From: Crocinitomicaceae bacterium
Lineage (GTDB): Bacteria; Bacteroidota; Bacteroidia; Flavobacteriales_D; Parvicellaceae
Reading direction: 5' to 3'
Length of the DNA: 63,304 nt
Assembly: GCA_002723085.1 (NCBI GenBank)
Contig: PBNK01000043.1
Span: 1-63,304, forward strand
Shown: piece after piece, positions 1 to 63,304 of the stretch
Numbering within the stretch: the first letter of the stretch is position 1
Layout of the letters: every line of letters starts with the position of its first letter
Notes under the pieces: generated by a model
Database searches by the model: none
What the model saw: only the letters and a program-made list of their open reading frames with translations
What the model was told of the DNA's origin: nothing
Made by a program: the position numbers and the translations under genes

Positions 1-1259
1 AAAGCTTCTAATTCACGAAATTGTGCTTGATCAAGTTTTAGTGTTCCTGAAACTTTTTTCATAGATTTAATTTGAGCACTTCCACCCACTCTAGAAACGG
101 AAATACCAACATTAATAGCAGGACGAATACCTGAATTAAACAAGTTAGACTCTAAGAAAATTTGCCCATCCGTAATTGATATAACATTTGTTGGTATGTA
201 TGCTGATACATCACCCGCCTGAGTCTCAATAATCGGTAATGCAGTAAGTGATCCACCGCCTTTAACTTTACCTTTTAAAGATTCAGGTAAATCATTCATT
301 TGATTTGCTATTTCGTCAGAATTATTGATTTTAGCAGCCCTTTCTAATAACCTTGAGTGTAAGTAGAATACATCACCAGGGTAAGCTTCTCTTCCCGGAG
401 GTCTTCTTAATAATAAGGAAACCTCTCTATATGCTACCGCTTGCTTTGACAAGTCATCAAAAATAATTAATGCAGGCCTTCCAGTGTCTCTAAAATATTC
501 TCCAATAGCAGCTCCAGTAAATGGTGCGTAAAATTGCATTGGTGCAGAATCAGAAGCATTAGCAGCAACAATAACTGTATAGTCCATAGCACATGCAGCC
601 TCAAGTTTATTTACTATTCCAGCAATTGTTGACCCTTTTTGACCAATAGCAACATAAATACAAAATACAGGCTCACCTCTATCGTAAAATTCTTTTTGGT
701 TAATGATAGTATCAATACAAACCGTTGTTTTTCCTGTTTGTCTATCTCCAATCACTAACTCTCTTTGACCTCTTCCTACAGGAATCATGGCATCAATTGC
801 TTTAACACCAGTTTGAAGTGGTTCGTTTACAGGTTGTCTGTAAATTACACCTGGAGCTTTTCTTTCAATAGGCATTTCAAACAAATCTCCATCAATAGGC
901 CCTTTACCATCAATTGGTTCACCCAATGTATTGACTACTCTGCCTAACATTTTTTCTCCAACCTTAACAGAAGCAATTCTACCAGTTCTTTTAACCGTAT
1001 CACCCTCTTTAATTTCATTTGAAGCTCCAAGAAGTACAGCCCCAACATTATCTTCTTCTAGGTTAAGTGCAATACCCTGTAATCCGTTTTCAAATTCAAT
1101 AAGTTCCCCATATTGAACACTTCCAAGGCCATAAATTCTAGCGATTCCATCGCCAATTTGTAGTACTGTTCCAACTTCTTCTAGTTGAGCTTCTGATTTA
1201 AAACCAGATAATTGCTCTCTAAGAATTGCTGAAACCTCAGCTGGTTTAATTTCTGCCAT
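1..1259 (-). CDS. atpA: F1Fo ATP synthase subunit alpha, 3' end outside the window
   Basis: Nucleotide-binding alpha subunit of the F1 head, which forms the catalytic hexamer with beta. The start is the ATG at 1259; the product begins [17 protein letters not shown], the usual N-terminal helix of alpha, followed by a beta-barrel segment ending in [10 protein letters not shown]. The frame then stays open to the left edge and includes the P-loop region near 720-760, complementary to GDRQTGKTT. About 420 codons are present and roughly 100 are missing from the C terminus. It follows atpH by 11 bases as the last visible gene of the operon; atpG would be expected next but is outside the window. Very secure. 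Confidence 0.96.
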
Positions 1260-1270
1260 TGTTTTGATTT

Positions 1271-1828
1271 TTAGAAATCCTTTATGTAAAGGTTTTTGTT
1301 ATATGTTTTTTTTAAGTCTTTAATTGTGCGAATAACACTAGTATCTATTTGTTTGTCGCCCATTCGAATAATTGCACCACCAATTATCTTTTCATCTACT
1401 ATTTCTTCTAATTCTACTTCGTTTTTATCTCCGCTTTTGATAAACTTTATTAATTCTTTCTTAAGATCAGCGTCAATAGGTTGAGCAGTAACTACAGATG
1501 CTGTAGTTACATTATTGTGAGCTTTATATAAACTAATAAAGCTTGATGAAATATCAGCAAGTAAACTTTCTCTTTTCTTATTGGTAATGATAGCAACAAA
1601 AGCCATGCTTACTTTTGAAAATTTATTTTTAAATATTTGATTTAAAATGGAAATTTTTTTATCAGTATTAACAATAGGGCTTTTTAACATTAAAGATAAA
1701 TCTTTGTTTTCTATACAAGATTTATTTAGTAATGTCATGTCGTTAAAACAAGCGTCTAATGATTTTTGCTCAATTGCTAAATTTAGCAATGCCTTTGCAT
1801 ATCTATTACTTACTTTAGATTGTGCCAT
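1271..1828 (-). CDS. atpH: F1Fo ATP synthase subunit delta
   Basis: Peripheral-stalk subunit (OSCP) linking the top of the F1 head to the b subunits. The 185-residue product has the family length. It begins with an N-terminal helical domain containing [13 protein letters not shown] and ends with the C-terminal signature region around residues 140-170 ([19 protein letters not shown]), in which the GG and the IDxS pattern are typical of OSCP. Its start lies directly against the atpF stop at 1829 and atpA follows after 11 bases, so the three genes are read as one message. Nothing unusual was seen. Confidence 0.95.
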
Positions 1829-2332
1829 TTAATTTAATTCTGTTGCTTTAAGTGCTTTAGCAATTAATTCTTTTTGTTTTTTAGCGTCTGTTAATTCTGC
1901 TTTTACAATTTTTTCAGCCATTTCTATTGAAATATCAGCAACTTGATTTTTTAATTCAGTCATTGCTTTCATTTTTTCATTGGTAATTTGCTCTTTTGCT
2001 GAAGTAATTATTTTTTCAGCTTCTTCAGCTGCTTTATTTTTAGCTTCACCAACAATTTTTTCTTTGATATCTCTAGCTTCCTTAAGTAGAGCATCTCTTT
2101 CTAACCTTGCATCAGATAATATTTTTTCATTATTAGCGGTAAGTTCTGCCATTTCTTCTTTAGCCTTCTCTGCTGAAGATAATGCTTCTTCGATTGAATT
2201 GTTTCTGTCGTCAACAGCTTTTAAAATAGGTTTCCAAGCAAACTTTTTTAATAAAATCAACAATAAGATAAAGACAACACATGTCCAAAACATTAATCCA
2301 ATTGCCGGAGTAACTAGTTCCATCGGGTTCAT
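1829..2332 (-). CDS. atpF: F1Fo ATP synthase subunit b
   Basis: Membrane-anchored stator subunit that holds the F1 head against rotation. Residues 8-28 form one hydrophobic helix (IGLMFWTCVVFILLLILLKKF). It is followed by a long charged, alanine-rich coiled coil to residue 167, with the conserved early WKPI and many Glu/Lys heptads. The length of 167 residues is normal. It lies between atpE (80-base gap upstream) and atpH (no gap downstream). Only one b-type gene is visible, so the stator is presumably a b homodimer. Confidence 0.95.
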   Translation of the reverse strand: MNPMELVTPAIGLMFWTCVVFILLLILLKKFAWKPILKAVDDRNNSIEEALSSAEKAKEEMAELTANNEKILSDARLERDALLKEARDIKEKIVGEAKNKAAEEAEKIITSAKEQITNEKMKAMTELKNQVADISIEMAEKIVKAELTDAKKQKELIAKALKATELN

Positions 2333-2411
2333 AATCTTAATTTTTTTGTAGAATTAGCTGCAACCAACCGTTGCAGCATTAATCCTATAATTTAACTTAA
2401 TGATAAGTTGA

Positions 2412-2639
<228 letters not shown>

Positions 2640-2651
2640 TTAAACAATATG

Positions 2652-3785
2652 TTAGTGGTGTTCTACTGTAGCTAACCCAATAAAAAGCGAGGTTAACAAT
2701 GTAAAAATATAAGCCTGTAAAAAAGCCACCAATACTTCAATGAGGTACATGAACAAAACAAAGACCACAGAAACTGGAGCAACACCAAATGCGCCACCGT
2801 CTCCTAAGCCACTTTGAGCCATGAAAATCAATGAAATTAAACTTAATATTATAATGTGTCCAGCAGAAATGTTTGCGAAAAGTCGAATCATTAATGCAAA
2901 AGGTTTTGTGAAAATCCCAACAATTTCTATTGGAATCATAATTGGCATAAGAGCTAAAGGAACACCTGGTGGTTTAAAAATATGACCCCAATAACCTTTG
3001 TTCCCTGAAACATTAGTAACAATTAATGTAATGAAAGACAATACTAAAGTTATTGCAATATTTCCAGTAACATTGGCAGAACCAGGTAAAAGACCCAACA
3101 AGTTATTCATTAAGATAAAGAAAAACAAAGTCAATAAATAGGGTAAAAACTTTTGGTATTTTGCTCCAACATTTGGCTTTACAATATCATCTCTAACAAA
3201 AAGAACTAATGGTTCAAGAAAAGAAAGCAACCCTTTTGGAGCTCCTTTTGTTTTTTTTGATTTCATCCCAGAAATTCCAAAAAGCAATAAAAGCAAAACA
3301 AGCGCAATTAGCATTGAAGCTACATTTTTAGTAATTGAAATATCAATTGGTTTTGTAGCATTATAAGTTAATTCTCCAGTTTCTGAATCTGTTTGAATGT
3401 TTAAATGAGTTTCACCATCATTTAATTGGTATATCTTACCATGAAGATTTACAAACTTTGAACCTTTACTTTCAACGACATTATGACCGTGTTCATCATG
3501 ATGAAATGCACTAGACATAAACACATGTAAACCATTAGAATATAGAATAATCGGAAGAGGTATAGTTACAGAACCATCACCTTCACCCCATAAATGCCAT
3601 TCATGTGAATCAGAAATATGATGCATTATTGCTGGAACAGGGTTATATAATTCTCCTTCTTCAACTTCATCTTTATGATTTGAATTAGGATGTTGCTCAT
3701 TGACAATGTTCTCTGCAAAAGAGAAAAGACTAAACGATAAAAACGAGATAATTATAAGTGACGTTCGAAGTGTAATATTTAGCAT
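2652..3785 (-). CDS. atpB: F1Fo ATP synthase subunit a, with long N-terminal extension
   Basis: Stator subunit forming the ion half-channels beside the c ring. The first 25 residues are a signal-like segment ending SFAEN. About 120 residues rich in His, Asp and Glu follow, for example HHDEHGHN, and would lie outside the inner membrane. The conserved membrane domain spans about residues 150-377, with the essential arginine in FALMIRLFANISAGH and a C-terminal FTLLTSLFIGLA. Total length of 377 is well above the roughly 270 residues of the E. coli protein. Extended a subunits are common in Bacteroidota. It is separated from atpE by 30 bases. Confidence 0.94.
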   Translation of the reverse strand: MLNITLRTSLIIISFLSFSLFSFAENIVNEQHPNSNHKDEVEEGELYNPVPAIMHHISDSHEWHLWGEGDGSVTIPLPIILYSNGLHVFMSSAFHHDEHGHNVVESKGSKFVNLHGKIYQLNDGETHLNIQTDSETGELTYNATKPIDISITKNVASMLIALVLLLLLFGISGMKSKKTKGAPKGLLSFLEPLVLFVRDDIVKPNVGAKYQKFLPYLLTLFFFILMNNLLGLLPGSANVTGNIAITLVLSFITLIVTNVSGNKGYWGHIFKPPGVPLALMPIMIPIEIVGIFTKPFALMIRLFANISAGHIIILSLISLIFMAQSGLGDGGAFGVAPVSVVFVLFMYLIEVLVAFLQAYIFTLLTSLFIGLATVEHH

Positions 3786-3859
3786 AGCTTAAGCTTGAAC
3801 TTTAAAATTCGGCCAAAATTAGTCAATTATTTTAATGCAAAAAGTATTTTGCTAAAAAA

Positions 3860-4225
3860 TTAAAGAACTAGTTTTTTTGTACTCAAGAGATCTAAAATTA
3901 AGTAGAAAAAATAAGCAAAGAAAAAATGGTATATATACCATTTATCAGCATCTTCATAGCCAATAATTATTGGCAATAAAAATAACACACAAATAAGCAT
4001 TCGCCCAATATTAATAGCTAAAAAAATCATTGGAGATGTGTTGTTTTTTTTGCTTAGTTTTTTTTGTAGCCATTTAGTAATTAACGTTAGTAGGAATAAA
4101 AACACATGAATAATTAAAATATTAATCAATTGATTATTGATTAATAGCAAATAACTTAGAATTAAATGCACTAAGTTTCCAACTAATGCATAAATGGATA
4201 ATTTCATATAAGATTTATTTAACAT
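3860..4225 (-). CDS. Small four-helix membrane protein of the ATP synthase operon
   Basis: Unknown function. The product is almost entirely membrane: four hydrophobic stretches at roughly residues 8-28, 30-50, 70-90 and 95-112, separated by short basic loops such as KWLQKKLSKKN. I place the start at the ATG at 4225, giving 121 residues and an 11-base overlap with the preceding gene. An ATG at 4207 just after that gene's stop is also possible; the frame is open from 4264. Its position between atpZ/I and atpB matches the slot where flavobacteria often carry a small membrane protein. A role in assembly of the Fo sector is only inferred from position. Confidence 0.8.
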   Translation of the reverse strand: MLNKSYMKLSIYALVGNLVHLILSYLLLINNQLINILIIHVFLFLLTLITKWLQKKLSKKNNTSPMIFLAINIGRMLICVLFLLPIIIGYEDADKWYIYHFFFAYFFYLILDLLSTKKLVL

Positions 4226-4430
4226 TAGAAACTTCTTTATAAACAAAATAAAGTGCTGCGGCAATTGAAATTAATGAAAGCACTATTGTTAATATTGGTT
4301 TTTTAAAAGAGAAGTAATCATCTAAATAATTACCTGAGTAACAACCAAAAAAAATAACAACTCCCATTTGAATAGCCAATGAAGAGAAACGTAAATAGGC
4401 GTTATAATTTGATTTATGATTTTTTGACAT
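4215..4430 (-). CDS. AtpZ/AtpI family protein
   Basis: Small membrane protein of the AtpZ/AtpI group, the leading gene of many ATP synthase operons. Family members have been linked to c-ring assembly or Mg/Ca uptake for the synthase. The 71-residue product has two hydrophobic helices (about 16-34 and 44-64) joined by a short loop with GNYLDDYF. The pattern of Gly-containing helix 1, YLDxxF and a second helix ending in YKE is characteristic. It is the first gene of the minus-strand operon and diverges from the PBP gene at 4533. Confidence 0.88.
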   Translation of the reverse strand: MSKNHKSNYNAYLRFSSLAIQMGVVIFFGCYSGNYLDDYFSFKKPILTIVLSLISIAAALYFVYKEVSNVK

Positions 4431-4490
4431 AATTTGTTAATCGTAAAATTAGTTATTAAAACGGCAGAACTAATTCTAAAAGTTATCTTT

Positions 4491-4518
4491 TTTGAATTTT
4501 AAAAATTACCTTTATTTG
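4491..4518 (+). promoter_or_regulatory. Candidate Bacteroidota-type promoter for the PBP gene
   Basis: TTTG at 4491-4494 and TATTTG at 4513-4518 are 18 bases apart. This approximates the Bacteroidota sigma-A pattern (TTTG, about 19 bases, TAnnTTTG), but the second box lacks one or two bases of the consensus. The ATG follows 15 bases later. The surroundings are very AT-rich, so chance matches are likely. Confidence 0.3.
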
Positions 4519-4532
4519 TATTAAATTTTTAC

Positions 4533-7037
4533 ATGGCTTCAAATTTTAAAATAAAATTCAACAAAAAATTTTTATTATTGTTACTCCCCTGGGTTTTTAT
4601 TACATCCCTATTTTCATTTATTTATTTTGGGGTTTATAAACCAGCGTTAAAAGATCTACCAGATATAAAAACTTTAGAAAATCCAGTAACCCACTTAGCT
4701 AGCATCATATATAGTTCTGACATGAAAGTTTTGGGTAAATATTTTGATGAAAACAGAGTAAATGTTCATTTTAATGATTTGCCAAAACACTTAGTAAATG
4801 CATTAATTGCAACCGAAGATGAAAGGTTTAGAGAGCACTCAGGAATTGACGTTAGAGCTCTTTCTAGAGCCGTTTGGGGACAAATAACATTTAATCCTAA
4901 AGGTGGAGGGTCAACCATTACCATGCAATTGGCAAAAAACTTGTTTACCGATGACCCAAGTCGTGGAAAAATAGAAAGGGTGCTTCAAAAAGTGAAAGAA
5001 GGAATCATTACACCAATGTTAGAGCGGGCATATACAAAAGATGAAATCATTACAATGTATTTAAACAAATTAGACTTTGTAAACAATGCAGTTGGAATCA
5101 ATAGCGCAGCAAAAATTTATTTTAATAAGAAACCTATAGATTTAAATTTACAAGAATCAGCAATGTTGGTTGGCATGGCTAAAAACCCATCTTTATTTAA
5201 TCCTTTGAAATTCCCCAATAATGCCAAAAATCGAAGATCAGTCGTTTTAAGCCAAATGTTGAAAAACAATTTCATTTCCAAAAAAACATATGACTCCATC
5301 AATGAATTGCCATTGGGAATCAATTTTAAAAAAGAAAACCATATTGAAGGCATTGCCCCATATTTTAGACAAGAGTTAAAAAAGACAGTAAAAAAGGTAT
5401 TATCAAAAAGAGATAAAAATGGTAAATTTTTAATTTCAAAACCAGATGGATCAAAGTATGATCTTTATGTAGACGGATTAAAAATATACACCACTATTGA
5501 TACTAGGTTTCAAAAACATGCTGAAACCGCTGTAACTGAGCATTTAGGGAATTATTTGCAAGAAAAATTCAATAATCAATCTAAAATAAAATCAAGCAAA
5601 TACCCACCCTTTTTTATTGGAAATGATTCTAAAAAAGGCAAAATAAGTATTGAAGCCGCAAAACGAATAATAAATAGGGGCGTTAGAGAAACAATGATTT
5701 ATAAAACTTTGACAGGACAAGCATGCAGTGTTTGTCAGAGGCCTAATGTCGATTCAACAGAAAATGGATATAAATGTTCTTATTGTGGAGCAATAAGCCC
5801 TGTTAAGTCAAAGGAAGAAATCAATGAGGTTTTACAAACTAAAAGAAAAGTTAAAGTATTTGATTGGAAATCTCCAAATTATGAAAAAGACACATTGCTC
5901 TCTCCCTTTGAAGTAGTTAGATATAATAAAGGAATATTAAGAGCAGGGTTGATGTCAATTGATCCTCATAACGGCCATATTAAAGCTTGGGTGGGTGGAC
6001 CTAACTTTAAATATTTTAGATATGACATGGTTAAACAAGGAAAAAGGCAAGTGGGGTCTACCTTTAAACCATTTGTATACGCAACAGCCATTGAATCCGG
6101 AATTATTCAGCCATGCACAGAAGTTCCTGATGTTGAATATTGTATTGAAGTTCCATTTAATAAAAATAGAAATAAAATGTGGTGCCCAGGAAATGCAGGA
6201 GAGAAATTTACAGGTGCTCCAATGCCAATTTATTATGCATTAGCAAATTCTATGAACAACATTACAGCAAGCATTATAAAAAAAGGCTCAATGATAAATA
6301 ATGTTTATAGCAGACTTCCTCAACTTGGGATTGATACTGCAAATCCTAATTTAAAACCTGTCCCCTCTATGGCTTTAGGGGTTTTTGATTTGTCGGTTTT
6401 TGAAATGGTAAGTGCTTCATCAGCATTTGCAAATCAAGGAGTATATATTGACCCTGTTTATTTAATTAGAATTGAAGATAAGTTTGGAAATGTAATTTTT
6501 GAATCAAACCAAAAAGTTACTCAAGTATGGAATAAAGAAACAGCATATTCTATGTTAGAAATAATGAAATTGGTTACAAAAGGGGTTAAACACCCAACCT
6601 TAAAAAATGCTAATGGGAAATCAAAAAGAGCAGGAACCGCTCAAAGAATTAGGTATAAAGAATCTGAAAGTCGTCCTTATGCAGGAATTACTCAGCAACC
6701 AATAGCTGGAAAAACAGGAACAACCCAAAATAATGCAGATGGATGGTTTATGGGCTTAACACCAGACCTAGTTACCGGAGTGTGGGTTGGCGCTGAAGAT
6801 AAACAGGTCAGGTTTTATAATACAGCGTATGGCCAAGGAGCAAATACAGCTTTGCCAATATTTGCATATTACACAAAGTTTATAAATGCGGATGAAAACT
6901 TAAACGTTTCAACTGGCGATTTTAAAATGCCAGAAACCCTTATAAATTCGCCTTTAGATTGTATTAATGATTCAAAAATTAATGAACCCACAAATGACGA
7001 TGGCTGGGGCGAAGATTTAGAAAATGAAGATTGGTAA
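4533..7037 (+). CDS. Class A penicillin-binding protein (PBP1A-like)
   Basis: Bifunctional peptidoglycan synthase: a GT51 glycosyltransferase polymerises lipid II and a transpeptidase cross-links the glycan. One N-terminal membrane helix lies at about residues 12-34. The GT51 motifs are EDERFREHSGID (catalytic Glu, about 97) and GGGSTITMQLAKNLF. The transpeptidase domain carries SxxK in VGSTFKP, SxN in ANSMNN and KTGTTQNNADGWF. Between the domains, four cysteines (about residues 398, 401, 415 and 418; CSVC and CSYC) form a zinc-ribbon-like CX2CX13CX2C pattern. The C terminus is acidic. The 834-residue length is normal for the class. The gene stands first on the plus strand, divergent from the ATP synthase operon. 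Confidence 0.95.
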   Translation: MASNFKIKFNKKFLLLLLPWVFITSLFSFIYFGVYKPALKDLPDIKTLENPVTHLASIIYSSDMKVLGKYFDENRVNVHFNDLPKHLVNALIATEDERFREHSGIDVRALSRAVWGQITFNPKGGGSTITMQLAKNLFTDDPSRGKIERVLQKVKEGIITPMLERAYTKDEIITMYLNKLDFVNNAVGINSAAKIYFNKKPIDLNLQESAMLVGMAKNPSLFNPLKFPNNAKNRRSVVLSQMLKNNFISKKTYDSINELPLGINFKKENHIEGIAPYFRQELKKTVKKVLSKRDKNGKFLISKPDGSKYDLYVDGLKIYTTIDTRFQKHAETAVTEHLGNYLQEKFNNQSKIKSSKYPPFFIGNDSKKGKISIEAAKRIINRGVRETMIYKTLTGQACSVCQRPNVDSTENGYKCSYCGAISPVKSKEEINEVLQTKRKVKVFDWKSPNYEKDTLLSPFEVVRYNKGILRAGLMSIDPHNGHIKAWVGGPNFKYFRYDMVKQGKRQVGSTFKPFVYATAIESGIIQPCTEVPDVEYCIEVPFNKNRNKMWCPGNAGEKFTGAPMPIYYALANSMNNITASIIKKGSMINNVYSRLPQLGIDTANPNLKPVPSMALGVFDLSVFEMVSASSAFANQGVYIDPVYLIRIEDKFGNVIFESNQKVTQVWNKETAYSMLEIMKLVTKGVKHPTLKNANGKSKRAGTAQRIRYKESESRPYAGITQQPIAGKTGTTQNNADGWFMGLTPDLVTGVWVGAEDKQVRFYNTAYGQGANTALPIFAYYTKFINADENLNVSTGDFKMPETLINSPLDCINDSKINEPTNDDGWGEDLENEDW

Positions 7038-7047
7038 AAAATAATAT

Positions 7048-7746
7048 ATGATAAATAAAGAAGTTAAAAATGCAGTTGAAGCATGTAAGGATATAAAAAG
7101 TGGAATGACCATAATGTTAGGAGGGTTTGGCCTCTGTGGAATTCCTGAAAACTGCATTCAAACATTAGTAAATAAGGAGATCAATAATTTAACATGTATT
7201 TCTAATAATGCTGGTGTTGATGATTTCGGATTAGGTCTGCTTTTACAAAAGCGACAAATTAAAAAAATGGTCTCTTCATATGTAGGTGAAAATGATGAAT
7301 TTGAGCGACAAATGTTATCAGGAGAACTTGAGGTTGATTTAATTCCACAAGGCAGTTTGGCAGAAAGGTGCAGAGCTGGTGGGGCTGGGATTCCTGCTTT
7401 TTTCACTCCAGCAGGTTACGGAACTGAAGTAGGCCAAGGAAAAGAGGTTAGGAAATTTAATGGTAAACCTCATATTCTTGAAACAGCATTAACAGCAGAT
7501 TATGCTATTGTAAAAGCATGGAAAGGCGATAAGGCAGGAAATTTAATTTATAAAGGAACCGCAAGAAATTTTAATCCACCAATGGCTATGGCTGGAAAAA
7601 TTACTATTGCTGAAGTTGAAGAATTGGTTGAACCAGGAGAGTTAAACCCTAACGAAATTCATACTCCTGGAATTTTTGTCCAGCATATTTTTCAAGGTGA
7701 AAAATATGAGAAAAGAATAGAACAAAGAACGGTAATAAAAAATTAA
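7048..7746 (+). CDS. scoA: 3-oxoacid CoA-transferase subunit A
   Basis: Subunit A of a succinyl-CoA:3-ketoacid (acetoacetate) CoA-transferase, which activates acetoacetate with CoA from succinyl-CoA in ketone-body, butyrate or branched-chain catabolism. The 232-residue product has the family N terminus ([20 protein letters not shown]), the glycine-rich [17 protein letters not shown] motif at about residues 110-126, and a C-terminal PGIFVQHIF. It starts 10 bases after the PBP gene and its partner B gene follows after 2 bases, so the two are certainly co-translated. The symbol reflects the bacterial family; AtoD-type specificity cannot be excluded. Confidence 0.93.
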
Positions 7747-7748
7747 AC

Positions 7749-8411
7749 ATGGCATTAGATAAAAATGGAATTGCAAAAAGAATTGCACAAGAATTGAGAG
7801 ATAGATGGTATGTTAATTTAGGCATTGGAATACCAACTTTAGTAGCTAATCATATACCTAAAGGAATATCTGTAGAATTTCAATCTGAAAATGGAATTTT
7901 AGGAATGGGCCCATTTCCAATTGAAGGAACAGAAGATGCAGATCTTATTAACGCTGGAAAACAAACAATAACCTCTCTTCCTGGCGCAGTATTTTTTGAT
8001 TCTTCAACCAGTTTTAGCATGATAAGAGGACAACATGTTCAGCTCACAGTTTTAGGAGCTATGGAGGTAAGTGAAAACGGAGATATAGCTAATTGGAAAA
8101 TACCAGGAAAAATGGTTAAAGGAATGGGAGGAGCTATGGACCTTGTTGCTAGTGCTGATAACATTATCGTTGCCATGATGCATACTAACAAAAAAGGGGA
8201 AAGCAAACTGCTTTCCAATTGTTCGCTTCCACTAACTGGCGTTAATTGCGTAAAGAAAGTAGTTACTAATTTAGCCGTTATGGATATTCTTGATTCAGGC
8301 GGGTTTCGTTTAATTGAAAGGGCTCCGGGAGTTTCTGTTGAAGAAATTAAAAACGCAACGGCTGGGAAATTGATTGTTGAAGGTCATGTTCCTGAAATGT
8401 CAATTAGTTAA
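7749..8411 (+). CDS. scoB: 3-oxoacid CoA-transferase subunit B
   Basis: Catalytic partner of the preceding gene. The active-site glutamate that forms the CoA thioester is in SENGILGMGP at about residue 48. The protein opens with the usual IAKRIAQELRDRWYVNLGIGIP and keeps the conserved GAVFFDSSTSFSMIRGQH and GKMVKGMGGAMDLV blocks. The length of 220 residues is typical. The pair forms a heterotetramer in characterised enzymes. Its TAA at 8409-8411 is immediately followed by the TTG start of the next gene, suggesting transcription together. Confidence 0.94.
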   Translation: MALDKNGIAKRIAQELRDRWYVNLGIGIPTLVANHIPKGISVEFQSENGILGMGPFPIEGTEDADLINAGKQTITSLPGAVFFDSSTSFSMIRGQHVQLTVLGAMEVSENGDIANWKIPGKMVKGMGGAMDLVASADNIIVAMMHTNKKGESKLLSNCSLPLTGVNCVKKVVTNLAVMDILDSGGFRLIERAPGVSVEEIKNATAGKLIVEGHVPEMSIS

Positions 8412-9818
8412 TTGTTGCCATCAAAAAAAATATGGCTTAACAGTAAAAACGTTGTTTACTATCTAATTTTAATACAGTTATTTACATTATTTAATATTAA
8501 GCCTTGGAAGGGAGCCGAAACAAAAGACGCCCTAATTAATAATGATATAATATCTTATTATGCTTATTTACCTGCAACATTTATCCATAAAGACATAACT
8601 TTAAGTTTTACAGAGACAGATTCTGTTGACTATTGGGCCGAACGTAAATTTTGGCCAGAAACATCCCCAAATGGAGGAAAAGTTATAAAAACAACCATGG
8701 GAATGTCATTGTTATATTCTCCATTTTTCTTTTTAAGTCATTTATACGCTAGTTTTTCTAGCTCTTTTGATGCAAATGGTTTTTCAAAACCCTATGAAAT
8801 TGGACTTGCATTTTCTTGTTTATTATATTTATTTATTGGTTTTTTCTTCTTAAGAAAGGCATTGTCAAAGTGTTTTTCTGACAACATTACCTCTTTTGTT
8901 TTGATATGTATTTTTTTAGGAACTAATCTTTTTTATTATTCGACAACAGAGCCATGTATGTCACATGCATACACCTTTTCTTTAACAGGTTTTTTTATTT
9001 ATTATGTCCCAATATGGCTTAATAAATTCAATTTCAAATCTGCCTTGATTTTTGGTTTTATTTCGGGGCTTTTAGTTTTAATTAGGCCTACTAATGTTAT
9101 AATTATTTGCATGATTTTAACATATGGAATTCATTCATTAAACGGAGCTAAAAACAGACTTAATTGGCTTTATAAACATAAAAAACTTTTGTTGGTTTCC
9201 ATTGTAATAGGCTTTCTGGTTTTTACTCCTCAACTAGTTTATTGGAAGACTATTACAGGCGATTGGCTTTTTAACTCATATGTTGGTGAGCAATTTTATT
9301 TTAATAACCCTAAAATAATGGAGTTCTTGTTTAGCTATAGAAAAGGGTGGCTCCTTTATACTCCAATAATGGGATTATTTATATGGGGAATATATAGGTT
9401 GTTTCAAAGTAAAAACCCATGGGCTTTGTCTAGTTTATTTTCAGTCTTGGTTTGTGTTTTTGTCTTTTCTAGCTGGTGGTGCTGGTGGTATGGTGGAAGT
9501 TTTGGAATGAGGTGTATGATTGATTTTTATCCAATTTTTGCTTTTGGACTAGCTGCTTGTTTTAATGGTTTTAAAAATTATTTAATTTTTATAATACCGT
9601 TTGTATTTATTATACTGAATATTTATCAAACGCTTCAAAGAAGAAATTTGGTTATTCATTGGGATAGTATGACAAAAGAATCTTATTGGCATTTTTTCAC
9701 AACACTTAAAATGAAAAATGAAGAAAACTGGCAAAAACAAACGGAATTATTGTCAAAACCTGATTACGATAAAGCAAAAAAAGGTGAAAAAGAATATGAA
9801 TTTTCAGTTTTTAATTAA
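8412..9818 (+). CDS. Polytopic membrane protein, possible GT-C glycosyltransferase
   Basis: About ten hydrophobic helices across 468 residues, with a short soluble loop early on (DYWAERKFWPE, about residues 75-85) and a hydrophilic C terminus. This layout, with acidic residues after helix 1 (NNDIISYYAYLPA), resembles membrane sugar transferases that use polyprenyl-phosphate donors, but I see no decisive motif. The first in-frame ATG is at about residue 96, which would remove the first helix, so I accept the TTG at 8412, abutting the scoB stop; a second TTG follows at once. Its stop overlaps the stop of the convergent LytTR gene by four bases. Confidence 0.8.
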   Translation: MLPSKKIWLNSKNVVYYLILIQLFTLFNIKPWKGAETKDALINNDIISYYAYLPATFIHKDITLSFTETDSVDYWAERKFWPETSPNGGKVIKTTMGMSLLYSPFFFLSHLYASFSSSFDANGFSKPYEIGLAFSCLLYLFIGFFFLRKALSKCFSDNITSFVLICIFLGTNLFYYSTTEPCMSHAYTFSLTGFFIYYVPIWLNKFNFKSALIFGFISGLLVLIRPTNVIIICMILTYGIHSLNGAKNRLNWLYKHKKLLLVSIVIGFLVFTPQLVYWKTITGDWLFNSYVGEQFYFNNPKIMEFLFSYRKGWLLYTPIMGLFIWGIYRLFQSKNPWALSSLFSVLVCVFVFSSWWCWWYGGSFGMRCMIDFYPIFAFGLAACFNGFKNYLIFIIPFVFIILNIYQTLQRRNLVIHWDSMTKESYWHFFTTLKMKNEENWQKQTELLSKPDYDKAKKGEKEYEFSVFN

Positions 9819-10513
9819 AGGAGGTTAAGTTGCTTATTTAAGTTTTCTTTGTATGCTTTTCCAATATGAATTTGTTTATTTGGAAGAACAACATAATTGT
9901 CTTCAATAGAGTTTATTTGATCTAACCTAACAATAAATGATCTTTGAATTCTAATAAATTCATTTGATGGAAGTTTTGATGCGATATCTTTCATGGTGCT
10001 AAGAATAGTATATTTATCTTGACCAGTATGAATTTGCATATAATTTCCTAATGCCTCAACCCAAATAATGTCTTTTAATCGAACTTGAATTAGTTTGGAA
10101 TCAGTTTTGATAAAAATTGTTTCATCTTTTGATGAAACAATGGCATTATTTTCTGTTTGGTTTCTTAATTTAAGTTTTTCAATTGTTTTAAGAAACCTAG
10201 CGTTTGTAACAGGTTTTTTAATAAAGTCTGTAACGTCATACTCATAGGATTCTAAAGCAAATTCATCATGAGAAGTTATCATGACAACTTGTGGAGAGAT
10301 ACTTAAATTTCTTAACAAATCCATTCCTCCCATTTTAGGCATCTCAACATCTAAAAAAATAACATCAACAGACTCCTTTTTTAAATAACTAAACGCGTCA
10401 AGTGCATTTTCAAAAGTTGCCACACAAGTAATATTGTTAATTTCAGAAATCATGTCGCTTATTACAGTTTGACATAGTTTGTCATCATCAACAATTATAC
10501 ATTTAAGCATCAA
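9815..10513 (-). CDS. LytTR-family response regulator
   Basis: DNA-binding response regulator: receiver at residues 1-120 and a LytTR domain at about 135-232. The receiver has the acidic pair DDD near residue 9, the phosphoacceptor Asp in VIFLDVEMPKMGG at about residue 55, and the switch Thr/Ser and Lys in MITSHDEFA and FIKKPV. LytTR features are IWVEALGNYMQIHT and FIRIQRSFIVRLDQI. It overlaps the hybrid kinase gene by four bases (start inside the kinase's stop), so the two are translationally coupled and likely form one signalling pair. It converges on the membrane protein gene. Confidence 0.92.
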   Translation of the reverse strand: MMLKCIIVDDDKLCQTVISDMISEINNITCVATFENALDAFSYLKKESVDVIFLDVEMPKMGGMDLLRNLSISPQVVMITSHDEFALESYEYDVTDFIKKPVTNARFLKTIEKLKLRNQTENNAIVSSKDETIFIKTDSKLIQVRLKDIIWVEALGNYMQIHTGQDKYTILSTMKDIASKLPSNEFIRIQRSFIVRLDQINSIEDNYVVLPNKQIHIGKAYKENLNKQLNLL

Positions 10514-13149
10514 AACGTTTTTAATAAGTTTATTTCGTTTACAAAAAGGGTTTCTAAAATAATTAATTCTTCATTTAAATCTAATGATTTTTTTTGTTCC
10601 ATTTTTAAAATGTGATCGCTTAATTTGGACAACCCCATCGTTAATGAAGCACCTTTCATCTTATGTAACTGATTTTTAATCAAAGTTTTATCTTTACTTT
10701 TCAAAGCCTTTTTAAAAATACTGAGGTCTTTTTTTGTTGACTCTTCAAAAATGGTAATGTATTTTTCTTTTTTCTTAGGGTCGTTTTGAGTTAAATTATC
10801 AAATGCTATATTTAATTTTTTATCTGACTTAATTAAAAGCTCTTTTATCTTGTTTTTTATTTGTTTTGCTTGAAATGGCTTAGAAATACAATCATTCATG
10901 CCCGCAATCAAACATTTATCTAAAACATCATTTACAACATGAGCGGTCATTCCTAAAATCGGAGTTTTAACTAAGTTCAATTTATTTCTTATTTCTTTAG
11001 CAGTTTCTATTCCGTTTTTGACTGGCATTTCAAGATCCATTATTATAATTTCATATGCCTTATCATTAGCTAATAAATCTAAAGCCTCTTGCCCATTCTT
11101 TACCCAATCAACAAAAATATTTTTTTCTTTATTTTTCAATAATGAAGAATATAATTCTCCGTTTAATAAATCGTCTTCCACTAAAAGAATTTTAATTTTT
11201 TCAAGAGATAAATTTATATTTTCGTTTAATTTTTGGTCATTAGAGTCAAGGTTGTTAATTGGAATACTAAAAGAAAAAACACTTCCTTTCCCAACAGAAG
11301 ATTCGACAGAAATTTCTCCGCCCATTATATCAATAATGTTTTTACATATTGAAAGACCAAGACCCGTTCCTCCATATTGTCTGGTTGTTGATTTATTTTC
11401 TTGAGTGTATGGATTAAAAATGGTTTTTAATTTATCGTTATTAATTCCGGAACCATTGTCTTTGACTTTAAAATCTATAAAGTTCTCAGATTTGCTTTTT
11501 CTTAGTTTTGCGTTAAGCAAAACCTCACCTCCTTTTGTAAATTTTATGGCGTTATCTAATAAGTTAACTAAAACTTGATGAATTCGAACAGGGTCACCAT
11601 TTATTTCTTCAGGTGTGTAATCGTCAATTTCTTTAATTAATTTTACGTTGTTATGTATAGCTTTTGAATTTAAAGCTATAAAAAGATCGTCTATTAATCT
11701 TTTAATGGAAAAAGGTATTTTCTCTAATGTGATTTTTCTTTTTTCAAGCTTAGCTAAATCCAAAATATCATTAACTAAAAACAAAATGTTGTTAGCACTT
11801 GTTTTTATAGATGATAGGTGTTTTTGTTGAGGTTTGTTTAAAGGCGAATTTTCTAAAAGTTCAGCTGAGCCAACAACCGCAGATAAAGGAGTTCTTATTT
11901 CGTGAGAGGTATATGCCAAGAAATCATCTTTTTCTTTTTGAATCAATAATATTTTTTCATTAGATTCTTCTAGTTTTTTTACAACTAATGATTTTGTTCT
12001 AAAAGCATAAAATAAAAGACCAATAAACAAGAAAAGGATAATTATAACACCACCTAATAACAATAAAAACGTATTCTTAAAATTAAGGTCTTTTTTATCT
12101 AAAACTATTTGTTGTTCTTTAAGCTTAAGATCACTTTTTGTTTTCTCTTTTTCTAAGATTAACTCTTTTTCTTGATCAGCAAGTTCGATAGCAACCTTTA
12201 ATTCCTCTTCTTCTTGAAGAATTTTAATAGTATTAAGTTGTTTTAAATAAAGCGCAGACTTTTTATAATTACCTTGATTTTCATAGAAAGAAGAAAGTTT
12301 AAGACACCCCACTTTAATTCCCGCTAAGTAAGAGTTTTCTTTTGCATTTTTTAGACCTTCTTCATAAAAGTTTTTTGCGTCATTGAATAACATTAACCTT
12401 TCTTTTATTTTTCCAGATTCATATAGTGTTTCGACCAAGGCTTGAACATTGTTTGTTTGACGATATAATTGAATGCTTTTTTGATAAAAATTTATAGCCA
12501 AATCATACTTTTCTAAATTTTGATATCGATGACCGATTATAGTAAAAAAACCAGCTTTAACATTGGGTATATTTATTATGTTTGTGTAAAAAATTGCTTT
12601 ATCTAAAATTTCAAGATTATTTTCATTTGCTTTATTTTTTTTAATATCAAAAGAGGCAATAAAAGCAGAAGCAATTAAACAATTATCTACTATTTTTTCC
12701 CCTATTTTTTTACAATTATCAAATTGATGTTTTGCTGTTATAGCATCCCCAGAACTATAATAGACATTACCAATTAAAATATGGTTCAGAGCAATTTCTT
12801 TCCATTTTTTTATAGATACAAATTTTTCTTCAGCAATTTTAAATTGCTCTAAAGCTCGAGTTAGCTCTCCCATTTCTAAATATACTTTACCGATTATTTG
12901 ATGAGCAAAAGAAATTTTAGCAATGTCATTACTTTGTAAAGACTTAGTTAAGTTTTCTTGAGCATAATAAAGTGATTTTTCAATGTCTTTTTTTAGGTAC
13001 GCACTAGAAAGTTCAGCGTTTAGGGCTAAATTTTTATCTCCCAAAATAGAATTATAAATCAATGACAACTCCTGATTGCTAATGCCCCAGCTTAAATTAA
13101 TATTTAAACAGCCAAAAAGTATGAAGATATTTCGTAAATGTCTTTTCAT
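10510..13149 (-). CDS. TPR-containing hybrid sensor histidine kinase with receiver and HPt
   Basis: Multidomain phosphorelay kinase. In order: signal-like segment, TPR array (about residues 30-330) presumably in the periplasm, coiled coil, one membrane helix (about 355-377), HisKA with the phospho-His in YTSHEIRTPLSAV (about 416), HATPase with NLLDNAIKFT and GTGLGLSIC, receiver with Asp in IIMDLEMPVKNG (about 705), and a C-terminal HPt with His in LHKMKGASLTMG (about 828). I start at the ATG at 13149, giving a proper signal sequence; the frame opens six codons earlier. All four relay residues are present, so the path H-D-H then to the coupled LytTR regulator is plausible. The TPR sensor's ligand is unknown. 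Confidence 0.93.
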   Translation of the reverse strand: MKRHLRNIFILFGCLNINLSWGISNQELSLIYNSILGDKNLALNAELSSAYLKKDIEKSLYYAQENLTKSLQSNDIAKISFAHQIIGKVYLEMGELTRALEQFKIAEEKFVSIKKWKEIALNHILIGNVYYSSGDAITAKHQFDNCKKIGEKIVDNCLIASAFIASFDIKKNKANENNLEILDKAIFYTNIINIPNVKAGFFTIIGHRYQNLEKYDLAINFYQKSIQLYRQTNNVQALVETLYESGKIKERLMLFNDAKNFYEEGLKNAKENSYLAGIKVGCLKLSSFYENQGNYKKSALYLKQLNTIKILQEEEELKVAIELADQEKELILEKEKTKSDLKLKEQQIVLDKKDLNFKNTFLLLLGGVIIILFLFIGLLFYAFRTKSLVVKKLEESNEKILLIQKEKDDFLAYTSHEIRTPLSAVVGSAELLENSPLNKPQQKHLSSIKTSANNILFLVNDILDLAKLEKRKITLEKIPFSIKRLIDDLFIALNSKAIHNNVKLIKEIDDYTPEEINGDPVRIHQVLVNLLDNAIKFTKGGEVLLNAKLRKSKSENFIDFKVKDNGSGINNDKLKTIFNPYTQENKSTTRQYGGTGLGLSICKNIIDIMGGEISVESSVGKGSVFSFSIPINNLDSNDQKLNENINLSLEKIKILLVEDDLLNGELYSSLLKNKEKNIFVDWVKNGQEALDLLANDKAYEIIIMDLEMPVKNGIETAKEIRNKLNLVKTPILGMTAHVVNDVLDKCLIAGMNDCISKPFQAKQIKNKIKELLIKSDKKLNIAFDNLTQNDPKKKEKYITIFEESTKKDLSIFKKALKSKDKTLIKNQLHKMKGASLTMGLSKLSDHILKMEQKKSLDLNEELIILETLFVNEINLLKTF

Positions 13150-13221
13150 AATAATAAGAAAAAGCAATTAAAAATAACGAAAAAGAAATAAGGCTACTTA
13201 ATTGTTTTTGTTTTAGCTATT

Positions 13222-13428
13222 TTATTCCTTTTCTTTTAAGACAACAGCAAATACAAAAAGGACAACAGCAGACGAACAAAAAACAACAATTAAAGACTCA
13301 ATTAATTTTTTAAAAACCTTATCAATACCCAAACCTAACCCCCATATTTCTAGTATAGCTATTAGGGTTGTAACCAAAACAATTGCTATAAGAAAATAAG
13401 AACTAATTTTTTTAATTTTAGAATTCAT
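13222..13428 (-). CDS. Small two-helix membrane protein
   Basis: Unknown function. The 68-residue product has a basic N terminus, a first helix at about residues 12-32, an amphipathic middle (GIDKVFKKLIESL) and a second helix at about 44-63 ending in KEKE. It lies upstream of the hybrid kinase in the same direction, with a 72-base gap to the chosen kinase start, so it could share its message. Clean start and stop and a sensible hydrophobic profile support a real gene, but no family was recognised. Confidence 0.65.
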   Translation of the reverse strand: MNSKIKKISSYFLIAIVLVTTLIAILEIWGLGLGIDKVFKKLIESLIVVFCSSAVVLFVFAVVLKEKE

Positions 13429-13554
13429 AATTTAATTTATATATAAAATTAAAAACAACTAATTGTTACTCAAAAAAATTGATTATGATATTCAATTTAG
13501 GAATTTTCTTTATAAGTATATAAATATTAATTAAATTTAGTATAATGAATCTAT

Positions 13555-16485
13555 ATGAAGACTACATTAAACCCGATATTATTTTTTTTCTTATTTCCAT
13601 TTAGCATTGCTTACTCGCAAAATGTAGTTCAACTTTTTGTAGAGGATTTTAACCAGCCCACTGTTTCATGGTTTTTAAATGACAGTGTCTCAGGACCAAA
13701 TATTGGAACAAATAACTGGATTATTAATAATCAATACGATGGGTTTGGGTTGGCCCCTAACACTCCAAATCAAACAAATACATTTGGTGGGACAATTAGT
13801 AATGCTCCATTTAGTGGTTATGCTCATATTCATGACTCTACAATAGTTAATTCGGCATCTAATTCAAATTATAATGGAACAATTTCGTCAGATACTTATT
13901 TAGTTATGTCAGATGGGATTTGCACAAAAGGCTTAAGTAACGTTGAGCTTTCCTTCTTTTATATTTGTGAAGGAAATACAAACTCTTATGGAGAAGTATA
14001 TTACAGTACAGGAGTTTCTGGTTGGACAAAAGTGGGAGCAGCTAAGTATAATAATAAAAGCCAATGGAAATATGAACAAATTACAGACTTAAATTTTAGC
14101 GATGCTTATGATTTGAAATTTGCTTTTAGGTGGGTGAATGATTCATCATCGTTACCAAGCAATGTAGCCTTTGGTATAGACGACATCCATATTGTAGGAA
14201 TATACGATACCATTATTAATCCAATTACTATTGATTTTATTTATATAGATACAGTTGTATGTCCAGGTAATAATTTGTTAATGAATTTTCAATTATCTGA
14301 TACACTATGCGATGGTTCTTATCACATAGAAATGTCTGATCAAAATGGAAACTTTAACCCTCCTTTATCCACATGGATTACCAATATAAATTACCCGTCT
14401 ATTTCTTCTTTTGTGAGCTTGTCAATACCATTTACAACCCCCCCCTCATCTTGTTACAAATTTAGGGTTAAAAGAATATCTCCATTGCCTTATATTGTTG
14501 GAACAATAAGCGTATGTGTAGATGTTCAGTCTTGTCCAAATGTTATAACATGTACAGACCCACCAGCTGTTGCTATGGATACAAATGCAGTTTGTATTTC
14601 TAGTGTAATGGACGTGCCTTTTTGGTCTACAGGGGTTTACAACCCTAATAATACTTATTTAGCTCAACTTTCTGATTCATCAGGAAGCTTTGCTAGCCCA
14701 ACAAATATTGGATCATTAAATGATAATACCACTTATGACCCTGCTTTAGTTCCGTCACCAGGATCTGTAAGCAGCGTTATTCCAACTGTTCCTCCAGGGT
14801 GTAATTATTATGTTAGGGTTGTTTCTTCTAGTCCAAACACTGTAGGTTCTTCATGGGGCCCATTTTGTATCCAAGAATGTGATATAGGCTCAAATAATTG
14901 CACAGATATTAGTGCCTGCCCTGGAGACTCTGGCCTAACGGTATCTATCCCTGTCGATATTAATGTCTGGGACTCATTAACTTCTTATTACCCTGGAAAT
15001 ACATTTAGTGTTCAAGTTTTAGATATGATGAATTTTAGCGCTTTGAACACTGGAGGGTTGGGCGCTACATTAGACACTCAATCAGCAATAATTAACCTTC
15101 ACATCCCTCCTTGTGATAGTTTATCTTATTATGGATTAACCAGTATGGGATTTCCTGGTGGGGCATTTTATTTAAGAATTGTGGCAGATAGCGCTTCAAA
15201 TATGGAGCAAACACTTGGTTGTGTTGTTCATTTCTCATTGGGATGTCCTAGTCAAACTTCTTTTGATTTGGTCCCCGCTTTTCCTTGGTCAACTTATGCT
15301 GATACTGTATTGTGTGTTGGCGATCCTATTTTTGTCAGGGTGAATAATTATAATCCATCATCTTCATTTATGTATTTTATTGATGGAAATTCATTTCCTC
15401 CAAATAACCCTCCAGCCATGTTAGGAATTTACTGGACTAGCCCTGGTCTCCATGTTTTAACTTTAGAAGAAACTCATATTGGATGTGTAGGACCTTTATC
15501 AAACCCAATGGATGTTTACGTCATTCAGGCGCCTCAAACCGTAATGTTAGGTCCTGACACTGTTTGTATAGGTGATACGGCCGATTTCTTAGTTCAATTT
15601 TACAATGCAACTTACTACGATTGGAATACGTCTTCATCGGGCGGAATTGTTGATACTGGAAATAATGAAGTAAGTGTTTTGTTTGATACCACAGGAACTT
15701 TTACTATTAATGTTAATGCTCTAAATCAATGTGGAAACAGCAGTAGCTCTGTTGATGTTGCTGTTGTAGATCAATTTCACTTAAGCTCATTTGGAGATAC
15801 TATTGGTTGTGAAGGAGACTCCTTGATTTTATTTGCTGACGGTCAAGGCTCTTTTACATGGGACAATTTATTTACGGGCTATGTATATGAAGATGTATTT
15901 ACAATTAATAAAGACACTATTATTTTAATGGCAGATAATTATTGTGGACAAATAATAGATACTGTGGCACTTGTTGTAATACCCACTTCTTTATTAGACC
16001 TGGGGCCAGATACCACTATTTTTGCAGGAGAAACCATTTCTTTTTCTTCAAATTTACCTGGAAATTATCAATGGACACCTTCAGAAGGTATTGACTGTTC
16101 AACATGTTCATCAGTTGTTTTTAGCCCAGAAGAGACAACCACTTTTATTTTACAAATCGACACAATAGGTTGTATAAGCCAAGATGAAATAATCATTAAT
16201 GTAGAAATATCAGGAGATGTTTCGGTTCCGAATTTATTTACTCCAAATGGAGATAATGTAAATGATTTACTTAAAATATATGGATATAGCATTGAAGAAT
16301 TAGATTTTAGAATTTTTGATAGGTGGGGTGAAATGGTATTTAAAACAAACTCCATTTTAGACGCTTGGGATGGAAAATTCAATGGCGTGGAGTTAAACAC
16401 AGCAGTTTTTGTTTATTCTTTGAAAGTTAAGTACAAAGATGGAAGAGAAGTAGTTCAACATGGAAACATAACATTAGTTAAATGA
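13555..16485 (+). CDS. Large T9SS type B surface protein (CHU_C / gliding-associated C-terminal domain)
   Basis: Secreted adhesin-like protein of 976 residues. The signal peptide ends near SIAYSQN. Residues about 25-215 form a jelly-roll-like domain (FEDFNQP-type start, YSTGVSGWTKVG). Several Ig/PKD-like beta modules with cysteine pairs follow. The last 90 residues are a type B sorting domain with the diagnostic FTPNGDNVNDLLKI, FRIFDRWGEMVF and NTAVFVYSLKVKYKDG. Such proteins are exported by the type IX system and usually need a PorP/SprF partner. The partner gene follows with a four-base ATGA overlap. No enzyme domain was recognised. Confidence 0.92.
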   Translation: MKTTLNPILFFFLFPFSIAYSQNVVQLFVEDFNQPTVSWFLNDSVSGPNIGTNNWIINNQYDGFGLAPNTPNQTNTFGGTISNAPFSGYAHIHDSTIVNSASNSNYNGTISSDTYLVMSDGICTKGLSNVELSFFYICEGNTNSYGEVYYSTGVSGWTKVGAAKYNNKSQWKYEQITDLNFSDAYDLKFAFRWVNDSSSLPSNVAFGIDDIHIVGIYDTIINPITIDFIYIDTVVCPGNNLLMNFQLSDTLCDGSYHIEMSDQNGNFNPPLSTWITNINYPSISSFVSLSIPFTTPPSSCYKFRVKRISPLPYIVGTISVCVDVQSCPNVITCTDPPAVAMDTNAVCISSVMDVPFWSTGVYNPNNTYLAQLSDSSGSFASPTNIGSLNDNTTYDPALVPSPGSVSSVIPTVPPGCNYYVRVVSSSPNTVGSSWGPFCIQECDIGSNNCTDISACPGDSGLTVSIPVDINVWDSLTSYYPGNTFSVQVLDMMNFSALNTGGLGATLDTQSAIINLHIPPCDSLSYYGLTSMGFPGGAFYLRIVADSASNMEQTLGCVVHFSLGCPSQTSFDLVPAFPWSTYADTVLCVGDPIFVRVNNYNPSSSFMYFIDGNSFPPNNPPAMLGIYWTSPGLHVLTLEETHIGCVGPLSNPMDVYVIQAPQTVMLGPDTVCIGDTADFLVQFYNATYYDWNTSSSGGIVDTGNNEVSVLFDTTGTFTINVNALNQCGNSSSSVDVAVVDQFHLSSFGDTIGCEGDSLILFADGQGSFTWDNLFTGYVYEDVFTINKDTIILMADNYCGQIIDTVALVVIPTSLLDLGPDTTIFAGETISFSSNLPGNYQWTPSEGIDCSTCSSVVFSPEETTTFILQIDTIGCISQDEIIINVEISGDVSVPNLFTPNGDNVNDLLKIYGYSIEELDFRIFDRWGEMVFKTNSILDAWDGKFNGVELNTAVFVYSLKVKYKDGREVVQHGNITLVK

Positions 16486-17522
16486 AAAAGATATTAATCA
16501 TACTGTTTTTATCAAACGGTATTTCAATAGTTGGGCAAGACGTTCATTTTTCACAGTTTTATAACTCTCCTTTAACAATTAATCCAGCTAATGCTGGTGC
16601 TTTTAATGGCGATATAAGAGCGTATTCAAATTATAGAAATCAATGGTCTAGTATTCAGTCGGCATATAAAACATATAGTTTTAGTGTAGAATCACAATTA
16701 TTAAAATATAAATGGCCTAACAATTACTTAGGAATAGGATTAAATTTTTTTAATGACAAGGCTGGTGATTTAGGATTAGGTCTTTCACAAACGAATCTTA
16801 CTGTTTCTAGCATTTTAGCCCTTAGCCCAGATTTAACAATGACTGTTGGAATTCAGCCATCTTATATGCAATACAGCATTGATTATACAAATGCTTTGAC
16901 AAGTAATCAATATGTAAATGGAGGTTTTAACCCCAATTTACCAACAGGAGAAACAAATTTAAATAACGGATTTTCTTTTTTTGATGTTAGCACAGGCTGT
17001 ACGTTTAATTATGCTAGAGGAGAATCGAATATTGCCTCTCATGACATGTTAATTATTAATGTTGGATTTTCTTTCTCACATGTAAATAGGTCTGTATTAG
17101 ACTTTGGAACTGTTGAAGAATTATATCCTAAAATTATAGCACATGGCAATTCTAATATTGGTATTGTTAATTCAAAGCTAAGCATTATGCCTAGTTATTT
17201 AGTTGTATTACAAGGCCCTCAAAAAGAAATAACCGCTGGAAGCATGGTCCGATTATTTATTACAGAATCTTCAAGATATACAGGAAATATCAGTGAGTCT
17301 GCAATCTTGTTTGGAGGACATTACAGATGGAAAGATGCGATGATAACCTCCTTGGGTTATCAATTAGGAGAATATATGATTCAAATCAGTTATGATATAA
17401 ACCTATCAAGTTTAAACAGATCAATAAGATATAGAGGAGGCTTTGAAATTTCTTTAAAATATACTAATCCTGAAATTTTTGGAGCAGGAAGGTCTTCATC
17501 TCTTGACCCAAAATTTATGTAG
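16482..17522 (+). CDS. PorP/SprF family outer-membrane protein
   Basis: Outer-membrane beta-barrel partner of type B T9SS substrates. The 346-residue product has a signal peptide followed by the family signature HFSQFYNSPLTINPANAG and YRNQWSSI, then alternating beta strands to the end. In flavobacteria, SprF-like proteins are encoded next to the large adhesin they help to export or attach, as SprF is next to SprB. The four-base overlap with the preceding adhesin gene fits exactly that arrangement, so a dedicated pair is a strong inference. Confidence 0.92.
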   Translation: MKKILIILFLSNGISIVGQDVHFSQFYNSPLTINPANAGAFNGDIRAYSNYRNQWSSIQSAYKTYSFSVESQLLKYKWPNNYLGIGLNFFNDKAGDLGLGLSQTNLTVSSILALSPDLTMTVGIQPSYMQYSIDYTNALTSNQYVNGGFNPNLPTGETNLNNGFSFFDVSTGCTFNYARGESNIASHDMLIINVGFSFSHVNRSVLDFGTVEELYPKIIAHGNSNIGIVNSKLSIMPSYLVVLQGPQKEITAGSMVRLFITESSRYTGNISESAILFGGHYRWKDAMITSLGYQLGEYMIQISYDINLSSLNRSIRYRGGFEISLKYTNPEIFGAGRSSSLDPKFM

Positions 17523-17523
17523 C

Positions 17524-18036
17524 TTAAAGAATAGGAACAGAAATTTTAATTAAAATTTTGCTGTCATCTCTATTTTTTTGTGTTTTAATTTTATAATCGT
17601 TTGAGTAAACAACACACTTGCCAAGAAAAACACCTTTATCAAACTTAAAAGTTATCTCTTCATCATTTGATATGTCTTTAATGGTCATTTTTCCTTTCAT
17701 TACATATTCTTCATTAACCAAAGAAAGGCTTTCGCTTTTAAAAATAATTTCTGGATATTTTTCCGTATCAAAATAATCAGGAGCATTTAAATGAGCATCT
17801 CTTGTTTTATTTCCTGTGTTTATAGTTGAAATATTAGCCCTTCCTTCAAAATAAGATTTTGATAAATCTGAAGGGTCAAATTTAATGGTCCCCTTTACGC
17901 CATTAATAGTCCCAACAGCATCTTCACTAACATAATTGAATTCAACTATTGATTTTTCTGAGTTAATAGAGTATTCCTGAGCTTTTAGTGTTGATATTGT
18001 TAACAAACAAAATAGAGATAGAATTATTTTTTTCAT
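17524..18036 (-). CDS. YceI-family periplasmic lipid-binding protein
   Basis: YceI-like lipocalin fold that binds isoprenoid or other lipophilic molecules. The signal peptide ends at LKAQE; residues about 22-168 carry the family pattern SxVEFNYVSEDAVGTINGVKGTIKFD, followed by NKTRDAHLNAPDYFDTEKYPEIIFKS split over two strands, and end in I(L/V)IKISVPI. The length of 170 residues is normal. It lies 11 bases after the DUF5777-like barrel gene on the same strand, so the two are likely co-transcribed. Confidence 0.9.
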   Translation of the reverse strand: MKKIILSLFCLLTISTLKAQEYSINSEKSIVEFNYVSEDAVGTINGVKGTIKFDPSDLSKSYFEGRANISTINTGNKTRDAHLNAPDYFDTEKYPEIIFKSESLSLVNEEYVMKGKMTIKDISNDEEITFKFDKGVFLGKCVVYSNDYKIKTQKNRDDSKILIKISVPIL

Positions 18037-18047
18037 AGTTTTTATTA

Positions 18048-18926
18048 TTAAGTATTAAATTTTCTAGCGATGGTAAATCCAAATCTGAACTCACCTTTCG
18101 ACCATTTACTATTGGTATAAGGAATAAATTGACCTTCACCAATTCCTCTTGAATTTACAAAATTCAATAAGAAAACATGTCCGTAAGTATTTATCTCAAT
18201 TCCCATGCCAAAAGGGTTATTGTATTCGTTTTTTCTGTATTCAGTAGTATTTAGATTGGCGAAATATTCACCAATTAAACTTACTTTTTTAAATAAATGT
18301 AAACGAAAAACTGTTCCCAAATGAGGAATTAAATTTTGATCTTGATAATTAACTAAATTTCTGTAAGTAAAACCCGGACTAATTTGCATAGTTAATCTGT
18401 CAATAGGCTTCATCCCAATAAGCAATTCATTATGATAGCTTATTCGGTGAGAAAAAAAATTAAAATTAGTTAAATCACTACTTAACCCAGAGCTCCTCAT
18501 TGAAGTAAAAAAAGCTTTTGATGATAAAGTTATTTTAAATGGTATTTTTTCAGATTCATATAACAAAAATTTAAAAAGACCATCCCAAACCTCTAAAAAA
18601 GGTCCAGCACCTTTTGACCGTCCCCCTCCAATCATAATTTTATCTGTTAATCCATATTCAAGCCCAATTCTAATGTCTGATGAATTGTCTAATCCAAAAA
18701 GTGTTCTGTAAGATTGTGTTGTTGCAATGTCTCCAAAACGATGGGTAATTCGAAGGTCCAGAATTTCTTTTTCAAGAACATTAACAGTATGCCCATTAAT
18801 TGCTCTAGTGTCAAGGAAAAGGGTGTTGTCCTTTTTTTTCGACTTAAAGTCCCATTCTTCTTGAGCAATTATTATATTAATTGACAATAAAGGAGCAATT
18901 AGAATGAGTCTAAATATTGAAGCCAT
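18048..18926 (-). CDS. DUF5777-like outer-membrane beta-barrel protein
   Basis: Predicted barrel of 292 residues with an N-terminal signal segment. Features that recall the DUF5777 family are TRAINGHTVNVLEKEILDLR, HRFGD, LFGLDNSSDIRIGLEYG and a C-terminal strand ending in an aromatic-containing FTIARKF. Function is unproven. In Bacteroidota such genes often sit beside YceI-like and cytochrome-like genes, as here, which hints at a shared respiratory or lipid role. It diverges from the CxxCH lipoprotein gene across a short gap of 50 bases. Confidence 0.8.
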   Translation of the reverse strand: MASIFRLILIAPLLSINIIIAQEEWDFKSKKKDNTLFLDTRAINGHTVNVLEKEILDLRITHRFGDIATTQSYRTLFGLDNSSDIRIGLEYGLTDKIMIGGGRSKGAGPFLEVWDGLFKFLLYESEKIPFKITLSSKAFFTSMRSSGLSSDLTNFNFFSHRISYHNELLIGMKPIDRLTMQISPGFTYRNLVNYQDQNLIPHLGTVFRLHLFKKVSLIGEYFANLNTTEYRKNEYNNPFGMGIEINTYGHVFLLNFVNSRGIGEGQFIPYTNSKWSKGEFRFGFTIARKFNT

Positions 18927-18976
18927 AGTTGTTAATCAAAGCAATTTTATATAACTTTTCAAGAGTATAACTCATT

Positions 18977-19306
18977 ATGAAAGATAGTGTAATATTTTAT
19001 ATTTTTTTAATCTTAGTTCATATTTCTTGTTCTAAAAATAAAACTGACCCACCCTTGCCTTGTCAAGAAAACCCATCTTTTGATTTAGAAATTAAAAATA
19101 TTTTTATTGATAATTGTATGTCTTGTCACAATTCATCAACTAATTTTGCTGGTGTTGTTTTAGAAGATTATTCATCTATACTATTGAATGTAGATCACTC
19201 AATTGAAGAAATCCAAAATGGAACAATGCCCCCATCTGGAATTATAGATGATACTTTAATCAGCGCAATTAATTGTTGGATACAAAATGGAATGCCAAAT
19301 AATTAA
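18977..19306 (+). CDS. Lipoprotein with a single CxxCH haem-attachment motif
   Basis: Small predicted lipoprotein, 109 residues. The lipobox is VHISC near residue 19. It carries CMSCH at about residues 47-51 followed by a distal methionine in NGTMPPSG (about 80), the usual spacing for a mono-haem c-type cytochrome whose axial ligands are His and Met. The domain resembles short planctomycete-type cytochrome c modules. It could be an electron carrier in the periplasm working with the adjacent thioredoxin-like protein, which starts 22 bases downstream, but the partner is inferred. Covalent haem was not demonstrated. Confidence 0.78.
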   Translation: MKDSVIFYIFLILVHISCSKNKTDPPLPCQENPSFDLEIKNIFIDNCMSCHNSSTNFAGVVLEDYSSILLNVDHSIEEIQNGTMPPSGIIDDTLISAINCWIQNGMPNN

Positions 19307-19328
19307 CCATAACCAATAATTTTTTACT

Positions 19329-19847
19329 ATGAGAATAGTTGTAATAAGCCTTATGTTTTTTTTCTCAAACTTTTTGTACTCTCAAAACGAACAAAATAGA
19401 GGTTATAAAGTTAAAATAGGGGATAATGCACCCAGTTTATCGCTTTCTATGATGAATGGAGATATATGGACAAATGAAGATTTTGAAAATAAAGTTATTG
19501 TGTTGCAATTTACGGGGTCCTGGTGCAGCGTTTGCAGAAGAGAAATGCCTCATCTTGAGAAAAGGGTTTGGCAAAGATTTAAGGATAAAGATTTTTTACT
19601 TATTGGGATTGACATTAAAGACAATAAAGAAAAAGCTGATGCTTTTATAAAAAGCACTGGTGTAACCTACCCTATTGCCTATGATCCTGAAGCCAAATTG
19701 TTTTCACAGTTCACGATAGAAGGAGCTGGCGTTACTAGAAATATAGTGATAAATAAAAAAGGTGAAATTGTTTTTTTAACAAGGCTTTTTGAGGAGAAAG
19801 AATTCAATAAAATGATTTCTAAAATCAATGATTTAATTGAAGAATAA
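19329..19847 (+). CDS. TlpA-like periplasmic thioredoxin/peroxiredoxin
   Basis: Secreted redoxin. Signal peptide to about residue 20 (FLYSQ), then the AhpC/TlpA fold with the active site GSWCSVCRREMPHL at about residues 63-76. Both cysteines of CxxC are present. The usual cis-proline position reads AGVTRNIVIN, so the proline is replaced; related Bacteroidota redoxins with TRN in this place are familiar to me, so this is not necessarily loss of function. It is likely a thiol-disulfide reductase for cytochrome c maturation or periplasmic repair. It follows the CxxCH lipoprotein closely, which fits a role in keeping haem-site cysteines reduced. Confidence 0.88.
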   Translation: MRIVVISLMFFFSNFLYSQNEQNRGYKVKIGDNAPSLSLSMMNGDIWTNEDFENKVIVLQFTGSWCSVCRREMPHLEKRVWQRFKDKDFLLIGIDIKDNKEKADAFIKSTGVTYPIAYDPEAKLFSQFTIEGAGVTRNIVINKKGEIVFLTRLFEEKEFNKMISKINDLIEE

Positions 19848-19887
19848 ATCTATTTTTTTATTTAATAAAACCTTTTAATTACTGTAT

Positions 19888-20958
19888 TTAATCCATTTTT
19901 TTCAACTGTAGATTCATTAAGGTTGAAGCGATTAATGAAATTACAACATAAGACAGAAAGAAATATAATCCAATAAGAGTTTTACTTTCAGTTTCAATTT
20001 GATTGCTCATGTTATTAAACGACAAAAATGATAAAAAACATGCTGCAACAAAAACATCAGCCATACTCCACTTCCCAATGAAATTAATTATAGTAATTAA
20101 CCCTATTTTTTTGCTAAACGATTTAAAAAAAGTAATTAAAACAGTCATTAACAATTTAATTATTGGAATAATTACACTAAAAGTTAAAAGAGCTATTCCT
20201 ACTACATAATTTTTTTGGGTGAATAAAGAGCCTATTAAACTCATTGCAGATTTACTTTGATAATAATAATAGATATCGCCATAAAATTTTGCAGTTAAAT
20301 CAATAGAATAATCTTTTTCGTTAAAATAAGAAGCAAGATTAAGGTTTAAATCAAGGTTTAAATCGGGAATTTTTAATCCAAAAAGAGAAAAATCTTTTAA
20401 ATAAGATTGAATATTATTATTAAAATCATTATTTATCCAGTTGGAAAGATCTTCTAGAGACAAGTCAGCAAGTGTTAAAATATCCTTTAATTTCAAAACA
20501 AGAGGAATTTCTAGATTTCGACTGTAGGCATGAATTTCTAAAATAGGAGCATAAACACCAATATAAAGAGCGATTAAGCCAATTACTGCTGTACAGGCGA
20601 TTAAAGCTTTAAATAGGTTTGTTCCATTATAATTTAGTACGATTATTAAAAGAACAAATAGCAAAGAAGCCCATAGGATATTATATGCTGTCCGAATTGC
20701 TTTGTTGTATGAAATACGTGCTTCTTTAATGGTTTTCATAGCAAAATCAATAGTTTCATTATTTTGTTCATTTGATAAAGCATAAGCCCATTCTTCTCCA
20801 GAAATTAGCCTAGATTCTACATCAAGAATTTTGACCTGATCATTTACTTTTTTTTGGTAATCATTACAGTGATTTAACACTTGATTAGAAAGAGGAATTA
20901 TGAAGCATAGATAAATGCCGCTTAATAAAAATAATGTGATTAAATAATTTATTTTCAT
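19888..20958 (-). CDS. PqiA-family (paraquat-inducible protein A) membrane protein
   Basis: Integral membrane protein of 356 residues. One N-terminal helix (about 5-25) precedes a soluble segment. A helix pair (about 95-140), a second soluble region (about 145-225) and four C-terminal helices follow. The family signature GKWSMADVFVAACFLSF lies at about residue 295-311. PqiA proteins act with MCE-domain partners in lipid transport between membranes, but no pqiB-like gene is next to it. The large extra-membrane insertion with NLDLNLNLASYF is longer than in the E. coli protein. It stands alone, divergent from asnB. Confidence 0.82.
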   Translation of the reverse strand: MKINYLITLFLLSGIYLCFIIPLSNQVLNHCNDYQKKVNDQVKILDVESRLISGEEWAYALSNEQNNETIDFAMKTIKEARISYNKAIRTAYNILWASLLFVLLIIVLNYNGTNLFKALIACTAVIGLIALYIGVYAPILEIHAYSRNLEIPLVLKLKDILTLADLSLEDLSNWINNDFNNNIQSYLKDFSLFGLKIPDLNLDLNLNLASYFNEKDYSIDLTAKFYGDIYYYYQSKSAMSLIGSLFTQKNYVVGIALLTFSVIIPIIKLLMTVLITFFKSFSKKIGLITIINFIGKWSMADVFVAACFLSFLSFNNMSNQIETESKTLIGLYFFLSYVVISLIASTLMNLQLKKMD

Positions 20959-21047
20959 AATTACATGGAGATTAAAAAAACAAGCTTTATTGCTTAAGTA
21001 TTTTTAGTATAAATATATACATTTACTTTTTTCAAAAATTATATCAA

Positions 21048-22709
21048 ATGTGTGGAATAGCATGTGCTTTTGATTTAAAGCAAAATAGCGAAGCGTTAAG
21101 GCCCAAAGTTTTAGAAATGGCAAGAAGAATAAGACACCGAGGTCCTGATTGGAGCGGTATTTATTCATCTTCAAATGCAATTCTTGCCCATGAAAGATTA
21201 GGAATAGTTGATCCTAAATCAGGAAAACAGCCAATATATTCTGAAGATAAGAGTTTAGTTTTAGCCGCAAATGGGGAGATTTATAACCATAGGGTTTTAA
21301 GAGAAGATATTGGCGAGAATTATGTTTTTTCCACGGGATCCGATTGTGAAGTTATTTTAGCATTGTATAAATTAAAAGGAATAAATTTTATTGATGATTT
21401 AAATGGAATGTTTGCTTTTGCTTTATATGATGAAGAAAAAAATACCTATTTAATTGCTAGAGATCATATGGGTATAATTCCACTTTATATGGGTTGGGAT
21501 GATCAAGACACTTTTTATATTGCCTCAGAATTAAAATCTCTTGAAGGGTTTTGCAAAAAGATAGAATTATTCCCTCCAGGACATTATTTATATAGCAAAG
21601 AAGGCGCTTTAAAAAAATGGTACACAAGGAAATGGATTGATTATAATTCAGTTAAGGACAACAAAACAAATATAATTGCTTTAAGGGAGGCTCTTTCAAA
21701 TGCAGTTAGAAGACAATTAATGTCAGATGTCCCTTATGGTGTTCTTTTGTCTGGAGGGCTTGATTCTTCAATTACTTCAGCGGTTGCAAAAATTTATGCT
21801 GATAAAAGAATTGAAACTGGAGGACAAAACAAGGCTTGGTGGCCAACTTTACATTCATTTGCTGTTGGTCTTGAAGGTTCACCAGATTTATTGGCGGCTA
21901 AAAAAGTAGCCGATCATATTGGAACAGTTCATCATGAAGTAAAGTTCACTATTCAAGAGGGATTAGATGCAATTAGCGATGTAATTTATCATTTAGAAAC
22001 TTATGATGTAACTACTATAAGGGCATCTACACCTATGTTTTTAATGGCTAGAGCAATAAAATCTATGGGCATAAAGATGGTTCTTTCAGGAGAAGGGTCG
22101 GATGAACTGTTTGGTGGCTATTTGTATTTTCACAAAGCACCAGACGCCAAATCATTTCATGAAGAAACAGTCAGAAAACTTAGTAAGCTTCATCAGTATG
22201 ATTGTTTAAGAGCAAACAAAGCTTTAGCATCATGGGGAATTGAGGGTAGAGTTCCTTTTTTGGATAAAGAATTTATGGATGTTGCAATGAGCATTAGTCC
22301 ATCCGATAAAATGATTAACAACGAAAGAATGGAAAAATGGGTGTTAAGAAAAGCGTTTGAAGATTTATTGCCTAAAGAAGTAGCTTGGAGACAAAAAGAA
22401 CAATTTTCTGATGGAGTAGGATACAGTTGGATAGACACTTTAAAAGAAAAAGTGGAAGAAATAATTACCGATAAAGTTTTTGAAGATGCCAGAAATGTTT
22501 TTGATGTAAATACCCCACTAAATAAAGAAGAATATTATTATAGAACAATATTTAATAAATATTTCCCCTCAAAAACAGCGGCACTCTCTGTGCCATCTGT
22601 TCCTTCTGTAGCCTGTTCAAGCCCTGAAGCCCTAAAATGGGATAAATCATTTTCAAACATGAATGACCCATCAGGAAGAGCTGTAAAAACCCATGAAAGC
22701 AGTTATTAG
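21048..22709 (+). CDS. asnB: Asparagine synthetase B, glutamine-hydrolysing
   Basis: Makes asparagine from aspartate, ATP and glutamine in the cytosol. The N-terminal glutaminase begins MCGIA, with Cys2 as the nucleophile after removal of Met, and has RHRGPDWSGI and ANGEIYNH. The synthetase domain has the pyrophosphatase loop LLSGGLDSSI at about residue 234 and LSGEGSDELFGGYLYF. The length of 553 residues matches the E. coli enzyme. The tail keeps the conserved AACSSPEALKW-like segment (VACSSPEALKWD) and D-SGRA. Single gene, with no close neighbour in an operon. Confidence 0.96.
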   Translation: MCGIACAFDLKQNSEALRPKVLEMARRIRHRGPDWSGIYSSSNAILAHERLGIVDPKSGKQPIYSEDKSLVLAANGEIYNHRVLREDIGENYVFSTGSDCEVILALYKLKGINFIDDLNGMFAFALYDEEKNTYLIARDHMGIIPLYMGWDDQDTFYIASELKSLEGFCKKIELFPPGHYLYSKEGALKKWYTRKWIDYNSVKDNKTNIIALREALSNAVRRQLMSDVPYGVLLSGGLDSSITSAVAKIYADKRIETGGQNKAWWPTLHSFAVGLEGSPDLLAAKKVADHIGTVHHEVKFTIQEGLDAISDVIYHLETYDVTTIRASTPMFLMARAIKSMGIKMVLSGEGSDELFGGYLYFHKAPDAKSFHEETVRKLSKLHQYDCLRANKALASWGIEGRVPFLDKEFMDVAMSISPSDKMINNERMEKWVLRKAFEDLLPKEVAWRQKEQFSDGVGYSWIDTLKEKVEEIITDKVFEDARNVFDVNTPLNKEEYYYRTIFNKYFPSKTAALSVPSVPSVACSSPEALKWDKSFSNMNDPSGRAVKTHESSY

Positions 22710-22761
22710 TGCAAAATATTATTATTTGTAAAATGGTTAATTTTATAACAAAGAACAACTC

Positions 22762-24360
22762 ATGAGAGCCGCCTTTTTTATAATTTTTTTTTCTTTATCA
22801 TATGGCATTATATCTCAAAAAAAACCGAACAACTCATATGGTGATTATTTAAAACACTTTTATGAGTTTTATCAATTATTAGATGAAAACTATATTGACA
22901 CATTGAACCATGAAAAATTAATGGATCATGTTTTAAAAACAACAGCTTCTAGCTTAGATCAATATTCACAATACTTTAACCAAGAAGAATCTATTTTAAG
23001 AAATAAATCATGGAGTGGCATTTCTTATGCAGGAATTGGCGCTTCGATTAATTACATAAATAAAAATGCAATTATTGAGCATTGTAAAAAAGGGTATGGT
23101 GCAGATTCAGCAGGCTTAATGTCAGGAGATGTAATTGTTGAAATTAACGATAGCGCCATTAAAAACACGAATTTAAACAATACGATTAAACTGCTAAAGG
23201 GGGAGGCGGGTACTGTTGTTAAAATTAAAGTGAAAAGAGGAAATAGTATTAAAGTTGTTAAAATTAAAAGAAGACAGATTATCTCCCCTTCAATACCTTA
23301 TTCTAGAATTGAGGATCATGGTTTTGGAGTTGTTAAAATAAATCAATTTTTAAAAGGTTCTGGAATAGAGTTTAGAAATGAAATAATAGATTTATTAGAA
23401 AAAGGAGCACAAGGCTTTGTGTTAGATTTAAGAGCTAATAAAGGTGGAATTGTTAAGGAATGCGTTTCTATGTTAAGTGTCTTTTTATTAAAGAATACTT
23501 TAGTGTGTGAATTAAAAAGTAAAGATCCTAAGTCAAATTATAAGAAATATACTTTGAACGAGCCAATAAGTACAAAGTGTCCAATTGTTATTTTAATAGA
23601 CGGCAAAACTATGTCGTCAGCTGAAATTTTTGCTGGTGCTATGCAAGATTTAGATCGAGCTGTTTTAATTGGAGACACTACTTTTGGCAAGGGATTAGTT
23701 CAAGGAACAAGATATTTACAAGACAGGTCTTCTTTATATGTGACAGCTGCAAAATATTATTTACCATCAGGAAGAACTATTCACAAAAGTTTAAATTCTA
23801 AAAAATTCATTTTTTCATCACTCTCTTGCGAAAAAGAAACCTTTTTTACCTTAAATCAGCGATTAGTCAGAGGAAATAATGGATTGTCTCCAGACATTTA
23901 TGTTTCTCCTAACACAACACTAAATGAAATAGTTTCCGCTGTTTCTAAAAGTAGATTAGAGTTCGATTATGTAGTTACAATGCTGAGAAATCAAGAAAGT
24001 TTAGAGCTAAAAAACCAAGATACCTACAAAAAAGCATATTACAATTTTCTAATTAAAAACATCAGCCAAATCAATTTAGTAATTGAAAAACAGTGGAATC
24101 AGATTAAAGAAGCAAAATTACAGTTCAATCCTTCAAGGTTTGTCAATAAAAAAATAGAAAAAGAAATTTCAAACACAAAAAAGAAAATCATTAAAGCTTA
24201 CATTGATGATTTATACTATCAAATGAATAAAACATTAATTTATCATTCAAGATATCATGATGGTCTATACGAATTTAAACTAAAAAAAGACGACTGTTTT
24301 AATGAAGCCATAAAAGTTCTTTCAGATATGGATAAATATAAAATGACATTAAATCATTAA
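22762..24360 (+). CDS. S41-family C-terminal processing peptidase
   Basis: Periplasmic tail-specific protease. A signal segment (SLSYGIISQ) is followed by an N-terminal helical region, a PDZ domain at about residues 90-165 (AGLMSGDVIVEINDSAI), and the S41 catalytic core. The serine nucleophile is in KTMSSAEIFAGAM (about 285) and the lysine in TTFGKGLVQ (about 310), the Ser-Lys dyad of CtpA/Prc enzymes. A helical C-terminal domain of about 130 residues, rich in Lys and Asn, completes the 532 residues. Substrate unknown. It starts 52 bases after asnB. Confidence 0.92.
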   Translation: MRAAFFIIFFSLSYGIISQKKPNNSYGDYLKHFYEFYQLLDENYIDTLNHEKLMDHVLKTTASSLDQYSQYFNQEESILRNKSWSGISYAGIGASINYINKNAIIEHCKKGYGADSAGLMSGDVIVEINDSAIKNTNLNNTIKLLKGEAGTVVKIKVKRGNSIKVVKIKRRQIISPSIPYSRIEDHGFGVVKINQFLKGSGIEFRNEIIDLLEKGAQGFVLDLRANKGGIVKECVSMLSVFLLKNTLVCELKSKDPKSNYKKYTLNEPISTKCPIVILIDGKTMSSAEIFAGAMQDLDRAVLIGDTTFGKGLVQGTRYLQDRSSLYVTAAKYYLPSGRTIHKSLNSKKFIFSSLSCEKETFFTLNQRLVRGNNGLSPDIYVSPNTTLNEIVSAVSKSRLEFDYVVTMLRNQESLELKNQDTYKKAYYNFLIKNISQINLVIEKQWNQIKEAKLQFNPSRFVNKKIEKEISNTKKKIIKAYIDDLYYQMNKTLIYHSRYHDGLYEFKLKKDDCFNEAIKVLSDMDKYKMTLNH

Positions 24361-24400
24361 ACTTTATTTAAATAAATAAAATATCGTTATAAATTGAAGG

Positions 24401-24862
24401 ATGAAAGTGTTTATTAATTTAATATTATTAGTCTCTATAATACAAATAAATACAGTGTCGTGCCAAGAGACAAAAGATAACCCAAAAACAATGAAAAAAT
24501 CCACCTATAATCAATTAACAAATGATGAAAAAAAAGTTATAATTGATAAAGGTACCGAAAGACCCTTTACTGGAAAGTATAACGATCATTATGAAAAAGG
24601 GGTTTACTTATGCAAGCAATGTAATGCTTCATTATATAACTCTAAAGATAAGTTTAATTCTCATTGCGGTTGGCCAAGTTTTGATGATGAAATACCAGGC
24701 GCAATTGAAAGAATCCCAGATCCTGACGGAGTAAGAACTGAAATTGTATGCAATAATTGTAAAGGTCATTTAGGGCATGTGTTTGAAGGAGAGCATTACA
24801 CAAATAAGAATACAAGACATTGTGTTAATTCAATATCTATGATTTTTAAATCAAAAGAATAA
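24401..24862 (+). CDS. msrB: Peptide-methionine (R)-S-oxide reductase, lipoprotein form
   Basis: Repairs the R epimer of methionine sulfoxide in proteins using thiols. The catalytic cysteine is in [10 protein letters not shown] at about residue 141. Zinc ligands are CKQCN and [12 protein letters not shown]. The conserved core [11 protein letters not shown] is also present. An N-terminal hydrophobic segment ends in NTVSC at residue 21, a possible lipobox, so the enzyme probably acts in the periplasm, tethered to a membrane. At 153 residues it is a single-domain MsrB. A DoxX-like gene follows 20 bases later. Confidence 0.95.
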
Positions 24863-24882
24863 AAATTAAGAGAGTACTTTAT

Positions 24883-25287
24883 ATGAAAACAATAAAATTA
24901 ATTTCAATTTATTTGTTATCAATTGGTTATGTATATGTTGGATTTAGGCATTTTTATGATCCAGATTTTTTCCTTGCTATTATGCCTCCTTATCTGCCAT
25001 ACCACTTGCCTTTGGTCTATATTAGTGGGGCTTTTGAAATTTTTTTAGGCATAGGCTTATGTCTTAAAAAAACAAGAAAATATTCTGCTTGGGGAATAAT
25101 AGCATTGCTTTTAGCGGTATATCCAGCAAATATATACTTAGCTTTTAATGAGGAGCCTCAGCAAGCAATTGATATTAGTGCTTTTTTAGCTTCTTGGGTA
25201 AGACTTCCTTTGCAATTTGTATTGATAGCGTTTGCTTATTGGCATTCAATTGTAGATTTTAGTAAAGAGGAGAAAATGATTAAATAA
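24883..25287 (+). CDS. DoxX-like four-helix membrane protein
   Basis: Membrane protein of 134 residues with four helices, of the DoxX/DUF417-like group. The features are YVYVGFRHFYDPDFFLAIMP, the GAFEIFLGIGLCL helix and the AVYPANIYLAF segment, all typical of small DoxX-like proteins of Bacteroidota. The biochemical role of this group is not settled; some take part in thiol-stress resistance. Position 20 bases after msrB fits an oxidative-damage context. It is followed by a secreted hydrolase gene 42 bases later. Confidence 0.85.
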   Translation: MKTIKLISIYLLSIGYVYVGFRHFYDPDFFLAIMPPYLPYHLPLVYISGAFEIFLGIGLCLKKTRKYSAWGIIALLLAVYPANIYLAFNEEPQQAIDISAFLASWVRLPLQFVLIAFAYWHSIVDFSKEEKMIK

Positions 25288-25329
25288 TTATGACAACATG
25301 ATTTATGATTGTGTTTTAAATGATTCTGT

Positions 25330-26271
25330 ATGATTTCAAGCATTAAATATATTCTATACCTCTTCACTATTTTTACATGTGTAAGCTTTTTAGCTCAAAA
25401 AGCCCCCTCTACTTATTTAATTGTTTTAGGAACTGTTCAAGATGCTGGCTCTCCTCACATGGCGTGTAATAAAAAATGTTGTGAAACTTTATTTAATAAT
25501 CCTGACCCCACTAGAAAGGTAGTTTCTTTAGGTATAGTTGATTCGGAAAACAAAAAAACATGGCTAATTGAATCAACACCAGATTTCCCATCACAATGCA
25601 AATTAATTAAAGAGGAAGCAATTTTTTCAAATGAAGAAACTCCAGATGGTATTTTTCTTACACATGCTCATATTGGACATTATGCCGGATTAATGTATTT
25701 AGGAAGAGAAGCTATGGGTTCAAGTGAAGTCCCTGTTTATGCAATGACACGCATGAAAGGATTTTTAATTAAAAATGGCCCATGGAATCAACTGGTAAAC
25801 ATTAGAAACATACAAATCAACAATATTGAACATAATCAACAGGTTAAACTATCCAATCAATTAAGCATCACTCCTTTTTTAGTTCCTCATAGAGATGAAT
25901 ATTCAGAAACGGTTGGCTATATTATTAATGGTCCAAAAAAGAAAATAGCATTTATTCCGGATATCGATAAATGGGGGAAGTGGAATCAAGACATTATATC
26001 TTTAGTTGAAAGTGTTGATATGGCTTTTATAGATGGCACATTTTACGATTCCAATGAAATTAACAACAGAGATATTTCTGAAATCCCCCACCCATTTATT
26101 ATAGAAACCATGGAATTATTTAAAAGCCTTCCCTTAAAAGAAAAAGCAAAGGTTTTCTTTATTCATTTAAATCACACCAACCCATTATTGAATTCAGAAA
26201 GCAATCAATATAAAAAGGTTATTGAAAAGGGCTTTAATGTAGCTAAGTACATGCAGAAAATAAATTTGTGA
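25330..26271 (+). CDS. Secreted PqqB-like metallo-beta-lactamase-fold hydrolase
   Basis: MBL-fold protein of 313 residues resembling PqqB. It starts with a signal segment (about 1-22, SFLAQ), then VLGTVQDAGSPH and a cysteine-rich stretch (ACNKKCC). The metal motif reads THAHIGHYAGL instead of HxHxDH, as in PqqB proteins, which often lack the full binuclear site. Later ligands include PHRDEYSET, FIPDIDKWGKW, and FFIHLNHTNP. Substrate unknown. No pqqA, pqqC or pqqD is nearby, so it is not a PQQ gene by context; a general hydrolase is more likely. Confidence 0.85.
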   Translation: MISSIKYILYLFTIFTCVSFLAQKAPSTYLIVLGTVQDAGSPHMACNKKCCETLFNNPDPTRKVVSLGIVDSENKKTWLIESTPDFPSQCKLIKEEAIFSNEETPDGIFLTHAHIGHYAGLMYLGREAMGSSEVPVYAMTRMKGFLIKNGPWNQLVNIRNIQINNIEHNQQVKLSNQLSITPFLVPHRDEYSETVGYIINGPKKKIAFIPDIDKWGKWNQDIISLVESVDMAFIDGTFYDSNEINNRDISEIPHPFIIETMELFKSLPLKEKAKVFFIHLNHTNPLLNSESNQYKKVIEKGFNVAKYMQKINL

Positions 26272-26273
26272 TT

Positions 26274-26414
26274 TCACATTACGCCCATAGGGGTTCTTAA
26301 CCCTTTAGATCCGTCACATTTTTTAGGAACTCTTTTAGAAGCTGAGCACTGATATAAAAATAAAGAAAACAGAAGAAAAAATAATATAAAACTTATTTTT
26401 TTATTAGAAAACAT
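26274..26414 (-). CDS. Small lipoprotein, 46 residues
   Basis: A short gene read by eye in the gap between two plus-strand genes. The product begins MFSNKKISFILFFLLF, has one strongly hydrophobic stretch of about 17 residues and a lipobox LYQC, with Cys at residue 23. A short polar tail ends in GLRTPMGVM. Basic N terminus, hydrophobic core, small residues and Cys give a complete lipoprotein signal, which is unlikely by chance over 46 codons. Its stop lies 3 bases beyond that of the convergent PqqB-like gene. Function unknown; tiny lipoproteins of this type are easily missed in annotation. Confidence 0.72.
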   Translation of the reverse strand: MFSNKKISFILFFLLFSLFLYQCSASKRVPKKCDGSKGLRTPMGVM

Positions 26415-26525
26415 AGTTAAATGTATAAAACTTATTATAAAGATGTAAATGTGTTTAAATAGAGTTTATAATCCAACATTATTTTTTGTTGTTTATTTAT
26501 ACGTTATATTGTTTCAAAATTAATA

Positions 26526-27596
26526 ATGATTAATAAATGTTTTTTTGGCATAATTTATTTTTTCACGTATTGTATTTCAATAGGGCAAACACCTATTTAC
26601 TATCAAAACATTAATTTTTCTTTAACCGGGGATTCACTTAAAGAAGAATTGTCAAATTTAATTATTACAACACACACCTCCCTGATAGAGTATACTTCAT
26701 CAAACTCAATAGACACCTGGGATGTTATAAAACAATCGGACTTATATTTGATGGACACCACTAAAGTTTTACTTGTTTATGGATATGATGATAACGACCA
26801 AGCTTTTGAAAACGATAGAACAAGAGATAAATCATTATCCTGTCATTCAAGCCCTTGTGATGGACTTTGGAATAGAGAACATGTTTTCCCAAGATCTTTA
26901 GCTAACCCATCATTAACTACAAACAATCCTGGTCCGGGTACTGATATCCATAACTTAAGAGCATGTGATTATGTTTCTAATTCTTGGAGAGGAAATTTAA
27001 AATATGGTTTTGGTTCAGGTAACTCAGGGGTTAATGCAGATGGTTTTTGGTACCCAGGAGATGAGTGGAGGGGTGATGTAGCTAGAATAATAATGTACAT
27101 GTATTTAAGATATCCAGCACAATGTAAGGCAGTAGCTGTAGGGGATGGGTTAGCTAATTATTCAAATTTTGGAGACATGCCAAATATTTTTTTAGAATGG
27201 AACCATCAAGACTCTGTTGATCAATATGAGATAAGCAGAAACAATCAAATATATATTAATCAAGGAAATCGAAACCCATTTATTGACAACCCTTATTTAG
27301 CTACTGTAATTTGGAATGGCCCTGTTGCTGAAAACCCTTGGGGCCCTTTAGGTGAAGAGGATGGTATAACAGATAAAAAAACATTAGTATACCCAAATCC
27401 AGTTAATGATATTTTATTTATCAAGTCAGAAAAAAAAATCAATGAGGTTTTAGTCGAGATTTATGATGTTTTTTCAAACCATTTAACATCAATTAACTCC
27501 TTTGAAATTAATATGGAAAAATACAAACCGGGTATTTATATATTAAAAGTTAATTTAGGGAAAACCATAAATGTTATCAAAATCATAAAAGAATAA
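26526..27596 (+). CDS. Secreted endonuclease I-family nuclease with T9SS type A tail
   Basis: Non-specific nuclease of the EndA/Vvn group, exported by type IX secretion. Signal peptide at residues 1-20. The catalytic core has NREHVFPRSLA at about residues 116-126 (beta-beta-alpha metal His) and DIHNLRACDYVSNSWRGNLKYG, the standard second block, with DEWRGDVARIIMYMYLRYP after it. The last 70 residues are a type A sorting domain starting VYPNPVNDILFI and ending KTINVIKIIKE. It could degrade extracellular DNA for nutrients. A second T9SS gene follows at once. Confidence 0.93.
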   Translation: MINKCFFGIIYFFTYCISIGQTPIYYQNINFSLTGDSLKEELSNLIITTHTSLIEYTSSNSIDTWDVIKQSDLYLMDTTKVLLVYGYDDNDQAFENDRTRDKSLSCHSSPCDGLWNREHVFPRSLANPSLTTNNPGPGTDIHNLRACDYVSNSWRGNLKYGFGSGNSGVNADGFWYPGDEWRGDVARIIMYMYLRYPAQCKAVAVGDGLANYSNFGDMPNIFLEWNHQDSVDQYEISRNNQIYINQGNRNPFIDNPYLATVIWNGPVAENPWGPLGEEDGITDKKTLVYPNPVNDILFIKSEKKINEVLVEIYDVFSNHLTSINSFEINMEKYKPGIYILKVNLGKTINVIKIIKE

Positions 27597-27616
27597 ATGG
27601 TGTTTTTTATTATAAA

Positions 27617-29272
27617 ATGAAAAGAGGGTTTAAAATTAAATTGTTTCCATTTATGTTATTATGTTATTCTACATTATATGGGCAATTGAACCCCCAAGAC
27701 TCCAGTATTTTACCATTAATAGTCATTAACACATTAGGAAATACAATTGTTGACGAGCCTAAAATTACGGCTCATATGGGAATCATAAAAAATACACAAG
27801 GAAGTTATAATCAGCTAGCAGACAATTTTAATGAATACGATGGACTTATAGGAATTGAAGAGAGAGGCTCAAGCTCTTCTTTTTTTCCTAAAAAAGGGTA
27901 TGGATTAGAAACTCGAGACAGTTTAGGCGAAAACAACAATGTTGAGTTATTTGGAATGCCAAAAGAAAACGACTGGGTTTTACATGGGCCTTATAGTGAT
28001 AAATCCTTAATAAGAAATTTTTTAGCATACTATTATGGAGAAAAAATGTACAACTATAGCCCAAGAACTCAATTTGTTGAGTTGGTTATAGATAATGATT
28101 ATAAAGGAGTTTATTTATTTCTTGAGAAAATTAAAAGAGATGATGGTAGAATAGATATATCAAAGCTAGACGATGACGATCTTTTAGGTGATTCAGTAAC
28201 GGGAGGTTATATAGTTAAAATTGATAAATCAACCGGATCAAATAACAGTTCATGGACATCTTCTTATCAAACTAACTCATCAAACCCAAAAGACATTTCT
28301 TTTTTATATCATTATCCAAAAGCCGATGAAATAAAACCAGCCCAAAAAACGTATATCCAAACTTTTATTTCTTCGTTTGAAAATGCTCTTTACGGAAATG
28401 ATTTTTTAGATTCAAGTATAGGTTACAAACAATATATTGACATTAATTCTTTTGTAGATTATTACCTATTAAATGAAGTAACTAGAAATGTTGACGGCTA
28501 TCGAATTAGCACATTTATGTATAAAAATAAGGATAGTAAAAACAATAAACTGTTTATTGGACCACCATGTGATTATAATTTAGGGTGGGGAAACGCAGAT
28601 TACTGTGATGGAGGTTCAAGTACAGGATGGGCAAGCGATTTTAATTTAGTTTGTTCGGGTGATAATTTTCAAATCCCATTTTGGTGGGAGAAAATGTTGT
28701 CAGACCCTGAATTTTTAAACAGATTGAATTGTAGATGGGACGAACTAAGACAAGGGCCTCTACATTCAGACTCTATAAATGAAGTTGTTGATAGCTTAAG
28801 CTTAATGTTACAAGAGCCAGCAATAAGAAATTTTACAAAGTGGAATGTGTTAAACACTTGGGTATGGCCCAATAACTTTGTGGGGGGGTCATACATTTCA
28901 GAAATAGGATACATTAAGAATTGGATTAACGATAGGCTATTATGGATAGACTACAATTTACCTGGTTCTGCATTAGATTGTTCTTTTTTATCATTTTCAA
29001 AAAAAGAGGCTTTTTCAGCTAATTTATTTCCAAACCCTTTTTTAGATAAATTTTTTATAGATTTTAATCAAAACACCTCGAATAAGAAAATTAATGTTTT
29101 AATGTATGATTTATCCGGTATTTTGATTTCAAGCTACAGCTCATTAATTAATTCTTCTGGAACAATTTCTTCTTCAGAAATTTTAAATAAAAATGATTTA
29201 AACAATGGTTTATACATATTAATCATTAGAATAGGAAATCAAGAAAAGCACTTTAAAATTATTAAGCAATAG
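27617..29272 (+). CDS. Secreted CotH-kinase-family protein with T9SS type A tail
   Basis: CotH proteins are atypical protein kinases first known from spore coats; secreted bacterial versions are widespread and poorly understood. After the signal peptide the core shows IEERGSSSSFFPKKGYGLE, MPKENDWVLHGPYSDKSLIRN and YKGVYLFLEKIKRDDGRIDI, typical of the family, then GPPCDYNLGWGNADYC with the metal-binding Asp region. The tail (about residues 475-551) is a type A sorting domain with LFPNPF and ends HFKIIKQ. Length 551. It is 20 bases downstream of the nuclease gene. Confidence 0.9.
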   Translation: MKRGFKIKLFPFMLLCYSTLYGQLNPQDSSILPLIVINTLGNTIVDEPKITAHMGIIKNTQGSYNQLADNFNEYDGLIGIEERGSSSSFFPKKGYGLETRDSLGENNNVELFGMPKENDWVLHGPYSDKSLIRNFLAYYYGEKMYNYSPRTQFVELVIDNDYKGVYLFLEKIKRDDGRIDISKLDDDDLLGDSVTGGYIVKIDKSTGSNNSSWTSSYQTNSSNPKDISFLYHYPKADEIKPAQKTYIQTFISSFENALYGNDFLDSSIGYKQYIDINSFVDYYLLNEVTRNVDGYRISTFMYKNKDSKNNKLFIGPPCDYNLGWGNADYCDGGSSTGWASDFNLVCSGDNFQIPFWWEKMLSDPEFLNRLNCRWDELRQGPLHSDSINEVVDSLSLMLQEPAIRNFTKWNVLNTWVWPNNFVGGSYISEIGYIKNWINDRLLWIDYNLPGSALDCSFLSFSKKEAFSANLFPNPFLDKFFIDFNQNTSNKKINVLMYDLSGILISSYSSLINSSGTISSSEILNKNDLNNGLYILIIRIGNQEKHFKIIKQ

Positions 29273-29315
29273 TCATTTATTTAAAAATTATTAAATTCAT
29301 GTTCTTTTCTCAAAT

Positions 29316-30176
29316 ATGAAAATTAAAATTACATACTTTTTCTTTGCCATATTTTTCTTTAATTTTTCTTATTCCCAAGAAAACAATGATGAAAAAGCAC
29401 CAAGGTGGATAATTGGGAAAATGCATAAAGCAATTCAACAACACACCGATTTACGCTTTACCCTTTTTAGAGCTGAACGAATAAACGATAAATATATCAA
29501 AGGAAGTTTTGATGGGAAGTTAAAAACTAACCCCTTTAAAATTTATTTTAAAAATAATTATCCAAACGAAGGTGTAGAGATTCTATATAAGAATGGGGAA
29601 AACAGCAATAGGGCCTGGGTAAATCCAAACTCTTTTCCTTATTTAACATTATCCTTTCATCCCGAGAATAAGCTTATTTGCGCTGGGGGTCATCACACTT
29701 TTAAAATGGTCGGATTTTCCACATTTGACGACCTTTTGCTAAGTTATGAAACAAAATATCAAGAAGATTTTTACAATTACATAAACTATTTAGGAAAAGT
29801 AAAATGGAAAGACATGGTTTGTTATAAGTTTATGCTTAAACACCCTGAATATAAAATTATAAAATACCGCACTAAAAGAGGTGAAACTTTAAAAAGAATA
29901 GCTTTTTTAAAAGGATTAAATATTGCTAAACTTAAAGAATTAAACAATAAAATTAATCCAGAAGAAGAGCTTATAGAAGGGAAAGAAATATTAATTACAA
30001 ACACATATGAAAAAGAGGTGCTTTTTTATATTGATTCAAAATCTTTTTTACCTGTTTATCAAGAAATATATGATGAAAAGGGCTTGTATGAAAAATATGC
30101 GTATTCTAATTTAGAATACGATAAGCCAATCCCAGAAAAAGAGTTTTCAATTTATTATAAAGATTATAATTTTTAA
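29316..30176 (+). CDS. DUF1571-like secreted protein with a LysM-like insertion
   Basis: Secreted protein of 286 residues. Signal peptide to about residue 20. The N-terminal part resembles DUF1571 proteins of Bacteroidota (FRAERINDKYIKGSFDGKLKTNPFKIY and NPNSFPYLTLSFHPENKL). At about residues 190-230 there is a LysM-like module: YRTKRGETLKRIAFLKGLN, then LKELNNKI and EGKEILI. It lies in the middle of a domain that resumes with VLFYIDSKSFLPVYQEIYDEKG. The fold may thus be an outer-membrane lipid- or glycan-interacting module. Function unknown. Confidence 0.82.
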   Translation: MKIKITYFFFAIFFFNFSYSQENNDEKAPRWIIGKMHKAIQQHTDLRFTLFRAERINDKYIKGSFDGKLKTNPFKIYFKNNYPNEGVEILYKNGENSNRAWVNPNSFPYLTLSFHPENKLICAGGHHTFKMVGFSTFDDLLLSYETKYQEDFYNYINYLGKVKWKDMVCYKFMLKHPEYKIIKYRTKRGETLKRIAFLKGLNIAKLKELNNKINPEEELIEGKEILITNTYEKEVLFYIDSKSFLPVYQEIYDEKGLYEKYAYSNLEYDKPIPEKEFSIYYKDYNF

Positions 30177-30191
30177 GGGTTTATGTCCCTT
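30175..30191 (+). terminator. Possible weak terminator after the DUF1571-like gene
   Basis: AAGGG at 30175-30179 and CCCTT at 30187-30191 form a 5-bp stem with a 7-base loop, then a T-rich run. The stem begins inside the stop codon. It is short, so termination is only possible, not shown. Confidence 0.35.
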
Positions 30192-30204
30192 TTATTAATA
30201 TTAA

Positions 30205-30288
30205 TTAATACCCTCTAAAATAAAATTTAATTCTAACAGGTGAATTAGGAACAGGGAATGATATTTCTGTGAAAACAGAGGAATCTAA
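30205..30288 (-). pseudogene. In-frame tail after a TAA stop, possible lost C-terminal extension
   Basis: Directly after the stop of the neighbouring hypothetical gene (TAA at 30289-30291), the same frame stays open for 27 codons before TAA at 30205-30207. Its reading, starting LDSSVFTEISFPVPNSP and ending RIKFYFRGY, has a natural-looking amino-acid mix including Pro, Val, Arg and aromatic residues. No start codon is present. It may be a lost extension of the 127-residue gene or the remnant of another gene. Confidence 0.35.
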
Positions 30289-30672
30289 TTAGGAGTTTTT
30301 TTCTTTCTTAAGTTCTTCTCTCATTTCTTTTGCCATTTCTCTGAAGGCAGCTATTTCTTCTTTTTTACGAGCTTTAACAGTTACTAATGCTTTTGCAACA
30401 ATTTTATCTCTTTCATCATAATCGGCAATTTTTCCCGGCTTTTCAATTCGCATATCTTCTGAGATGCCCAATTCATCTAAAATATCATCCGTGAAATTTA
30501 TTTTTCCAAGTCCAAAATAAATTTTGATTAACTCTTTATGCTTATTCATTATTAAGATATCTTGAATGGTAATATCTTTAATATCTCTATATCCAAATCC
30601 TAACCTAGATTTTCTAGTTAGTTTCCTAAGGTTAACGCTATAAGTACTGTTTTCAAAATCTAAAATGTCCAT
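30289..30672 (-). CDS. Hypothetical cytosolic protein, 127 residues
   Basis: Not recognised. Charged soluble protein without a signal peptide: an N-terminal part with GFGYRDIKDITIQDILIMNK, a middle region around ELGISEDMRIEKPGKIADYDE, and a C-terminal Lys/Glu-rich helix (KEEIAAFREMAKEMREELKKE). The clear start, single promoter-facing orientation and balanced composition suggest a real gene. The frame would continue for 27 further codons if the TAA were read through. It lies between plus-strand T9SS genes. Confidence 0.6.
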   Translation of the reverse strand: MDILDFENSTYSVNLRKLTRKSRLGFGYRDIKDITIQDILIMNKHKELIKIYFGLGKINFTDDILDELGISEDMRIEKPGKIADYDERDKIVAKALVTVKARKKEEIAAFREMAKEMREELKKEKNS

Positions 30673-30779
30673 AATTAATCAAAAGTAATAAATCAATTAT
30701 ATACCAACAACATATACCACTATTTAACAAAGCTTTTAATAGAAAATATTTATTGTATTTTTAAGCAAACAAAAATTTT

Positions 30780-32552
30780 ATGAGACTCATCTTTATTATT
30801 TTCACTTTGCTTTTTCATCAAATTTATTTATTTGGGCAAATTAATTTGCCTATTCAGTCTACTGCTGATGAATTATCGCCAAAAGAAATAGAAAAATATA
30901 AAGCTTCTTATTCGAATAATTTAAAGAACGTAATTACGACTCAACCAATAGGTTCATTAAGAACTATGGCAGAATGGGAAGAAGTGCAAGCCATATGCAT
31001 CACTTGGACTTCGTACAAAAGTATTTTAGCTCAAATTGTTGAAGAAGTTCAAACAGAATGCGAAGTCATTATCTTATGTAATAATGCCAATACTGCTCAA
31101 AATGAATTGCAGAATTATGGAGTATCTCTTAATAACGTTTCTTTTGTTGCTGCCAATTTTAACTCTATTTGGATGCGAGATTATGGTGGTAATACAGTAT
31201 ATAAAGATTATGTTGATTCGTTAATTTTAGTTGATTGGATCTACAACAGAAGCCGGCCATTAGACAATTCATCTCCAGCTGCAATTGGAGGCTTTAAAGG
31301 AATTCCTGTTTATGAGATGTCTCAATCAGGAACTGACTTAGTTCATACAGGAGGTAATTTTATGGCTGATGGCTTTGGCACAGGATTTTCATCAGAATTA
31401 GTAGACTATGAAAACAGCTCAGCAGGGAATTTTAACCTAACCAATAAAACACCTGCTGAAGTGGACCAGTTGATGGAAGATTGGATGGGGATTGACACTT
31501 ATATAAAAATGACTGTTTTACCATACGATGACATCCATCATATTGACATGCATATGAAGCTAATTGATGAAGAAACATTATTGGTGGGGGAATTTCCTAC
31601 TGGAGTATCAGATGGTCCTCAAATAGAAATGAACATTCAATATATTCAAGATAATTTCACGTCAGTTTTTGGAACACCCTATAAGATAATTAGAATCCCT
31701 ATGGTTCCATCAACATCTGGAGGATACCCAAATGGAAGTTGGTCGGGGCCATATTATAGAACTTATGCCAATAACTTAATTGTAAATAAAAAAGTTTTGG
31801 TTCCAACATATAGAACTCAATTTGACACAACCGGATTAAGGATTTTAAGAGAAGCAATGCCGGGATATGAAGTTATTGGTATTGATTGTGATAATTCAGG
31901 AGCTAATATTATTGGAGCAGGTGGAGCAATTCACTGTATTACCAAAGCAATTGGATCAAGTGATCCACTATTAATCTCTCACCAGGAATTACCTGTTACG
32001 GCTGATGTATTAAACCCTTATCCTGTTGACGCACTTATAATGCATAAATCTGGCATAGCAAACGCCACTGTTTTTTATAAAACAGATTTATCATCTGTTT
32101 ATTCGAGTGTCTCTATGATTAACACATCAGGAGACAATTGGTCAGCAGACATTCCTCCTCAGTTGGCAGGCACAACTGTTTATTATTACATATCAGCACA
32201 ATCTAACTCTGGTAAATCTCAAGTAAGGCCAATTACGGCACCTGATGGCTATTTTGATTTTGAGGTTAATTATTTTGTTGACATTCCTGAAATTGAAATT
32301 GATTTTGGCCGTGTTTTCCCAAATCCCTCATCAGGGTTGACCTGTGTTGAGGTAAATAGTCAAATGGAATTCAATGGCTCTTTATCTCTATACAATACTT
32401 TAGGTCAAATCATAAAGGTTATTCATCAAGGAAAATTTAAAGGCGGCTCAAGAAAATATTTCATCGATGCATCATATTATAAATCTGGTGTATACTACCT
32501 TAAATTAGAAAATAATGAAGGGGTAAAAACAACACCGTTTCTTGTCAGGTAA
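30780..32552 (+). CDS. Secreted peptidylarginine-deiminase-like enzyme with T9SS type A tail
   Basis: Member of the PAD_porph/agmatine deiminase family. Signal peptide at 1-20. The catalytic residues are all visible: Asp in NSIWMRDYGGN (about 134), His and Asp in DIHHIDMHMK (about 252-258), and Cys in GGAIHCITKAIG (about 386). The middle portion has SGGYPNGSWSGPYYRTYANNL. After a linker with an Ig-like region, the last 75 residues are a type A sorting domain (VFPNPSSGLTCVE). Related surface enzymes citrullinate C-terminal arginine in Porphyromonas; free agmatine is the alternative substrate. Secretion favours peptide or extracellular arginine derivatives. Confidence 0.88.
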   Translation: MRLIFIIFTLLFHQIYLFGQINLPIQSTADELSPKEIEKYKASYSNNLKNVITTQPIGSLRTMAEWEEVQAICITWTSYKSILAQIVEEVQTECEVIILCNNANTAQNELQNYGVSLNNVSFVAANFNSIWMRDYGGNTVYKDYVDSLILVDWIYNRSRPLDNSSPAAIGGFKGIPVYEMSQSGTDLVHTGGNFMADGFGTGFSSELVDYENSSAGNFNLTNKTPAEVDQLMEDWMGIDTYIKMTVLPYDDIHHIDMHMKLIDEETLLVGEFPTGVSDGPQIEMNIQYIQDNFTSVFGTPYKIIRIPMVPSTSGGYPNGSWSGPYYRTYANNLIVNKKVLVPTYRTQFDTTGLRILREAMPGYEVIGIDCDNSGANIIGAGGAIHCITKAIGSSDPLLISHQELPVTADVLNPYPVDALIMHKSGIANATVFYKTDLSSVYSSVSMINTSGDNWSADIPPQLAGTTVYYYISAQSNSGKSQVRPITAPDGYFDFEVNYFVDIPEIEIDFGRVFPNPSSGLTCVEVNSQMEFNGSLSLYNTLGQIIKVIHQGKFKGGSRKYFIDASYYKSGVYYLKLENNEGVKTTPFLVR

Positions 32553-32561
32553 GCTATAAAG

Positions 32562-35330
32562 CTATTTTTGAATAACCACTTTCTTAATAACGGTTGAATT
32601 AGAATTTTTTATTCTAAAAAAATAAATTCCATTAGAATAAGAACTTAAATCAATAATTTGATTAAAACTAGATGAGTTTTGAAACTGTTTTATAGACATT
32701 CTCTTTCCTAATTGATTGTATATTTCAATTGTTAACTCATCTAATTTATTTTGTTCACCAATTACATTAACTATCCCATTTGAAGGGTTAGGGAAAATAG
32801 CTAATTCTAAATCATTATCATTTTGATTTACATTAGCAACAATATTAAATTCAAACCAGTTTAGGTTAAACTCTTGGTTGGTGATTAATAACCTTATATG
32901 GTACACCCCTTTATCAAGCCAAAAAACTTCAGAAGTATTTGTGGTTTGCCAATTTTGCCACCCTCCAGTAGAAGTAAAGTTAGCTTGGTTTAGTACAGTA
33001 TTGTTACCTAAGCTATCTATTAATTGCATTTCGATTCCTCCGTTAAATCCATTTGAGGCATTTCGGTAACTTACTTGAAAACTCCCAGAATATTTTGCAT
33101 TAACATAGTAATCTACATAATCTCCTATGTGCAAATACCCTATGTTTTCACCGCCTCCCAAGTCTGTGCACCCTTCTACACCTATTCCTGATTCAAAAAA
33201 GTAGTCTTCAGCTTCTACAATTCCAGGAATACAATTGTTTGAGCAGGAAACTAAGTTTGTTACGGGCTTTCTATTAAAGTTAGCAAGTGCTGTTCCGTCT
33301 AATGCATTAATCTGATTCCCGTTGTATGAAATGTCTATTTTACTTACAGACCCAGTTAATGAAGACCATCCCTGAATAGGACTATTTAACTGAAAATTCA
33401 AAATTCTAGGGAAGTTAAGGTTGTATTGAAGGCTATTAATTAAAATTGTATTTATTGAGTCTACATGAATAGTAAAACAGGAGTTGGGGTTATTAAAAAC
33501 ATTAATAGGGATAGCGCTTAAATCTAATGACTTGTTTAATAGCAACTCAATGTTGTATTCGTCAAGGGTACGTGCTGATATGTAGTCAGCATTAACACTG
33601 TTTACACTTCCCTTTTTGATAAATTCAAATGAATTTGTATTTATTTCTCCGCCATCACAATGAAGTCTAATTTTATTTTTTCCAGAATCTAAAATGGCAT
33701 CAGGGATAGTAAAAGTGTTCCAAAAGTTCCAATTATTGGTTGAAGGAAGAGCATAAGATTGAGTAAATGCAGTATCGTTTACAGAAAAAAATATTTTTGA
33801 ATTAGTATTGTCAGCAGAGTACCTAATATTAATATCGTAAGCAGCAGTTGTATCAACAATAACCTCGTATTGCATCCACTCGTCTTCTTGGAACCAACCA
33901 ACATGATAACCATCATGAAATAAGTAAACATCGTTACATTCACTAATGTCTACTCCATCATTTCGATACATCCAACCTTCGTTCCATGCAGTGTAAGTTC
34001 CTGTCGTAACATGATAATCAGAAAAGACATTATCTTGATAAGCTTCACCAAGTACGCCCATATCAAAGTTAGGAGTGAAAATTCTTCCTGGAAGATGAGG
34101 GGTAGTATCCAAAAAAGGTAGAGTTGAATCAGAATATACTTGTCTAAACATGGCGTCAATTACATCTTTTTGATAGCGACAATTTTCTAATTTTAAATCT
34201 TCCGTTAACTGACTTAAAGTGCTAATTGCATTTACAGTACTAGGAGGATTAGTACCGTTACTCCAATAGTTTAACAAATTTTGGTAGTCAGTTGTTTTTG
34301 TAATAGACATAGGGCATGAAATAGATTCAATTTTTTTCATAGGCCACCATGCCCAACCCACGTCAAAATCTTCGATTAACCTAATGGCATTTCTAAACCA
34401 AGTATTTGAATTTTCTCCTGATTCGCCAAACCAAATAGGAACATTCCATGTGTTGCGAATGTCTAATGCCCACTGAATATCTGCCTGAAAGTTTTTTGAC
34501 CAATATTTATGAGGACTGTAAACCATGTTTGCATCCCATGGGGGGGTTAACCCACTAAAATCATTTGCATACCAATTGCCTTCAATAAAAATAATATGAT
34601 TATTATCAACAGACCTAACACTGTCAGTTAATTGAATGTAAAAATTTCTTAGGACATTGTTTCCTAAGTTCCAGTTGGTTTCATTTAAGAAATCATAACC
34701 AGCTATTGTGGGTTCATTAACATAATGTTCAGCAATTTTTTTCCATAAAGAGAAAGTTTTATTTTGGTTATTTACATCTTCCCATAAGGATGGAAAATTT
34801 GGATTATAGTCACTAATGCCGGAATTTCCGCCTTGACCACCAGGTGCAGCATGTAAATCTAAAATTATATACATGTTATTTTGTTTGCACCAAGAAACTA
34901 AGCTGTCAGTCATTTCAAAACCTTTATTTAACCATGTGTTTTGGCCTAAAACTGGCTCATCTTGAATAGATAGGGTAAATAGGTTATAATGCATAGGTAG
35001 TCTAATGGCATTAAACCCCCAAGAAGCTAGAGAATCGATGTCAATTTTTCTAACATGATTAGCATACCAATTGTCATAAAATATGTCTGTTTCTGCAGGT
35101 CCAATTAACTGTTCAATAATTTCTCTGATTTCGTATTGAGCATCAGCAAAACTTGCTGTTTGAAGCATGTAACCCTCTTGCAACATCCAGCCGCCAAGAT
35201 TCATGGCTTTTAGGATAACGGTGTCTCCATTTACATTTACAATTGCCTTTCCGTTAGTAGATAAAAAAGTTTGACCAAGGACAATTTTTGAACTAATTAA
35301 AAGAAATAATAATACAGATTTAAGATTCAT
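32562..35330 (-). CDS. GH5 glycoside hydrolase with carbohydrate-binding modules and T9SS tail
   Basis: Secreted glucanase-like enzyme, 922 residues from the ATG at 35330, which gives a better signal peptide than the ORF start at 35342. GH5 domain at about residues 25-370: acid/base Glu in DFLNETNW (about 217) and nucleophile in IWFGESGENS (about 302), with LDLHAAPGGQGG before them. Two CBM6-like beta-sandwiches follow, at about 410-575 and 715-840 (EAEDYFFESGIGVEG, YLHIGDYVDYYV). The tail is a type A sorting domain (IFPNPSNGIV). The LDLHAAPGGQ pattern recalls exo-beta-glucanase-like GH5 enzymes, so a beta-glucan such as laminarin is possible. Third gene of the Sus-type locus, 2 bases after SusD. 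Confidence 0.93.
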   Translation of the reverse strand: MNLKSVLLFLLISSKIVLGQTFLSTNGKAIVNVNGDTVILKAMNLGGWMLQEGYMLQTASFADAQYEIREIIEQLIGPAETDIFYDNWYANHVRKIDIDSLASWGFNAIRLPMHYNLFTLSIQDEPVLGQNTWLNKGFEMTDSLVSWCKQNNMYIILDLHAAPGGQGGNSGISDYNPNFPSLWEDVNNQNKTFSLWKKIAEHYVNEPTIAGYDFLNETNWNLGNNVLRNFYIQLTDSVRSVDNNHIIFIEGNWYANDFSGLTPPWDANMVYSPHKYWSKNFQADIQWALDIRNTWNVPIWFGESGENSNTWFRNAIRLIEDFDVGWAWWPMKKIESISCPMSITKTTDYQNLLNYWSNGTNPPSTVNAISTLSQLTEDLKLENCRYQKDVIDAMFRQVYSDSTLPFLDTTPHLPGRIFTPNFDMGVLGEAYQDNVFSDYHVTTGTYTAWNEGWMYRNDGVDISECNDVYLFHDGYHVGWFQEDEWMQYEVIVDTTAAYDINIRYSADNTNSKIFFSVNDTAFTQSYALPSTNNWNFWNTFTIPDAILDSGKNKIRLHCDGGEINTNSFEFIKKGSVNSVNADYISARTLDEYNIELLLNKSLDLSAIPINVFNNPNSCFTIHVDSINTILINSLQYNLNFPRILNFQLNSPIQGWSSLTGSVSKIDISYNGNQINALDGTALANFNRKPVTNLVSCSNNCIPGIVEAEDYFFESGIGVEGCTDLGGGENIGYLHIGDYVDYYVNAKYSGSFQVSYRNASNGFNGGIEMQLIDSLGNNTVLNQANFTSTGGWQNWQTTNTSEVFWLDKGVYHIRLLITNQEFNLNWFEFNIVANVNQNDNDLELAIFPNPSNGIVNVIGEQNKLDELTIEIYNQLGKRMSIKQFQNSSSFNQIIDLSSYSNGIYFFRIKNSNSTVIKKVVIQK

Positions 35331-35332
35331 TT

Positions 35333-36844
35333 TTAATAACAATCGTTTTGCTGAATTAACCCATCAGAGACAGTAACATCATTATCAGGAATAGGAAGAA
35401 GCCCACTACAACCTTCAACATAGTTTCCTTTTCCGTAGGCATTAAAATCGTGAAGAACATCTGCTGCTACCCCCCATCTTACAAGGTCATAAAATCTAGT
35501 GTTTTCAAGCCCAAGCTCTACTCTTCTTTCGTGATAAATACTGGCTTTTAAGGGTGATAAATTTAAAAGAGAAGTTTCTTTATAATCAGAAATTACAGAA
35601 GAAGTTGGATCATAATTTGGCAAACCAGCTCTTTGACGCACAAGATTAAGTGAGTTCTCTGCTGAACCATTGTCGCCAGACTCCATAGATGCTTCGGCAT
35701 GCATTAAAAGAACATCAGCATATCTTAAATATATGTAATCTAAATTCCCATTACAATCGACAGTTATAGGTCTTTCTGCATCTGGAATTAAATATTTTTG
35801 ACACATAAAACCAGTGGGAGGGTTCCAGCCTCCACCAACAAAGTCATGAGGTGCTCCACCAAAAGTTCCAGGGATAGATTCACCATTAAAGACAACACTT
35901 GCCTCTAATCTTTGGTCGCCAGCCTCAAAAGCATCTACAAAATCTTGTGTAGGGTTATTGAAACCATAGCCCCAACCCATATCTCTATCACCAAACCAAA
36001 TGCTCAACCATGAGCCTTCATGTTCTCCCCAATTTCCATTTTGATCTTCAACAGCATTGATAGCCCATACTACTTCAGAACCCCATTGTTGTTGAGAAGT
36101 AAAAACATCGCTATAATTTGGGACTAGAGCATAAAGACCTGAATTCATTACTGTTTCACAGGCAGTCTTAGCTTCAGCCCATTTGCCTTGAAATAAATAA
36201 GCTTGTGCAAGTAATCCATCAGCAGCACCTTTAGTAGCTCTGCCTCTTTCTGAAAGTGGGATTGTTGCTGGAAGTATAGCAGAAGCAGCAATTAAGTCAG
36301 CTTCAACTTGTGCATATGTTTCTTCAATTGTAGCTCTAGATTTTCCAGCAGAAATGTCATTTCCAGAAGTGTAGATCATCATGCCGCCAAAATTTTTAGC
36401 CAGCCTTAGGTATGCATACCCCCTTAAAAAGCGACATTCTGCAGTATATCTATCTTTTAAACTTTGGTCCATGTCAATTTCTTCCATAGCCTCTATAGCA
36501 AAATTAGCTCTTGCAATTAAACGATACATATCAGCATAAATCCAATTGGGGACATCTGTGAAAGAAGTGGCTGTAAAAGTCATTAATTCATACATTCCTT
36601 GTTGATCGCCATCACTTTCCCCCCCTTTAATGGCATCGTCTGACATAACACTACCTACAGCCCACAAAGCAACTAGATTGTTTCTCCATGCTGTTACGTC
36701 ATATGCAGCAACCATAGCCTCATATGCACTAGCAGCATCAATAAAATATGGTTTTTCTTGATTGCCTGGCTGTTCTAATTCTAACCATTCTTTTTTACAG
36801 CCAAAAAAAGCTAACCCAATAAATAAAAGTGTAATCTTTTTCAT
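35333..36844 (-). CDS. SusD/RagB-family outer-membrane nutrient-binding lipoprotein
   Basis: Surface lipoprotein that caps a SusC transporter and binds glycans. Signal with lipobox FFGC at residue 15. The product is 503 residues, with TPR-type helices such as YRLIARANFAIEAMEE and TAECRFLRGYAYLRLAKNFGG, and C-terminal LRYADVLLMHAEASME and ERRVELGLENTRFYDLVRWG, standard for the family. It follows the SusC gene by 20 bases and precedes GH5 by 2, forming one operon. The substrate is presumably the same glucan cut by the enzyme. Confidence 0.94.
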   Translation of the reverse strand: MKKITLLFIGLAFFGCKKEWLELEQPGNQEKPYFIDAASAYEAMVAAYDVTAWRNNLVALWAVGSVMSDDAIKGGESDGDQQGMYELMTFTATSFTDVPNWIYADMYRLIARANFAIEAMEEIDMDQSLKDRYTAECRFLRGYAYLRLAKNFGGMMIYTSGNDISAGKSRATIEETYAQVEADLIAASAILPATIPLSERGRATKGAADGLLAQAYLFQGKWAEAKTACETVMNSGLYALVPNYSDVFTSQQQWGSEVVWAINAVEDQNGNWGEHEGSWLSIWFGDRDMGWGYGFNNPTQDFVDAFEAGDQRLEASVVFNGESIPGTFGGAPHDFVGGGWNPPTGFMCQKYLIPDAERPITVDCNGNLDYIYLRYADVLLMHAEASMESGDNGSAENSLNLVRQRAGLPNYDPTSSVISDYKETSLLNLSPLKASIYHERRVELGLENTRFYDLVRWGVAADVLHDFNAYGKGNYVEGCSGLLPIPDNDVTVSDGLIQQNDCY

Positions 36845-36864
36845 AATAGTAGTGTTAATGTAAT

Positions 36865-39800
36865 CTAAAACGTTGCATTTATACCAAAATTAAATGTCTT
36901 AGGTATTGTGTAATTGGCTAAATCAGCTTTTTGTACAAAGAGCCCCCAAGTACTTCCTAGTTCAGGATCTCTACCTGTATAATTAGTAATAGTAAAGTAA
37001 TTTTGTAAGGCTACATAAAACCTTAGTTTTTCAATTTTTGCTAACCTTGAAAATTTACTAGGAATTGTATAACCCAAAGAGATGTTTTTGAACCTTAAAA
37101 AAGACCCATTTTCAATGTAGGCATCCGAAGATCTAAAATAATTATTTTGGTAATCGCCACCAAGCTGTGCAATATTTGCATTTTGATTATCTGGAGACCA
37201 TGCATCAGTTAACATGTATGAAGCCATGTTTGTTGACTCATAACTAGTTTCTGTAAAAAGTTTAGCGGTATTGAAAATTTCATTTCCATGACTCCAATAC
37301 ATAAAAACACTCAAATCAAATCCTTTATACATAAAGTTACTGGTTAGACCCATCGTGAAATCAGGATAAGGAGATCCAATTACTACTTTATCTTCATCAT
37401 TAATTTTCCCATCTCCATTAATGTCTTTATATCTATAATCTCCAGCTCCAACTGTTGGGCCATAAGCCTGTTGAGAAACCCCATTGTCGTCAATGTAGGT
37501 TTGCGCATCAACTTCTTCTTGACTAGAAAATATTCCATCAACCTGAAGTCCATAAAATTGACCAACTTCATACCCAACTCTTGTGATGGTGTAATTTTCT
37601 TTTGCGCCAAATCCACCTGCTTGAATTTCTTGAAGTCCTTCAGATAGAGAAATGATTTTATTGGTTACCCTAGAAAAATTAGTTGAAATGGTATAATTAA
37701 ATTCACCTTCAAGTTTTTGGTATTTTAAATTAATGTCAAAACCTCGGTTCTGCATAGACCCAATGTTTACAGGAGCTGCACCACCAACCCCCCAAGCTGT
37801 GAGAATGGTGTTGTTGTTTAAAATCATATCTGTGGTATTTTTAATATAATATTCTGCTGTAAGCCATAATTTATTATCTAAAAACCCAACGTCTAATGCA
37901 ATATTAGTCATCCCAATGGTTTCCCAACGTAAAGAATCGTTTGGAAAAAAATCTACAGTAGACCCAGCAATTTCTTCAATAGTCCCATCAGGTCCAAAAA
38001 TTACTCGACTGTTGTTTATTGATGTTCTTCCATTGTATTGAAAATCTCCTGCAGCCTCACTGTTCCCAAGTTGTCCATATCCGCCTCTTAATTTGAGAAA
38101 GTTTATAAAGCTTAATGGCTCCAAAGATTTAAAAAAGTTTTCGTTATGAATTTTCCAACCTGCAGAAAAACCAGGAAAAATTCCAAATCTATAAGAAGAC
38201 CCAAACCTTGATGATCCATCCCTTCTTATTGTTGAAGTTAAAAAATATTTATCATCATATTCATAATTCAACCTTCCAAACACTGAGGCGTATCTTCTAT
38301 ACCAAAAAGAGTCACCTCCTTCATTATTAGCAAAGGATTGTGCTCCTGTTGAAGAAAGCAACATATTAGCTGGGACCTCATTGTTAACTGAGCCTCCTAA
38401 ATATGTTTTGCTAAAACTGAAGCTATATTGTTGCCAATCGTAAGCGGAAGTACCGCCAAGAAGCTCAATACTATGTTTGTTAAATGTTTTATTAAGCGCT
38501 ATAGTATTTTCCCAATTCCAAGAAAACCATCTTGTGTATCCTCTTCCAAGCCCATCAATATCATTTTTATCCGTAGCATCTATCCAAAAAACAGGATTAT
38601 AGTACCAGTAGTTATTGATAGAATAATCACAGCCTATTGTGCTTTTTAAGGTTAGCCATTCAAATGGAGTAATTTCTAAATAATTATTAGTAAGTATTTT
38701 ATCAGTCCAACCCATGCCATATTGACGACCATTTCTATAGAGCTGGGCCAAGGGGTTAGGAGTGTTTCCTCTAGGAGTATTGTTCCAGGCTAAAGAATCA
38801 TTAGGATCATATAAATAATGGTCTGTTGGCACCAATGACATTGTATCAGGCAATATATCGTAAGGTCTTGTAGGATCTATAGTTGGATCTAAACTCATAG
38901 CAGCTAAGAGCATATTATTATCAGGTAATGTTCCGTTAAAAGAAACTCCTTTTCCTCCATCTCTAACAATATTCATACTTGTTCCAGCTTTTACATATTT
39001 AGAAAAATCAAAATCTAAATTACTTCTAAAAGAGTACCTTTCGTAAAAGCTACTTGGTACTACCCCTTCTTCATTAAAGTAATCTAATGAAATGGCATAT
39101 TGAGAATTTTCAGATCCTCCGGAAACACCAACATGAGCATTATAAATGGCACCACCAGGAAACATTGCATCTTGCCAGTCGGTTCCAATTCCTCTGTAGG
39201 AATCAGGATCTTCAAATGTAGGGTTTGGTGAGTTTCCATTATTAATATCAATAATATTAATTGCATTAGCATATTGCTCAGCATCCATTACATCAATTTT
39301 TTTAATGAGAGATTGGGTTCCATAATAAGAATCAAAGGTTACTTTTGGTTTCCCTTTTTGACCTCTTTTGGTTGTAATAAGAATTACCCCTCCTGCAGCA
39401 CGAGCTCCGTATATAGATGCAGCCGATGCATCTTTTAAAATGTCAATGGATTCAATATCTTGAGGTGAAATAGCATTTACAGCAGCTCCATCCAATGGTA
39501 GGCCGTCAACAATATATAATACCGGAGAGCCATTAATAGAGCCTAAGCCTCTTATTCTTACCTCAGTATTACTTCCAGGAGAACCATTGCTATTAACTAC
39601 TTCAACTCCAGCAGCACGCCCTTGAAGAGCATCAGCTGCTCCAGCAACTGCGGTTTGTTGGATCTCTTTAGCAGTTACTTGAACTATTGAGCCGGTAACG
39701 TCTTCAGCTTCTTGAGTTCCATAACCCACAACAACAACTTCTTTTAAAATTTCATTTTTCATAATAACATCAATAAAATCTCTGTTATTAACTGGAATCT

Positions 39801-40038
39801 CTTGTTTTATGTACCCAACCATACTAATTATAAGTGTGTCATTTCTATCAGCTTTTAAGTAAAATTTACCTTCAATATCAGCAACTGTTCCTTCTTGGGA
39901 TCCCTTTATTAAAACCGTGGCAAAAGGAATACCAAGGTTGGTTCCCTCATCAGTAATTAACCCATTTATTTTAATATTTTGACCTAAAAAAGAAGAACAA
40001 AAAAGTATAAATAATGAAAGAAATAGCTGTTTTTTCAT
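36865..40038 (-). CDS. SusC/RagA-family TonB-linked outer-membrane transporter
   Basis: TonB-dependent glycan importer, 1057 residues. Signal peptide to about residue 20. It has a carboxypeptidase-like N-terminal extension (INGLITDEGTNLGIPFATVLIKG), then the SusC signature VVVGYGTQEAEDVTGSI and the plug with GAADALQGRAAGVEV and SIYGARAAGGVILITTKRG, and a 22-strand barrel ending with FNFGINATF. First gene of the polysaccharide utilisation locus. Upstream 97 bases separate it from a divergent hypothetical gene and hold the promoter; no sensor or sigma/anti-sigma pair is adjacent, so control is unknown. Confidence 0.95.
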   Translation of the reverse strand: MKKQLFLSLFILFCSSFLGQNIKINGLITDEGTNLGIPFATVLIKGSQEGTVADIEGKFYLKADRNDTLIISMVGYIKQEIPVNNRDFIDVIMKNEILKEVVVVGYGTQEAEDVTGSIVQVTAKEIQQTAVAGAADALQGRAAGVEVVNSNGSPGSNTEVRIRGLGSINGSPVLYIVDGLPLDGAAVNAISPQDIESIDILKDASAASIYGARAAGGVILITTKRGQKGKPKVTFDSYYGTQSLIKKIDVMDAEQYANAINIIDINNGNSPNPTFEDPDSYRGIGTDWQDAMFPGGAIYNAHVGVSGGSENSQYAISLDYFNEEGVVPSSFYERYSFRSNLDFDFSKYVKAGTSMNIVRDGGKGVSFNGTLPDNNMLLAAMSLDPTIDPTRPYDILPDTMSLVPTDHYLYDPNDSLAWNNTPRGNTPNPLAQLYRNGRQYGMGWTDKILTNNYLEITPFEWLTLKSTIGCDYSINNYWYYNPVFWIDATDKNDIDGLGRGYTRWFSWNWENTIALNKTFNKHSIELLGGTSAYDWQQYSFSFSKTYLGGSVNNEVPANMLLSSTGAQSFANNEGGDSFWYRRYASVFGRLNYEYDDKYFLTSTIRRDGSSRFGSSYRFGIFPGFSAGWKIHNENFFKSLEPLSFINFLKLRGGYGQLGNSEAAGDFQYNGRTSINNSRVIFGPDGTIEEIAGSTVDFFPNDSLRWETIGMTNIALDVGFLDNKLWLTAEYYIKNTTDMILNNNTILTAWGVGGAAPVNIGSMQNRGFDINLKYQKLEGEFNYTISTNFSRVTNKIISLSEGLQEIQAGGFGAKENYTITRVGYEVGQFYGLQVDGIFSSQEEVDAQTYIDDNGVSQQAYGPTVGAGDYRYKDINGDGKINDEDKVVIGSPYPDFTMGLTSNFMYKGFDLSVFMYWSHGNEIFNTAKLFTETSYESTNMASYMLTDAWSPDNQNANIAQLGGDYQNNYFRSSDAYIENGSFLRFKNISLGYTIPSKFSRLAKIEKLRFYVALQNYFTITNYTGRDPELGSTWGLFVQKADLANYTIPKTFNFGINATF

Positions 40039-40141
40039 AATTATTGTAGTTATAACACTAAGATAGAAAAATTTTAAAAAAAAAAATAAGTTGTTTAAAA
40101 ACTATTTAAATTTCGATTCTCAATGATTAAAATATATGATT

Positions 40142-41407
40142 ATGAAGTGTTTTAATAAACTGTTTTTATTTTGGCTAGTTATTTTTTTTCAAAACATTAA
40201 TGCTCAAACATTAATCAAGTTTGATGAAAACTCTATGAAGGTTGATGAATCCGTAGCCTCACAAGTTAAAAACATGTATAGTTCAGCTAAAAATAATTCA
40301 GAAATTCACTTAAGTTTTCTATCTAAAAAAGAGAAAAAAAAATTCAATCAAAAAACACAAATGAGGGTTAGTGGAATTAGATCTAATAAATTAATCCAAT
40401 TTCTAATAGATTCTCTAAATGTAGATCCAGTAAATATGGCTTTGCAAATAGACCCTTTTGAAGCAAAAGGAAAAACCAATAACGATATAGGTCGACCCGC
40501 TGTTGGGGTTTCTTGGACTCAAGCAAACTATAAAAACTTCACGTCAATTTCTGGAATTTATCATTTGTTAGTATTAAAATCAATTCACTTTATTGTTGCG
40601 GGAGAAATAAACGACTCGGTTAATGGAGTGATTAAAAGAAAAATTGAATGTGATAAAGCAAATTATATTTATGGAGATTACACCCATATATATATACCCC
40701 CAAATTCTTTAGACTGTGCTTGTGATGAAATTAATTTTGAATTAAAAGAGTTTTTCACCCCTTCTCAATTGTTATTATCTGGATTGACTACAACAAGTGC
40801 TGGAAAACCATTAATTACAGGTGGAATGATTCATGTAATGGCTTATTGTAATGGAAAAGAAGTACCTGTTGTTAAAGGAAAAAACATTGAAATTACTTTT
40901 ACTTCAATTGATCAATCTTTTAATCTTTTTTATGGAAAGGAACGAAATAAATTTATTGATTGGGAACAGGATAAAAAGGCTGATATTGACCTTATACCAT
41001 TTGAAATGGAAGATGAAATGGAAGGTGATGGTTCAAAAAGGCTTAAGTTATTAACTGATAGATTTGGCTGGATCAATTGCGATGCTTTTATAGAAGAAGG
41101 ACCAAGAACGGAATTAGAGGTAAACATTAAAAATTCTTCAAAAAAAATATATGCAAGATTAATTTTTAACGATATTAAATCTTTACTTCCAGGGTATTTT
41201 ACTGATGAAACTAAGGCTAAGGTGATGTTTAAAAATATTCCAGAAAACAAGAAAGCAAGTTTGTTTATTTATGAACTTATGGAAAACAATAAAATTAAGT
41301 GGGCAATTCAAGAAATAAAAACTGGAAGAGATAAAGAAATATATAACCTTAATTTCCAAACCACAAATTACCAAGAATTTAAAAAAGTTGCAGATAAAAT
41401 TTGGTAA
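40142..41407 (+). CDS. Secreted hypothetical protein
   Basis: Unknown. About 421 residues from the second ATG, chosen because it yields a cleaner signal peptide ending INAQ; an ATG at 40136 is also possible. The mature region has an N-terminal segment with repeated Ser/Lys/Glu (SAKNNSEIHLSFLSKKEKKK) that resembles an OmpA-like prefix (GIRSNKLIQFLIDSLNVDP), then an extracellular beta-type region with CDKANYIYGDYTH and DCACDEINFELKEF. Two cysteine pairs may form disulfides. It diverges from the SusC gene, but no function linking it to glycan uptake is visible. Confidence 0.75.
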   Translation: MKCFNKLFLFWLVIFFQNINAQTLIKFDENSMKVDESVASQVKNMYSSAKNNSEIHLSFLSKKEKKKFNQKTQMRVSGIRSNKLIQFLIDSLNVDPVNMALQIDPFEAKGKTNNDIGRPAVGVSWTQANYKNFTSISGIYHLLVLKSIHFIVAGEINDSVNGVIKRKIECDKANYIYGDYTHIYIPPNSLDCACDEINFELKEFFTPSQLLLSGLTTTSAGKPLITGGMIHVMAYCNGKEVPVVKGKNIEITFTSIDQSFNLFYGKERNKFIDWEQDKKADIDLIPFEMEDEMEGDGSKRLKLLTDRFGWINCDAFIEEGPRTELEVNIKNSSKKIYARLIFNDIKSLLPGYFTDETKAKVMFKNIPENKKASLFIYELMENNKIKWAIQEIKTGRDKEIYNLNFQTTNYQEFKKVADKIW

Positions 41408-41437
41408 TATGTTTTAAAGAAATACTACTTTTAACCC

Positions 41438-42337
41438 ATGAAACCAACACTTTTAATATTAGCTGCAGGAATGGGGAGTCGTTATGGTGGGCTAAAACAA
41501 ATTGATGGAATTGGACCAAATGAAGAACCTATTATTGAATATTCTATTTATGATGCTATAAAGGCTGGGTTTGGGAAAATTGTGTTTGTAATAAGAAAAG
41601 AATTTGACGAAGCTTTTAGGTCAAGATTTGATCAATTTTCAAGTAGAATTTCTATTGAATATGTTTATCAGCCCGTTAATGTTAAGGTTGATGGAATCAA
41701 TACAGTTGAAAGAACTAAACCTTGGGGAACATCTCATGCTGTTTTGGTAGCAAAAGATGTAATTAAAGAACCCTTTGCTGTAATTAACGCTGATGATTAT
41801 TATGGAGCAAATTCATTTAAGTTAATTTCTAATTTTTTAATGAATGAATGTTCGCCAACTAAAATGGCCATGATTGGCTATATTCTCTCTAATACCCTTT
41901 CAGATCATGGAACGGTAAACAGGGGGGTGTGTGAAGTAGACGAGAATAACTTTTTAATTGAAGTAAATGAGAGAGTAAAGTTAGCTAACCAAAATGGCAA
42001 AGTGATTTACAACATTGGTTCTGATGACCCAGTTGGTGAAGTTGCTGCTGACTCAAGCGTTTCTATGAATTATTGGGGTTTTCACCCTTCAATATTTTCT
42101 CACATTGAAGCTGGGCTTCATGAATTTATGGATAAAAACAATACTAATCCAACAGCTGAATATTATATCCCTGATGTGGTTACAGATATGATTGTTTCAG
42201 GAAAAATGAATGTGGAAGTAATTCCAACAAGTGATAACTGGTTTGGTGTTACCTATAAAGAGGACAAATCCATGGCGGTTGAAACCTTGAATAAGCACAT
42301 ACAAAATGGTGTTTATCCTAAAAACTTGTGGACTTAA
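41438..42337 (+). CDS. Sugar-phosphate nucleotidyltransferase-like protein
   Basis: Nucleotidyltransferase of the NTP_transferase fold, 299 residues. The N-terminal nucleotide-binding loop is LAAGMGSRYGGLKQ at residues 8-21, followed by the basic residues and the INADDYYG metal-binding Asp motif at about 118-125. It keeps the sugar-binding region GTSHAVLVAKDV and a C-terminal TSDNWFGVTYKEDK. It probably activates a sugar phosphate for polysaccharide or cell-envelope synthesis. The exact sugar is not visible. Short 30-base gap to the previous gene. Confidence 0.88.
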   Translation: MKPTLLILAAGMGSRYGGLKQIDGIGPNEEPIIEYSIYDAIKAGFGKIVFVIRKEFDEAFRSRFDQFSSRISIEYVYQPVNVKVDGINTVERTKPWGTSHAVLVAKDVIKEPFAVINADDYYGANSFKLISNFLMNECSPTKMAMIGYILSNTLSDHGTVNRGVCEVDENNFLIEVNERVKLANQNGKVIYNIGSDDPVGEVAADSSVSMNYWGFHPSIFSHIEAGLHEFMDKNNTNPTAEYYIPDVVTDMIVSGKMNVEVIPTSDNWFGVTYKEDKSMAVETLNKHIQNGVYPKNLWT

Positions 42338-42383
42338 AAAAATATTTAGGTTTTCTTAATTTTAGCATTAAATAAATGAGAAT

Positions 42384-42908
42384 ATGAAGAGTCAATCGAT
42401 GTTAATAATTTTTCTAACGTTATCATTGAATCTCTTTTCTCAAGATGTTAAATTTTTTAATCAAAGACCAGATAGAAATTTTTCTATTGGTCTTGGGGGT
42501 GATGGAGGGGTCATTTCTCTTCACCATGAAACACTCAAGGTAATATCTTATAATTTAATGATTGCAACTGAAATGGGTTTAGGAGCAACCCAAGACTTTT
42601 CAATTTCTGAGCCAAATCATTATTATTTGTCTTTACCTTTTAATCTATCTGTTTGTTTTGGAAAGAGAGTGCACTTGTTTGAAGCTGGTATTGGATCAAC
42701 CATTCATTTAAGAATAAATGATCCTTTTTATGAGTTTTGTGTTTATCCTATTATTGGCTACAGAATTCAGCCTGTTAAATCCAATAAGATGATGTTTAAA
42801 CTTTACACCTCTATTCCTTATAATTTGAATTTCGATAGTTATATAAAGCTAAAAAACTCAGATTTATACTTTCTGCCTATTGGAATAAGTATTGGAAAGA
42901 GTTTTTAA
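42384..42908 (+). CDS. Secreted outer-membrane-like hypothetical protein
   Basis: Signal peptide to about residue 19 (LNLFSQ), followed by about 155 residues of short beta-type alternations, for example FSIGLGGDGGVISLHHE and KRVHLFEAGIGSTIHLR, with a C-terminal FLPIGISIGKSF, a possible barrel strand end. The length of 174 is short for a full barrel (perhaps eight strands). Family unknown. The 3' end overlaps the stop of the convergent lipoprotein gene by four bases. Confidence 0.7.
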   Translation: MKSQSMLIIFLTLSLNLFSQDVKFFNQRPDRNFSIGLGGDGGVISLHHETLKVISYNLMIATEMGLGATQDFSISEPNHYYLSLPFNLSVCFGKRVHLFEAGIGSTIHLRINDPFYEFCVYPIIGYRIQPVKSNKMMFKLYTSIPYNLNFDSYIKLKNSDLYFLPIGISIGKSF

Positions 42909-43756
42909 TTTTTAGGCACAAAGTTTTCTAAAACTTCAATGTTTACAATGTTTATATTTTCACCACAATAATAAGGCGGGACACTATTGTAAAAGAGTTG
43001 ATAATCTGATTCGTAATGCCCAAATTGCTCTCCTGATTTCCCATATTTACCTACAATAGTTAGCTGTAAGTATTTACCTCTATATTTATCATGAGCTAAT
43101 TCAGCCATGTCCCAATCGTCACCTAAAACAGATAGCTCCACGCTATCTAATTCTTTACCATCATTACTGTAAAAAGCATAATCGTTAAAGTCTATATATT
43201 CACTAAGGTCTCCATAAGTTATGTTGTAGTCATTAAACCAAAAAATCAATTTTTTTGGAGCAGCTGAATATTCCATTACTTTTTTGGTTTCATTGAATTC
43301 AATAGTTTTTTCAGCTTCTGAATTATTTTCTGGGTTGTTGCTTATTGGATCTATGATTTTAGAAACCCCATCTTTAACCCCATTTTTAAATTCAACAATT
43401 TTCAACCTCACAATTAAAGAATCTGATAACATACCGTTTAAAAAATAGTAATCGGATGAGCTTTCTAAAACATAAGCTGTTCCGGAAAAAGGAATACTGT
43501 CTTTACTTAGAGATAAACAGTCCTCATTTTTTGATATTAACTCTGAAAAGTGAATAAAATTCGGCTTTAAGAAACTTGATAAATCTATTTTAGAAGGGTC
43601 TAGAATGGATTTATTATTTGAAGTATCAGCTTCATTTGAAATGTATTTTCCTTCGTTTGTACTTTCAGCATCATTTTTTGATGACAAGGAGGATAAATTA
43701 TTATTACAAGAATTTAATAATAAACCTGTTATTATAAAAAAGCAGAATTTTTTCAT
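42905..43756 (-). CDS. Predicted lipoprotein
   Basis: Start set at the ATG at 43756, which begins KKFCFFIITGLLLNSC, a full lipoprotein signal with Cys near residue 17; the open frame extends 31 codons upstream but that part is charged and would mask the signal. The 283-residue product has low-complexity Ser/Asn after the Cys, then a globular part with SGTAYVLESSSDYYFLNG and a MORN-like feel (LSDSLIVRLKIVEFKNGVKDG). No family recognised. Likely periplasmic or surface. Confidence 0.72.
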   Translation of the reverse strand: MKKFCFFIITGLLLNSCNNNLSSLSSKNDAESTNEGKYISNEADTSNNKSILDPSKIDLSSFLKPNFIHFSELISKNEDCLSLSKDSIPFSGTAYVLESSSDYYFLNGMLSDSLIVRLKIVEFKNGVKDGVSKIIDPISNNPENNSEAEKTIEFNETKKVMEYSAAPKKLIFWFNDYNITYGDLSEYIDFNDYAFYSNDGKELDSVELSVLGDDWDMAELAHDKYRGKYLQLTIVGKYGKSGEQFGHYESDYQLFYNSVPPYYCGENINIVNIEVLENFVPKN

Positions 43757-43926
43757 GAGTTCAATACCGCTATCAATTTTATCATAATCACGATCACGTA
43801 TAAGTTTGGTAATTTGAACATGAACTTTATTTAACTTCTCTTTTTTCATTTTTTTAGACCTACTTAAAGTAGCTAAAAATAATTAAAAACATTAACATTA
43901 TTTTATACTCAATGGTTAACATAAAA

Positions 43927-44451
43927 CTAATTTAGTTTAATAAAATCAATTTCTAGTTGGAAGTCTTCTTCCCTCTTATTTGAAATTAAAAAACCTATTT
44001 CTTCCAAAACAGCATTGCTAAATGAAGGCATATCTAACAACCTTCCTCTAAAAGTAGCTTTTAGCTCTTTAAAAGGAATTTCTATTGTTTGCCAAGTTTT
44101 ATTGGTTGAAAACTCACATTTGTATGAATGGTATTCATCCAGTTTAGATTTAACTCTAAATTGATAGTTCTTACCATCTCCTTTTATTCGAATTATAAAT
44201 TTATTGTAGTTGGAAACATTTGAGTTGCTAAATTGATGTCTTAATGATGCAAATCCTCCATTATTTTCTAAAGATACGCGTCCTGAAAAAATTCCGTTTC
44301 CATTTTTATCTACAACAATTTTACTTTTAGAAACACCTCCCATCACCACATCATCTACAATAAGCCACTGGCTTAAATTAGTATTTTTATCAAAATCAAA
44401 AATCATAAGCTGAGATATAAAGACATAGTATATTAAACAAATAAAACTCAC
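43927..44451 (-). CDS. CIA30/NDUFAF1-domain protein
   Basis: 174-residue protein with a CIA30-like carbohydrate-binding-type beta sandwich. Signature features are FDFDKNTNLSQWLIVDDVVMGGVSKS, GGFASLRHQF, YNKFIIRIKGDGKNYQFRVKS and WQTIEIPFKELKATFRGR. The family is named from mitochondrial complex I assembly, but bacterial members are of unclear role. An N-terminal hydrophobic segment (about residues 1-15) may be a signal. It is 5 bases downstream of the zinc metalloprotease and likely shares its transcript. Confidence 0.87.
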   Translation of the reverse strand: MSFICLIYYVFISQLMIFDFDKNTNLSQWLIVDDVVMGGVSKSKIVVDKNGNGIFSGRVSLENNGGFASLRHQFSNSNVSNYNKFIIRIKGDGKNYQFRVKSKLDEYHSYKCEFSTNKTWQTIEIPFKELKATFRGRLLDMPSFSNAVLEEIGFLISNKREEDFQLEIDFIKLN

Positions 44452-44456
44452 AGTAA

Positions 44457-46955
44457 TTAATTTGGGTTTAAAATTTTATCAATTCTGCTCACCATGTCTT
44501 TCAAATGATATTTTGAATTTTGATCTCTAAATCCAGGAGCTTTTTTAGTAATTAAACTTTTCAATTCCTCTAATTTAGCTCTACTTACAGATACAATATC
44601 TGAATGATTGATGTTTATTGGAGTTCTTTTTAATGAATATTTTTCCATTCCTTTTAACTCTGACTGATCTTTGTTAATCAAATAACCTAGTCTTTCTATA
44701 TATGCTTTTTGAAGATTCCGTCTAAAAGCATCTATTTTAGAATTGGTTTTCAGTTCGCTCCAAATTCCATTTTGCAAATCATTCATCACATCAATAAGCG
44801 TATAGGCTTCCGATTTGTTAATAGCTTCATTTTCTATCACTCTACCCAATCTTGAAAAGTCGAGTAATTTATTTAGATTTTTTGTTTGGGTTTTTCTGAT
44901 TCTTTCTAAAATGCCAGTAAATTCAATTTTGTTTGAAATTTCTTGATCTACCATCCATATTGGGGTTTTAAAAAGTTGTTGATTTAAAAAGGTTAAACAT
45001 TCTTTTTGGTAATTCTTATCAACATGGTTATAAACAGGGCCTAACTGGTCATGTGTTTTATAATTTTCATAAACACCACCAACATTTGCAATAACGTGCC
45101 CCATATACCTATTAAATTGATTAAAGACTTGTTCGTAAAGGTCTTCTAAGTCTTGAAAATTTTCACCTTCTTTAAATGTCCAATTTCTTAGCTGAGGAAC
45201 CATGTTTTTTAAATTTTCAATTCCATACAAGCTTGCTTTTATAGCGTCATTTCCAATGTCTTCAGTTTGTGAACTTGGGTCAATAGGGTTGCCAAATTGT
45301 TGACTTCCAAAACGGTAATTTGGATCATCCTGATGCTCTAAAATCCATTTATCTAAAATTGGCTTTTCCTCATTTGCATTTTTAGCTTCTAATATTGGAC
45401 GATACCCCCAACGAATAGAGTGCTTGTCATAAATTCCAATGTCAGGCATCAAGGTTACTCCTTTATCTTCAGGCTGTGCAACATAATTAAACCTTGCATA
45501 ATCCATAATTGAAGGTGCAGTGCCATGTTTTTTTGTAAAAGTTGCTGACCTTAGTGAATCTACAGGGTAAGCAGAACTGCTTCCCATGTTATGTGGCAAT
45601 CCTAAAGTGTGTCCCACTTCGTGAGCAGAAACAAACCTGATTAACCTCCCCATTATTTCGTCTCTAAATTCCGGAGACCTTGCCTCAGGATTAATATTGG
45701 CTGTTTGAACAAAAAACCAGTTTCTAAGCAACAACATCACATTATGGTACCAGTTGATATCAGCTTCTAATATTTCACCAGAACGTGGGTCACTTACATG
45801 GGGGCCATTGGCGTTTGGTATGGGGGAAGCCAAGTATCTTAATACTGAATATCTTACGTCTTCAGGGCTCCAATCAGGATCTTCTTCCATTGAAGGAGGG
45901 TCTTTTGCAACAATAGCATTTTTAAACCCTGCTTCTTCAAAAGCTACTTGCCAGTCTTCGATTCCCTGTTTTAAATATGGAATCCATTTTTTTGGAGTGG
46001 CTCTATCAATATAATAGACAATTTGTTTTTTGGGTTCTACAAGTTCTCCTTTTTTAAATTTTTCATAGTCTTCTTCTTTTACTTCTAATCTCCATCGGTC
46101 TAGGTATTTCACGGACTTAGTTTTTTGCACATTAAGGCCATAATCTGTTTGACTTCTAGCAAACCAGCCTACTCTTTGGTCAAAATATCTCCTTTTCATT
46201 TGGTTTTTCGGAAGAAGAACCATAGAATTATTCAATTCTAAACTTATTGACCCAACGCTTGAGTTTGAAGGCGGTTCGCTAGATTTATAAGTTTTCACAT
46301 GTCTAGATTCAATATTTAATGGGTAGCTTTTTATAGATTCGATATAACAACGAGATTTATCAATTCCAGTAATTTTGAATGTTTTTCTTCTGTAATTAGG
46401 GAACCCGATTGCCTTAATGTCTTCCTCAAAGAACTTATTAATTTGAATAACAGTTGAGTTAGAGTCTTTTCCAAACGCTTTAATATCAAAACTATATAAA
46501 ATAGGCTCAAAATTTGAATTAACAACTGCCTCATGAATTGGCAAGGAGTCAGCAGCCACAACTTGATGTGAAACCACCCTTAGTAAGACTTTTTTATTTT
46601 TCTTTTCCCATCTTAGAACTTGAGTATTTTGTTTTCCTCCCCCAAAGCCAATTCCACTGGCGGTCTTAGAAATTCTAGTAACCATTAGCATTTCTCTGTT
46701 AAATAGTGAATCGGGAATTTCGTAATAGAAATTGTCGCCAACTAGGTGAGTGGTAAACAACCCTAGATCAGAAACAGCTGTTTTTTTAATGATTTTTTCA
46801 TAGGCTTGAATACCTGTTTTGGAATTTTCAGGTTTTTTAATTTCATTTTTTTGTTTTGTTTTGTTTTTCTTTTTCTTTTTAGAAGTTTGCCCATAAACAG
46901 TTGGAAGTCCTGTTCCAATAAGAGCTATAAATAATGCTAAAACTAATTTTTTCAT
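44457..46955 (-). CDS. Secreted zinc-dependent metalloprotease (DUF5117/DUF5118 type)
   Basis: Secreted peptidase of 832 residues. Signal peptide to about residue 22 (TVYGQ), a Lys-rich linker, then regions recalling DUF5118 and DUF5117 (FYEIPDSLFNREMLMVTRIS). The zinc site is the extended HExxHxxGxxH in SAHEVGHTLGLPHNMGSS at about residues 440-458, followed by SIMDYARFNYVAQPED, a Met-turn. A C-terminal helical region (about 550-830) completes it. Substrate unknown. It is the lead gene of a short operon with the CIA30-domain gene. Confidence 0.93.
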   Translation of the reverse strand: MKKLVLALFIALIGTGLPTVYGQTSKKKKKNKTKQKNEIKKPENSKTGIQAYEKIIKKTAVSDLGLFTTHLVGDNFYYEIPDSLFNREMLMVTRISKTASGIGFGGGKQNTQVLRWEKKNKKVLLRVVSHQVVAADSLPIHEAVVNSNFEPILYSFDIKAFGKDSNSTVIQINKFFEEDIKAIGFPNYRRKTFKITGIDKSRCYIESIKSYPLNIESRHVKTYKSSEPPSNSSVGSISLELNNSMVLLPKNQMKRRYFDQRVGWFARSQTDYGLNVQKTKSVKYLDRWRLEVKEEDYEKFKKGELVEPKKQIVYYIDRATPKKWIPYLKQGIEDWQVAFEEAGFKNAIVAKDPPSMEEDPDWSPEDVRYSVLRYLASPIPNANGPHVSDPRSGEILEADINWYHNVMLLLRNWFFVQTANINPEARSPEFRDEIMGRLIRFVSAHEVGHTLGLPHNMGSSSAYPVDSLRSATFTKKHGTAPSIMDYARFNYVAQPEDKGVTLMPDIGIYDKHSIRWGYRPILEAKNANEEKPILDKWILEHQDDPNYRFGSQQFGNPIDPSSQTEDIGNDAIKASLYGIENLKNMVPQLRNWTFKEGENFQDLEDLYEQVFNQFNRYMGHVIANVGGVYENYKTHDQLGPVYNHVDKNYQKECLTFLNQQLFKTPIWMVDQEISNKIEFTGILERIRKTQTKNLNKLLDFSRLGRVIENEAINKSEAYTLIDVMNDLQNGIWSELKTNSKIDAFRRNLQKAYIERLGYLINKDQSELKGMEKYSLKRTPININHSDIVSVSRAKLEELKSLITKKAPGFRDQNSKYHLKDMVSRIDKILNPN

Positions 46956-47293
46956 TTTTTTGAATAATTCTACAAGAAAGATAAAATAAAAAAATCAATA
47001 GATATTATGTTGCGGAAGTGCTTTATATTTTTTCTTTTAGTATTGTTTAATCAATACTAAAACTTAGCATAATTAATTTTCTGGTGTTTTTAAATGATTT
47101 GATAGTTCATAATCAAATAAACAACCTAATTGTGTTCTTTTAAATCTAAATTTAAATATCCTTTTTATTTATTTTTTATATGATTATATATTTGTATTTT
47201 AACTTATTATTAATGTCCTTTTTTGTGTATACTTTGCTTTTTTTTATTAATGGTCATATTTAGTTTTACTTAAAATTTTAAAAACATAATGTC
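46956..47293. other. 338-base intergenic region with a 22-base inverted repeat
   Basis: Very AT-rich region between the divergent metalloprotease and barrel-like genes. It holds a perfect 8-bp inverted repeat (47038-47045 and 47052-47059; TAGTATTG, 6-base loop, CAATACTA) without a T run, so more like an operator than a terminator. It also holds an AAATATCCTTTTT element at 47154-47166 and a related TGTCCTTTTTT at about 47214. No credible coding frame seen. Confidence 0.5.
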
Positions 47294-47731
47294 ATGAAAA
47301 AGTTAATTATTATATTGTTGTTATCTCCAGTTTTTTTTAAAGCTCAAAAACAAGCATATTTAGAGTCAAATTGGGGGATTTGTTTTAATGATGAAGAAAT
47401 TCCAGTTTGTCCTGGAACTTCATTTTTAATTGGAAAAACAATGGATTTCAATAATGGATTTGTTGATATGCAAATTGGGTTGGCCGCACCTAGTATAGTA
47501 ACAGCAAAAATTGGAATTGGAAAATATTTTAATGAAGAAAAAAATTCAAACATTAGTTTTGGAGTTAGGCCATGGCCATTACATGGTTATGCTCAATTTG
47601 GCTTTGACACAAAAGAAGGAAAAAGTTTTTTGCTTACAGTTGAAGGCGGAACTGGACAAGAAATTTCATTTTACTCTTACGGGCTAGTAACTGTTGGCTT
47701 TAGGTGGGATATATTTAAAAATAAGAAATAA
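47294..47731 (+). CDS. Secreted barrel-like hypothetical protein, paralogue of 58354
   Basis: 145 residues. Signal peptide (residues 1-17, FFKAQ), then a domain with CPGTSFLIGKTMDF, FVDMQIGLAAP, FGVRPWPLHGYAQFGFDTK and SYGLVTVGFRW. It is nearly the same as the first 145 residues of the protein at 58354: the segments FVDMQIGLA, ISFGVRPWPLHGY and SYGLVTVGFRW are shared exactly or almost exactly. Unlike that paralogue it lacks the C-terminal TonB domain and ends NKK. Probably an outer-membrane or periplasmic beta protein; function unknown. Confidence 0.75.
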   Translation: MKKLIIILLLSPVFFKAQKQAYLESNWGICFNDEEIPVCPGTSFLIGKTMDFNNGFVDMQIGLAAPSIVTAKIGIGKYFNEEKNSNISFGVRPWPLHGYAQFGFDTKEGKSFLLTVEGGTGQEISFYSYGLVTVGFRWDIFKNKK

Positions 47732-47749
47732 ACGAAAAACAGAAAGCAA

Positions 47750-48232
47750 TTAATACAAAGATTCAATTGCTTTTACATATTCATCAAAAATACTCATATA
47801 TCTTTTTGATTGTTCAGGACTAAATTTTTCTATGTAAGCATCTATTTTTGCTTCAATAAACTCCCTTTCTTTTAGAATTTTTCTTGAATCTTCCATAAAT
47901 TTTTTAGCTGCAATTGAATCATTTTCAACAAAAATTTCAGGGTTTTTATCAAATTCCAATCCTGTTTTTTGCACAGCAATAGAATTATCTAGAATGGATT
48001 TATATTTATCTATTAAGGCATCAAAATCTAATGAATCTAATTCTTCCTTTACACTAAATTCATTTTCTTTTGAGTTTAAAACATCTTCTTCATTATTTGA
48101 ATTGGGAGTTGCTGGGTTACTTTCACCTGTTTTATTGCCTTCTTCTGATTTTTTGTTTTTTGCAATTACAGAATCACTATCGCATGAAAATGTAAAAGCA
48201 ATAATGTAAATGATTAATAATAGTTTTTTCAT
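47750..48232 (-). CDS. Small lipoprotein with helical, charged mature part
   Basis: 160-residue lipoprotein. Signal with FTFSC, Cys near residue 17. Then a low-complexity Ser/Asn/Glu linker to about residue 60 and a helical C-terminal part with DFDALIDKYKSILDNS and IEAKIDAYIEKFSPEQSKRY. Probably faces the periplasm or surface. No family recognised. Converges with the barrel-like gene across 18 bases. Confidence 0.72.
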   Translation of the reverse strand: MKKLLLIIYIIAFTFSCDSDSVIAKNKKSEEGNKTGESNPATPNSNNEEDVLNSKENEFSVKEELDSLDFDALIDKYKSILDNSIAVQKTGLEFDKNPEIFVENDSIAAKKFMEDSRKILKEREFIEAKIDAYIEKFSPEQSKRYMSIFDEYVKAIESLY

Positions 48233-48290
48233 TTTTAATAATTTATAACTAATAAAGTTTAATTATTAGGCCATTAAAATAATAAATCTA

Positions 48291-48428
48291 TTATGAAAGA
48301 TTAGGGGTTATACATTTTTCATTAAACTTTTTGGTATAAGTATATCTCCCAAAATTAATTCTTGGAATAAGATTCAATAGAATAGAAAACCTTTTTATTG
48401 GATCAAAAAACAGCTTTATTTCAAATGC
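48291..48428 (-). pseudogene. Open coding-like remnant without a start codon
   Basis: In the gap downstream of a membrane gene, one minus-strand frame runs 45 codons between stops and reads AFEIKLFFDPIKRFSIL then LNLIPRINFGRYTYTKK and NEKCITPNLS. The mix of Pro, Gly, Arg, Tyr and Cys looks more like protein than like random AT-rich sequence. It has no ATG; a TTG at residue 18 is the only usual alternative. Probably the 3' end of a decayed gene. Confidence 0.3.
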
Positions 48429-48838
48429 TTAAAGTTTAAACCATACAGAACTATGAACGCTGCTGGAAAAACTAAAGTAGCTGCTGTTAATAACATTTCT
48501 CCACCAAAAAAAACTGGAATAATTAAATTAAAAACATGGTGACCTATATAAATAAAAAATCCTGTTTTTTGCAACTTCCACATTTGCATAGCGCTATAAA
48601 TTCCTAGTGCATTTGCAATTATAAATAAGGCGCTGATTGCAATAATATTTCCGCCAATACCTGTCATCCCTGGTATTGCACTAAATGTGCTGGTATATTC
48701 AGCTCCAAGAGCTAAGATAATTAACCAAATTGCAATTAATATAGAACAACCTACATAAGTTAAAATGCAAATAACTTTTAAAAAGCTTGGTGTATTTGTG
48801 TCTACTGTGTTTTCATTATTAGAATTTTCCTCACTCAT
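48416..48838 (-). CDS. Four-helix membrane protein
   Basis: Unknown function. 140 residues: polar Asn/Glu-rich N terminus, then four hydrophobic helices at roughly 18-42, 56-78, 90-108 and 112-135, connected by short loops such as WKLQKTGFFIYIGHH. The topology resembles small Bacteroidota integral membrane proteins of unknown family. Isolated gene. Confidence 0.72.
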   Translation of the reverse strand: MSEENSNNENTVDTNTPSFLKVICILTYVGCSILIAIWLIILALGAEYTSTFSAIPGMTGIGGNIIAISALFIIANALGIYSAMQMWKLQKTGFFIYIGHHVFNLIIPVFFGGEMLLTAATLVFPAAFIVLYGLNFKHLK

Positions 48839-49146
48839 GGTAAAAATATTTTAAGGTTAGAATGTTAAAAATAGTAGATTATTTTATTAATTAATTTATA
48901 TCTAATGTGTTTTCTTTTATTTAGTCTAAATATTTCTATTTTAAATATGATCTTTTTTATAAGCAAAAAAAACTTTTTTTATCGCTTAATAAATATCCTT
49001 TTTTATATAGATTCAACTCCTTTTTATAATTTTTGAATATTAGTTTTACGCACAATAACAAATCATAATTTAATTGAAACTGTTTTTTTGTTTACTTAAG
49101 TAATGGATTAAAACATAGGATAATTTGTTGAAAATTTAAAATTTAT
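48839..49146. other. 308-base intergenic region with a repeated upstream element
   Basis: AT-rich sequence between divergent genes. It contains AAATATCC followed by T6 and ATATAGATTCAACT at 48991-49018, a near-identical copy of a sequence before the 58354 gene. No credible short coding frame, RNA or terminator was seen in the rest. Confidence 0.5.
48991..49018 (+). repeat. 28-base upstream element, copy 1
   Basis: 28 bases identical at 27 positions to 58282-58309 (only the A/T at the centre differs). It lies 129 bases before the cupin gene start. The shared core is AAATATCCTTTTTTATAT followed by GATTCAACT. Related shorter forms occur at 47154 and 59182. Likely a regulatory or mobile repeat, function unknown. 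Confidence 0.6.
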
Positions 49147-50136
49147 ATGTCAAAAAGAAAACTTCCTTATCATAATTACTATAATTTTTTGTGGATGTTA
49201 GAGCATTTCACTTCCCTTAATTATTTCACAAATAAAAGATTAAATCTTTCATCAAAAATTGCTTCTGAGATACAGCTTAAAGAATCTGAAAGGTTATCTG
49301 ACGTGCCTATTGAAATAGATATTTCAGCTTCTGATTTTCATAAAAAGTATTTTAAAAACCCTAAACCAGTTGTTTTTAAAGGCGCAGCAAAAAATTGGCC
49401 CGCTTATTCAAAGTGGTCTCCTGATTTTTTTAAAGAAAATTATGGCGAAACAAAAGTGATGTTAATTAATAACGCCTCGGTAAAAGACTTAGATAACTTG
49501 CAAATTAGTGATGTAAAGACAATGGGCTTTAAAGGTTTTATTGAAAAAATGCAGCAAGGAAGTCAAGAATACGTGAGGTTTTTACCCATTTTAGATGAGA
49601 ACCCAGAATTGTTAAAACACATCAGTAAAAATTGGCTTTCTGAATATTCTAATCATAAAAAAAAGGGCTTGAAGTATCAGTTTTTTATGGGGGGTAAAAA
49701 TACCTCTACATTGATTCATTCCGCTGCCGGATCAAACTTATTTGTACAGGTTTATGGTAAAAAAGAATGGTACATTTACGACCCATGCTATAGCTCTTTA
49801 GTTAAGCCTTTAGCAGATAAATCTGTTTTTTTTAGAGGCGATGTGAAAGCAAAAAACCCTGATGAAGTTTTTCAAAAAGCAAAAGGGTGGCGAGTAGTTT
49901 TAGAACCCGGAGACATTTTGTATAACCCGCCTTTTTTCTGGCATGAAGTACATAATTTAGGTACTACAATTGGTTTTGGATACAGGTGGTTTTCTTTTAA
50001 AGAAATCTACAACTCAAGTTTACAAAAATTTATTTTGACGCTTACTGCAACTAACCCATCAATCAGAAAAGCCAAAAAATTAAACCAAAACTTTGCTAAA
50101 GTTTATGATCAGGTGTTGTCAAAAAGCCTTAAATAA
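49147..50136 (+). CDS. Cupin-like/JmjC-type protein
   Basis: 329-residue protein with a Cupin_8 (JmjC-like) double-stranded beta helix at about residues 60-275, a fold of Fe(II)/2-oxoglutarate oxygenases acting on proteins or small molecules. The pattern is STLIHSAAGSNLFVQVYGKKE, in which the usual HxD reads HSA, then FFWHEVHNLG. Absence of the Asp may mean an altered metal site, or that the fold binds without oxygenation. No signal peptide. The stop overlaps that of the convergent sulfotransferase gene by 8 bases. Confidence 0.82.
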   Translation: MSKRKLPYHNYYNFLWMLEHFTSLNYFTNKRLNLSSKIASEIQLKESERLSDVPIEIDISASDFHKKYFKNPKPVVFKGAAKNWPAYSKWSPDFFKENYGETKVMLINNASVKDLDNLQISDVKTMGFKGFIEKMQQGSQEYVRFLPILDENPELLKHISKNWLSEYSNHKKKGLKYQFFMGGKNTSTLIHSAAGSNLFVQVYGKKEWYIYDPCYSSLVKPLADKSVFFRGDVKAKNPDEVFQKAKGWRVVLEPGDILYNPPFFWHEVHNLGTTIGFGYRWFSFKEIYNSSLQKFILTLTATNPSIRKAKKLNQNFAKVYDQVLSKSLK

Positions 50137-51262
50137 GCTCTTTGTAATATTCCTTCATAAAGGGAATTTCATCTTTATCAATATACTTTTTTAACTGTGG
50201 AGTTTTTTTAGGTTTAGACTTGTAATTTTGGTAGCTTTTTTTACTTATGTAAGTTAAAAAACATCCATTTAAGTTTAAAAAGTTAAAAACCGTTTTAAAT
50301 TCATCTTTGTCTTTCTTTATAAGCTTTTCAAAGTCTAAATAAAGGTGATGAATCTTTGGGTTTTCTTTGAATTTTTTATTGGAATGAAAATACCAATTTT
50401 TGATTAAGTCTATTGTTCTTGTTTTTAATTCTGATTTAATTTTAACGGATGAAAAAGAATTAAAAATTAGTTTATTGAGATTAATTACTGAGTTTATTAC
50501 AAGATTTGGACATCTATTTATGGTCAAAATTTTAGCATCATTAAATTGATCATGTATTGATTCTATCTTGCTCAACATAAAAGGATTTTTTGAAATAAAT
50601 GTCCTTTTTTGACTGTAATTAAAAACGTAATTGTGTCTTTGAACGAGCCTAAAATACCTTTTCATTATTCTTTTCTTTTGTTTTGGATTTACTTGGTTGT
50701 CAAAATCTAAAAAGTCATCAAAATTTTTACTTTCAGGATAAAAATATTGAAAGTACCCTGAAGACAAACTCCATAATAAAATTAGCTCATCTTCTTCAGG
50801 CTGTTCAAGACCTGTATTGTGTAATGTTGTCAAATTTTTAAAAACTATGTCCGAAAAAAAAATGATGGTTTTTTTTATTATTGAATTTATGTTTTTATCA
50901 AATTTATTGACTCCTAAAAAAATGAATTTTTGAGTTATTGAAGGCGCAAAAAGCAATTCCCATAATTTCATGGTTGTAAACTCAGTCTTAAAAGAAGATA
51001 ACATGTGAAGCAACATTGTGGTGCCTGTTCTTGGCATTGAAACTATAAATACAGGCTGCTTTATTTCGACTCTTTTAAATTTATAAAATAAGATATTGTC
51101 GATTAATAGAAAAAAATTATTGACTATAAAGAGGAAAGAAAAAAAAGGGACAAATAAAAATACAACCACTATTCTTTTAAAATATGGAAAACGCATATTT
51201 TTAGGGTTTATAGAAAATAACTCAGTTATTAATTTGAAACTTTTGAAGCTAGAATTGGACAT
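50129..51262 (-). CDS. Membrane-anchored sulfotransferase-family protein
   Basis: Sulfotransferase family, using PAPS as sulfate donor. The PAPS 5'-phosphosulfate loop is VSMPRTGTTMLLHM at about residues 73-86, and the 3'-phosphate region is near NRCPNLVINSVINL. Before it, a hydrophobic segment (about residues 27-55) would anchor it to the inner membrane. 377 residues. It is the last gene of the five-gene minus operon and its start shares bases with the stop of the ketoacyl synthase gene, so it is likely co-translated and acts on the pathway's product. Confidence 0.86.
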   Translation of the reverse strand: MSNSSFKSFKLITELFSINPKNMRFPYFKRIVVVFLFVPFFSFLFIVNNFFLLIDNILFYKFKRVEIKQPVFIVSMPRTGTTMLLHMLSSFKTEFTTMKLWELLFAPSITQKFIFLGVNKFDKNINSIIKKTIIFFSDIVFKNLTTLHNTGLEQPEEDELILLWSLSSGYFQYFYPESKNFDDFLDFDNQVNPKQKKRIMKRYFRLVQRHNYVFNYSQKRTFISKNPFMLSKIESIHDQFNDAKILTINRCPNLVINSVINLNKLIFNSFSSVKIKSELKTRTIDLIKNWYFHSNKKFKENPKIHHLYLDFEKLIKKDKDEFKTVFNFLNLNGCFLTYISKKSYQNYKSKPKKTPQLKKYIDKDEIPFMKEYYKELI

Positions 51263-52257
51263 TAGTACTTTATTAATAAACTACCAATAGAAAAACCAGC
51301 TGAAGTTCCAGTAAATAAACAAATGTCTCCTCTTTTTATTTGTTTATTTTCCACAGCATCCATAAATGTTAAAGGTAAAGATGCCGCAATGCAATTCCCG
51401 TATTTGTGTAATGTTTCCATAACGGAACTGTCATCTAATGAGTACATTTTTTTAAACATAAACAGACCCAATTTAGAAGCTTGATGCGGAATAATTTTGT
51501 CTACATTATGAATGTTATAATCCAAATCTTCAAAAAACCAATCTAAGAATTTTGGCAATTCTTTATTGGCCAATTTTAATAAGTTTTTCCCTTTCATTTT
51601 AAAACTATGTAGTTCTTTATCATAGGGGAAATCTTTAAATGGTCTTTTTGCCCCCCCTCCTTCAATTTTAGTTAATTCTACACTTGAGGAGTATGTTTTA
51701 TGTCCACTTTTTAACATGTAAGATTCACCATCATTATTATATTCAACAACAACAGCAGCAGCGCCATCTCCAAAAAGGCTAAATGTTTCCCAATTATCAT
51801 CGTTCAAGTTTTTTGAAGATATTTCAGAAGAAACAATTAATATTTTTCTTTTGTCATGGTTATTTATAACATTTGAAACATAATCAAAAGCAGATAGAAA
51901 GCTTAGGCAAGTTGTATTTATATCTATTGTGGAAAAATTATAGTTATTAGCATTTTTTATTTGATTTTTTATGACAGAAGATTGATTAGGAATAATAAAA
52001 TCAAAACTTGTACTTGCTGAAACTAATAAGTCTATTTCCTTAATGTCAATTTGAGCATCGTCAAGTGCTGCCTGAGCAGCTTTAGCTCCCATTTGACCTA
52101 CAGTTTCAAGCTCTATCCAATGCCGTTTTTTTACGCCAGAGTTTTTTTCAGACCAACCAAGCGGAATGTTATTATTTTTTTCTAAATCATTAGAAAGAAC
52201 TTCTTTAGGCAAGTATTTTCCTAATCCGATTATTTTAATTGGAGATTTTATATTCAT
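51262..52257 (-). CDS. 3-oxoacyl-ACP synthase III homologue (KASIII)
   Basis: Ketoacyl synthase III-fold enzyme, 331 residues. The catalytic triad is visible: Cys in NTTCLSFLSAFD (about 116), His in IIPHQASKLG (about 257) and Asn in YGNCIAASLP (about 287). It is typical of FabH-like condensing enzymes but located in an accessory operon rather than with fab genes. It could condense an acyl starter with malonyl- or acyl-ACP, or transfer acyl groups. It overlaps the PaaK-like gene by 23 bases. Confidence 0.91.
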   Translation of the reverse strand: MNIKSPIKIIGLGKYLPKEVLSNDLEKNNNIPLGWSEKNSGVKKRHWIELETVGQMGAKAAQAALDDAQIDIKEIDLLVSASTSFDFIIPNQSSVIKNQIKNANNYNFSTIDINTTCLSFLSAFDYVSNVINNHDKRKILIVSSEISSKNLNDDNWETFSLFGDGAAAVVVEYNNDGESYMLKSGHKTYSSSVELTKIEGGGAKRPFKDFPYDKELHSFKMKGKNLLKLANKELPKFLDWFFEDLDYNIHNVDKIIPHQASKLGLFMFKKMYSLDDSSVMETLHKYGNCIAASLPLTFMDAVENKQIKRGDICLFTGTSAGFSIGSLLIKY

Positions 52258-53518
52258 TTTTAATTCTTCTTAATTTGGTTCCTTTAACATGATCTAAATT
52301 TTTTGATCGGGTTATCTTTACACCTTCAATTTCTAGGTTTCTTAATAGCTCAATAATTGATTTCTTTGCGTTTTCATATTGTAAATCTTCCCCCTCAATA
52401 AACAAGTCAATTAAGTTCTTTTCTTTTTGAGTTACAGAGTAATTAAAGATGTTTTTATCAGAAAAGATAACAGCCCTTCTTACAAAATCAGGAAAAACTA
52501 AAACAATATCACCTTTGTTATTAATGAGCTTTAAAACATCATCATTTCTGCCTTCAACCATTTCAATTGCTGTTGATTTTAAGCTACAAAGACAATCAAA
52601 TTTTTCGTGAATGATATCGTCTAATTTATATCTAATGATTGGTTGAGTGGTTCGTTTTAAATCTGTTATTATTGGAAAAAACCTTTTCTTTTCCTTATCA
52701 AGGTATTGTTTTTCGATGATTAAAAAATCTTCATTAAAATGTAAGTTTCCATATTTACATGTGTGCGCCAAAAATCCCTCGTTGCATTGATAAACCTGAT
52801 GTATTTTTTGATTAAATATTTTCTCTAAATATCTTTTATCATCAACATATAGAGCTTCCGCCACCGAAATGATTTTATCGGGTTTAATTTTTAAGGTGTT
52901 GTTTTTAATGGCATCAGCAATTTCTAAAAGCATACTTGGTTGAGCCACTAATACATTTGGATTTAGCAATTGCAGTTTTTTTAGGTTTTGTTCACTTGAA
53001 ACCAACAGATCGAAAAAATTAAAGTCTATTAATTTTGAATTAACAGACTCATATAAATTACTGTTTGCTCTTAAAAAAAACGCTACTTTTCTTTTGCGAA
53101 AAGACCAGCCAATTACTCGATCAATGATTGTAGCTGTCCAATAAGCCCTTTCTTTTTCACTAGCTAAAAAAACAGCTTTATTTCCGCTGGTTCCCGTTGA
53201 AAGGCCTACAGTAATGTTGTTTACGCTTGGTTTAAAGTCTCTAGTTTTTTCAGCTTTTAAGGCTATTTCACTTGCTTTGTCAAATGAAATGTTTTTGGTG
53301 TTAATTAGATCAAAGTTTTTTAAAAACTCTTTTTTATCTAATATTGGAAAATTTTTAAATTGATGCTTAATTAGGGGGCTGTAAAAAGGAGATGAACTTA
53401 TTTTTTTTAAAAGCACCTTCCATCTCCAAGTTTGTAGCTTATTCAGGTTATTATTGAACAATAACTTAATAAGTTTAATTTCTATCAAATAATATAATAT
53501 CCTAATTTTAAAGATCAT
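52235..53518 (-). CDS. PaaK/CoF-synthetase-like adenylate-forming enzyme
   Basis: Member of the phenylacetate-CoA ligase/coenzyme F390 synthetase group. The nucleotide loop is VGLSTGTSGNKAVFLAS at about residues 104-120. Later core motifs are QCNEGFLAHTC and RTTQPIIRYKLDDIIHEK, where family members bind adenylate. At 427 residues it lacks the C-terminal bulk of classic acyl-CoA ligases. It probably activates a carboxylate by adenylation; the acceptor is unknown. It overlaps the hydrolase gene by 11 bases. Confidence 0.84.
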   Translation of the reverse strand: MIFKIRILYYLIEIKLIKLLFNNNLNKLQTWRWKVLLKKISSSPFYSPLIKHQFKNFPILDKKEFLKNFDLINTKNISFDKASEIALKAEKTRDFKPSVNNITVGLSTGTSGNKAVFLASEKERAYWTATIIDRVIGWSFRKRKVAFFLRANSNLYESVNSKLIDFNFFDLLVSSEQNLKKLQLLNPNVLVAQPSMLLEIADAIKNNTLKIKPDKIISVAEALYVDDKRYLEKIFNQKIHQVYQCNEGFLAHTCKYGNLHFNEDFLIIEKQYLDKEKKRFFPIITDLKRTTQPIIRYKLDDIIHEKFDCLCSLKSTAIEMVEGRNDDVLKLINNKGDIVLVFPDFVRRAVIFSDKNIFNYSVTQKEKNLIDLFIEGEDLQYENAKKSIIELLRNLEIEGVKITRSKNLDHVKGTKLRRIKNEYKISN

Positions 53519-54377
53519 TAAAAGAGATTTTATTTGAGACTAGACTATCTGTAGTTTTTGAGCAATGAGTTGGAATTATTTTTACTTCTTTATTGTTTTC
53601 ATGAAATTTTTGAATTTTATAAATGGTTGATTTATAATCTGACCAAGAATCAAAAAATAATCTTACTATTGGGTTTGGTAATATTCCTTCAGTTATTGCT
53701 TTTATATTCCAACAGGCATCAGCTATTAAAAAATACTTTTCTTTCTCGGTTTGAATAAGTATTCCTATTTGACCAGCTGCATGGCCGTCAAGATTGAAAA
53801 CCAAAATGGATTGATCTCCAAATAAGTCGTATTTATGCTTAAAAAAAGGATCATTTATCTTCACTGAGTTTTCTTCAATTATAGAAGCTTTTAAATGTAA
53901 ATCATCAGGAATTAAATCTTTTAAAACCCCTTTCCTAAAGCCGAAAGTTTTGGAAATTGTAGTGGCTTGTTTAAAAGCTTTTTGGGAAACATGAATTTTA
54001 GCATTTTTAAAGTCTTTAAGCCCACCAACATGATCTGCATGAAAGTGTGATACAATCACATGTTTAATTTCATCAGCATTTATGTTATTTGTTTCAAGCA
54101 GACATCTCACCTCATCTTCTTCTTTCAAAACAACCTTTGTAAGTTTAGCATAAAGCTTATTTGGATATTTTTTAGTTGCCTTAAAAAATCTATGTGTATA
54201 TCCTGTATCAAATAAAATTATACCTTTTGATGGGTGTTTTATAAGCCCCCAAAGAGCAAAAAACTTAATCTCAATATTTTTTCCATTTTTTAAGGTATGA
54301 TTTTCTTTTGCAAGACAATATCCTGAGTAACCTAGATGTAATTTAACTTTTTTCAATTCTATTTCTTTTTGTACCAA
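53508..54377 (-). CDS. Metallo-beta-lactamase-fold hydrolase
   Basis: MBL-fold enzyme of 289 residues similar to N-acyl homoserine lactonases. The full zinc motif HFHADHVGG is at about residues 108-116. Other ligands are DGHAAGQIG, LIADACWN and IIPTHCS. No signal peptide, so it is cytosolic. In this operon it may hydrolyse a thioester or lactone intermediate; an acyl-homoserine lactonase role is not supported by neighbours. It overlaps the SDR gene by 19 bases. Confidence 0.9.
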   Translation of the reverse strand: MVQKEIELKKVKLHLGYSGYCLAKENHTLKNGKNIEIKFFALWGLIKHPSKGIILFDTGYTHRFFKATKKYPNKLYAKLTKVVLKEEDEVRCLLETNNINADEIKHVIVSHFHADHVGGLKDFKNAKIHVSQKAFKQATTISKTFGFRKGVLKDLIPDDLHLKASIIEENSVKINDPFFKHKYDLFGDQSILVFNLDGHAAGQIGILIQTEKEKYFLIADACWNIKAITEGILPNPIVRLFFDSWSDYKSTIYKIQKFHENNKEVKIIPTHCSKTTDSLVSNKISFNDL

Positions 54378-55336
54378 ACTACAAATTCTTCAATGGCATC
54401 ATCAATGCTTTGTTTGGGTTTATAGTTTAAAATTTTTTCAGCTTTTTTAATATTAAGGGTAAAAGATTTTGATAGAATCCCAATGCTGTAAGTTGTTGTT
54501 GCTGGCTCTTTTAATTTTAAAATTTTTGATTTAAGCTCAGAAATGTAGGTTATGAAATAGGCGATTCCGTAAGGAACTTTTTTAGTAATTATTTTTCTGT
54601 CAAGCTTTTTTAAAACATAGTTTATTTTCTCCCAAAGCTTAACCGGATTTCCATTTGATAAATTGAATGTTTGGTTCAAAGCATCTTCATTATTTATCGA
54701 CAATATAATGGCATCTACTACATTACTTACAGGTGTAAAGTCCACTATATTTTCTCCATTGCCGACAATTTTTAGTTTTTTCTCATCATATGCTTTGATT
54801 AACCTTGGCATAATAACATGATCACCTCTTCCAATTATAGCTCTAGGTCTGAAAATAACATGCGGTACTTCTGATGACCTTAACAGTTCTTCTGCTTGGA
54901 ATTTAGTTTTAGCATAGTTATTTACAAATTTTTTTGGAAGAGGGTCTTCTTCTGAAATGTTTAGTTTGTCTTTGAATTCATAATAAACACCAGGTGAAGA
55001 AATGAAGATGATTTTTTTTATACCGTTATTTTTACTCGCATTTATAATGTTTATTTGGGTTTTAATATTTGCTTTTTTAAACTCAGAATAAGTTCCCCAA
55101 GGGGCTGACAAAGCAGCGCAATTTATGACAACATCAATTTTAGAAATAATTTTGTTTACAAAATCTGAATCAGAAATGTCACCTAAGATATAATTAACTT
55201 TATGGCTATTAATAAAATGAGTTTTTCTTATCTGTCTTCCTGTAGCAACTATTTCATTAATGTAGTTTAAATTGTGTAGTTTTTCGATTAATCTAAAACC
55301 CAAAAATCCGGTAGCCCCAGTAACTAAAATCTTCAT
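54359..55336 (-). CDS. NAD(P)-dependent epimerase/3-beta-HSD-like reductase
   Basis: Extended short-chain dehydrogenase, 325 residues. The NAD(P) loop is ILVTGATGFLGFRL at residues 3-16, and the catalytic Tyr-Lys is in NNYAKTKFQAEELL (about residue 140) with an upstream SSPG Ser region. The C-terminal half, with QSIDDAIEEFVVWYKKK, resembles OleD and 3-beta-hydroxysteroid dehydrogenases. Lead gene of the operon; the promoter must lie within 55337-55551, shared with the divergent desaturase. Confidence 0.89.
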   Translation of the reverse strand: MKILVTGATGFLGFRLIEKLHNLNYINEIVATGRQIRKTHFINSHKVNYILGDISDSDFVNKIISKIDVVINCAALSAPWGTYSEFKKANIKTQINIINASKNNGIKKIIFISSPGVYYEFKDKLNISEEDPLPKKFVNNYAKTKFQAEELLRSSEVPHVIFRPRAIIGRGDHVIMPRLIKAYDEKKLKIVGNGENIVDFTPVSNVVDAIILSINNEDALNQTFNLSNGNPVKLWEKINYVLKKLDRKIITKKVPYGIAYFITYISELKSKILKLKEPATTTYSIGILSKSFTLNIKKAEKILNYKPKQSIDDAIEEFVVWYKKK

Positions 55337-55551
55337 TATTCTAAATTACTAAAATTGTTTTTTGTTGATTATGGTTAACATATTTTTTGCAAAAAAAAAG
55401 GATTTGAAATAAAGAAAGAAAAAAACAATAACAGATATAAAAGCTTTATTAAAAAGGATATTTATAAAATGTGTTGTTCAATTTCTTTTTGAAATTATAT
55501 AAATGATTTTTAATACATTTAAGAAAATAGAAAAGCAGTTTTTATTTTAAG

Positions 55552-56652
55552 ATGACTAAAAAATTATTAAAAATTACCTTTCCACCCGAAGATGATGGTT
55601 TTTATCTTGATTTACGAAAAGAAGTAAATGCTTATTTTAAATCTAGGGGAGAAACACATTATGGAAATGCAAAGATGTATTTTAAAATGGCTCTCTTGTT
55701 TTCAATTTATATAACCGTTTATTTAGTTCCTTTTTTCATTGAAGTTTCACCAAGCCATGTGTATACATGTTACATTTTTCTTGGTATTTGGGGGTTGTTT
55801 TTAGGAGTAAATGTTGGCCATGATGCAGCTCATAATGCTCTTTTTAAAAACCCTAAATACAATAGCTTTTTCATGTACATTTTTGATTTGTTAGGGCTTA
55901 GTTCTTTTAATTGGAAAAATAGACATGTAAAAGGGCACCATGTGTTTTCAAATATTATGGAATATGATCCAGATATTCAACAATCTGCAGTGGTTAAGAT
56001 TTTTCCGCAAGATAGGCACAGATCGTTTCACCGAATTCAATGGCTTTATATGCCTATTATATATGCTATTTTCATTCCTCGATGGGTATTTTATCGAGAT
56101 TTTAAAGATGTTTTTCATAATGAAATAGGGGGATTCAAAAATCGGCCTTATCCTAGTTTTGAGGTCGTTAAAATGGTTCTCTTTAAACTTTCTTATTTAA
56201 GCTACATGATTCTGTTGCCAGCTTTTGTTTCTGGCCTATCAGTTTCGGTGTTCATTTGGGCAATGGTTTTGTTAATGGTTTGTTCTAGTTTAACAATTGC
56301 AGTGGTTTTACTAACTACTCATATGTTAGAAGACTCTCATTTTCCTGAACCTGACGAAAATGGCTTGATGCCCTACTCATGGTCAAAGCACCAAATGCTC
56401 ACCACCAGCGATTATGCAACAAATAACTTATTAATTTCACACCTTTTTGGAGGTTTTAATCATCATGTGATTCACCATCTTTTTCAACACGTTTGTCATA
56501 TACATTATCCTGCTATGACAAAAATTTTGATTCGTGTGGCGGCAAAACATAGTGTGCCATACCAGTCCCATAAATACATAGTGCCTGCAATTTTTTCACA
56601 TTTAAAATTACTTTACAACAATGGACTTAATATTCGCTATCCTCATGAATAG
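55552..56652 (+). CDS. Membrane fatty-acid desaturase
   Basis: Integral di-iron desaturase of 366 residues. All three histidine boxes are present: VGHDAAHNAL (about 89), RHVKGHHVFSN (about 123-132) and FNHHVIHHLFQH (about 302-312). Four to six hydrophobic helices surround them. Position divergent from the ketoacyl-synthase operon suggests it modifies the fatty-acyl substrate or product of that pathway, but a housekeeping membrane lipid role is equally possible. A good hairpin terminator overlaps its stop. Confidence 0.93.
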   Translation: MTKKLLKITFPPEDDGFYLDLRKEVNAYFKSRGETHYGNAKMYFKMALLFSIYITVYLVPFFIEVSPSHVYTCYIFLGIWGLFLGVNVGHDAAHNALFKNPKYNSFFMYIFDLLGLSSFNWKNRHVKGHHVFSNIMEYDPDIQQSAVVKIFPQDRHRSFHRIQWLYMPIIYAIFIPRWVFYRDFKDVFHNEIGGFKNRPYPSFEVVKMVLFKLSYLSYMILLPAFVSGLSVSVFIWAMVLLMVCSSLTIAVVLLTTHMLEDSHFPEPDENGLMPYSWSKHQMLTTSDYATNNLLISHLFGGFNHHVIHHLFQHVCHIHYPAMTKILIRVAAKHSVPYQSHKYIVPAIFSHLKLLYNNGLNIRYPHE

Positions 56653-56671
56653 AAAAAAGGAGTTTTTCTAT
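56649..56671 (+). terminator. Bidirectional hairpin between convergent genes
   Basis: ATAGAAAAA (56649-56657) and TTTTTCTAT (56663-56671) form a 9-bp stem around a 5-base loop, followed by TTATTTT. It covers the stop codons of the desaturase and of the convergent DUF4476 gene. The stem is AT-rich but followed by T bases on the plus strand. Confidence 0.6.
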
Positions 56672-57849
56672 TTATTTTCAATGTATTTATTTAGCTCACT
56701 TTTGCTAGAAGAATAAGTAAATGATTCGTTTATTTGATAATAACTGTCTTGATCATAAGTTCTTTCATAAGCATATTTAGCAAAAGATAATTTATTGTCT
56801 TCAAAAGTAAACTTGTTTAAAATTTGCTTTATCTGAGAAACCGTAAGGCATTTGCTTTTAGTAGCTTGTTTAGCAATCATTAATTTATCATCTTTAAAAC
56901 TCTCGTTATCAATTGCTCCAAGAATACTTTGAACATTGCTAATAGGGTTATTACATCCGCTTGGAGAAGTATTAGTATTTGATGAAGATTCGTAAGAGCT
57001 CTCTGCCCATCCAGAAGTTGTAGTGGTAGTAGTGGTAGTAGTGGTAGTAGTGGTGGAATTTGACGATAAGTCAGTATCTCCAAAAGAATTTCCTGAAACA
57101 TTAACATTCATGTTTGCATTTTGATTAACATCAAAACCATCATTAATATCCATGTTTACATTAATATTCTCATTAACTCCTTCAGGAATTTCCATGCCAT
57201 CATTAAATTCTCCATTAACATTGACATTCATATTGAAGTTTACATTTTCACCAAAATCAGAATTGTCATTAATTCCAACATTCATGCTTACATTTCCCCC
57301 TATTCCTAAATTGTCATTAATTCCAACATTCATGCTTACATTTCCCCCAGACTCTGAATTATCATCAACACCAACATTCATGTTAACAGATTCATTTGTG
57401 TTGTTTATGGTTGTGTTTGTAGTAACCGTTTCTACAACTACTGTTTCTTTTGTTGCTGGAGCATTAACGGTTTGATAAACTATGGTGGGAACATTATTAT
57501 TTTGTGGAACATAGGCCTTTGGTGTTCTATCAAACCCTCTAAGTTTATAGCCCTTCTTTTTGGTTGAAATTATTCTATATGAATATTGAGTGTTAACAGT
57601 ATCAAAATAGATGGTTTTAGTTATTGGCGTTATGCTATTGTCTTCGAAAAGTATTTTAACACTATTGTTTGTCGTATTTAAGTCAACAACTTTAACATTG
57701 GTAACTGCTTTGCTGTTTTGGCTAATGCCGTTTAAAACGAGATAAAAGGGATTAGGGCTATCTGAAAAAATAACTAAATCATTATTTTGAGATGAGATAC
57801 TGGTTACAACAAGAGCTAAAAAAGAAATTAAAACAAGTTTTTTTTTCAT
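56668..57849 (-). CDS. DUF4476 protein with Asn-rich repeats and a poly-Thr tract
   Basis: Secreted protein of 393 residues. Signal peptide to about residue 20. Residues about 22-150 are a beta-type region with KLRGFDRTPKAYVP. Then a repeat zone (about 160-270) made of 16-residue units like NVSMNVGINDNLGIGG, rich in Asn, Gly and Met. A run of about 13 Thr follows. The C-terminal 90 residues match DUF4476 (DDKLMIAKQATKSKCLTVSQI and FEDNKLSFAKYAYERTY). DUF4476 is common in Bacteroidota and of unknown role. The repeats suggest an extended spacer. Confidence 0.85.
   Translation of the reverse strand: MKKKLVLISFLALVVTSISSQNNDLVIFSDSPNPFYLVLNGISQNSKAVTNVKVVDLNTTNNSVKILFEDNSITPITKTIYFDTVNTQYSYRIISTKKKGYKLRGFDRTPKAYVPQNNNVPTIVYQTVNAPATKETVVVETVTTNTTINNTNESVNMNVGVDDNSESGGNVSMNVGINDNLGIGGNVSMNVGINDNSDFGENVNFNMNVNVNGEFNDGMEIPEGVNENINVNMDINDGFDVNQNANMNVNVSGNSFGDTDLSSNSTTTTTTTTTTTTTSGWAESSYESSSNTNTSPSGCNNPISNVQSILGAIDNESFKDDKLMIAKQATKSKCLTVSQIKQILNKFTFEDNKLSFAKYAYERTYDQDSYYQINESFTYSSSKSELNKYIENK
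57018..57056 (-). repeat. Triplet tract encoding poly-Thr
   Basis: Run of GTA/GTG triplets on the plus strand, with a 9-base periodicity in part (ACC ACT ACT on the coding strand). Length changes here would vary the Thr tract without a frameshift. Confidence 0.7.
57262..57348 (-). repeat. Two 39-base direct repeats, period 48, within the DUF4476 gene
   Basis: 39 identical bases at 57262-57300 and 57310-57348. They encode the Asn/Met-rich 16-residue units. Exact DNA identity points to recent duplication; a period divisible by three keeps the frame. Confidence 0.8.
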
Positions 57850-57957
57850 AATAAATAAATTAAAAAGAAATAATTAATTAAACCCAATATAGTAAAAATA
57901 GAAAAGGTATTCTTAAAGTAAATGAAATTACTTAGATAAAGTAAGTGTGTAAAATAA

Positions 57958-58172
57958 TTAAAAGGAGTCTATTTTTTCTAAAAACCAATTCCAATTCAAA
58001 ACCACATATACAGTTGAAAGAATGAATCCACAAAAACAACCAGCAGCAAAACAGAACCCAGCGTATTGAAGCTTTTTATTTTCTAATTCTTCTCCAGAAG
58101 TCCATAAAAAAATGACCCAACACTTCCGAAAAGAAAAAACAGCCATAGACAAAGAAACATTAACAGCTTCAT
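57958..58172 (-). pseudogene. Frameshifted small two-helix membrane gene
   Basis: An ATG at 58172 opens MKLLMFLCLWLFFLFGSVGS and stops after 29 codons. Adding one T in the run of seven at 58106-58112 joins it to a second frame that continues through EELENKKLQYAGFC and the helix FCGFILSTVYVVLNW to a stop at 57958. The joined protein would have 71 or 72 residues, two helices and a polar loop. The second frame alone has only non-ATG starts or an internal ATG. Either a true frameshift or a base-calling error. Confidence 0.6.
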
Positions 58173-58281
58173 TACAATAATTTGCGGATTATTTATCTAA
58201 TATAATAAAAAAGAATAGTTGGGTGTTGTTTATAAACTTATCAGATATTTATTTTTTGAAATGTTCTATTTTAGCTCATTT

Positions 58282-58309
58282 AAATATCCTTTTTTATATT
58301 GATTCAACT
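58282..58309 (+). repeat. 28-base upstream element, copy 2
   Basis: Matches 48991-49018 at 27 of 28 bases. Here it lies 45 bases before the GTG of the TonB-domain gene, closer than copy 1 is to its gene. The following bases (TTAGGTTTAGTTTTA) also partly match, so the similarity extends beyond the core. Confidence 0.6.
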
Positions 58310-58353
58310 TTTTTATATTAATCGTTAGGTTTAGTTTTAAAATTAAAAAAATT

Positions 58354-59112
58354 GTGAAAAGGCTAATTATAATATTGTTATTGTTTCCTCCTTTTTTTAA
58401 GGCTCAAAATCAAGTATATTTTGAATCAAACTGGGGCATTTCTATTAATGATTCATATTATGAAGTTTTTCCAGGAACCTCATTTTTAATTGGAAAAAAA
58501 AAGGATATTAAACAAGGGTTTGTCGATATGCAAATAGGATTAGCTATTCCAGCCATATTGACTGCAAAAATAGGTCTTGGTAAATACTTTAATATTGAAA
58601 AAAAATCACACATCAGTTTTGGGGTTAGACCATGGCCTTTACATGGATATACACAACTAGGTTTTGACACAAAAAAAGGCAAAAGCATCATGTTTACTTT
58701 TGAAGGAGGTACTGGTGATAACATTTCATTTATCTCTTATGGATTAGTAACAGTTGGATTTAGGTGGAACATGATTAAAAACACGGATAACCCTAAATCC
58801 GTAATTTATGATGTCGTGGAAATTGCCCCTGAATTTAAAGGTGGCCACGAAAAACTTAATGAATATTTAGTTAATCAAATAAAATACCCAGAAGAAGCTA
58901 AGCAAAAAGGTATTCAAGGAAAAGTATTTGTTAAATTTATTGTAATGTCAGATGGGTCCATTAATGGAGTAAGATTAATTAAAGGTGTTCATGAAACAAT
59001 TGACAACGAAGCTTTAAGAGTAGTTAAAGCTATGCCCAATTGGGTCCCAGGGAAACATAGAGGAAAGACTGTTAATTGTAGTTTTGCAATGCCCATTGTA
59101 TTTAAATTATAA
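58354..59112 (+). CDS. Secreted barrel-like domain fused to a TonB C-terminal domain
   Basis: 252 residues from a GTG start, chosen because it gives a full signal peptide (FFKAQ). Residues 18-145 repeat the domain of the gene at 47294. Residues about 155-252 are a TonB C-terminal domain: APEFKGGHEKLNEYLV, YPEEAKQKGIQGKVFVKFIV, DNEALRVVKAMPNWVPGKH. It lacks the usual long Pro-rich linker and has no membrane helix apart from the signal. It may be a TonB-like periplasmic protein that does not link to ExbB/ExbD. The neighbouring element protein at 61538 has a closely similar TonB domain. Confidence 0.83.
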   Translation: MKRLIIILLLFPPFFKAQNQVYFESNWGISINDSYYEVFPGTSFLIGKKKDIKQGFVDMQIGLAIPAILTAKIGLGKYFNIEKKSHISFGVRPWPLHGYTQLGFDTKKGKSIMFTFEGGTGDNISFISYGLVTVGFRWNMIKNTDNPKSVIYDVVEIAPEFKGGHEKLNEYLVNQIKYPEEAKQKGIQGKVFVKFIVMSDGSINGVRLIKGVHETIDNEALRVVKAMPNWVPGKHRGKTVNCSFAMPIVFKL

Positions 59113-59141
59113 TATTTCTCATAATTTTATTATTGAATCAA

Positions 59142-59168
59142 CTATTCTGTTTTAGTATTAGAATTTTA
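59142..59168 (+). repeat. Diverged copy of the 44-bp upstream repeat
   Basis: CTATTCTGTTTTAGTATTAGAATTTTA corresponds to the core of the 44-bp repeat at 61438 and 62855 with two small gaps. It lies 70 bases before the small membrane gene at 59238. It is outside the proposed element. Confidence 0.5.
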
Positions 59169-59237
59169 TTTAATAATCTTAATTGTATCCTTTTTGTTAT
59201 TTTTGGTTACAGTATTAAATTTTCAAAACTTATAATT

Positions 59238-59465
59238 ATGAAAAATTTAAAGCGTTACACATTAAATTTCATTCTGTTTTTAATAATTACGATTATGATT
59301 TTTGCCATTGGAAATTTAAGCATTTCAATGGTAATGACTGGAAAACTTGATGTAAGCGGAAACGATACAACCAATCAAATTATTTTATTGTTAGGAATTA
59401 TAATTGCTTCTAGAATTATTAGTAAATTAAATAATTCAAAAATATGGATAAAATATTTTAAGTAA
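59238..59465 (+). CDS. Small two-helix membrane protein
   Basis: 75 residues from the ATG at 59238; the open frame reaches back to 59133, but that part is a poor coding sequence and contains the upstream repeat. First helix at about residues 8-30 (NFILFLIITIMIFAIGNL), second at about 48-62. Basic C-terminal end. It follows the TonB-domain gene, similar to the order TonB gene, repeat, membrane gene on the right. Function unknown. Confidence 0.62.
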   Translation: MKNLKRYTLNFILFLIITIMIFAIGNLSISMVMTGKLDVSGNDTTNQIILLLGIIIASRIISKLNNSKIWIKYFK

Positions 59466-59519
59466 GATTTCTATCAAATAAAAAAAGAGACACTAATTAA
59501 AATGACTCTTTAACAGGTG

Positions 59520-59570
59520 TGGAGAAGATGAGATTCGAACTCACGACCTCTTGACTGCCAGTCAAGCGCT
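59520..59570 (-). other. 3' fragment of tRNA-Ala(GGC), probable attachment site
   Basis: On the minus strand this reads as the last part of a tRNA: the end of the D stem (AGC), anticodon stem CTTGA/TCAAG with loop CTGGCAG (anticodon GGC, plus bases 59557-59559), variable loop, T stem-loop GTGAG-TTCGAAT-CTCAT, and acceptor strand CTTCTCC plus discriminator A. The 5' half is missing: no matching GGAGAAG lies upstream. Such 3' fragments are left when an element integrates into a tRNA gene. The integrase begins 88 bases away. The intact gene would then lie at the other end of the element, outside the window. Confidence 0.85.
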
Positions 59571-59657
59571 AAAACACTAATTAAATTCTGCTAATAACTG
59601 ATTATCAACGGTTTGCGATTCTATTAAAATTTATTGTTTTAATTAATTGCCAAATAA

Positions 59658-60704
59658 GTGCCAAATTTTAACCTTTCCTACCCAAGAGTTTGTAAAAGAA
59701 ATGATGGGAAATATTACATTGATTTTCGTTTAAATAACAATCGTTACAGATTTTTTAGCGGTAGAGCGATAAACTCATCATTATCTCCAAATTCATTCCC
59801 TCCTAAACTTCGTAATTCTGCTACAAAAAAACTTGCAAGAGAGTTCTTTGACTTTATAATTTCTAATAATTATTCTCTTGAAAGAAATTTATCATCATTA
59901 GAAAAGTTTGACCTTTTAATTCATCAAAAACTCTCTGAACCTCTTTCTATTAATTATCGAAAAACATTAGCTAATATTTCAAAAACTTTAAGAATTGAAT
60001 TGATTAAAAATGGTAAAATAAGTAATGTTTTTATTTCATCATTATTATTAAAATATGATAATAATACAAGCTACAATACCATAAGAAAGCACGTAAATGT
60101 TATTATAAACCATCTTAAAAACAATAGTTTCCCTATTGAAATTTGCAAGCTAAAGCCCCGTAAACAAGAGGAGGTGTTGCATAAGGCAATCTTTGATATT
60201 AAATCATTACTTAACAAAGTAAAAGCGTTTGATGAAAATTTACATATGTGTTGTTTATTGACTTATGGTTGTTTATTAAGGCCTCATCAAGAAATTAGAT
60301 TACTTAGCTGGTCTGACTTTAGCAATGATTTATTATTCATTTACCTAAATGGTAGTAAGGTGAAATCCAAGAGAAATCGCATAGTTCCTGTTCCAAAATA
60401 TATTAGAGAAAAATTAAAAAAAGGAGAATTAAATAACAACATATTTTCTAACTCGAGTATTCCATACAATAAAGATTATTTTAAAACATTGTGGAGTCGT
60501 TTTAAAAAAGAAAATCGTGATATAGGTGCAAATACAACCATATATTCTTTTCGTCATTCTGGGGCTATTGAATTGTTTAAAAGAACAGGTAGCATTACAA
60601 AGCTTCAAAAAGCAATGGGGCATTCTTCAATAAAAGTCAGCTTAACCTATTTAAGGGGATTGGAGATTCCAGAATTAATGGAAGAAGATATGCCAATTAT
60701 TTAA
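59658..60704 (+). CDS. Tyrosine recombinase/integrase
   Basis: Site-specific recombinase of 348 residues from a GTG start. The N-terminal half is a SAM-like core-binding region. The catalytic domain shows the first Arg in LLRPHQEIRLL (about 208), a conserved Lys in LNGSKVKSKRNR, HxxR in YSFRHSGAIEL (about 298-301), the second His in KAMGHSSIKVS (about 319) and the nucleophile Tyr in LTYLRGLE (about 330). All residues needed for activity appear present. The location next to a tRNA fragment indicates it directed insertion at tRNA-Ala. The length and lack of an extra insertion suggest a genomic-island integrase, not an integron type. Confidence 0.93.
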   Translation: MPNFNLSYPRVCKRNDGKYYIDFRLNNNRYRFFSGRAINSSLSPNSFPPKLRNSATKKLAREFFDFIISNNYSLERNLSSLEKFDLLIHQKLSEPLSINYRKTLANISKTLRIELIKNGKISNVFISSLLLKYDNNTSYNTIRKHVNVIINHLKNNSFPIEICKLKPRKQEEVLHKAIFDIKSLLNKVKAFDENLHMCCLLTYGCLLRPHQEIRLLSWSDFSNDLLFIYLNGSKVKSKRNRIVPVPKYIREKLKKGELNNNIFSNSSIPYNKDYFKTLWSRFKKENRDIGANTTIYSFRHSGAIELFKRTGSITKLQKAMGHSSIKVSLTYLRGLEIPELMEEDMPII

Positions 60705-60757
60705 CAATTGATAATAACTTTATATTTAAGGAATAGCATTAAAACACTTAGAGCAAT

Positions 60758-61432
60758 ATGAAAGAAAAAGAAACCAATTGGTTAGACAATATTAAACCTG
60801 TAAAAAACCTACCCTTTGAAGATGGGGTTTTTAATGCTTATTACAGAGGAATACTTTTAAGGAATGTTGAGTTCTGTGAGGTAGTTACTGATGAGGATAG
60901 GGTAACATGTGTTAGTATGACTAATAAATTTATTCAAAAAGCTTTAAATACTGCTTTTTATGTTCATACTAATCAAGTAGATGTTCAAGATGTATTGAAA
61001 AATGTTGATGTTGAATATGACCAAGAAAAATCATATTATTTTCTTTACATAATTTACAGAGAACTTTACAGAAGAGATAACCCTATTGCAAGTACAGTAT
61101 TGACTAAAGTCAGATTATATGAGTTCATAGAACCATACAAAAGTATTTTCTATGATTTTGATTGTAAGATGGCTTGGGATTACTTATTGAGTTATTTTTC
61201 ACAAGAAAAATTCAATAAAAACCAATTTGGTATAATGTGGTTTAGATATAGAAAAATCTTAATTAAGTGTACAGCAAAAGAGTATGAAGCATTTGTATAC
61301 AATCTTTACTTGAAAGATGTGAAAAACAAAACTGGTTTCACAAGAAGTAGGCCAGAGAAAGATTCTTACACTACAATACTTCAAAGAGCTGAAAGAAAAT
61401 ATCACAACCCAGAAATCTTTGATGAGGTTTAG
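60758..61432 (+). CDS. Hypothetical cytosolic element protein
   Basis: Not recognised. 224 residues, soluble, rich in aromatic and charged residues: FNAYYRGILLRN, SMTNKFIQKALNTAFYVH, YYFLYIIYRELYRRD, MAWDYLLSYFSQEKFNKNQFG and MWFRYRKILIKC. The final 30 residues are basic. Not obviously a toxin, relaxase or repressor. It follows the integrase by 53 bases in the same direction and could be an element maintenance protein, but this is only position-based. Confidence 0.65.
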   Translation: MKEKETNWLDNIKPVKNLPFEDGVFNAYYRGILLRNVEFCEVVTDEDRVTCVSMTNKFIQKALNTAFYVHTNQVDVQDVLKNVDVEYDQEKSYYFLYIIYRELYRRDNPIASTVLTKVRLYEFIEPYKSIFYDFDCKMAWDYLLSYFSQEKFNKNQFGIMWFRYRKILIKCTAKEYEAFVYNLYLKDVKNKTGFTRSRPEKDSYTTILQRAERKYHNPEIFDEV

Positions 61433-61437
61433 CAACC

Positions 61438-61481
61438 AACCACCTATTCTGTTTTTAGTATATTAGATTTATTGTTTGATT
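61438..61481 (+). repeat. 44-bp upstream repeat, copy A
   Basis: Identical to 62855-62898 at 43 of 44 bases. It starts AACCACCTATTCTG and ends GTTTGATT. It lies 57 bases before the LRR gene. Not palindromic. It may hold a promoter; I could not fit the Bacteroidota consensus. Confidence 0.75.
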
Positions 61482-61537
61482 CTAAGGATAATCTTGTACC
61501 ATTTTATTTAGTTATGGTTTTATAATAAAAGTTTTTT

Positions 61538-62803
61538 ATGAGAAGTGTAACATTATTAGTATTCGTTTTAGGGTTTAGTTACCAGAATTTAACCTTAGCA
61601 AACACAGAACCAAATACCAATAAATCAGATAAGTATGTAATTATTCCAGATGAAAGCTTTGAGAGAGCTCTTAAGAAATTAGGTTATGATAAAAATATAA
61701 ATGGAAAAGTTAAAAGAAAAAATGTTTGTGGTATTAAAAAACTTAATCTAAGACATTCTTGGATTACAGATTTATCAGGGATAGAAGCATTTACTGCCAT
61801 AACTGATTTAACTTTAAATGGAGGTTGTATTAAAAGCTTAGACTTAAGTAAAAATATTGCTTTAAAAAGCTTGAATTTGATTAGCCCATTCCGCAGCGGA
61901 TGCATTACAAGTCTTAATTTGAGTAAAAACACTGCTTTAACTGAATTATATTGTAATGGCAACAAACTAACAAGTTTAGATTTAAGTAAAAACACTGCTT
62001 TAACTAAACTGAATTGTAGTTTCAATCAACTCACAAGTTTAGATGTAAGTCAGAATACTAATTTAACTTCATTGGTTTGTTATAATAATAATCTTACAAG
62101 TTTAGATTTAAGTAAAAACACGGCTTTAACTATATTGAGTTGTAGTGATAATCAACTCACAAGTTTAGATGTTAGTAATAACACGGCTTTAACTATATTG
62201 AGTTGTAGTGATAATCAACTCACAAGTTTAGATATTAGTAATAATACAGCTTTAGAAAGATTGGATTGTAATGGTAATCAATTAACAAGTTTAGATGTAA
62301 GTAATAATACTGCTTTAACTGAATTGTATTGTAATAACAATCAACTCACAAGTTTAGATGTAAGTAATACTGCCTTGACTAAGTTGAGTTGTAATAATAA
62401 TCAACTCACAAGTTTAGATGTAAGTAATATTCCTGAATTTGTAGATTGCTCAGAAAACATCCTTGATTGTGAGTTGCTTTTGAATAAAAATTCAGCTTTA
62501 ACTTTGGAAGAACAGCCACAGTTCCCAGGTGGTATGGAAAAACTTTTAGAATTTTTAATTACTAATATTAAATATCCTGAATTAGCTGTTAAACAGGGAA
62601 TTCAAGGAAAAGTATTTGTTGCTTTTGTAGTAAATAAAAATGGAAAGATTAGAGATGCAAAAATAGTCAGAGGTGTCCATGAGTCATTAGATAAAGAAGC
62701 ATTAAGAGTTATTAGTATAATGCCTAATTGGAACCCTGGCAAACAAAACGGAGAAGCTATTAATTGTAGGTTTACTTTACCTATTAGTTTCAAATTCAAT
62801 TGA
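61538..62803 (+). CDS. Secreted leucine-rich-repeat protein with TonB C-terminal domain
   Basis: 421 residues. Signal peptide (residues 1-21, NLTLA). About ten 20-21-residue leucine-rich repeats at about residues 65-310, with consensus NTALTELYCNNNQLTSLDVS. The C-terminal region (about 325-421) is a TonB C-terminal domain: PQFPGGMEKLLEFL, YPELAVKQGIQGKVFVAFVV, DKEALRVISIMPNWNPGKQ. It matches the TonB domain at 58354 strongly. No inner-membrane helix or Pro-rich spacer is visible, so its action is unclear. It may be a cell-surface or periplasmic recognition protein carried by the element. Confidence 0.86.
   Translation: MRSVTLLVFVLGFSYQNLTLANTEPNTNKSDKYVIIPDESFERALKKLGYDKNINGKVKRKNVCGIKKLNLRHSWITDLSGIEAFTAITDLTLNGGCIKSLDLSKNIALKSLNLISPFRSGCITSLNLSKNTALTELYCNGNKLTSLDLSKNTALTKLNCSFNQLTSLDVSQNTNLTSLVCYNNNLTSLDLSKNTALTILSCSDNQLTSLDVSNNTALTILSCSDNQLTSLDISNNTALERLDCNGNQLTSLDVSNNTALTELYCNNNQLTSLDVSNTALTKLSCNNNQLTSLDVSNIPEFVDCSENILDCELLLNKNSALTLEEQPQFPGGMEKLLEFLITNIKYPELAVKQGIQGKVFVAFVVNKNGKIRDAKIVRGVHESLDKEALRVISIMPNWNPGKQNGEAINCRFTLPISFKFN
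62118..62233 (+). repeat. Tandem repeat in the LRR gene, period 63
   Basis: 53 identical bases at 62118-62170 and 62181-62233, coding for two identical LRR units (ALTILSCSDNQLTSLD). Exact identity suggests recent duplication or gene conversion within the repeat array. Confidence 0.8.
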
Positions 62804-62854
62804 CTAATTATTAAATCAATATGTGATTTAAGTATTGCTCTACAAGAAGATGCT

Positions 62855-62898
62855 AACCACCTATTCTGTTTTTAGTATATTAGATTTATAGTTTGATT
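62855..62898 (+). repeat. 44-bp upstream repeat, copy B
   Basis: Second copy, one mismatch to 61438-61481. It lies 13 bases before the cut membrane gene at 62911, nearer than copy A is to its gene. Confidence 0.75.
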
Positions 62899-62910
62899 TA
62901 AATTGATTCT

Positions 62911-63304
62911 ATGAAAAGATTGTTTATTAAGTTAGCATTATCTTTTTTGATACCTTTTTTCATTATGCTCTTGGGAGAAGTTCTTGGCGTTAAGGGCGAA
63001 GAGCTTGGAGGTTTTTGTGTTGCTATATCTGTTATTTTAATTTTCTATTTCACAGGTAAATTCTTATATGAAAATTATCCTACTCAATTAAAAACAATTT
63101 TAGGTTGGAATTGGCATACTTTATACAAAAAATACAGAGAGGAGCAAAAGCTAAAAAAAGAGGAGTTGTCCAGAAAAAATCCATTAATAAATATGAATAC
63201 TAAAGAACTCAAAAATAGAGCATATGCAGAACTAATATCAAAAAATTATGTTCTTTCAATTCAGTTCTGTAATGAGTTAGTAAGAAGAGAGAGAGGAGAT
63301 TATA
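62911..63304 (+). CDS. Membrane protein, cut by the right edge
   Basis: The first 131 codons are visible. Residues 7-25 and 35-53 are hydrophobic (LALSFLIPFFIMLLGEVLG; FCVAISVILIFYFTGKFLY), then a basic cytosolic part with HTLYKKYREEQKLKKEELS. The partial C-terminal part is charged (ELKNRAYAELISKNYVLSIQF) and could be a TPR-like helix pair. No family recognised. The start ATG is 13 bases after a copy of the 44-bp repeat. 3' end outside the window. Confidence 0.68.
   Translation, partial: MKRLFIKLALSFLIPFFIMLLGEVLGVKGEELGGFCVAISVILIFYFTGKFLYENYPTQLKTILGWNWHTLYKKYREEQKLKKEELSRKNPLINMNTKELKNRAYAELISKNYVLSIQFCNELVRRERGDY

Follow-up and report, generated by a model that had tools for sequence, protein, structure and literature searches.

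A conserved SDR, MBL-fold, TIGR02304 and KASIII gene quartet, with predicted sulfotransferase, desaturase and HxA oxygenase tailoring genes in marine Flavobacteriales

Four adjacent genes of a Crocinitomicaceae bacterium, encoding an SDR, a metallo-beta-lactamase-fold hydrolase (MBL), an adenylate-forming enzyme of family TIGR02304 and a KASIII-like ketosynthase, form, by sequence comparison, a unit that is conserved across phyla with its catalytic residues intact, and this quartet is a co-inherited and apparently undescribed acyl-processing module. In marine Flavobacteriales it is decorated with genes for a predicted sulfotransferase, a predicted desaturase and a putative JmjC-type Fe/2OG oxygenase with an HxA motif. 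We consider it fairly likely (a probability of about 0.6) that the whole operon directs the biosynthesis of a sulfated acyl lipid that is desaturated and oxidised, and possibly halogenated. The sequence-only reading of this DNA knew of no characterised pathway with its set of genes, and our search of the open-access literature likewise found no paper on the set and no characterised pathway containing it. The quartet is a widespread acyl-processing module that has been annotated gene by gene, with no described product found; once its genes are assigned to a single pathway, the module can be tested in relatives that grow in culture (Crocinitomix catalasitica, Paenibacillus and Ureibacillus).

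The window, which is the whole 63,304 bp stretch analysed, is contig C43 of a 2.43 Mb genome (G000) that is 95% complete, and its closest kin in our locus set are Crocinitomicaceae/Flavobacteriales bins. All six ORFs of the sequence-only reading were found again at the same positions. Five lie on the minus strand in the order SDR (gene 1 of the operon, 54359–55336), MBL (53508–54377, with a TTG start codon), TIGR02304 enzyme (52235–53518), KASIII (51262–52257) and PAPS-dependent sulfotransferase (50129–51262), and by their ORF coordinates they overlap by 19, 11, 23 and 1 nt, respectively. The 23 nt overlap between the TIGR02304 and KASIII genes is seen again in roughly half of the Bacteroidota-type loci where it could be measured (32 loci), so the arrangement is not due to chance and the earlier view that the five genes are packed as one operon is supported. 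The desaturase gene (55552–56652, plus strand) is divergent, and the 215 bp between it and the SDR gene (55337–55551) is, from its position only, a likely promoter region; a sigma-70 promoter and terminator scan gave fewer sites than were found in shuffles. The previously drawn cluster boundary of 50129–56652 is too narrow, as it omits the convergent plus-strand Cupin_8 gene at 49147–50136, which is part of the cluster and whose 8 nt overlap with the sulfotransferase gene recurs in loci L017 and L021. Base composition, examined with horizontal transfer in mind, gives the cluster genes a GC content of 25–33% (31% for the window), and only the sulfotransferase gene is low (25%). To the right of the cluster, at 59658–60701 and 61538–62800, are genes for a recombinase of the phage-integrase type and for a leucine-rich-repeat protein that carries a TonB C-terminal domain.

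With the TIGR02304 protein as query, a scan of ~85,000 species genomes gave 79 loci from at least five phyla, including Bacteroidota, Bacillota and Campylobacterota, and 51 of these have 4.5 kb or more of flank on either side. Within these 51, the TIGR02304 gene is accompanied by KASIII in 49, by the SDR in all 51 and by the MBL in 49, where the SDR and MBL counts include tblastn matches that the ORF caller overlooked. Gene order is SDR-MBL-TIGR02304-KASIII in the Bacteroidota-type loci, KASIII-(ATP-grasp)-SDR-MBL-TIGR02304-(ATP-grasp) in most Bacillota, and mostly KASIII-SDR-MBL-TIGR02304-(ATP-grasp) in Campylobacterota. The pairwise distances of the four families are concordant (Mantel rho 0.68–0.79 vs null maxima of at most 0.17), and in the KASIII tree Bacillota and Campylobacterota are each confined to one side of a branch. 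The quartet is patchy within the window's own order, being present in 20 of 299 genomes. L006 was excluded from the alignments for ambiguous bases. Apparent losses of MBL or SDR in L051, L071, L086 and L089 proved to be ORF-calling artefacts, as tblastn recovers these genes.

The genes that accompany the quartet vary by lineage, so the unit is the core of four genes, to which the sulfotransferase, the desaturase and the HxA Cupin_8 oxygenase are lineage-specific tailoring additions. Of the 32 Bacillota loci, 28 have ATP-grasp genes, as do all seven Campylobacterota loci and a single one of the 35 Bacteroidota-type loci. In the last group, some of whose loci are truncated, and only there, FA_hydroxylase (21 loci), sulfotransferase (15), Cupin_8 (8) and desaturase (7) genes occur; the last three are therefore not obligatory partners of the core. 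Co-occurrence across genomes, the check that had been proposed, supports the set, with a core of four genes and not five. Since this core is coupled to ATP-grasps in Bacillota and Campylobacterota, it probably yields one shared kind of acyl intermediate, finished differently in each lineage, and the ATP-grasp-linked quartet probably leads to a different product. In L053, L064, L075, L079 and L085 and in most Bacillota loci the ATP-grasps are of the uncharacterised PRK06849 group, often with two per locus.

Pfam and NCBIfam models confirmed the families of the encoded proteins. The SDR is an extended enzyme of the Epimerase/3Beta_HSD type, and its motifs TGxxGxxG and Y141xxxK145 are kept in 69 homologues; its nearest named model is OleD, but at 172–175 bits against a cut-off of 580 it is not an OleD equivalog. 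The MBL (Lactamase_B) is nearest to the AttM lactonase model, at 87 bits against a cut-off of 390, which it does not reach. It has the HxHxDH + H + D + H dinuclear metal site of the AHL lactonases AiiA and AttM (H111/H113/D115/H116/H199/D220/H271), complete in 67/67 homologues, and the structures nearest to its AF2 model (pLDDT 93) are AHL lactonases and pyridoxolactonase. The active-site Tyr that follows the metal-bridging Asp in AHL lactonases aligns with Trp in 66 of the 67 homologues, which makes lactonase activity uncertain. The PaaK-like protein had no match in a Pfam search and is a clear member of TIGR02304, a family related to F390 synthetase (419.7 bits, cut-off 251.9). Its S107xGTSG loop, E247, D301, R324 and K415 are kept in 75–77 of 77 homologues, as is a putative Cys/His metal site (C254/H260/C309/C311).

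The nearest named model to the operon KASIII is PRK07204 (305 bits, cut-off 402), and among solved relatives it scores 212 bits with MxnB, 198 with CorB, 133 with FabH and ~59 with OleA. Its Cys-His-Asn triad is intact and conserved (C117/H258/N288), and it is distinct from the housekeeping fabH product of the same genome, which is encoded beside a plsX-like gene and lies far from it in the KASIII tree. A catalytic Glu, E117 in OleA (where it comes from the partner subunit) and E105 in PpyS, defines head-to-head condensation chemistry, and MxnB and CorB have Val at this position (V94 in MxnB; PMC4578411). The corresponding residue, aligned with MxnB V94, is Ile or Leu in 71/71 homologues, and from the alignment this missing Glu argues against an OleA-type condensation. 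It bears directly on the possibility of a non-orthologous Ole pathway, with head-to-head condensation by KASIII, reduction by the SDR, beta-lactone formation by the PaaK-like enzyme in place of OleC, and decarboxylation or hydrolysis by the MBL in place of OleB, to give an olefin or a beta-hydroxy acid. The quartet does parallel OleABCD step by step in enzyme type, with a thiolase-fold condensing enzyme, an SDR whose best named model is OleD, an adenylate-forming enzyme, a hydrolase (here with an AHL-lactonase fold) and no carrier protein. We nevertheless regard this pathway as quite improbable: besides the Glu and the distance from OleA, the SDR falls far under the OleD cut-off, the ligase is TIGR02304 rather than OleC family, the hydrolase is MBL-fold where OleB is an alpha/beta hydrolase, and an olefin route has no role for a sulfotransferase or oxygenases. 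A sulfotransferase, a desaturase and the HxA oxygenase are additions relative to OleABCD. Of the partial Ole resemblance noted earlier, the OleA part is not supported.

MxnB and CorB, which likewise have a non-acidic residue in place of the OleA Glu, are the closest solved relatives of this KASIII and belong to the myxopyronin and corallopyronin polyketide clusters, where they make alpha-pyrones from ACP-bound beta-ketoacyl chains. An analogous route here, with a pyrone built by KASIII from two beta-ketoacyl chains and then either opened by the MBL or decorated, is very unlikely, since the window has no such polyketide context, the genome's single carrier-protein match leaves no PKS evident to supply the chains, and reduction of the beta-keto group by the SDR would block pyrone formation. 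That single match is a PP-binding domain in a 79-aa ORF on contig C35, in agreement with the earlier statement that no carrier is encoded near the cluster, and it suggests that the acyl groups probably ride on one housekeeping ACP or on CoA.

The same observation, and the position of the KASIII in the FabH/MxnB neighbourhood, would also suit a PqsABCDE-like order of steps, in which KASIII uses malonyl-ACP to lengthen an acyl-CoA supplied by the ligase, a beta-keto acid is freed by the MBL as thioesterase, and the hydroxy acid that the SDR forms from it is sulfated. An acyl ligase, KASIII-type enzymes and an MBL-fold enzyme (a thioesterase in Pqs) also serve alkylquinolone synthesis, where these three enzyme types act one after another. 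However, the nearest folds to the MBL are lactonases and PqsE is absent from its top matches; moreover the window adds an SDR and a sulfotransferase, and its tailoring is aliphatic, whereas Pqs uses anthranilate. We therefore hold this order to be possible if doubtful; it differs from our preferred explanation mainly in the order of the steps, which the sequence does not determine.

In the preferred explanation, a sulfated acyl lipid pathway whose substrate, product and step order we infer, the TIGR02304 enzyme would adenylate a carboxylic acid (a fatty acid or beta-hydroxy acid), and KASIII would form a C-C bond from acyl groups carried by CoA or by the one housekeeping ACP, so that no dedicated carrier need be encoded. 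Reduction of the beta-keto group by the SDR would give an alcohol, and the MBL would hydrolyse an intermediate that is either a thioester or a lactone. The chain would be modified by the desaturase and the HxA oxygenase (hydroxylation or halogenation), and the sulfotransferase would sulfate the alcohol from PAPS. Such acyl-derived chemistry, also proposed in the sequence-only reading, fits the families found. The sulfotransferase is a Sulfotransfer_3 protein (67 bits, cut-off 27) in which both PAPS motifs, the 5'-PSB (P77RTGTT82) and the 3'-PB (R250...S258), are conserved in 16 sequences, and the genome encodes cysC-cysD-cysN for PAPS. In a Balneola relative (L020) the sulfotransferase gene is followed directly by cysD and a cysN/C fusion gene, and in L029 an MMPL exporter gene adjoins the sulfotransferase gene. 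The membrane desaturase (FA_desaturase, 96 bits) has the conserved histidine boxes HDxxH, HxxxHH and HxxHH, and its gene is the second of a same-strand operon in L028, L031, L038, L039 and L094. Neighbouring genes for MMPL, desaturase and FA_hydroxylase proteins indicate that the product is a lipid. The entire set lies on one strand in L031 and L038, in the order cupin8-desaturase-SDR-MBL-TIGR02304-KASIII-sulfotransferase, and in L136 and L139 the sulfotransferase gene is followed by another copy of the cupin gene.

The Cupin_8 protein is JMJD5-like both by sequence and by its AF2 model (pLDDT 84, Foldseek E ~1e-19 to JMJD5), and an ungapped alignment of JMJD5 LHQDPQQN with its IHSAAGSN places A193 at the iron-binding Asp. 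It resembles JMJD5 and FIH, hydroxylases of the Cupin_8 type, in fold and in 2OG-binding residues, and differs from them in having HxA for HxD; its motif is H191-S-A193 ... H266, with T188, N197, K206 and H266 retained, in what we take to be the residue register of FIH. HxA was present in 22/22 strong homologues read in a survey of the order, while nine weak paralogues lie outside the cluster and have HYD in all six whose motif is readable. The HxA cupin occurs in 11 of the 20 genomes with the quartet and in five of the 279 without it (Fisher p = 1.8e-11, which is overstated as the genomes are related), and in two of these five the quartet is cut by a contig end (G192) or broken (G009). The family is narrow, since a phylum-wide sample of 395 genomes gave a strong match only in the window's own genome.

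An HxA/G motif is a signature of Fe/2OG halogenases. As in those of the SyrB2 and WelO5 type, the carboxylate ligand of the facial triad is replaced by Ala here while the two His and the apparent 2OG-binding Thr and Lys are retained; unlike them, this protein has the JmjC/Cupin_8 fold, and halogenation by it is a candidate activity only. Human AspH, whose site likewise has only two His, is a hydroxylase and does not halogenate (PMC13168262), so the motif, read from sequence, is suggestive of halogenase activity and is not proof of it. Searches of the open-access literature found nothing on FIH D201G facial-triad work and only a general review on chlorosulfolipid halogenases. This oxygenase, with its strict conservation and its linkage to sulfotransferase and desaturase genes, is a candidate member of an aliphatic halogenase family with a new fold or, alternatively, a further hydroxylase like AspH that does without the carboxylate ligand. 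The further proposal that it represents a new JmjC-fold Fe/2OG halogenase family acting on the quartet-built, sulfated acyl chain, in a bacterial chlorosulfolipid-like pathway of marine Flavobacteriales, is unlikely.

Several loci have other arrangements. L137 (G009:C14, 3095–7518) is a decayed cluster in which cupin8-desaturase-SDR are left, MBL and TIGR02304 are gone and KASIII, ahead of the sulfotransferase, is reduced to its C-terminal 80 residues. In L147 (G199:C4:160000-175000, 6886–11126), which has no quartet, a tandem pair of HxA Cupin_8 genes is convergent with two sulfotransferase genes downstream of KASIII and SDR genes, and this locus separately ties HxA cupins to sulfation. Some bins of the same order also have HxA Cupin_8 genes that stand alone, away from any quartet (L142, L143, L144, L145 and L146), and the one in L144 lies beside a carbonic anhydrase gene.
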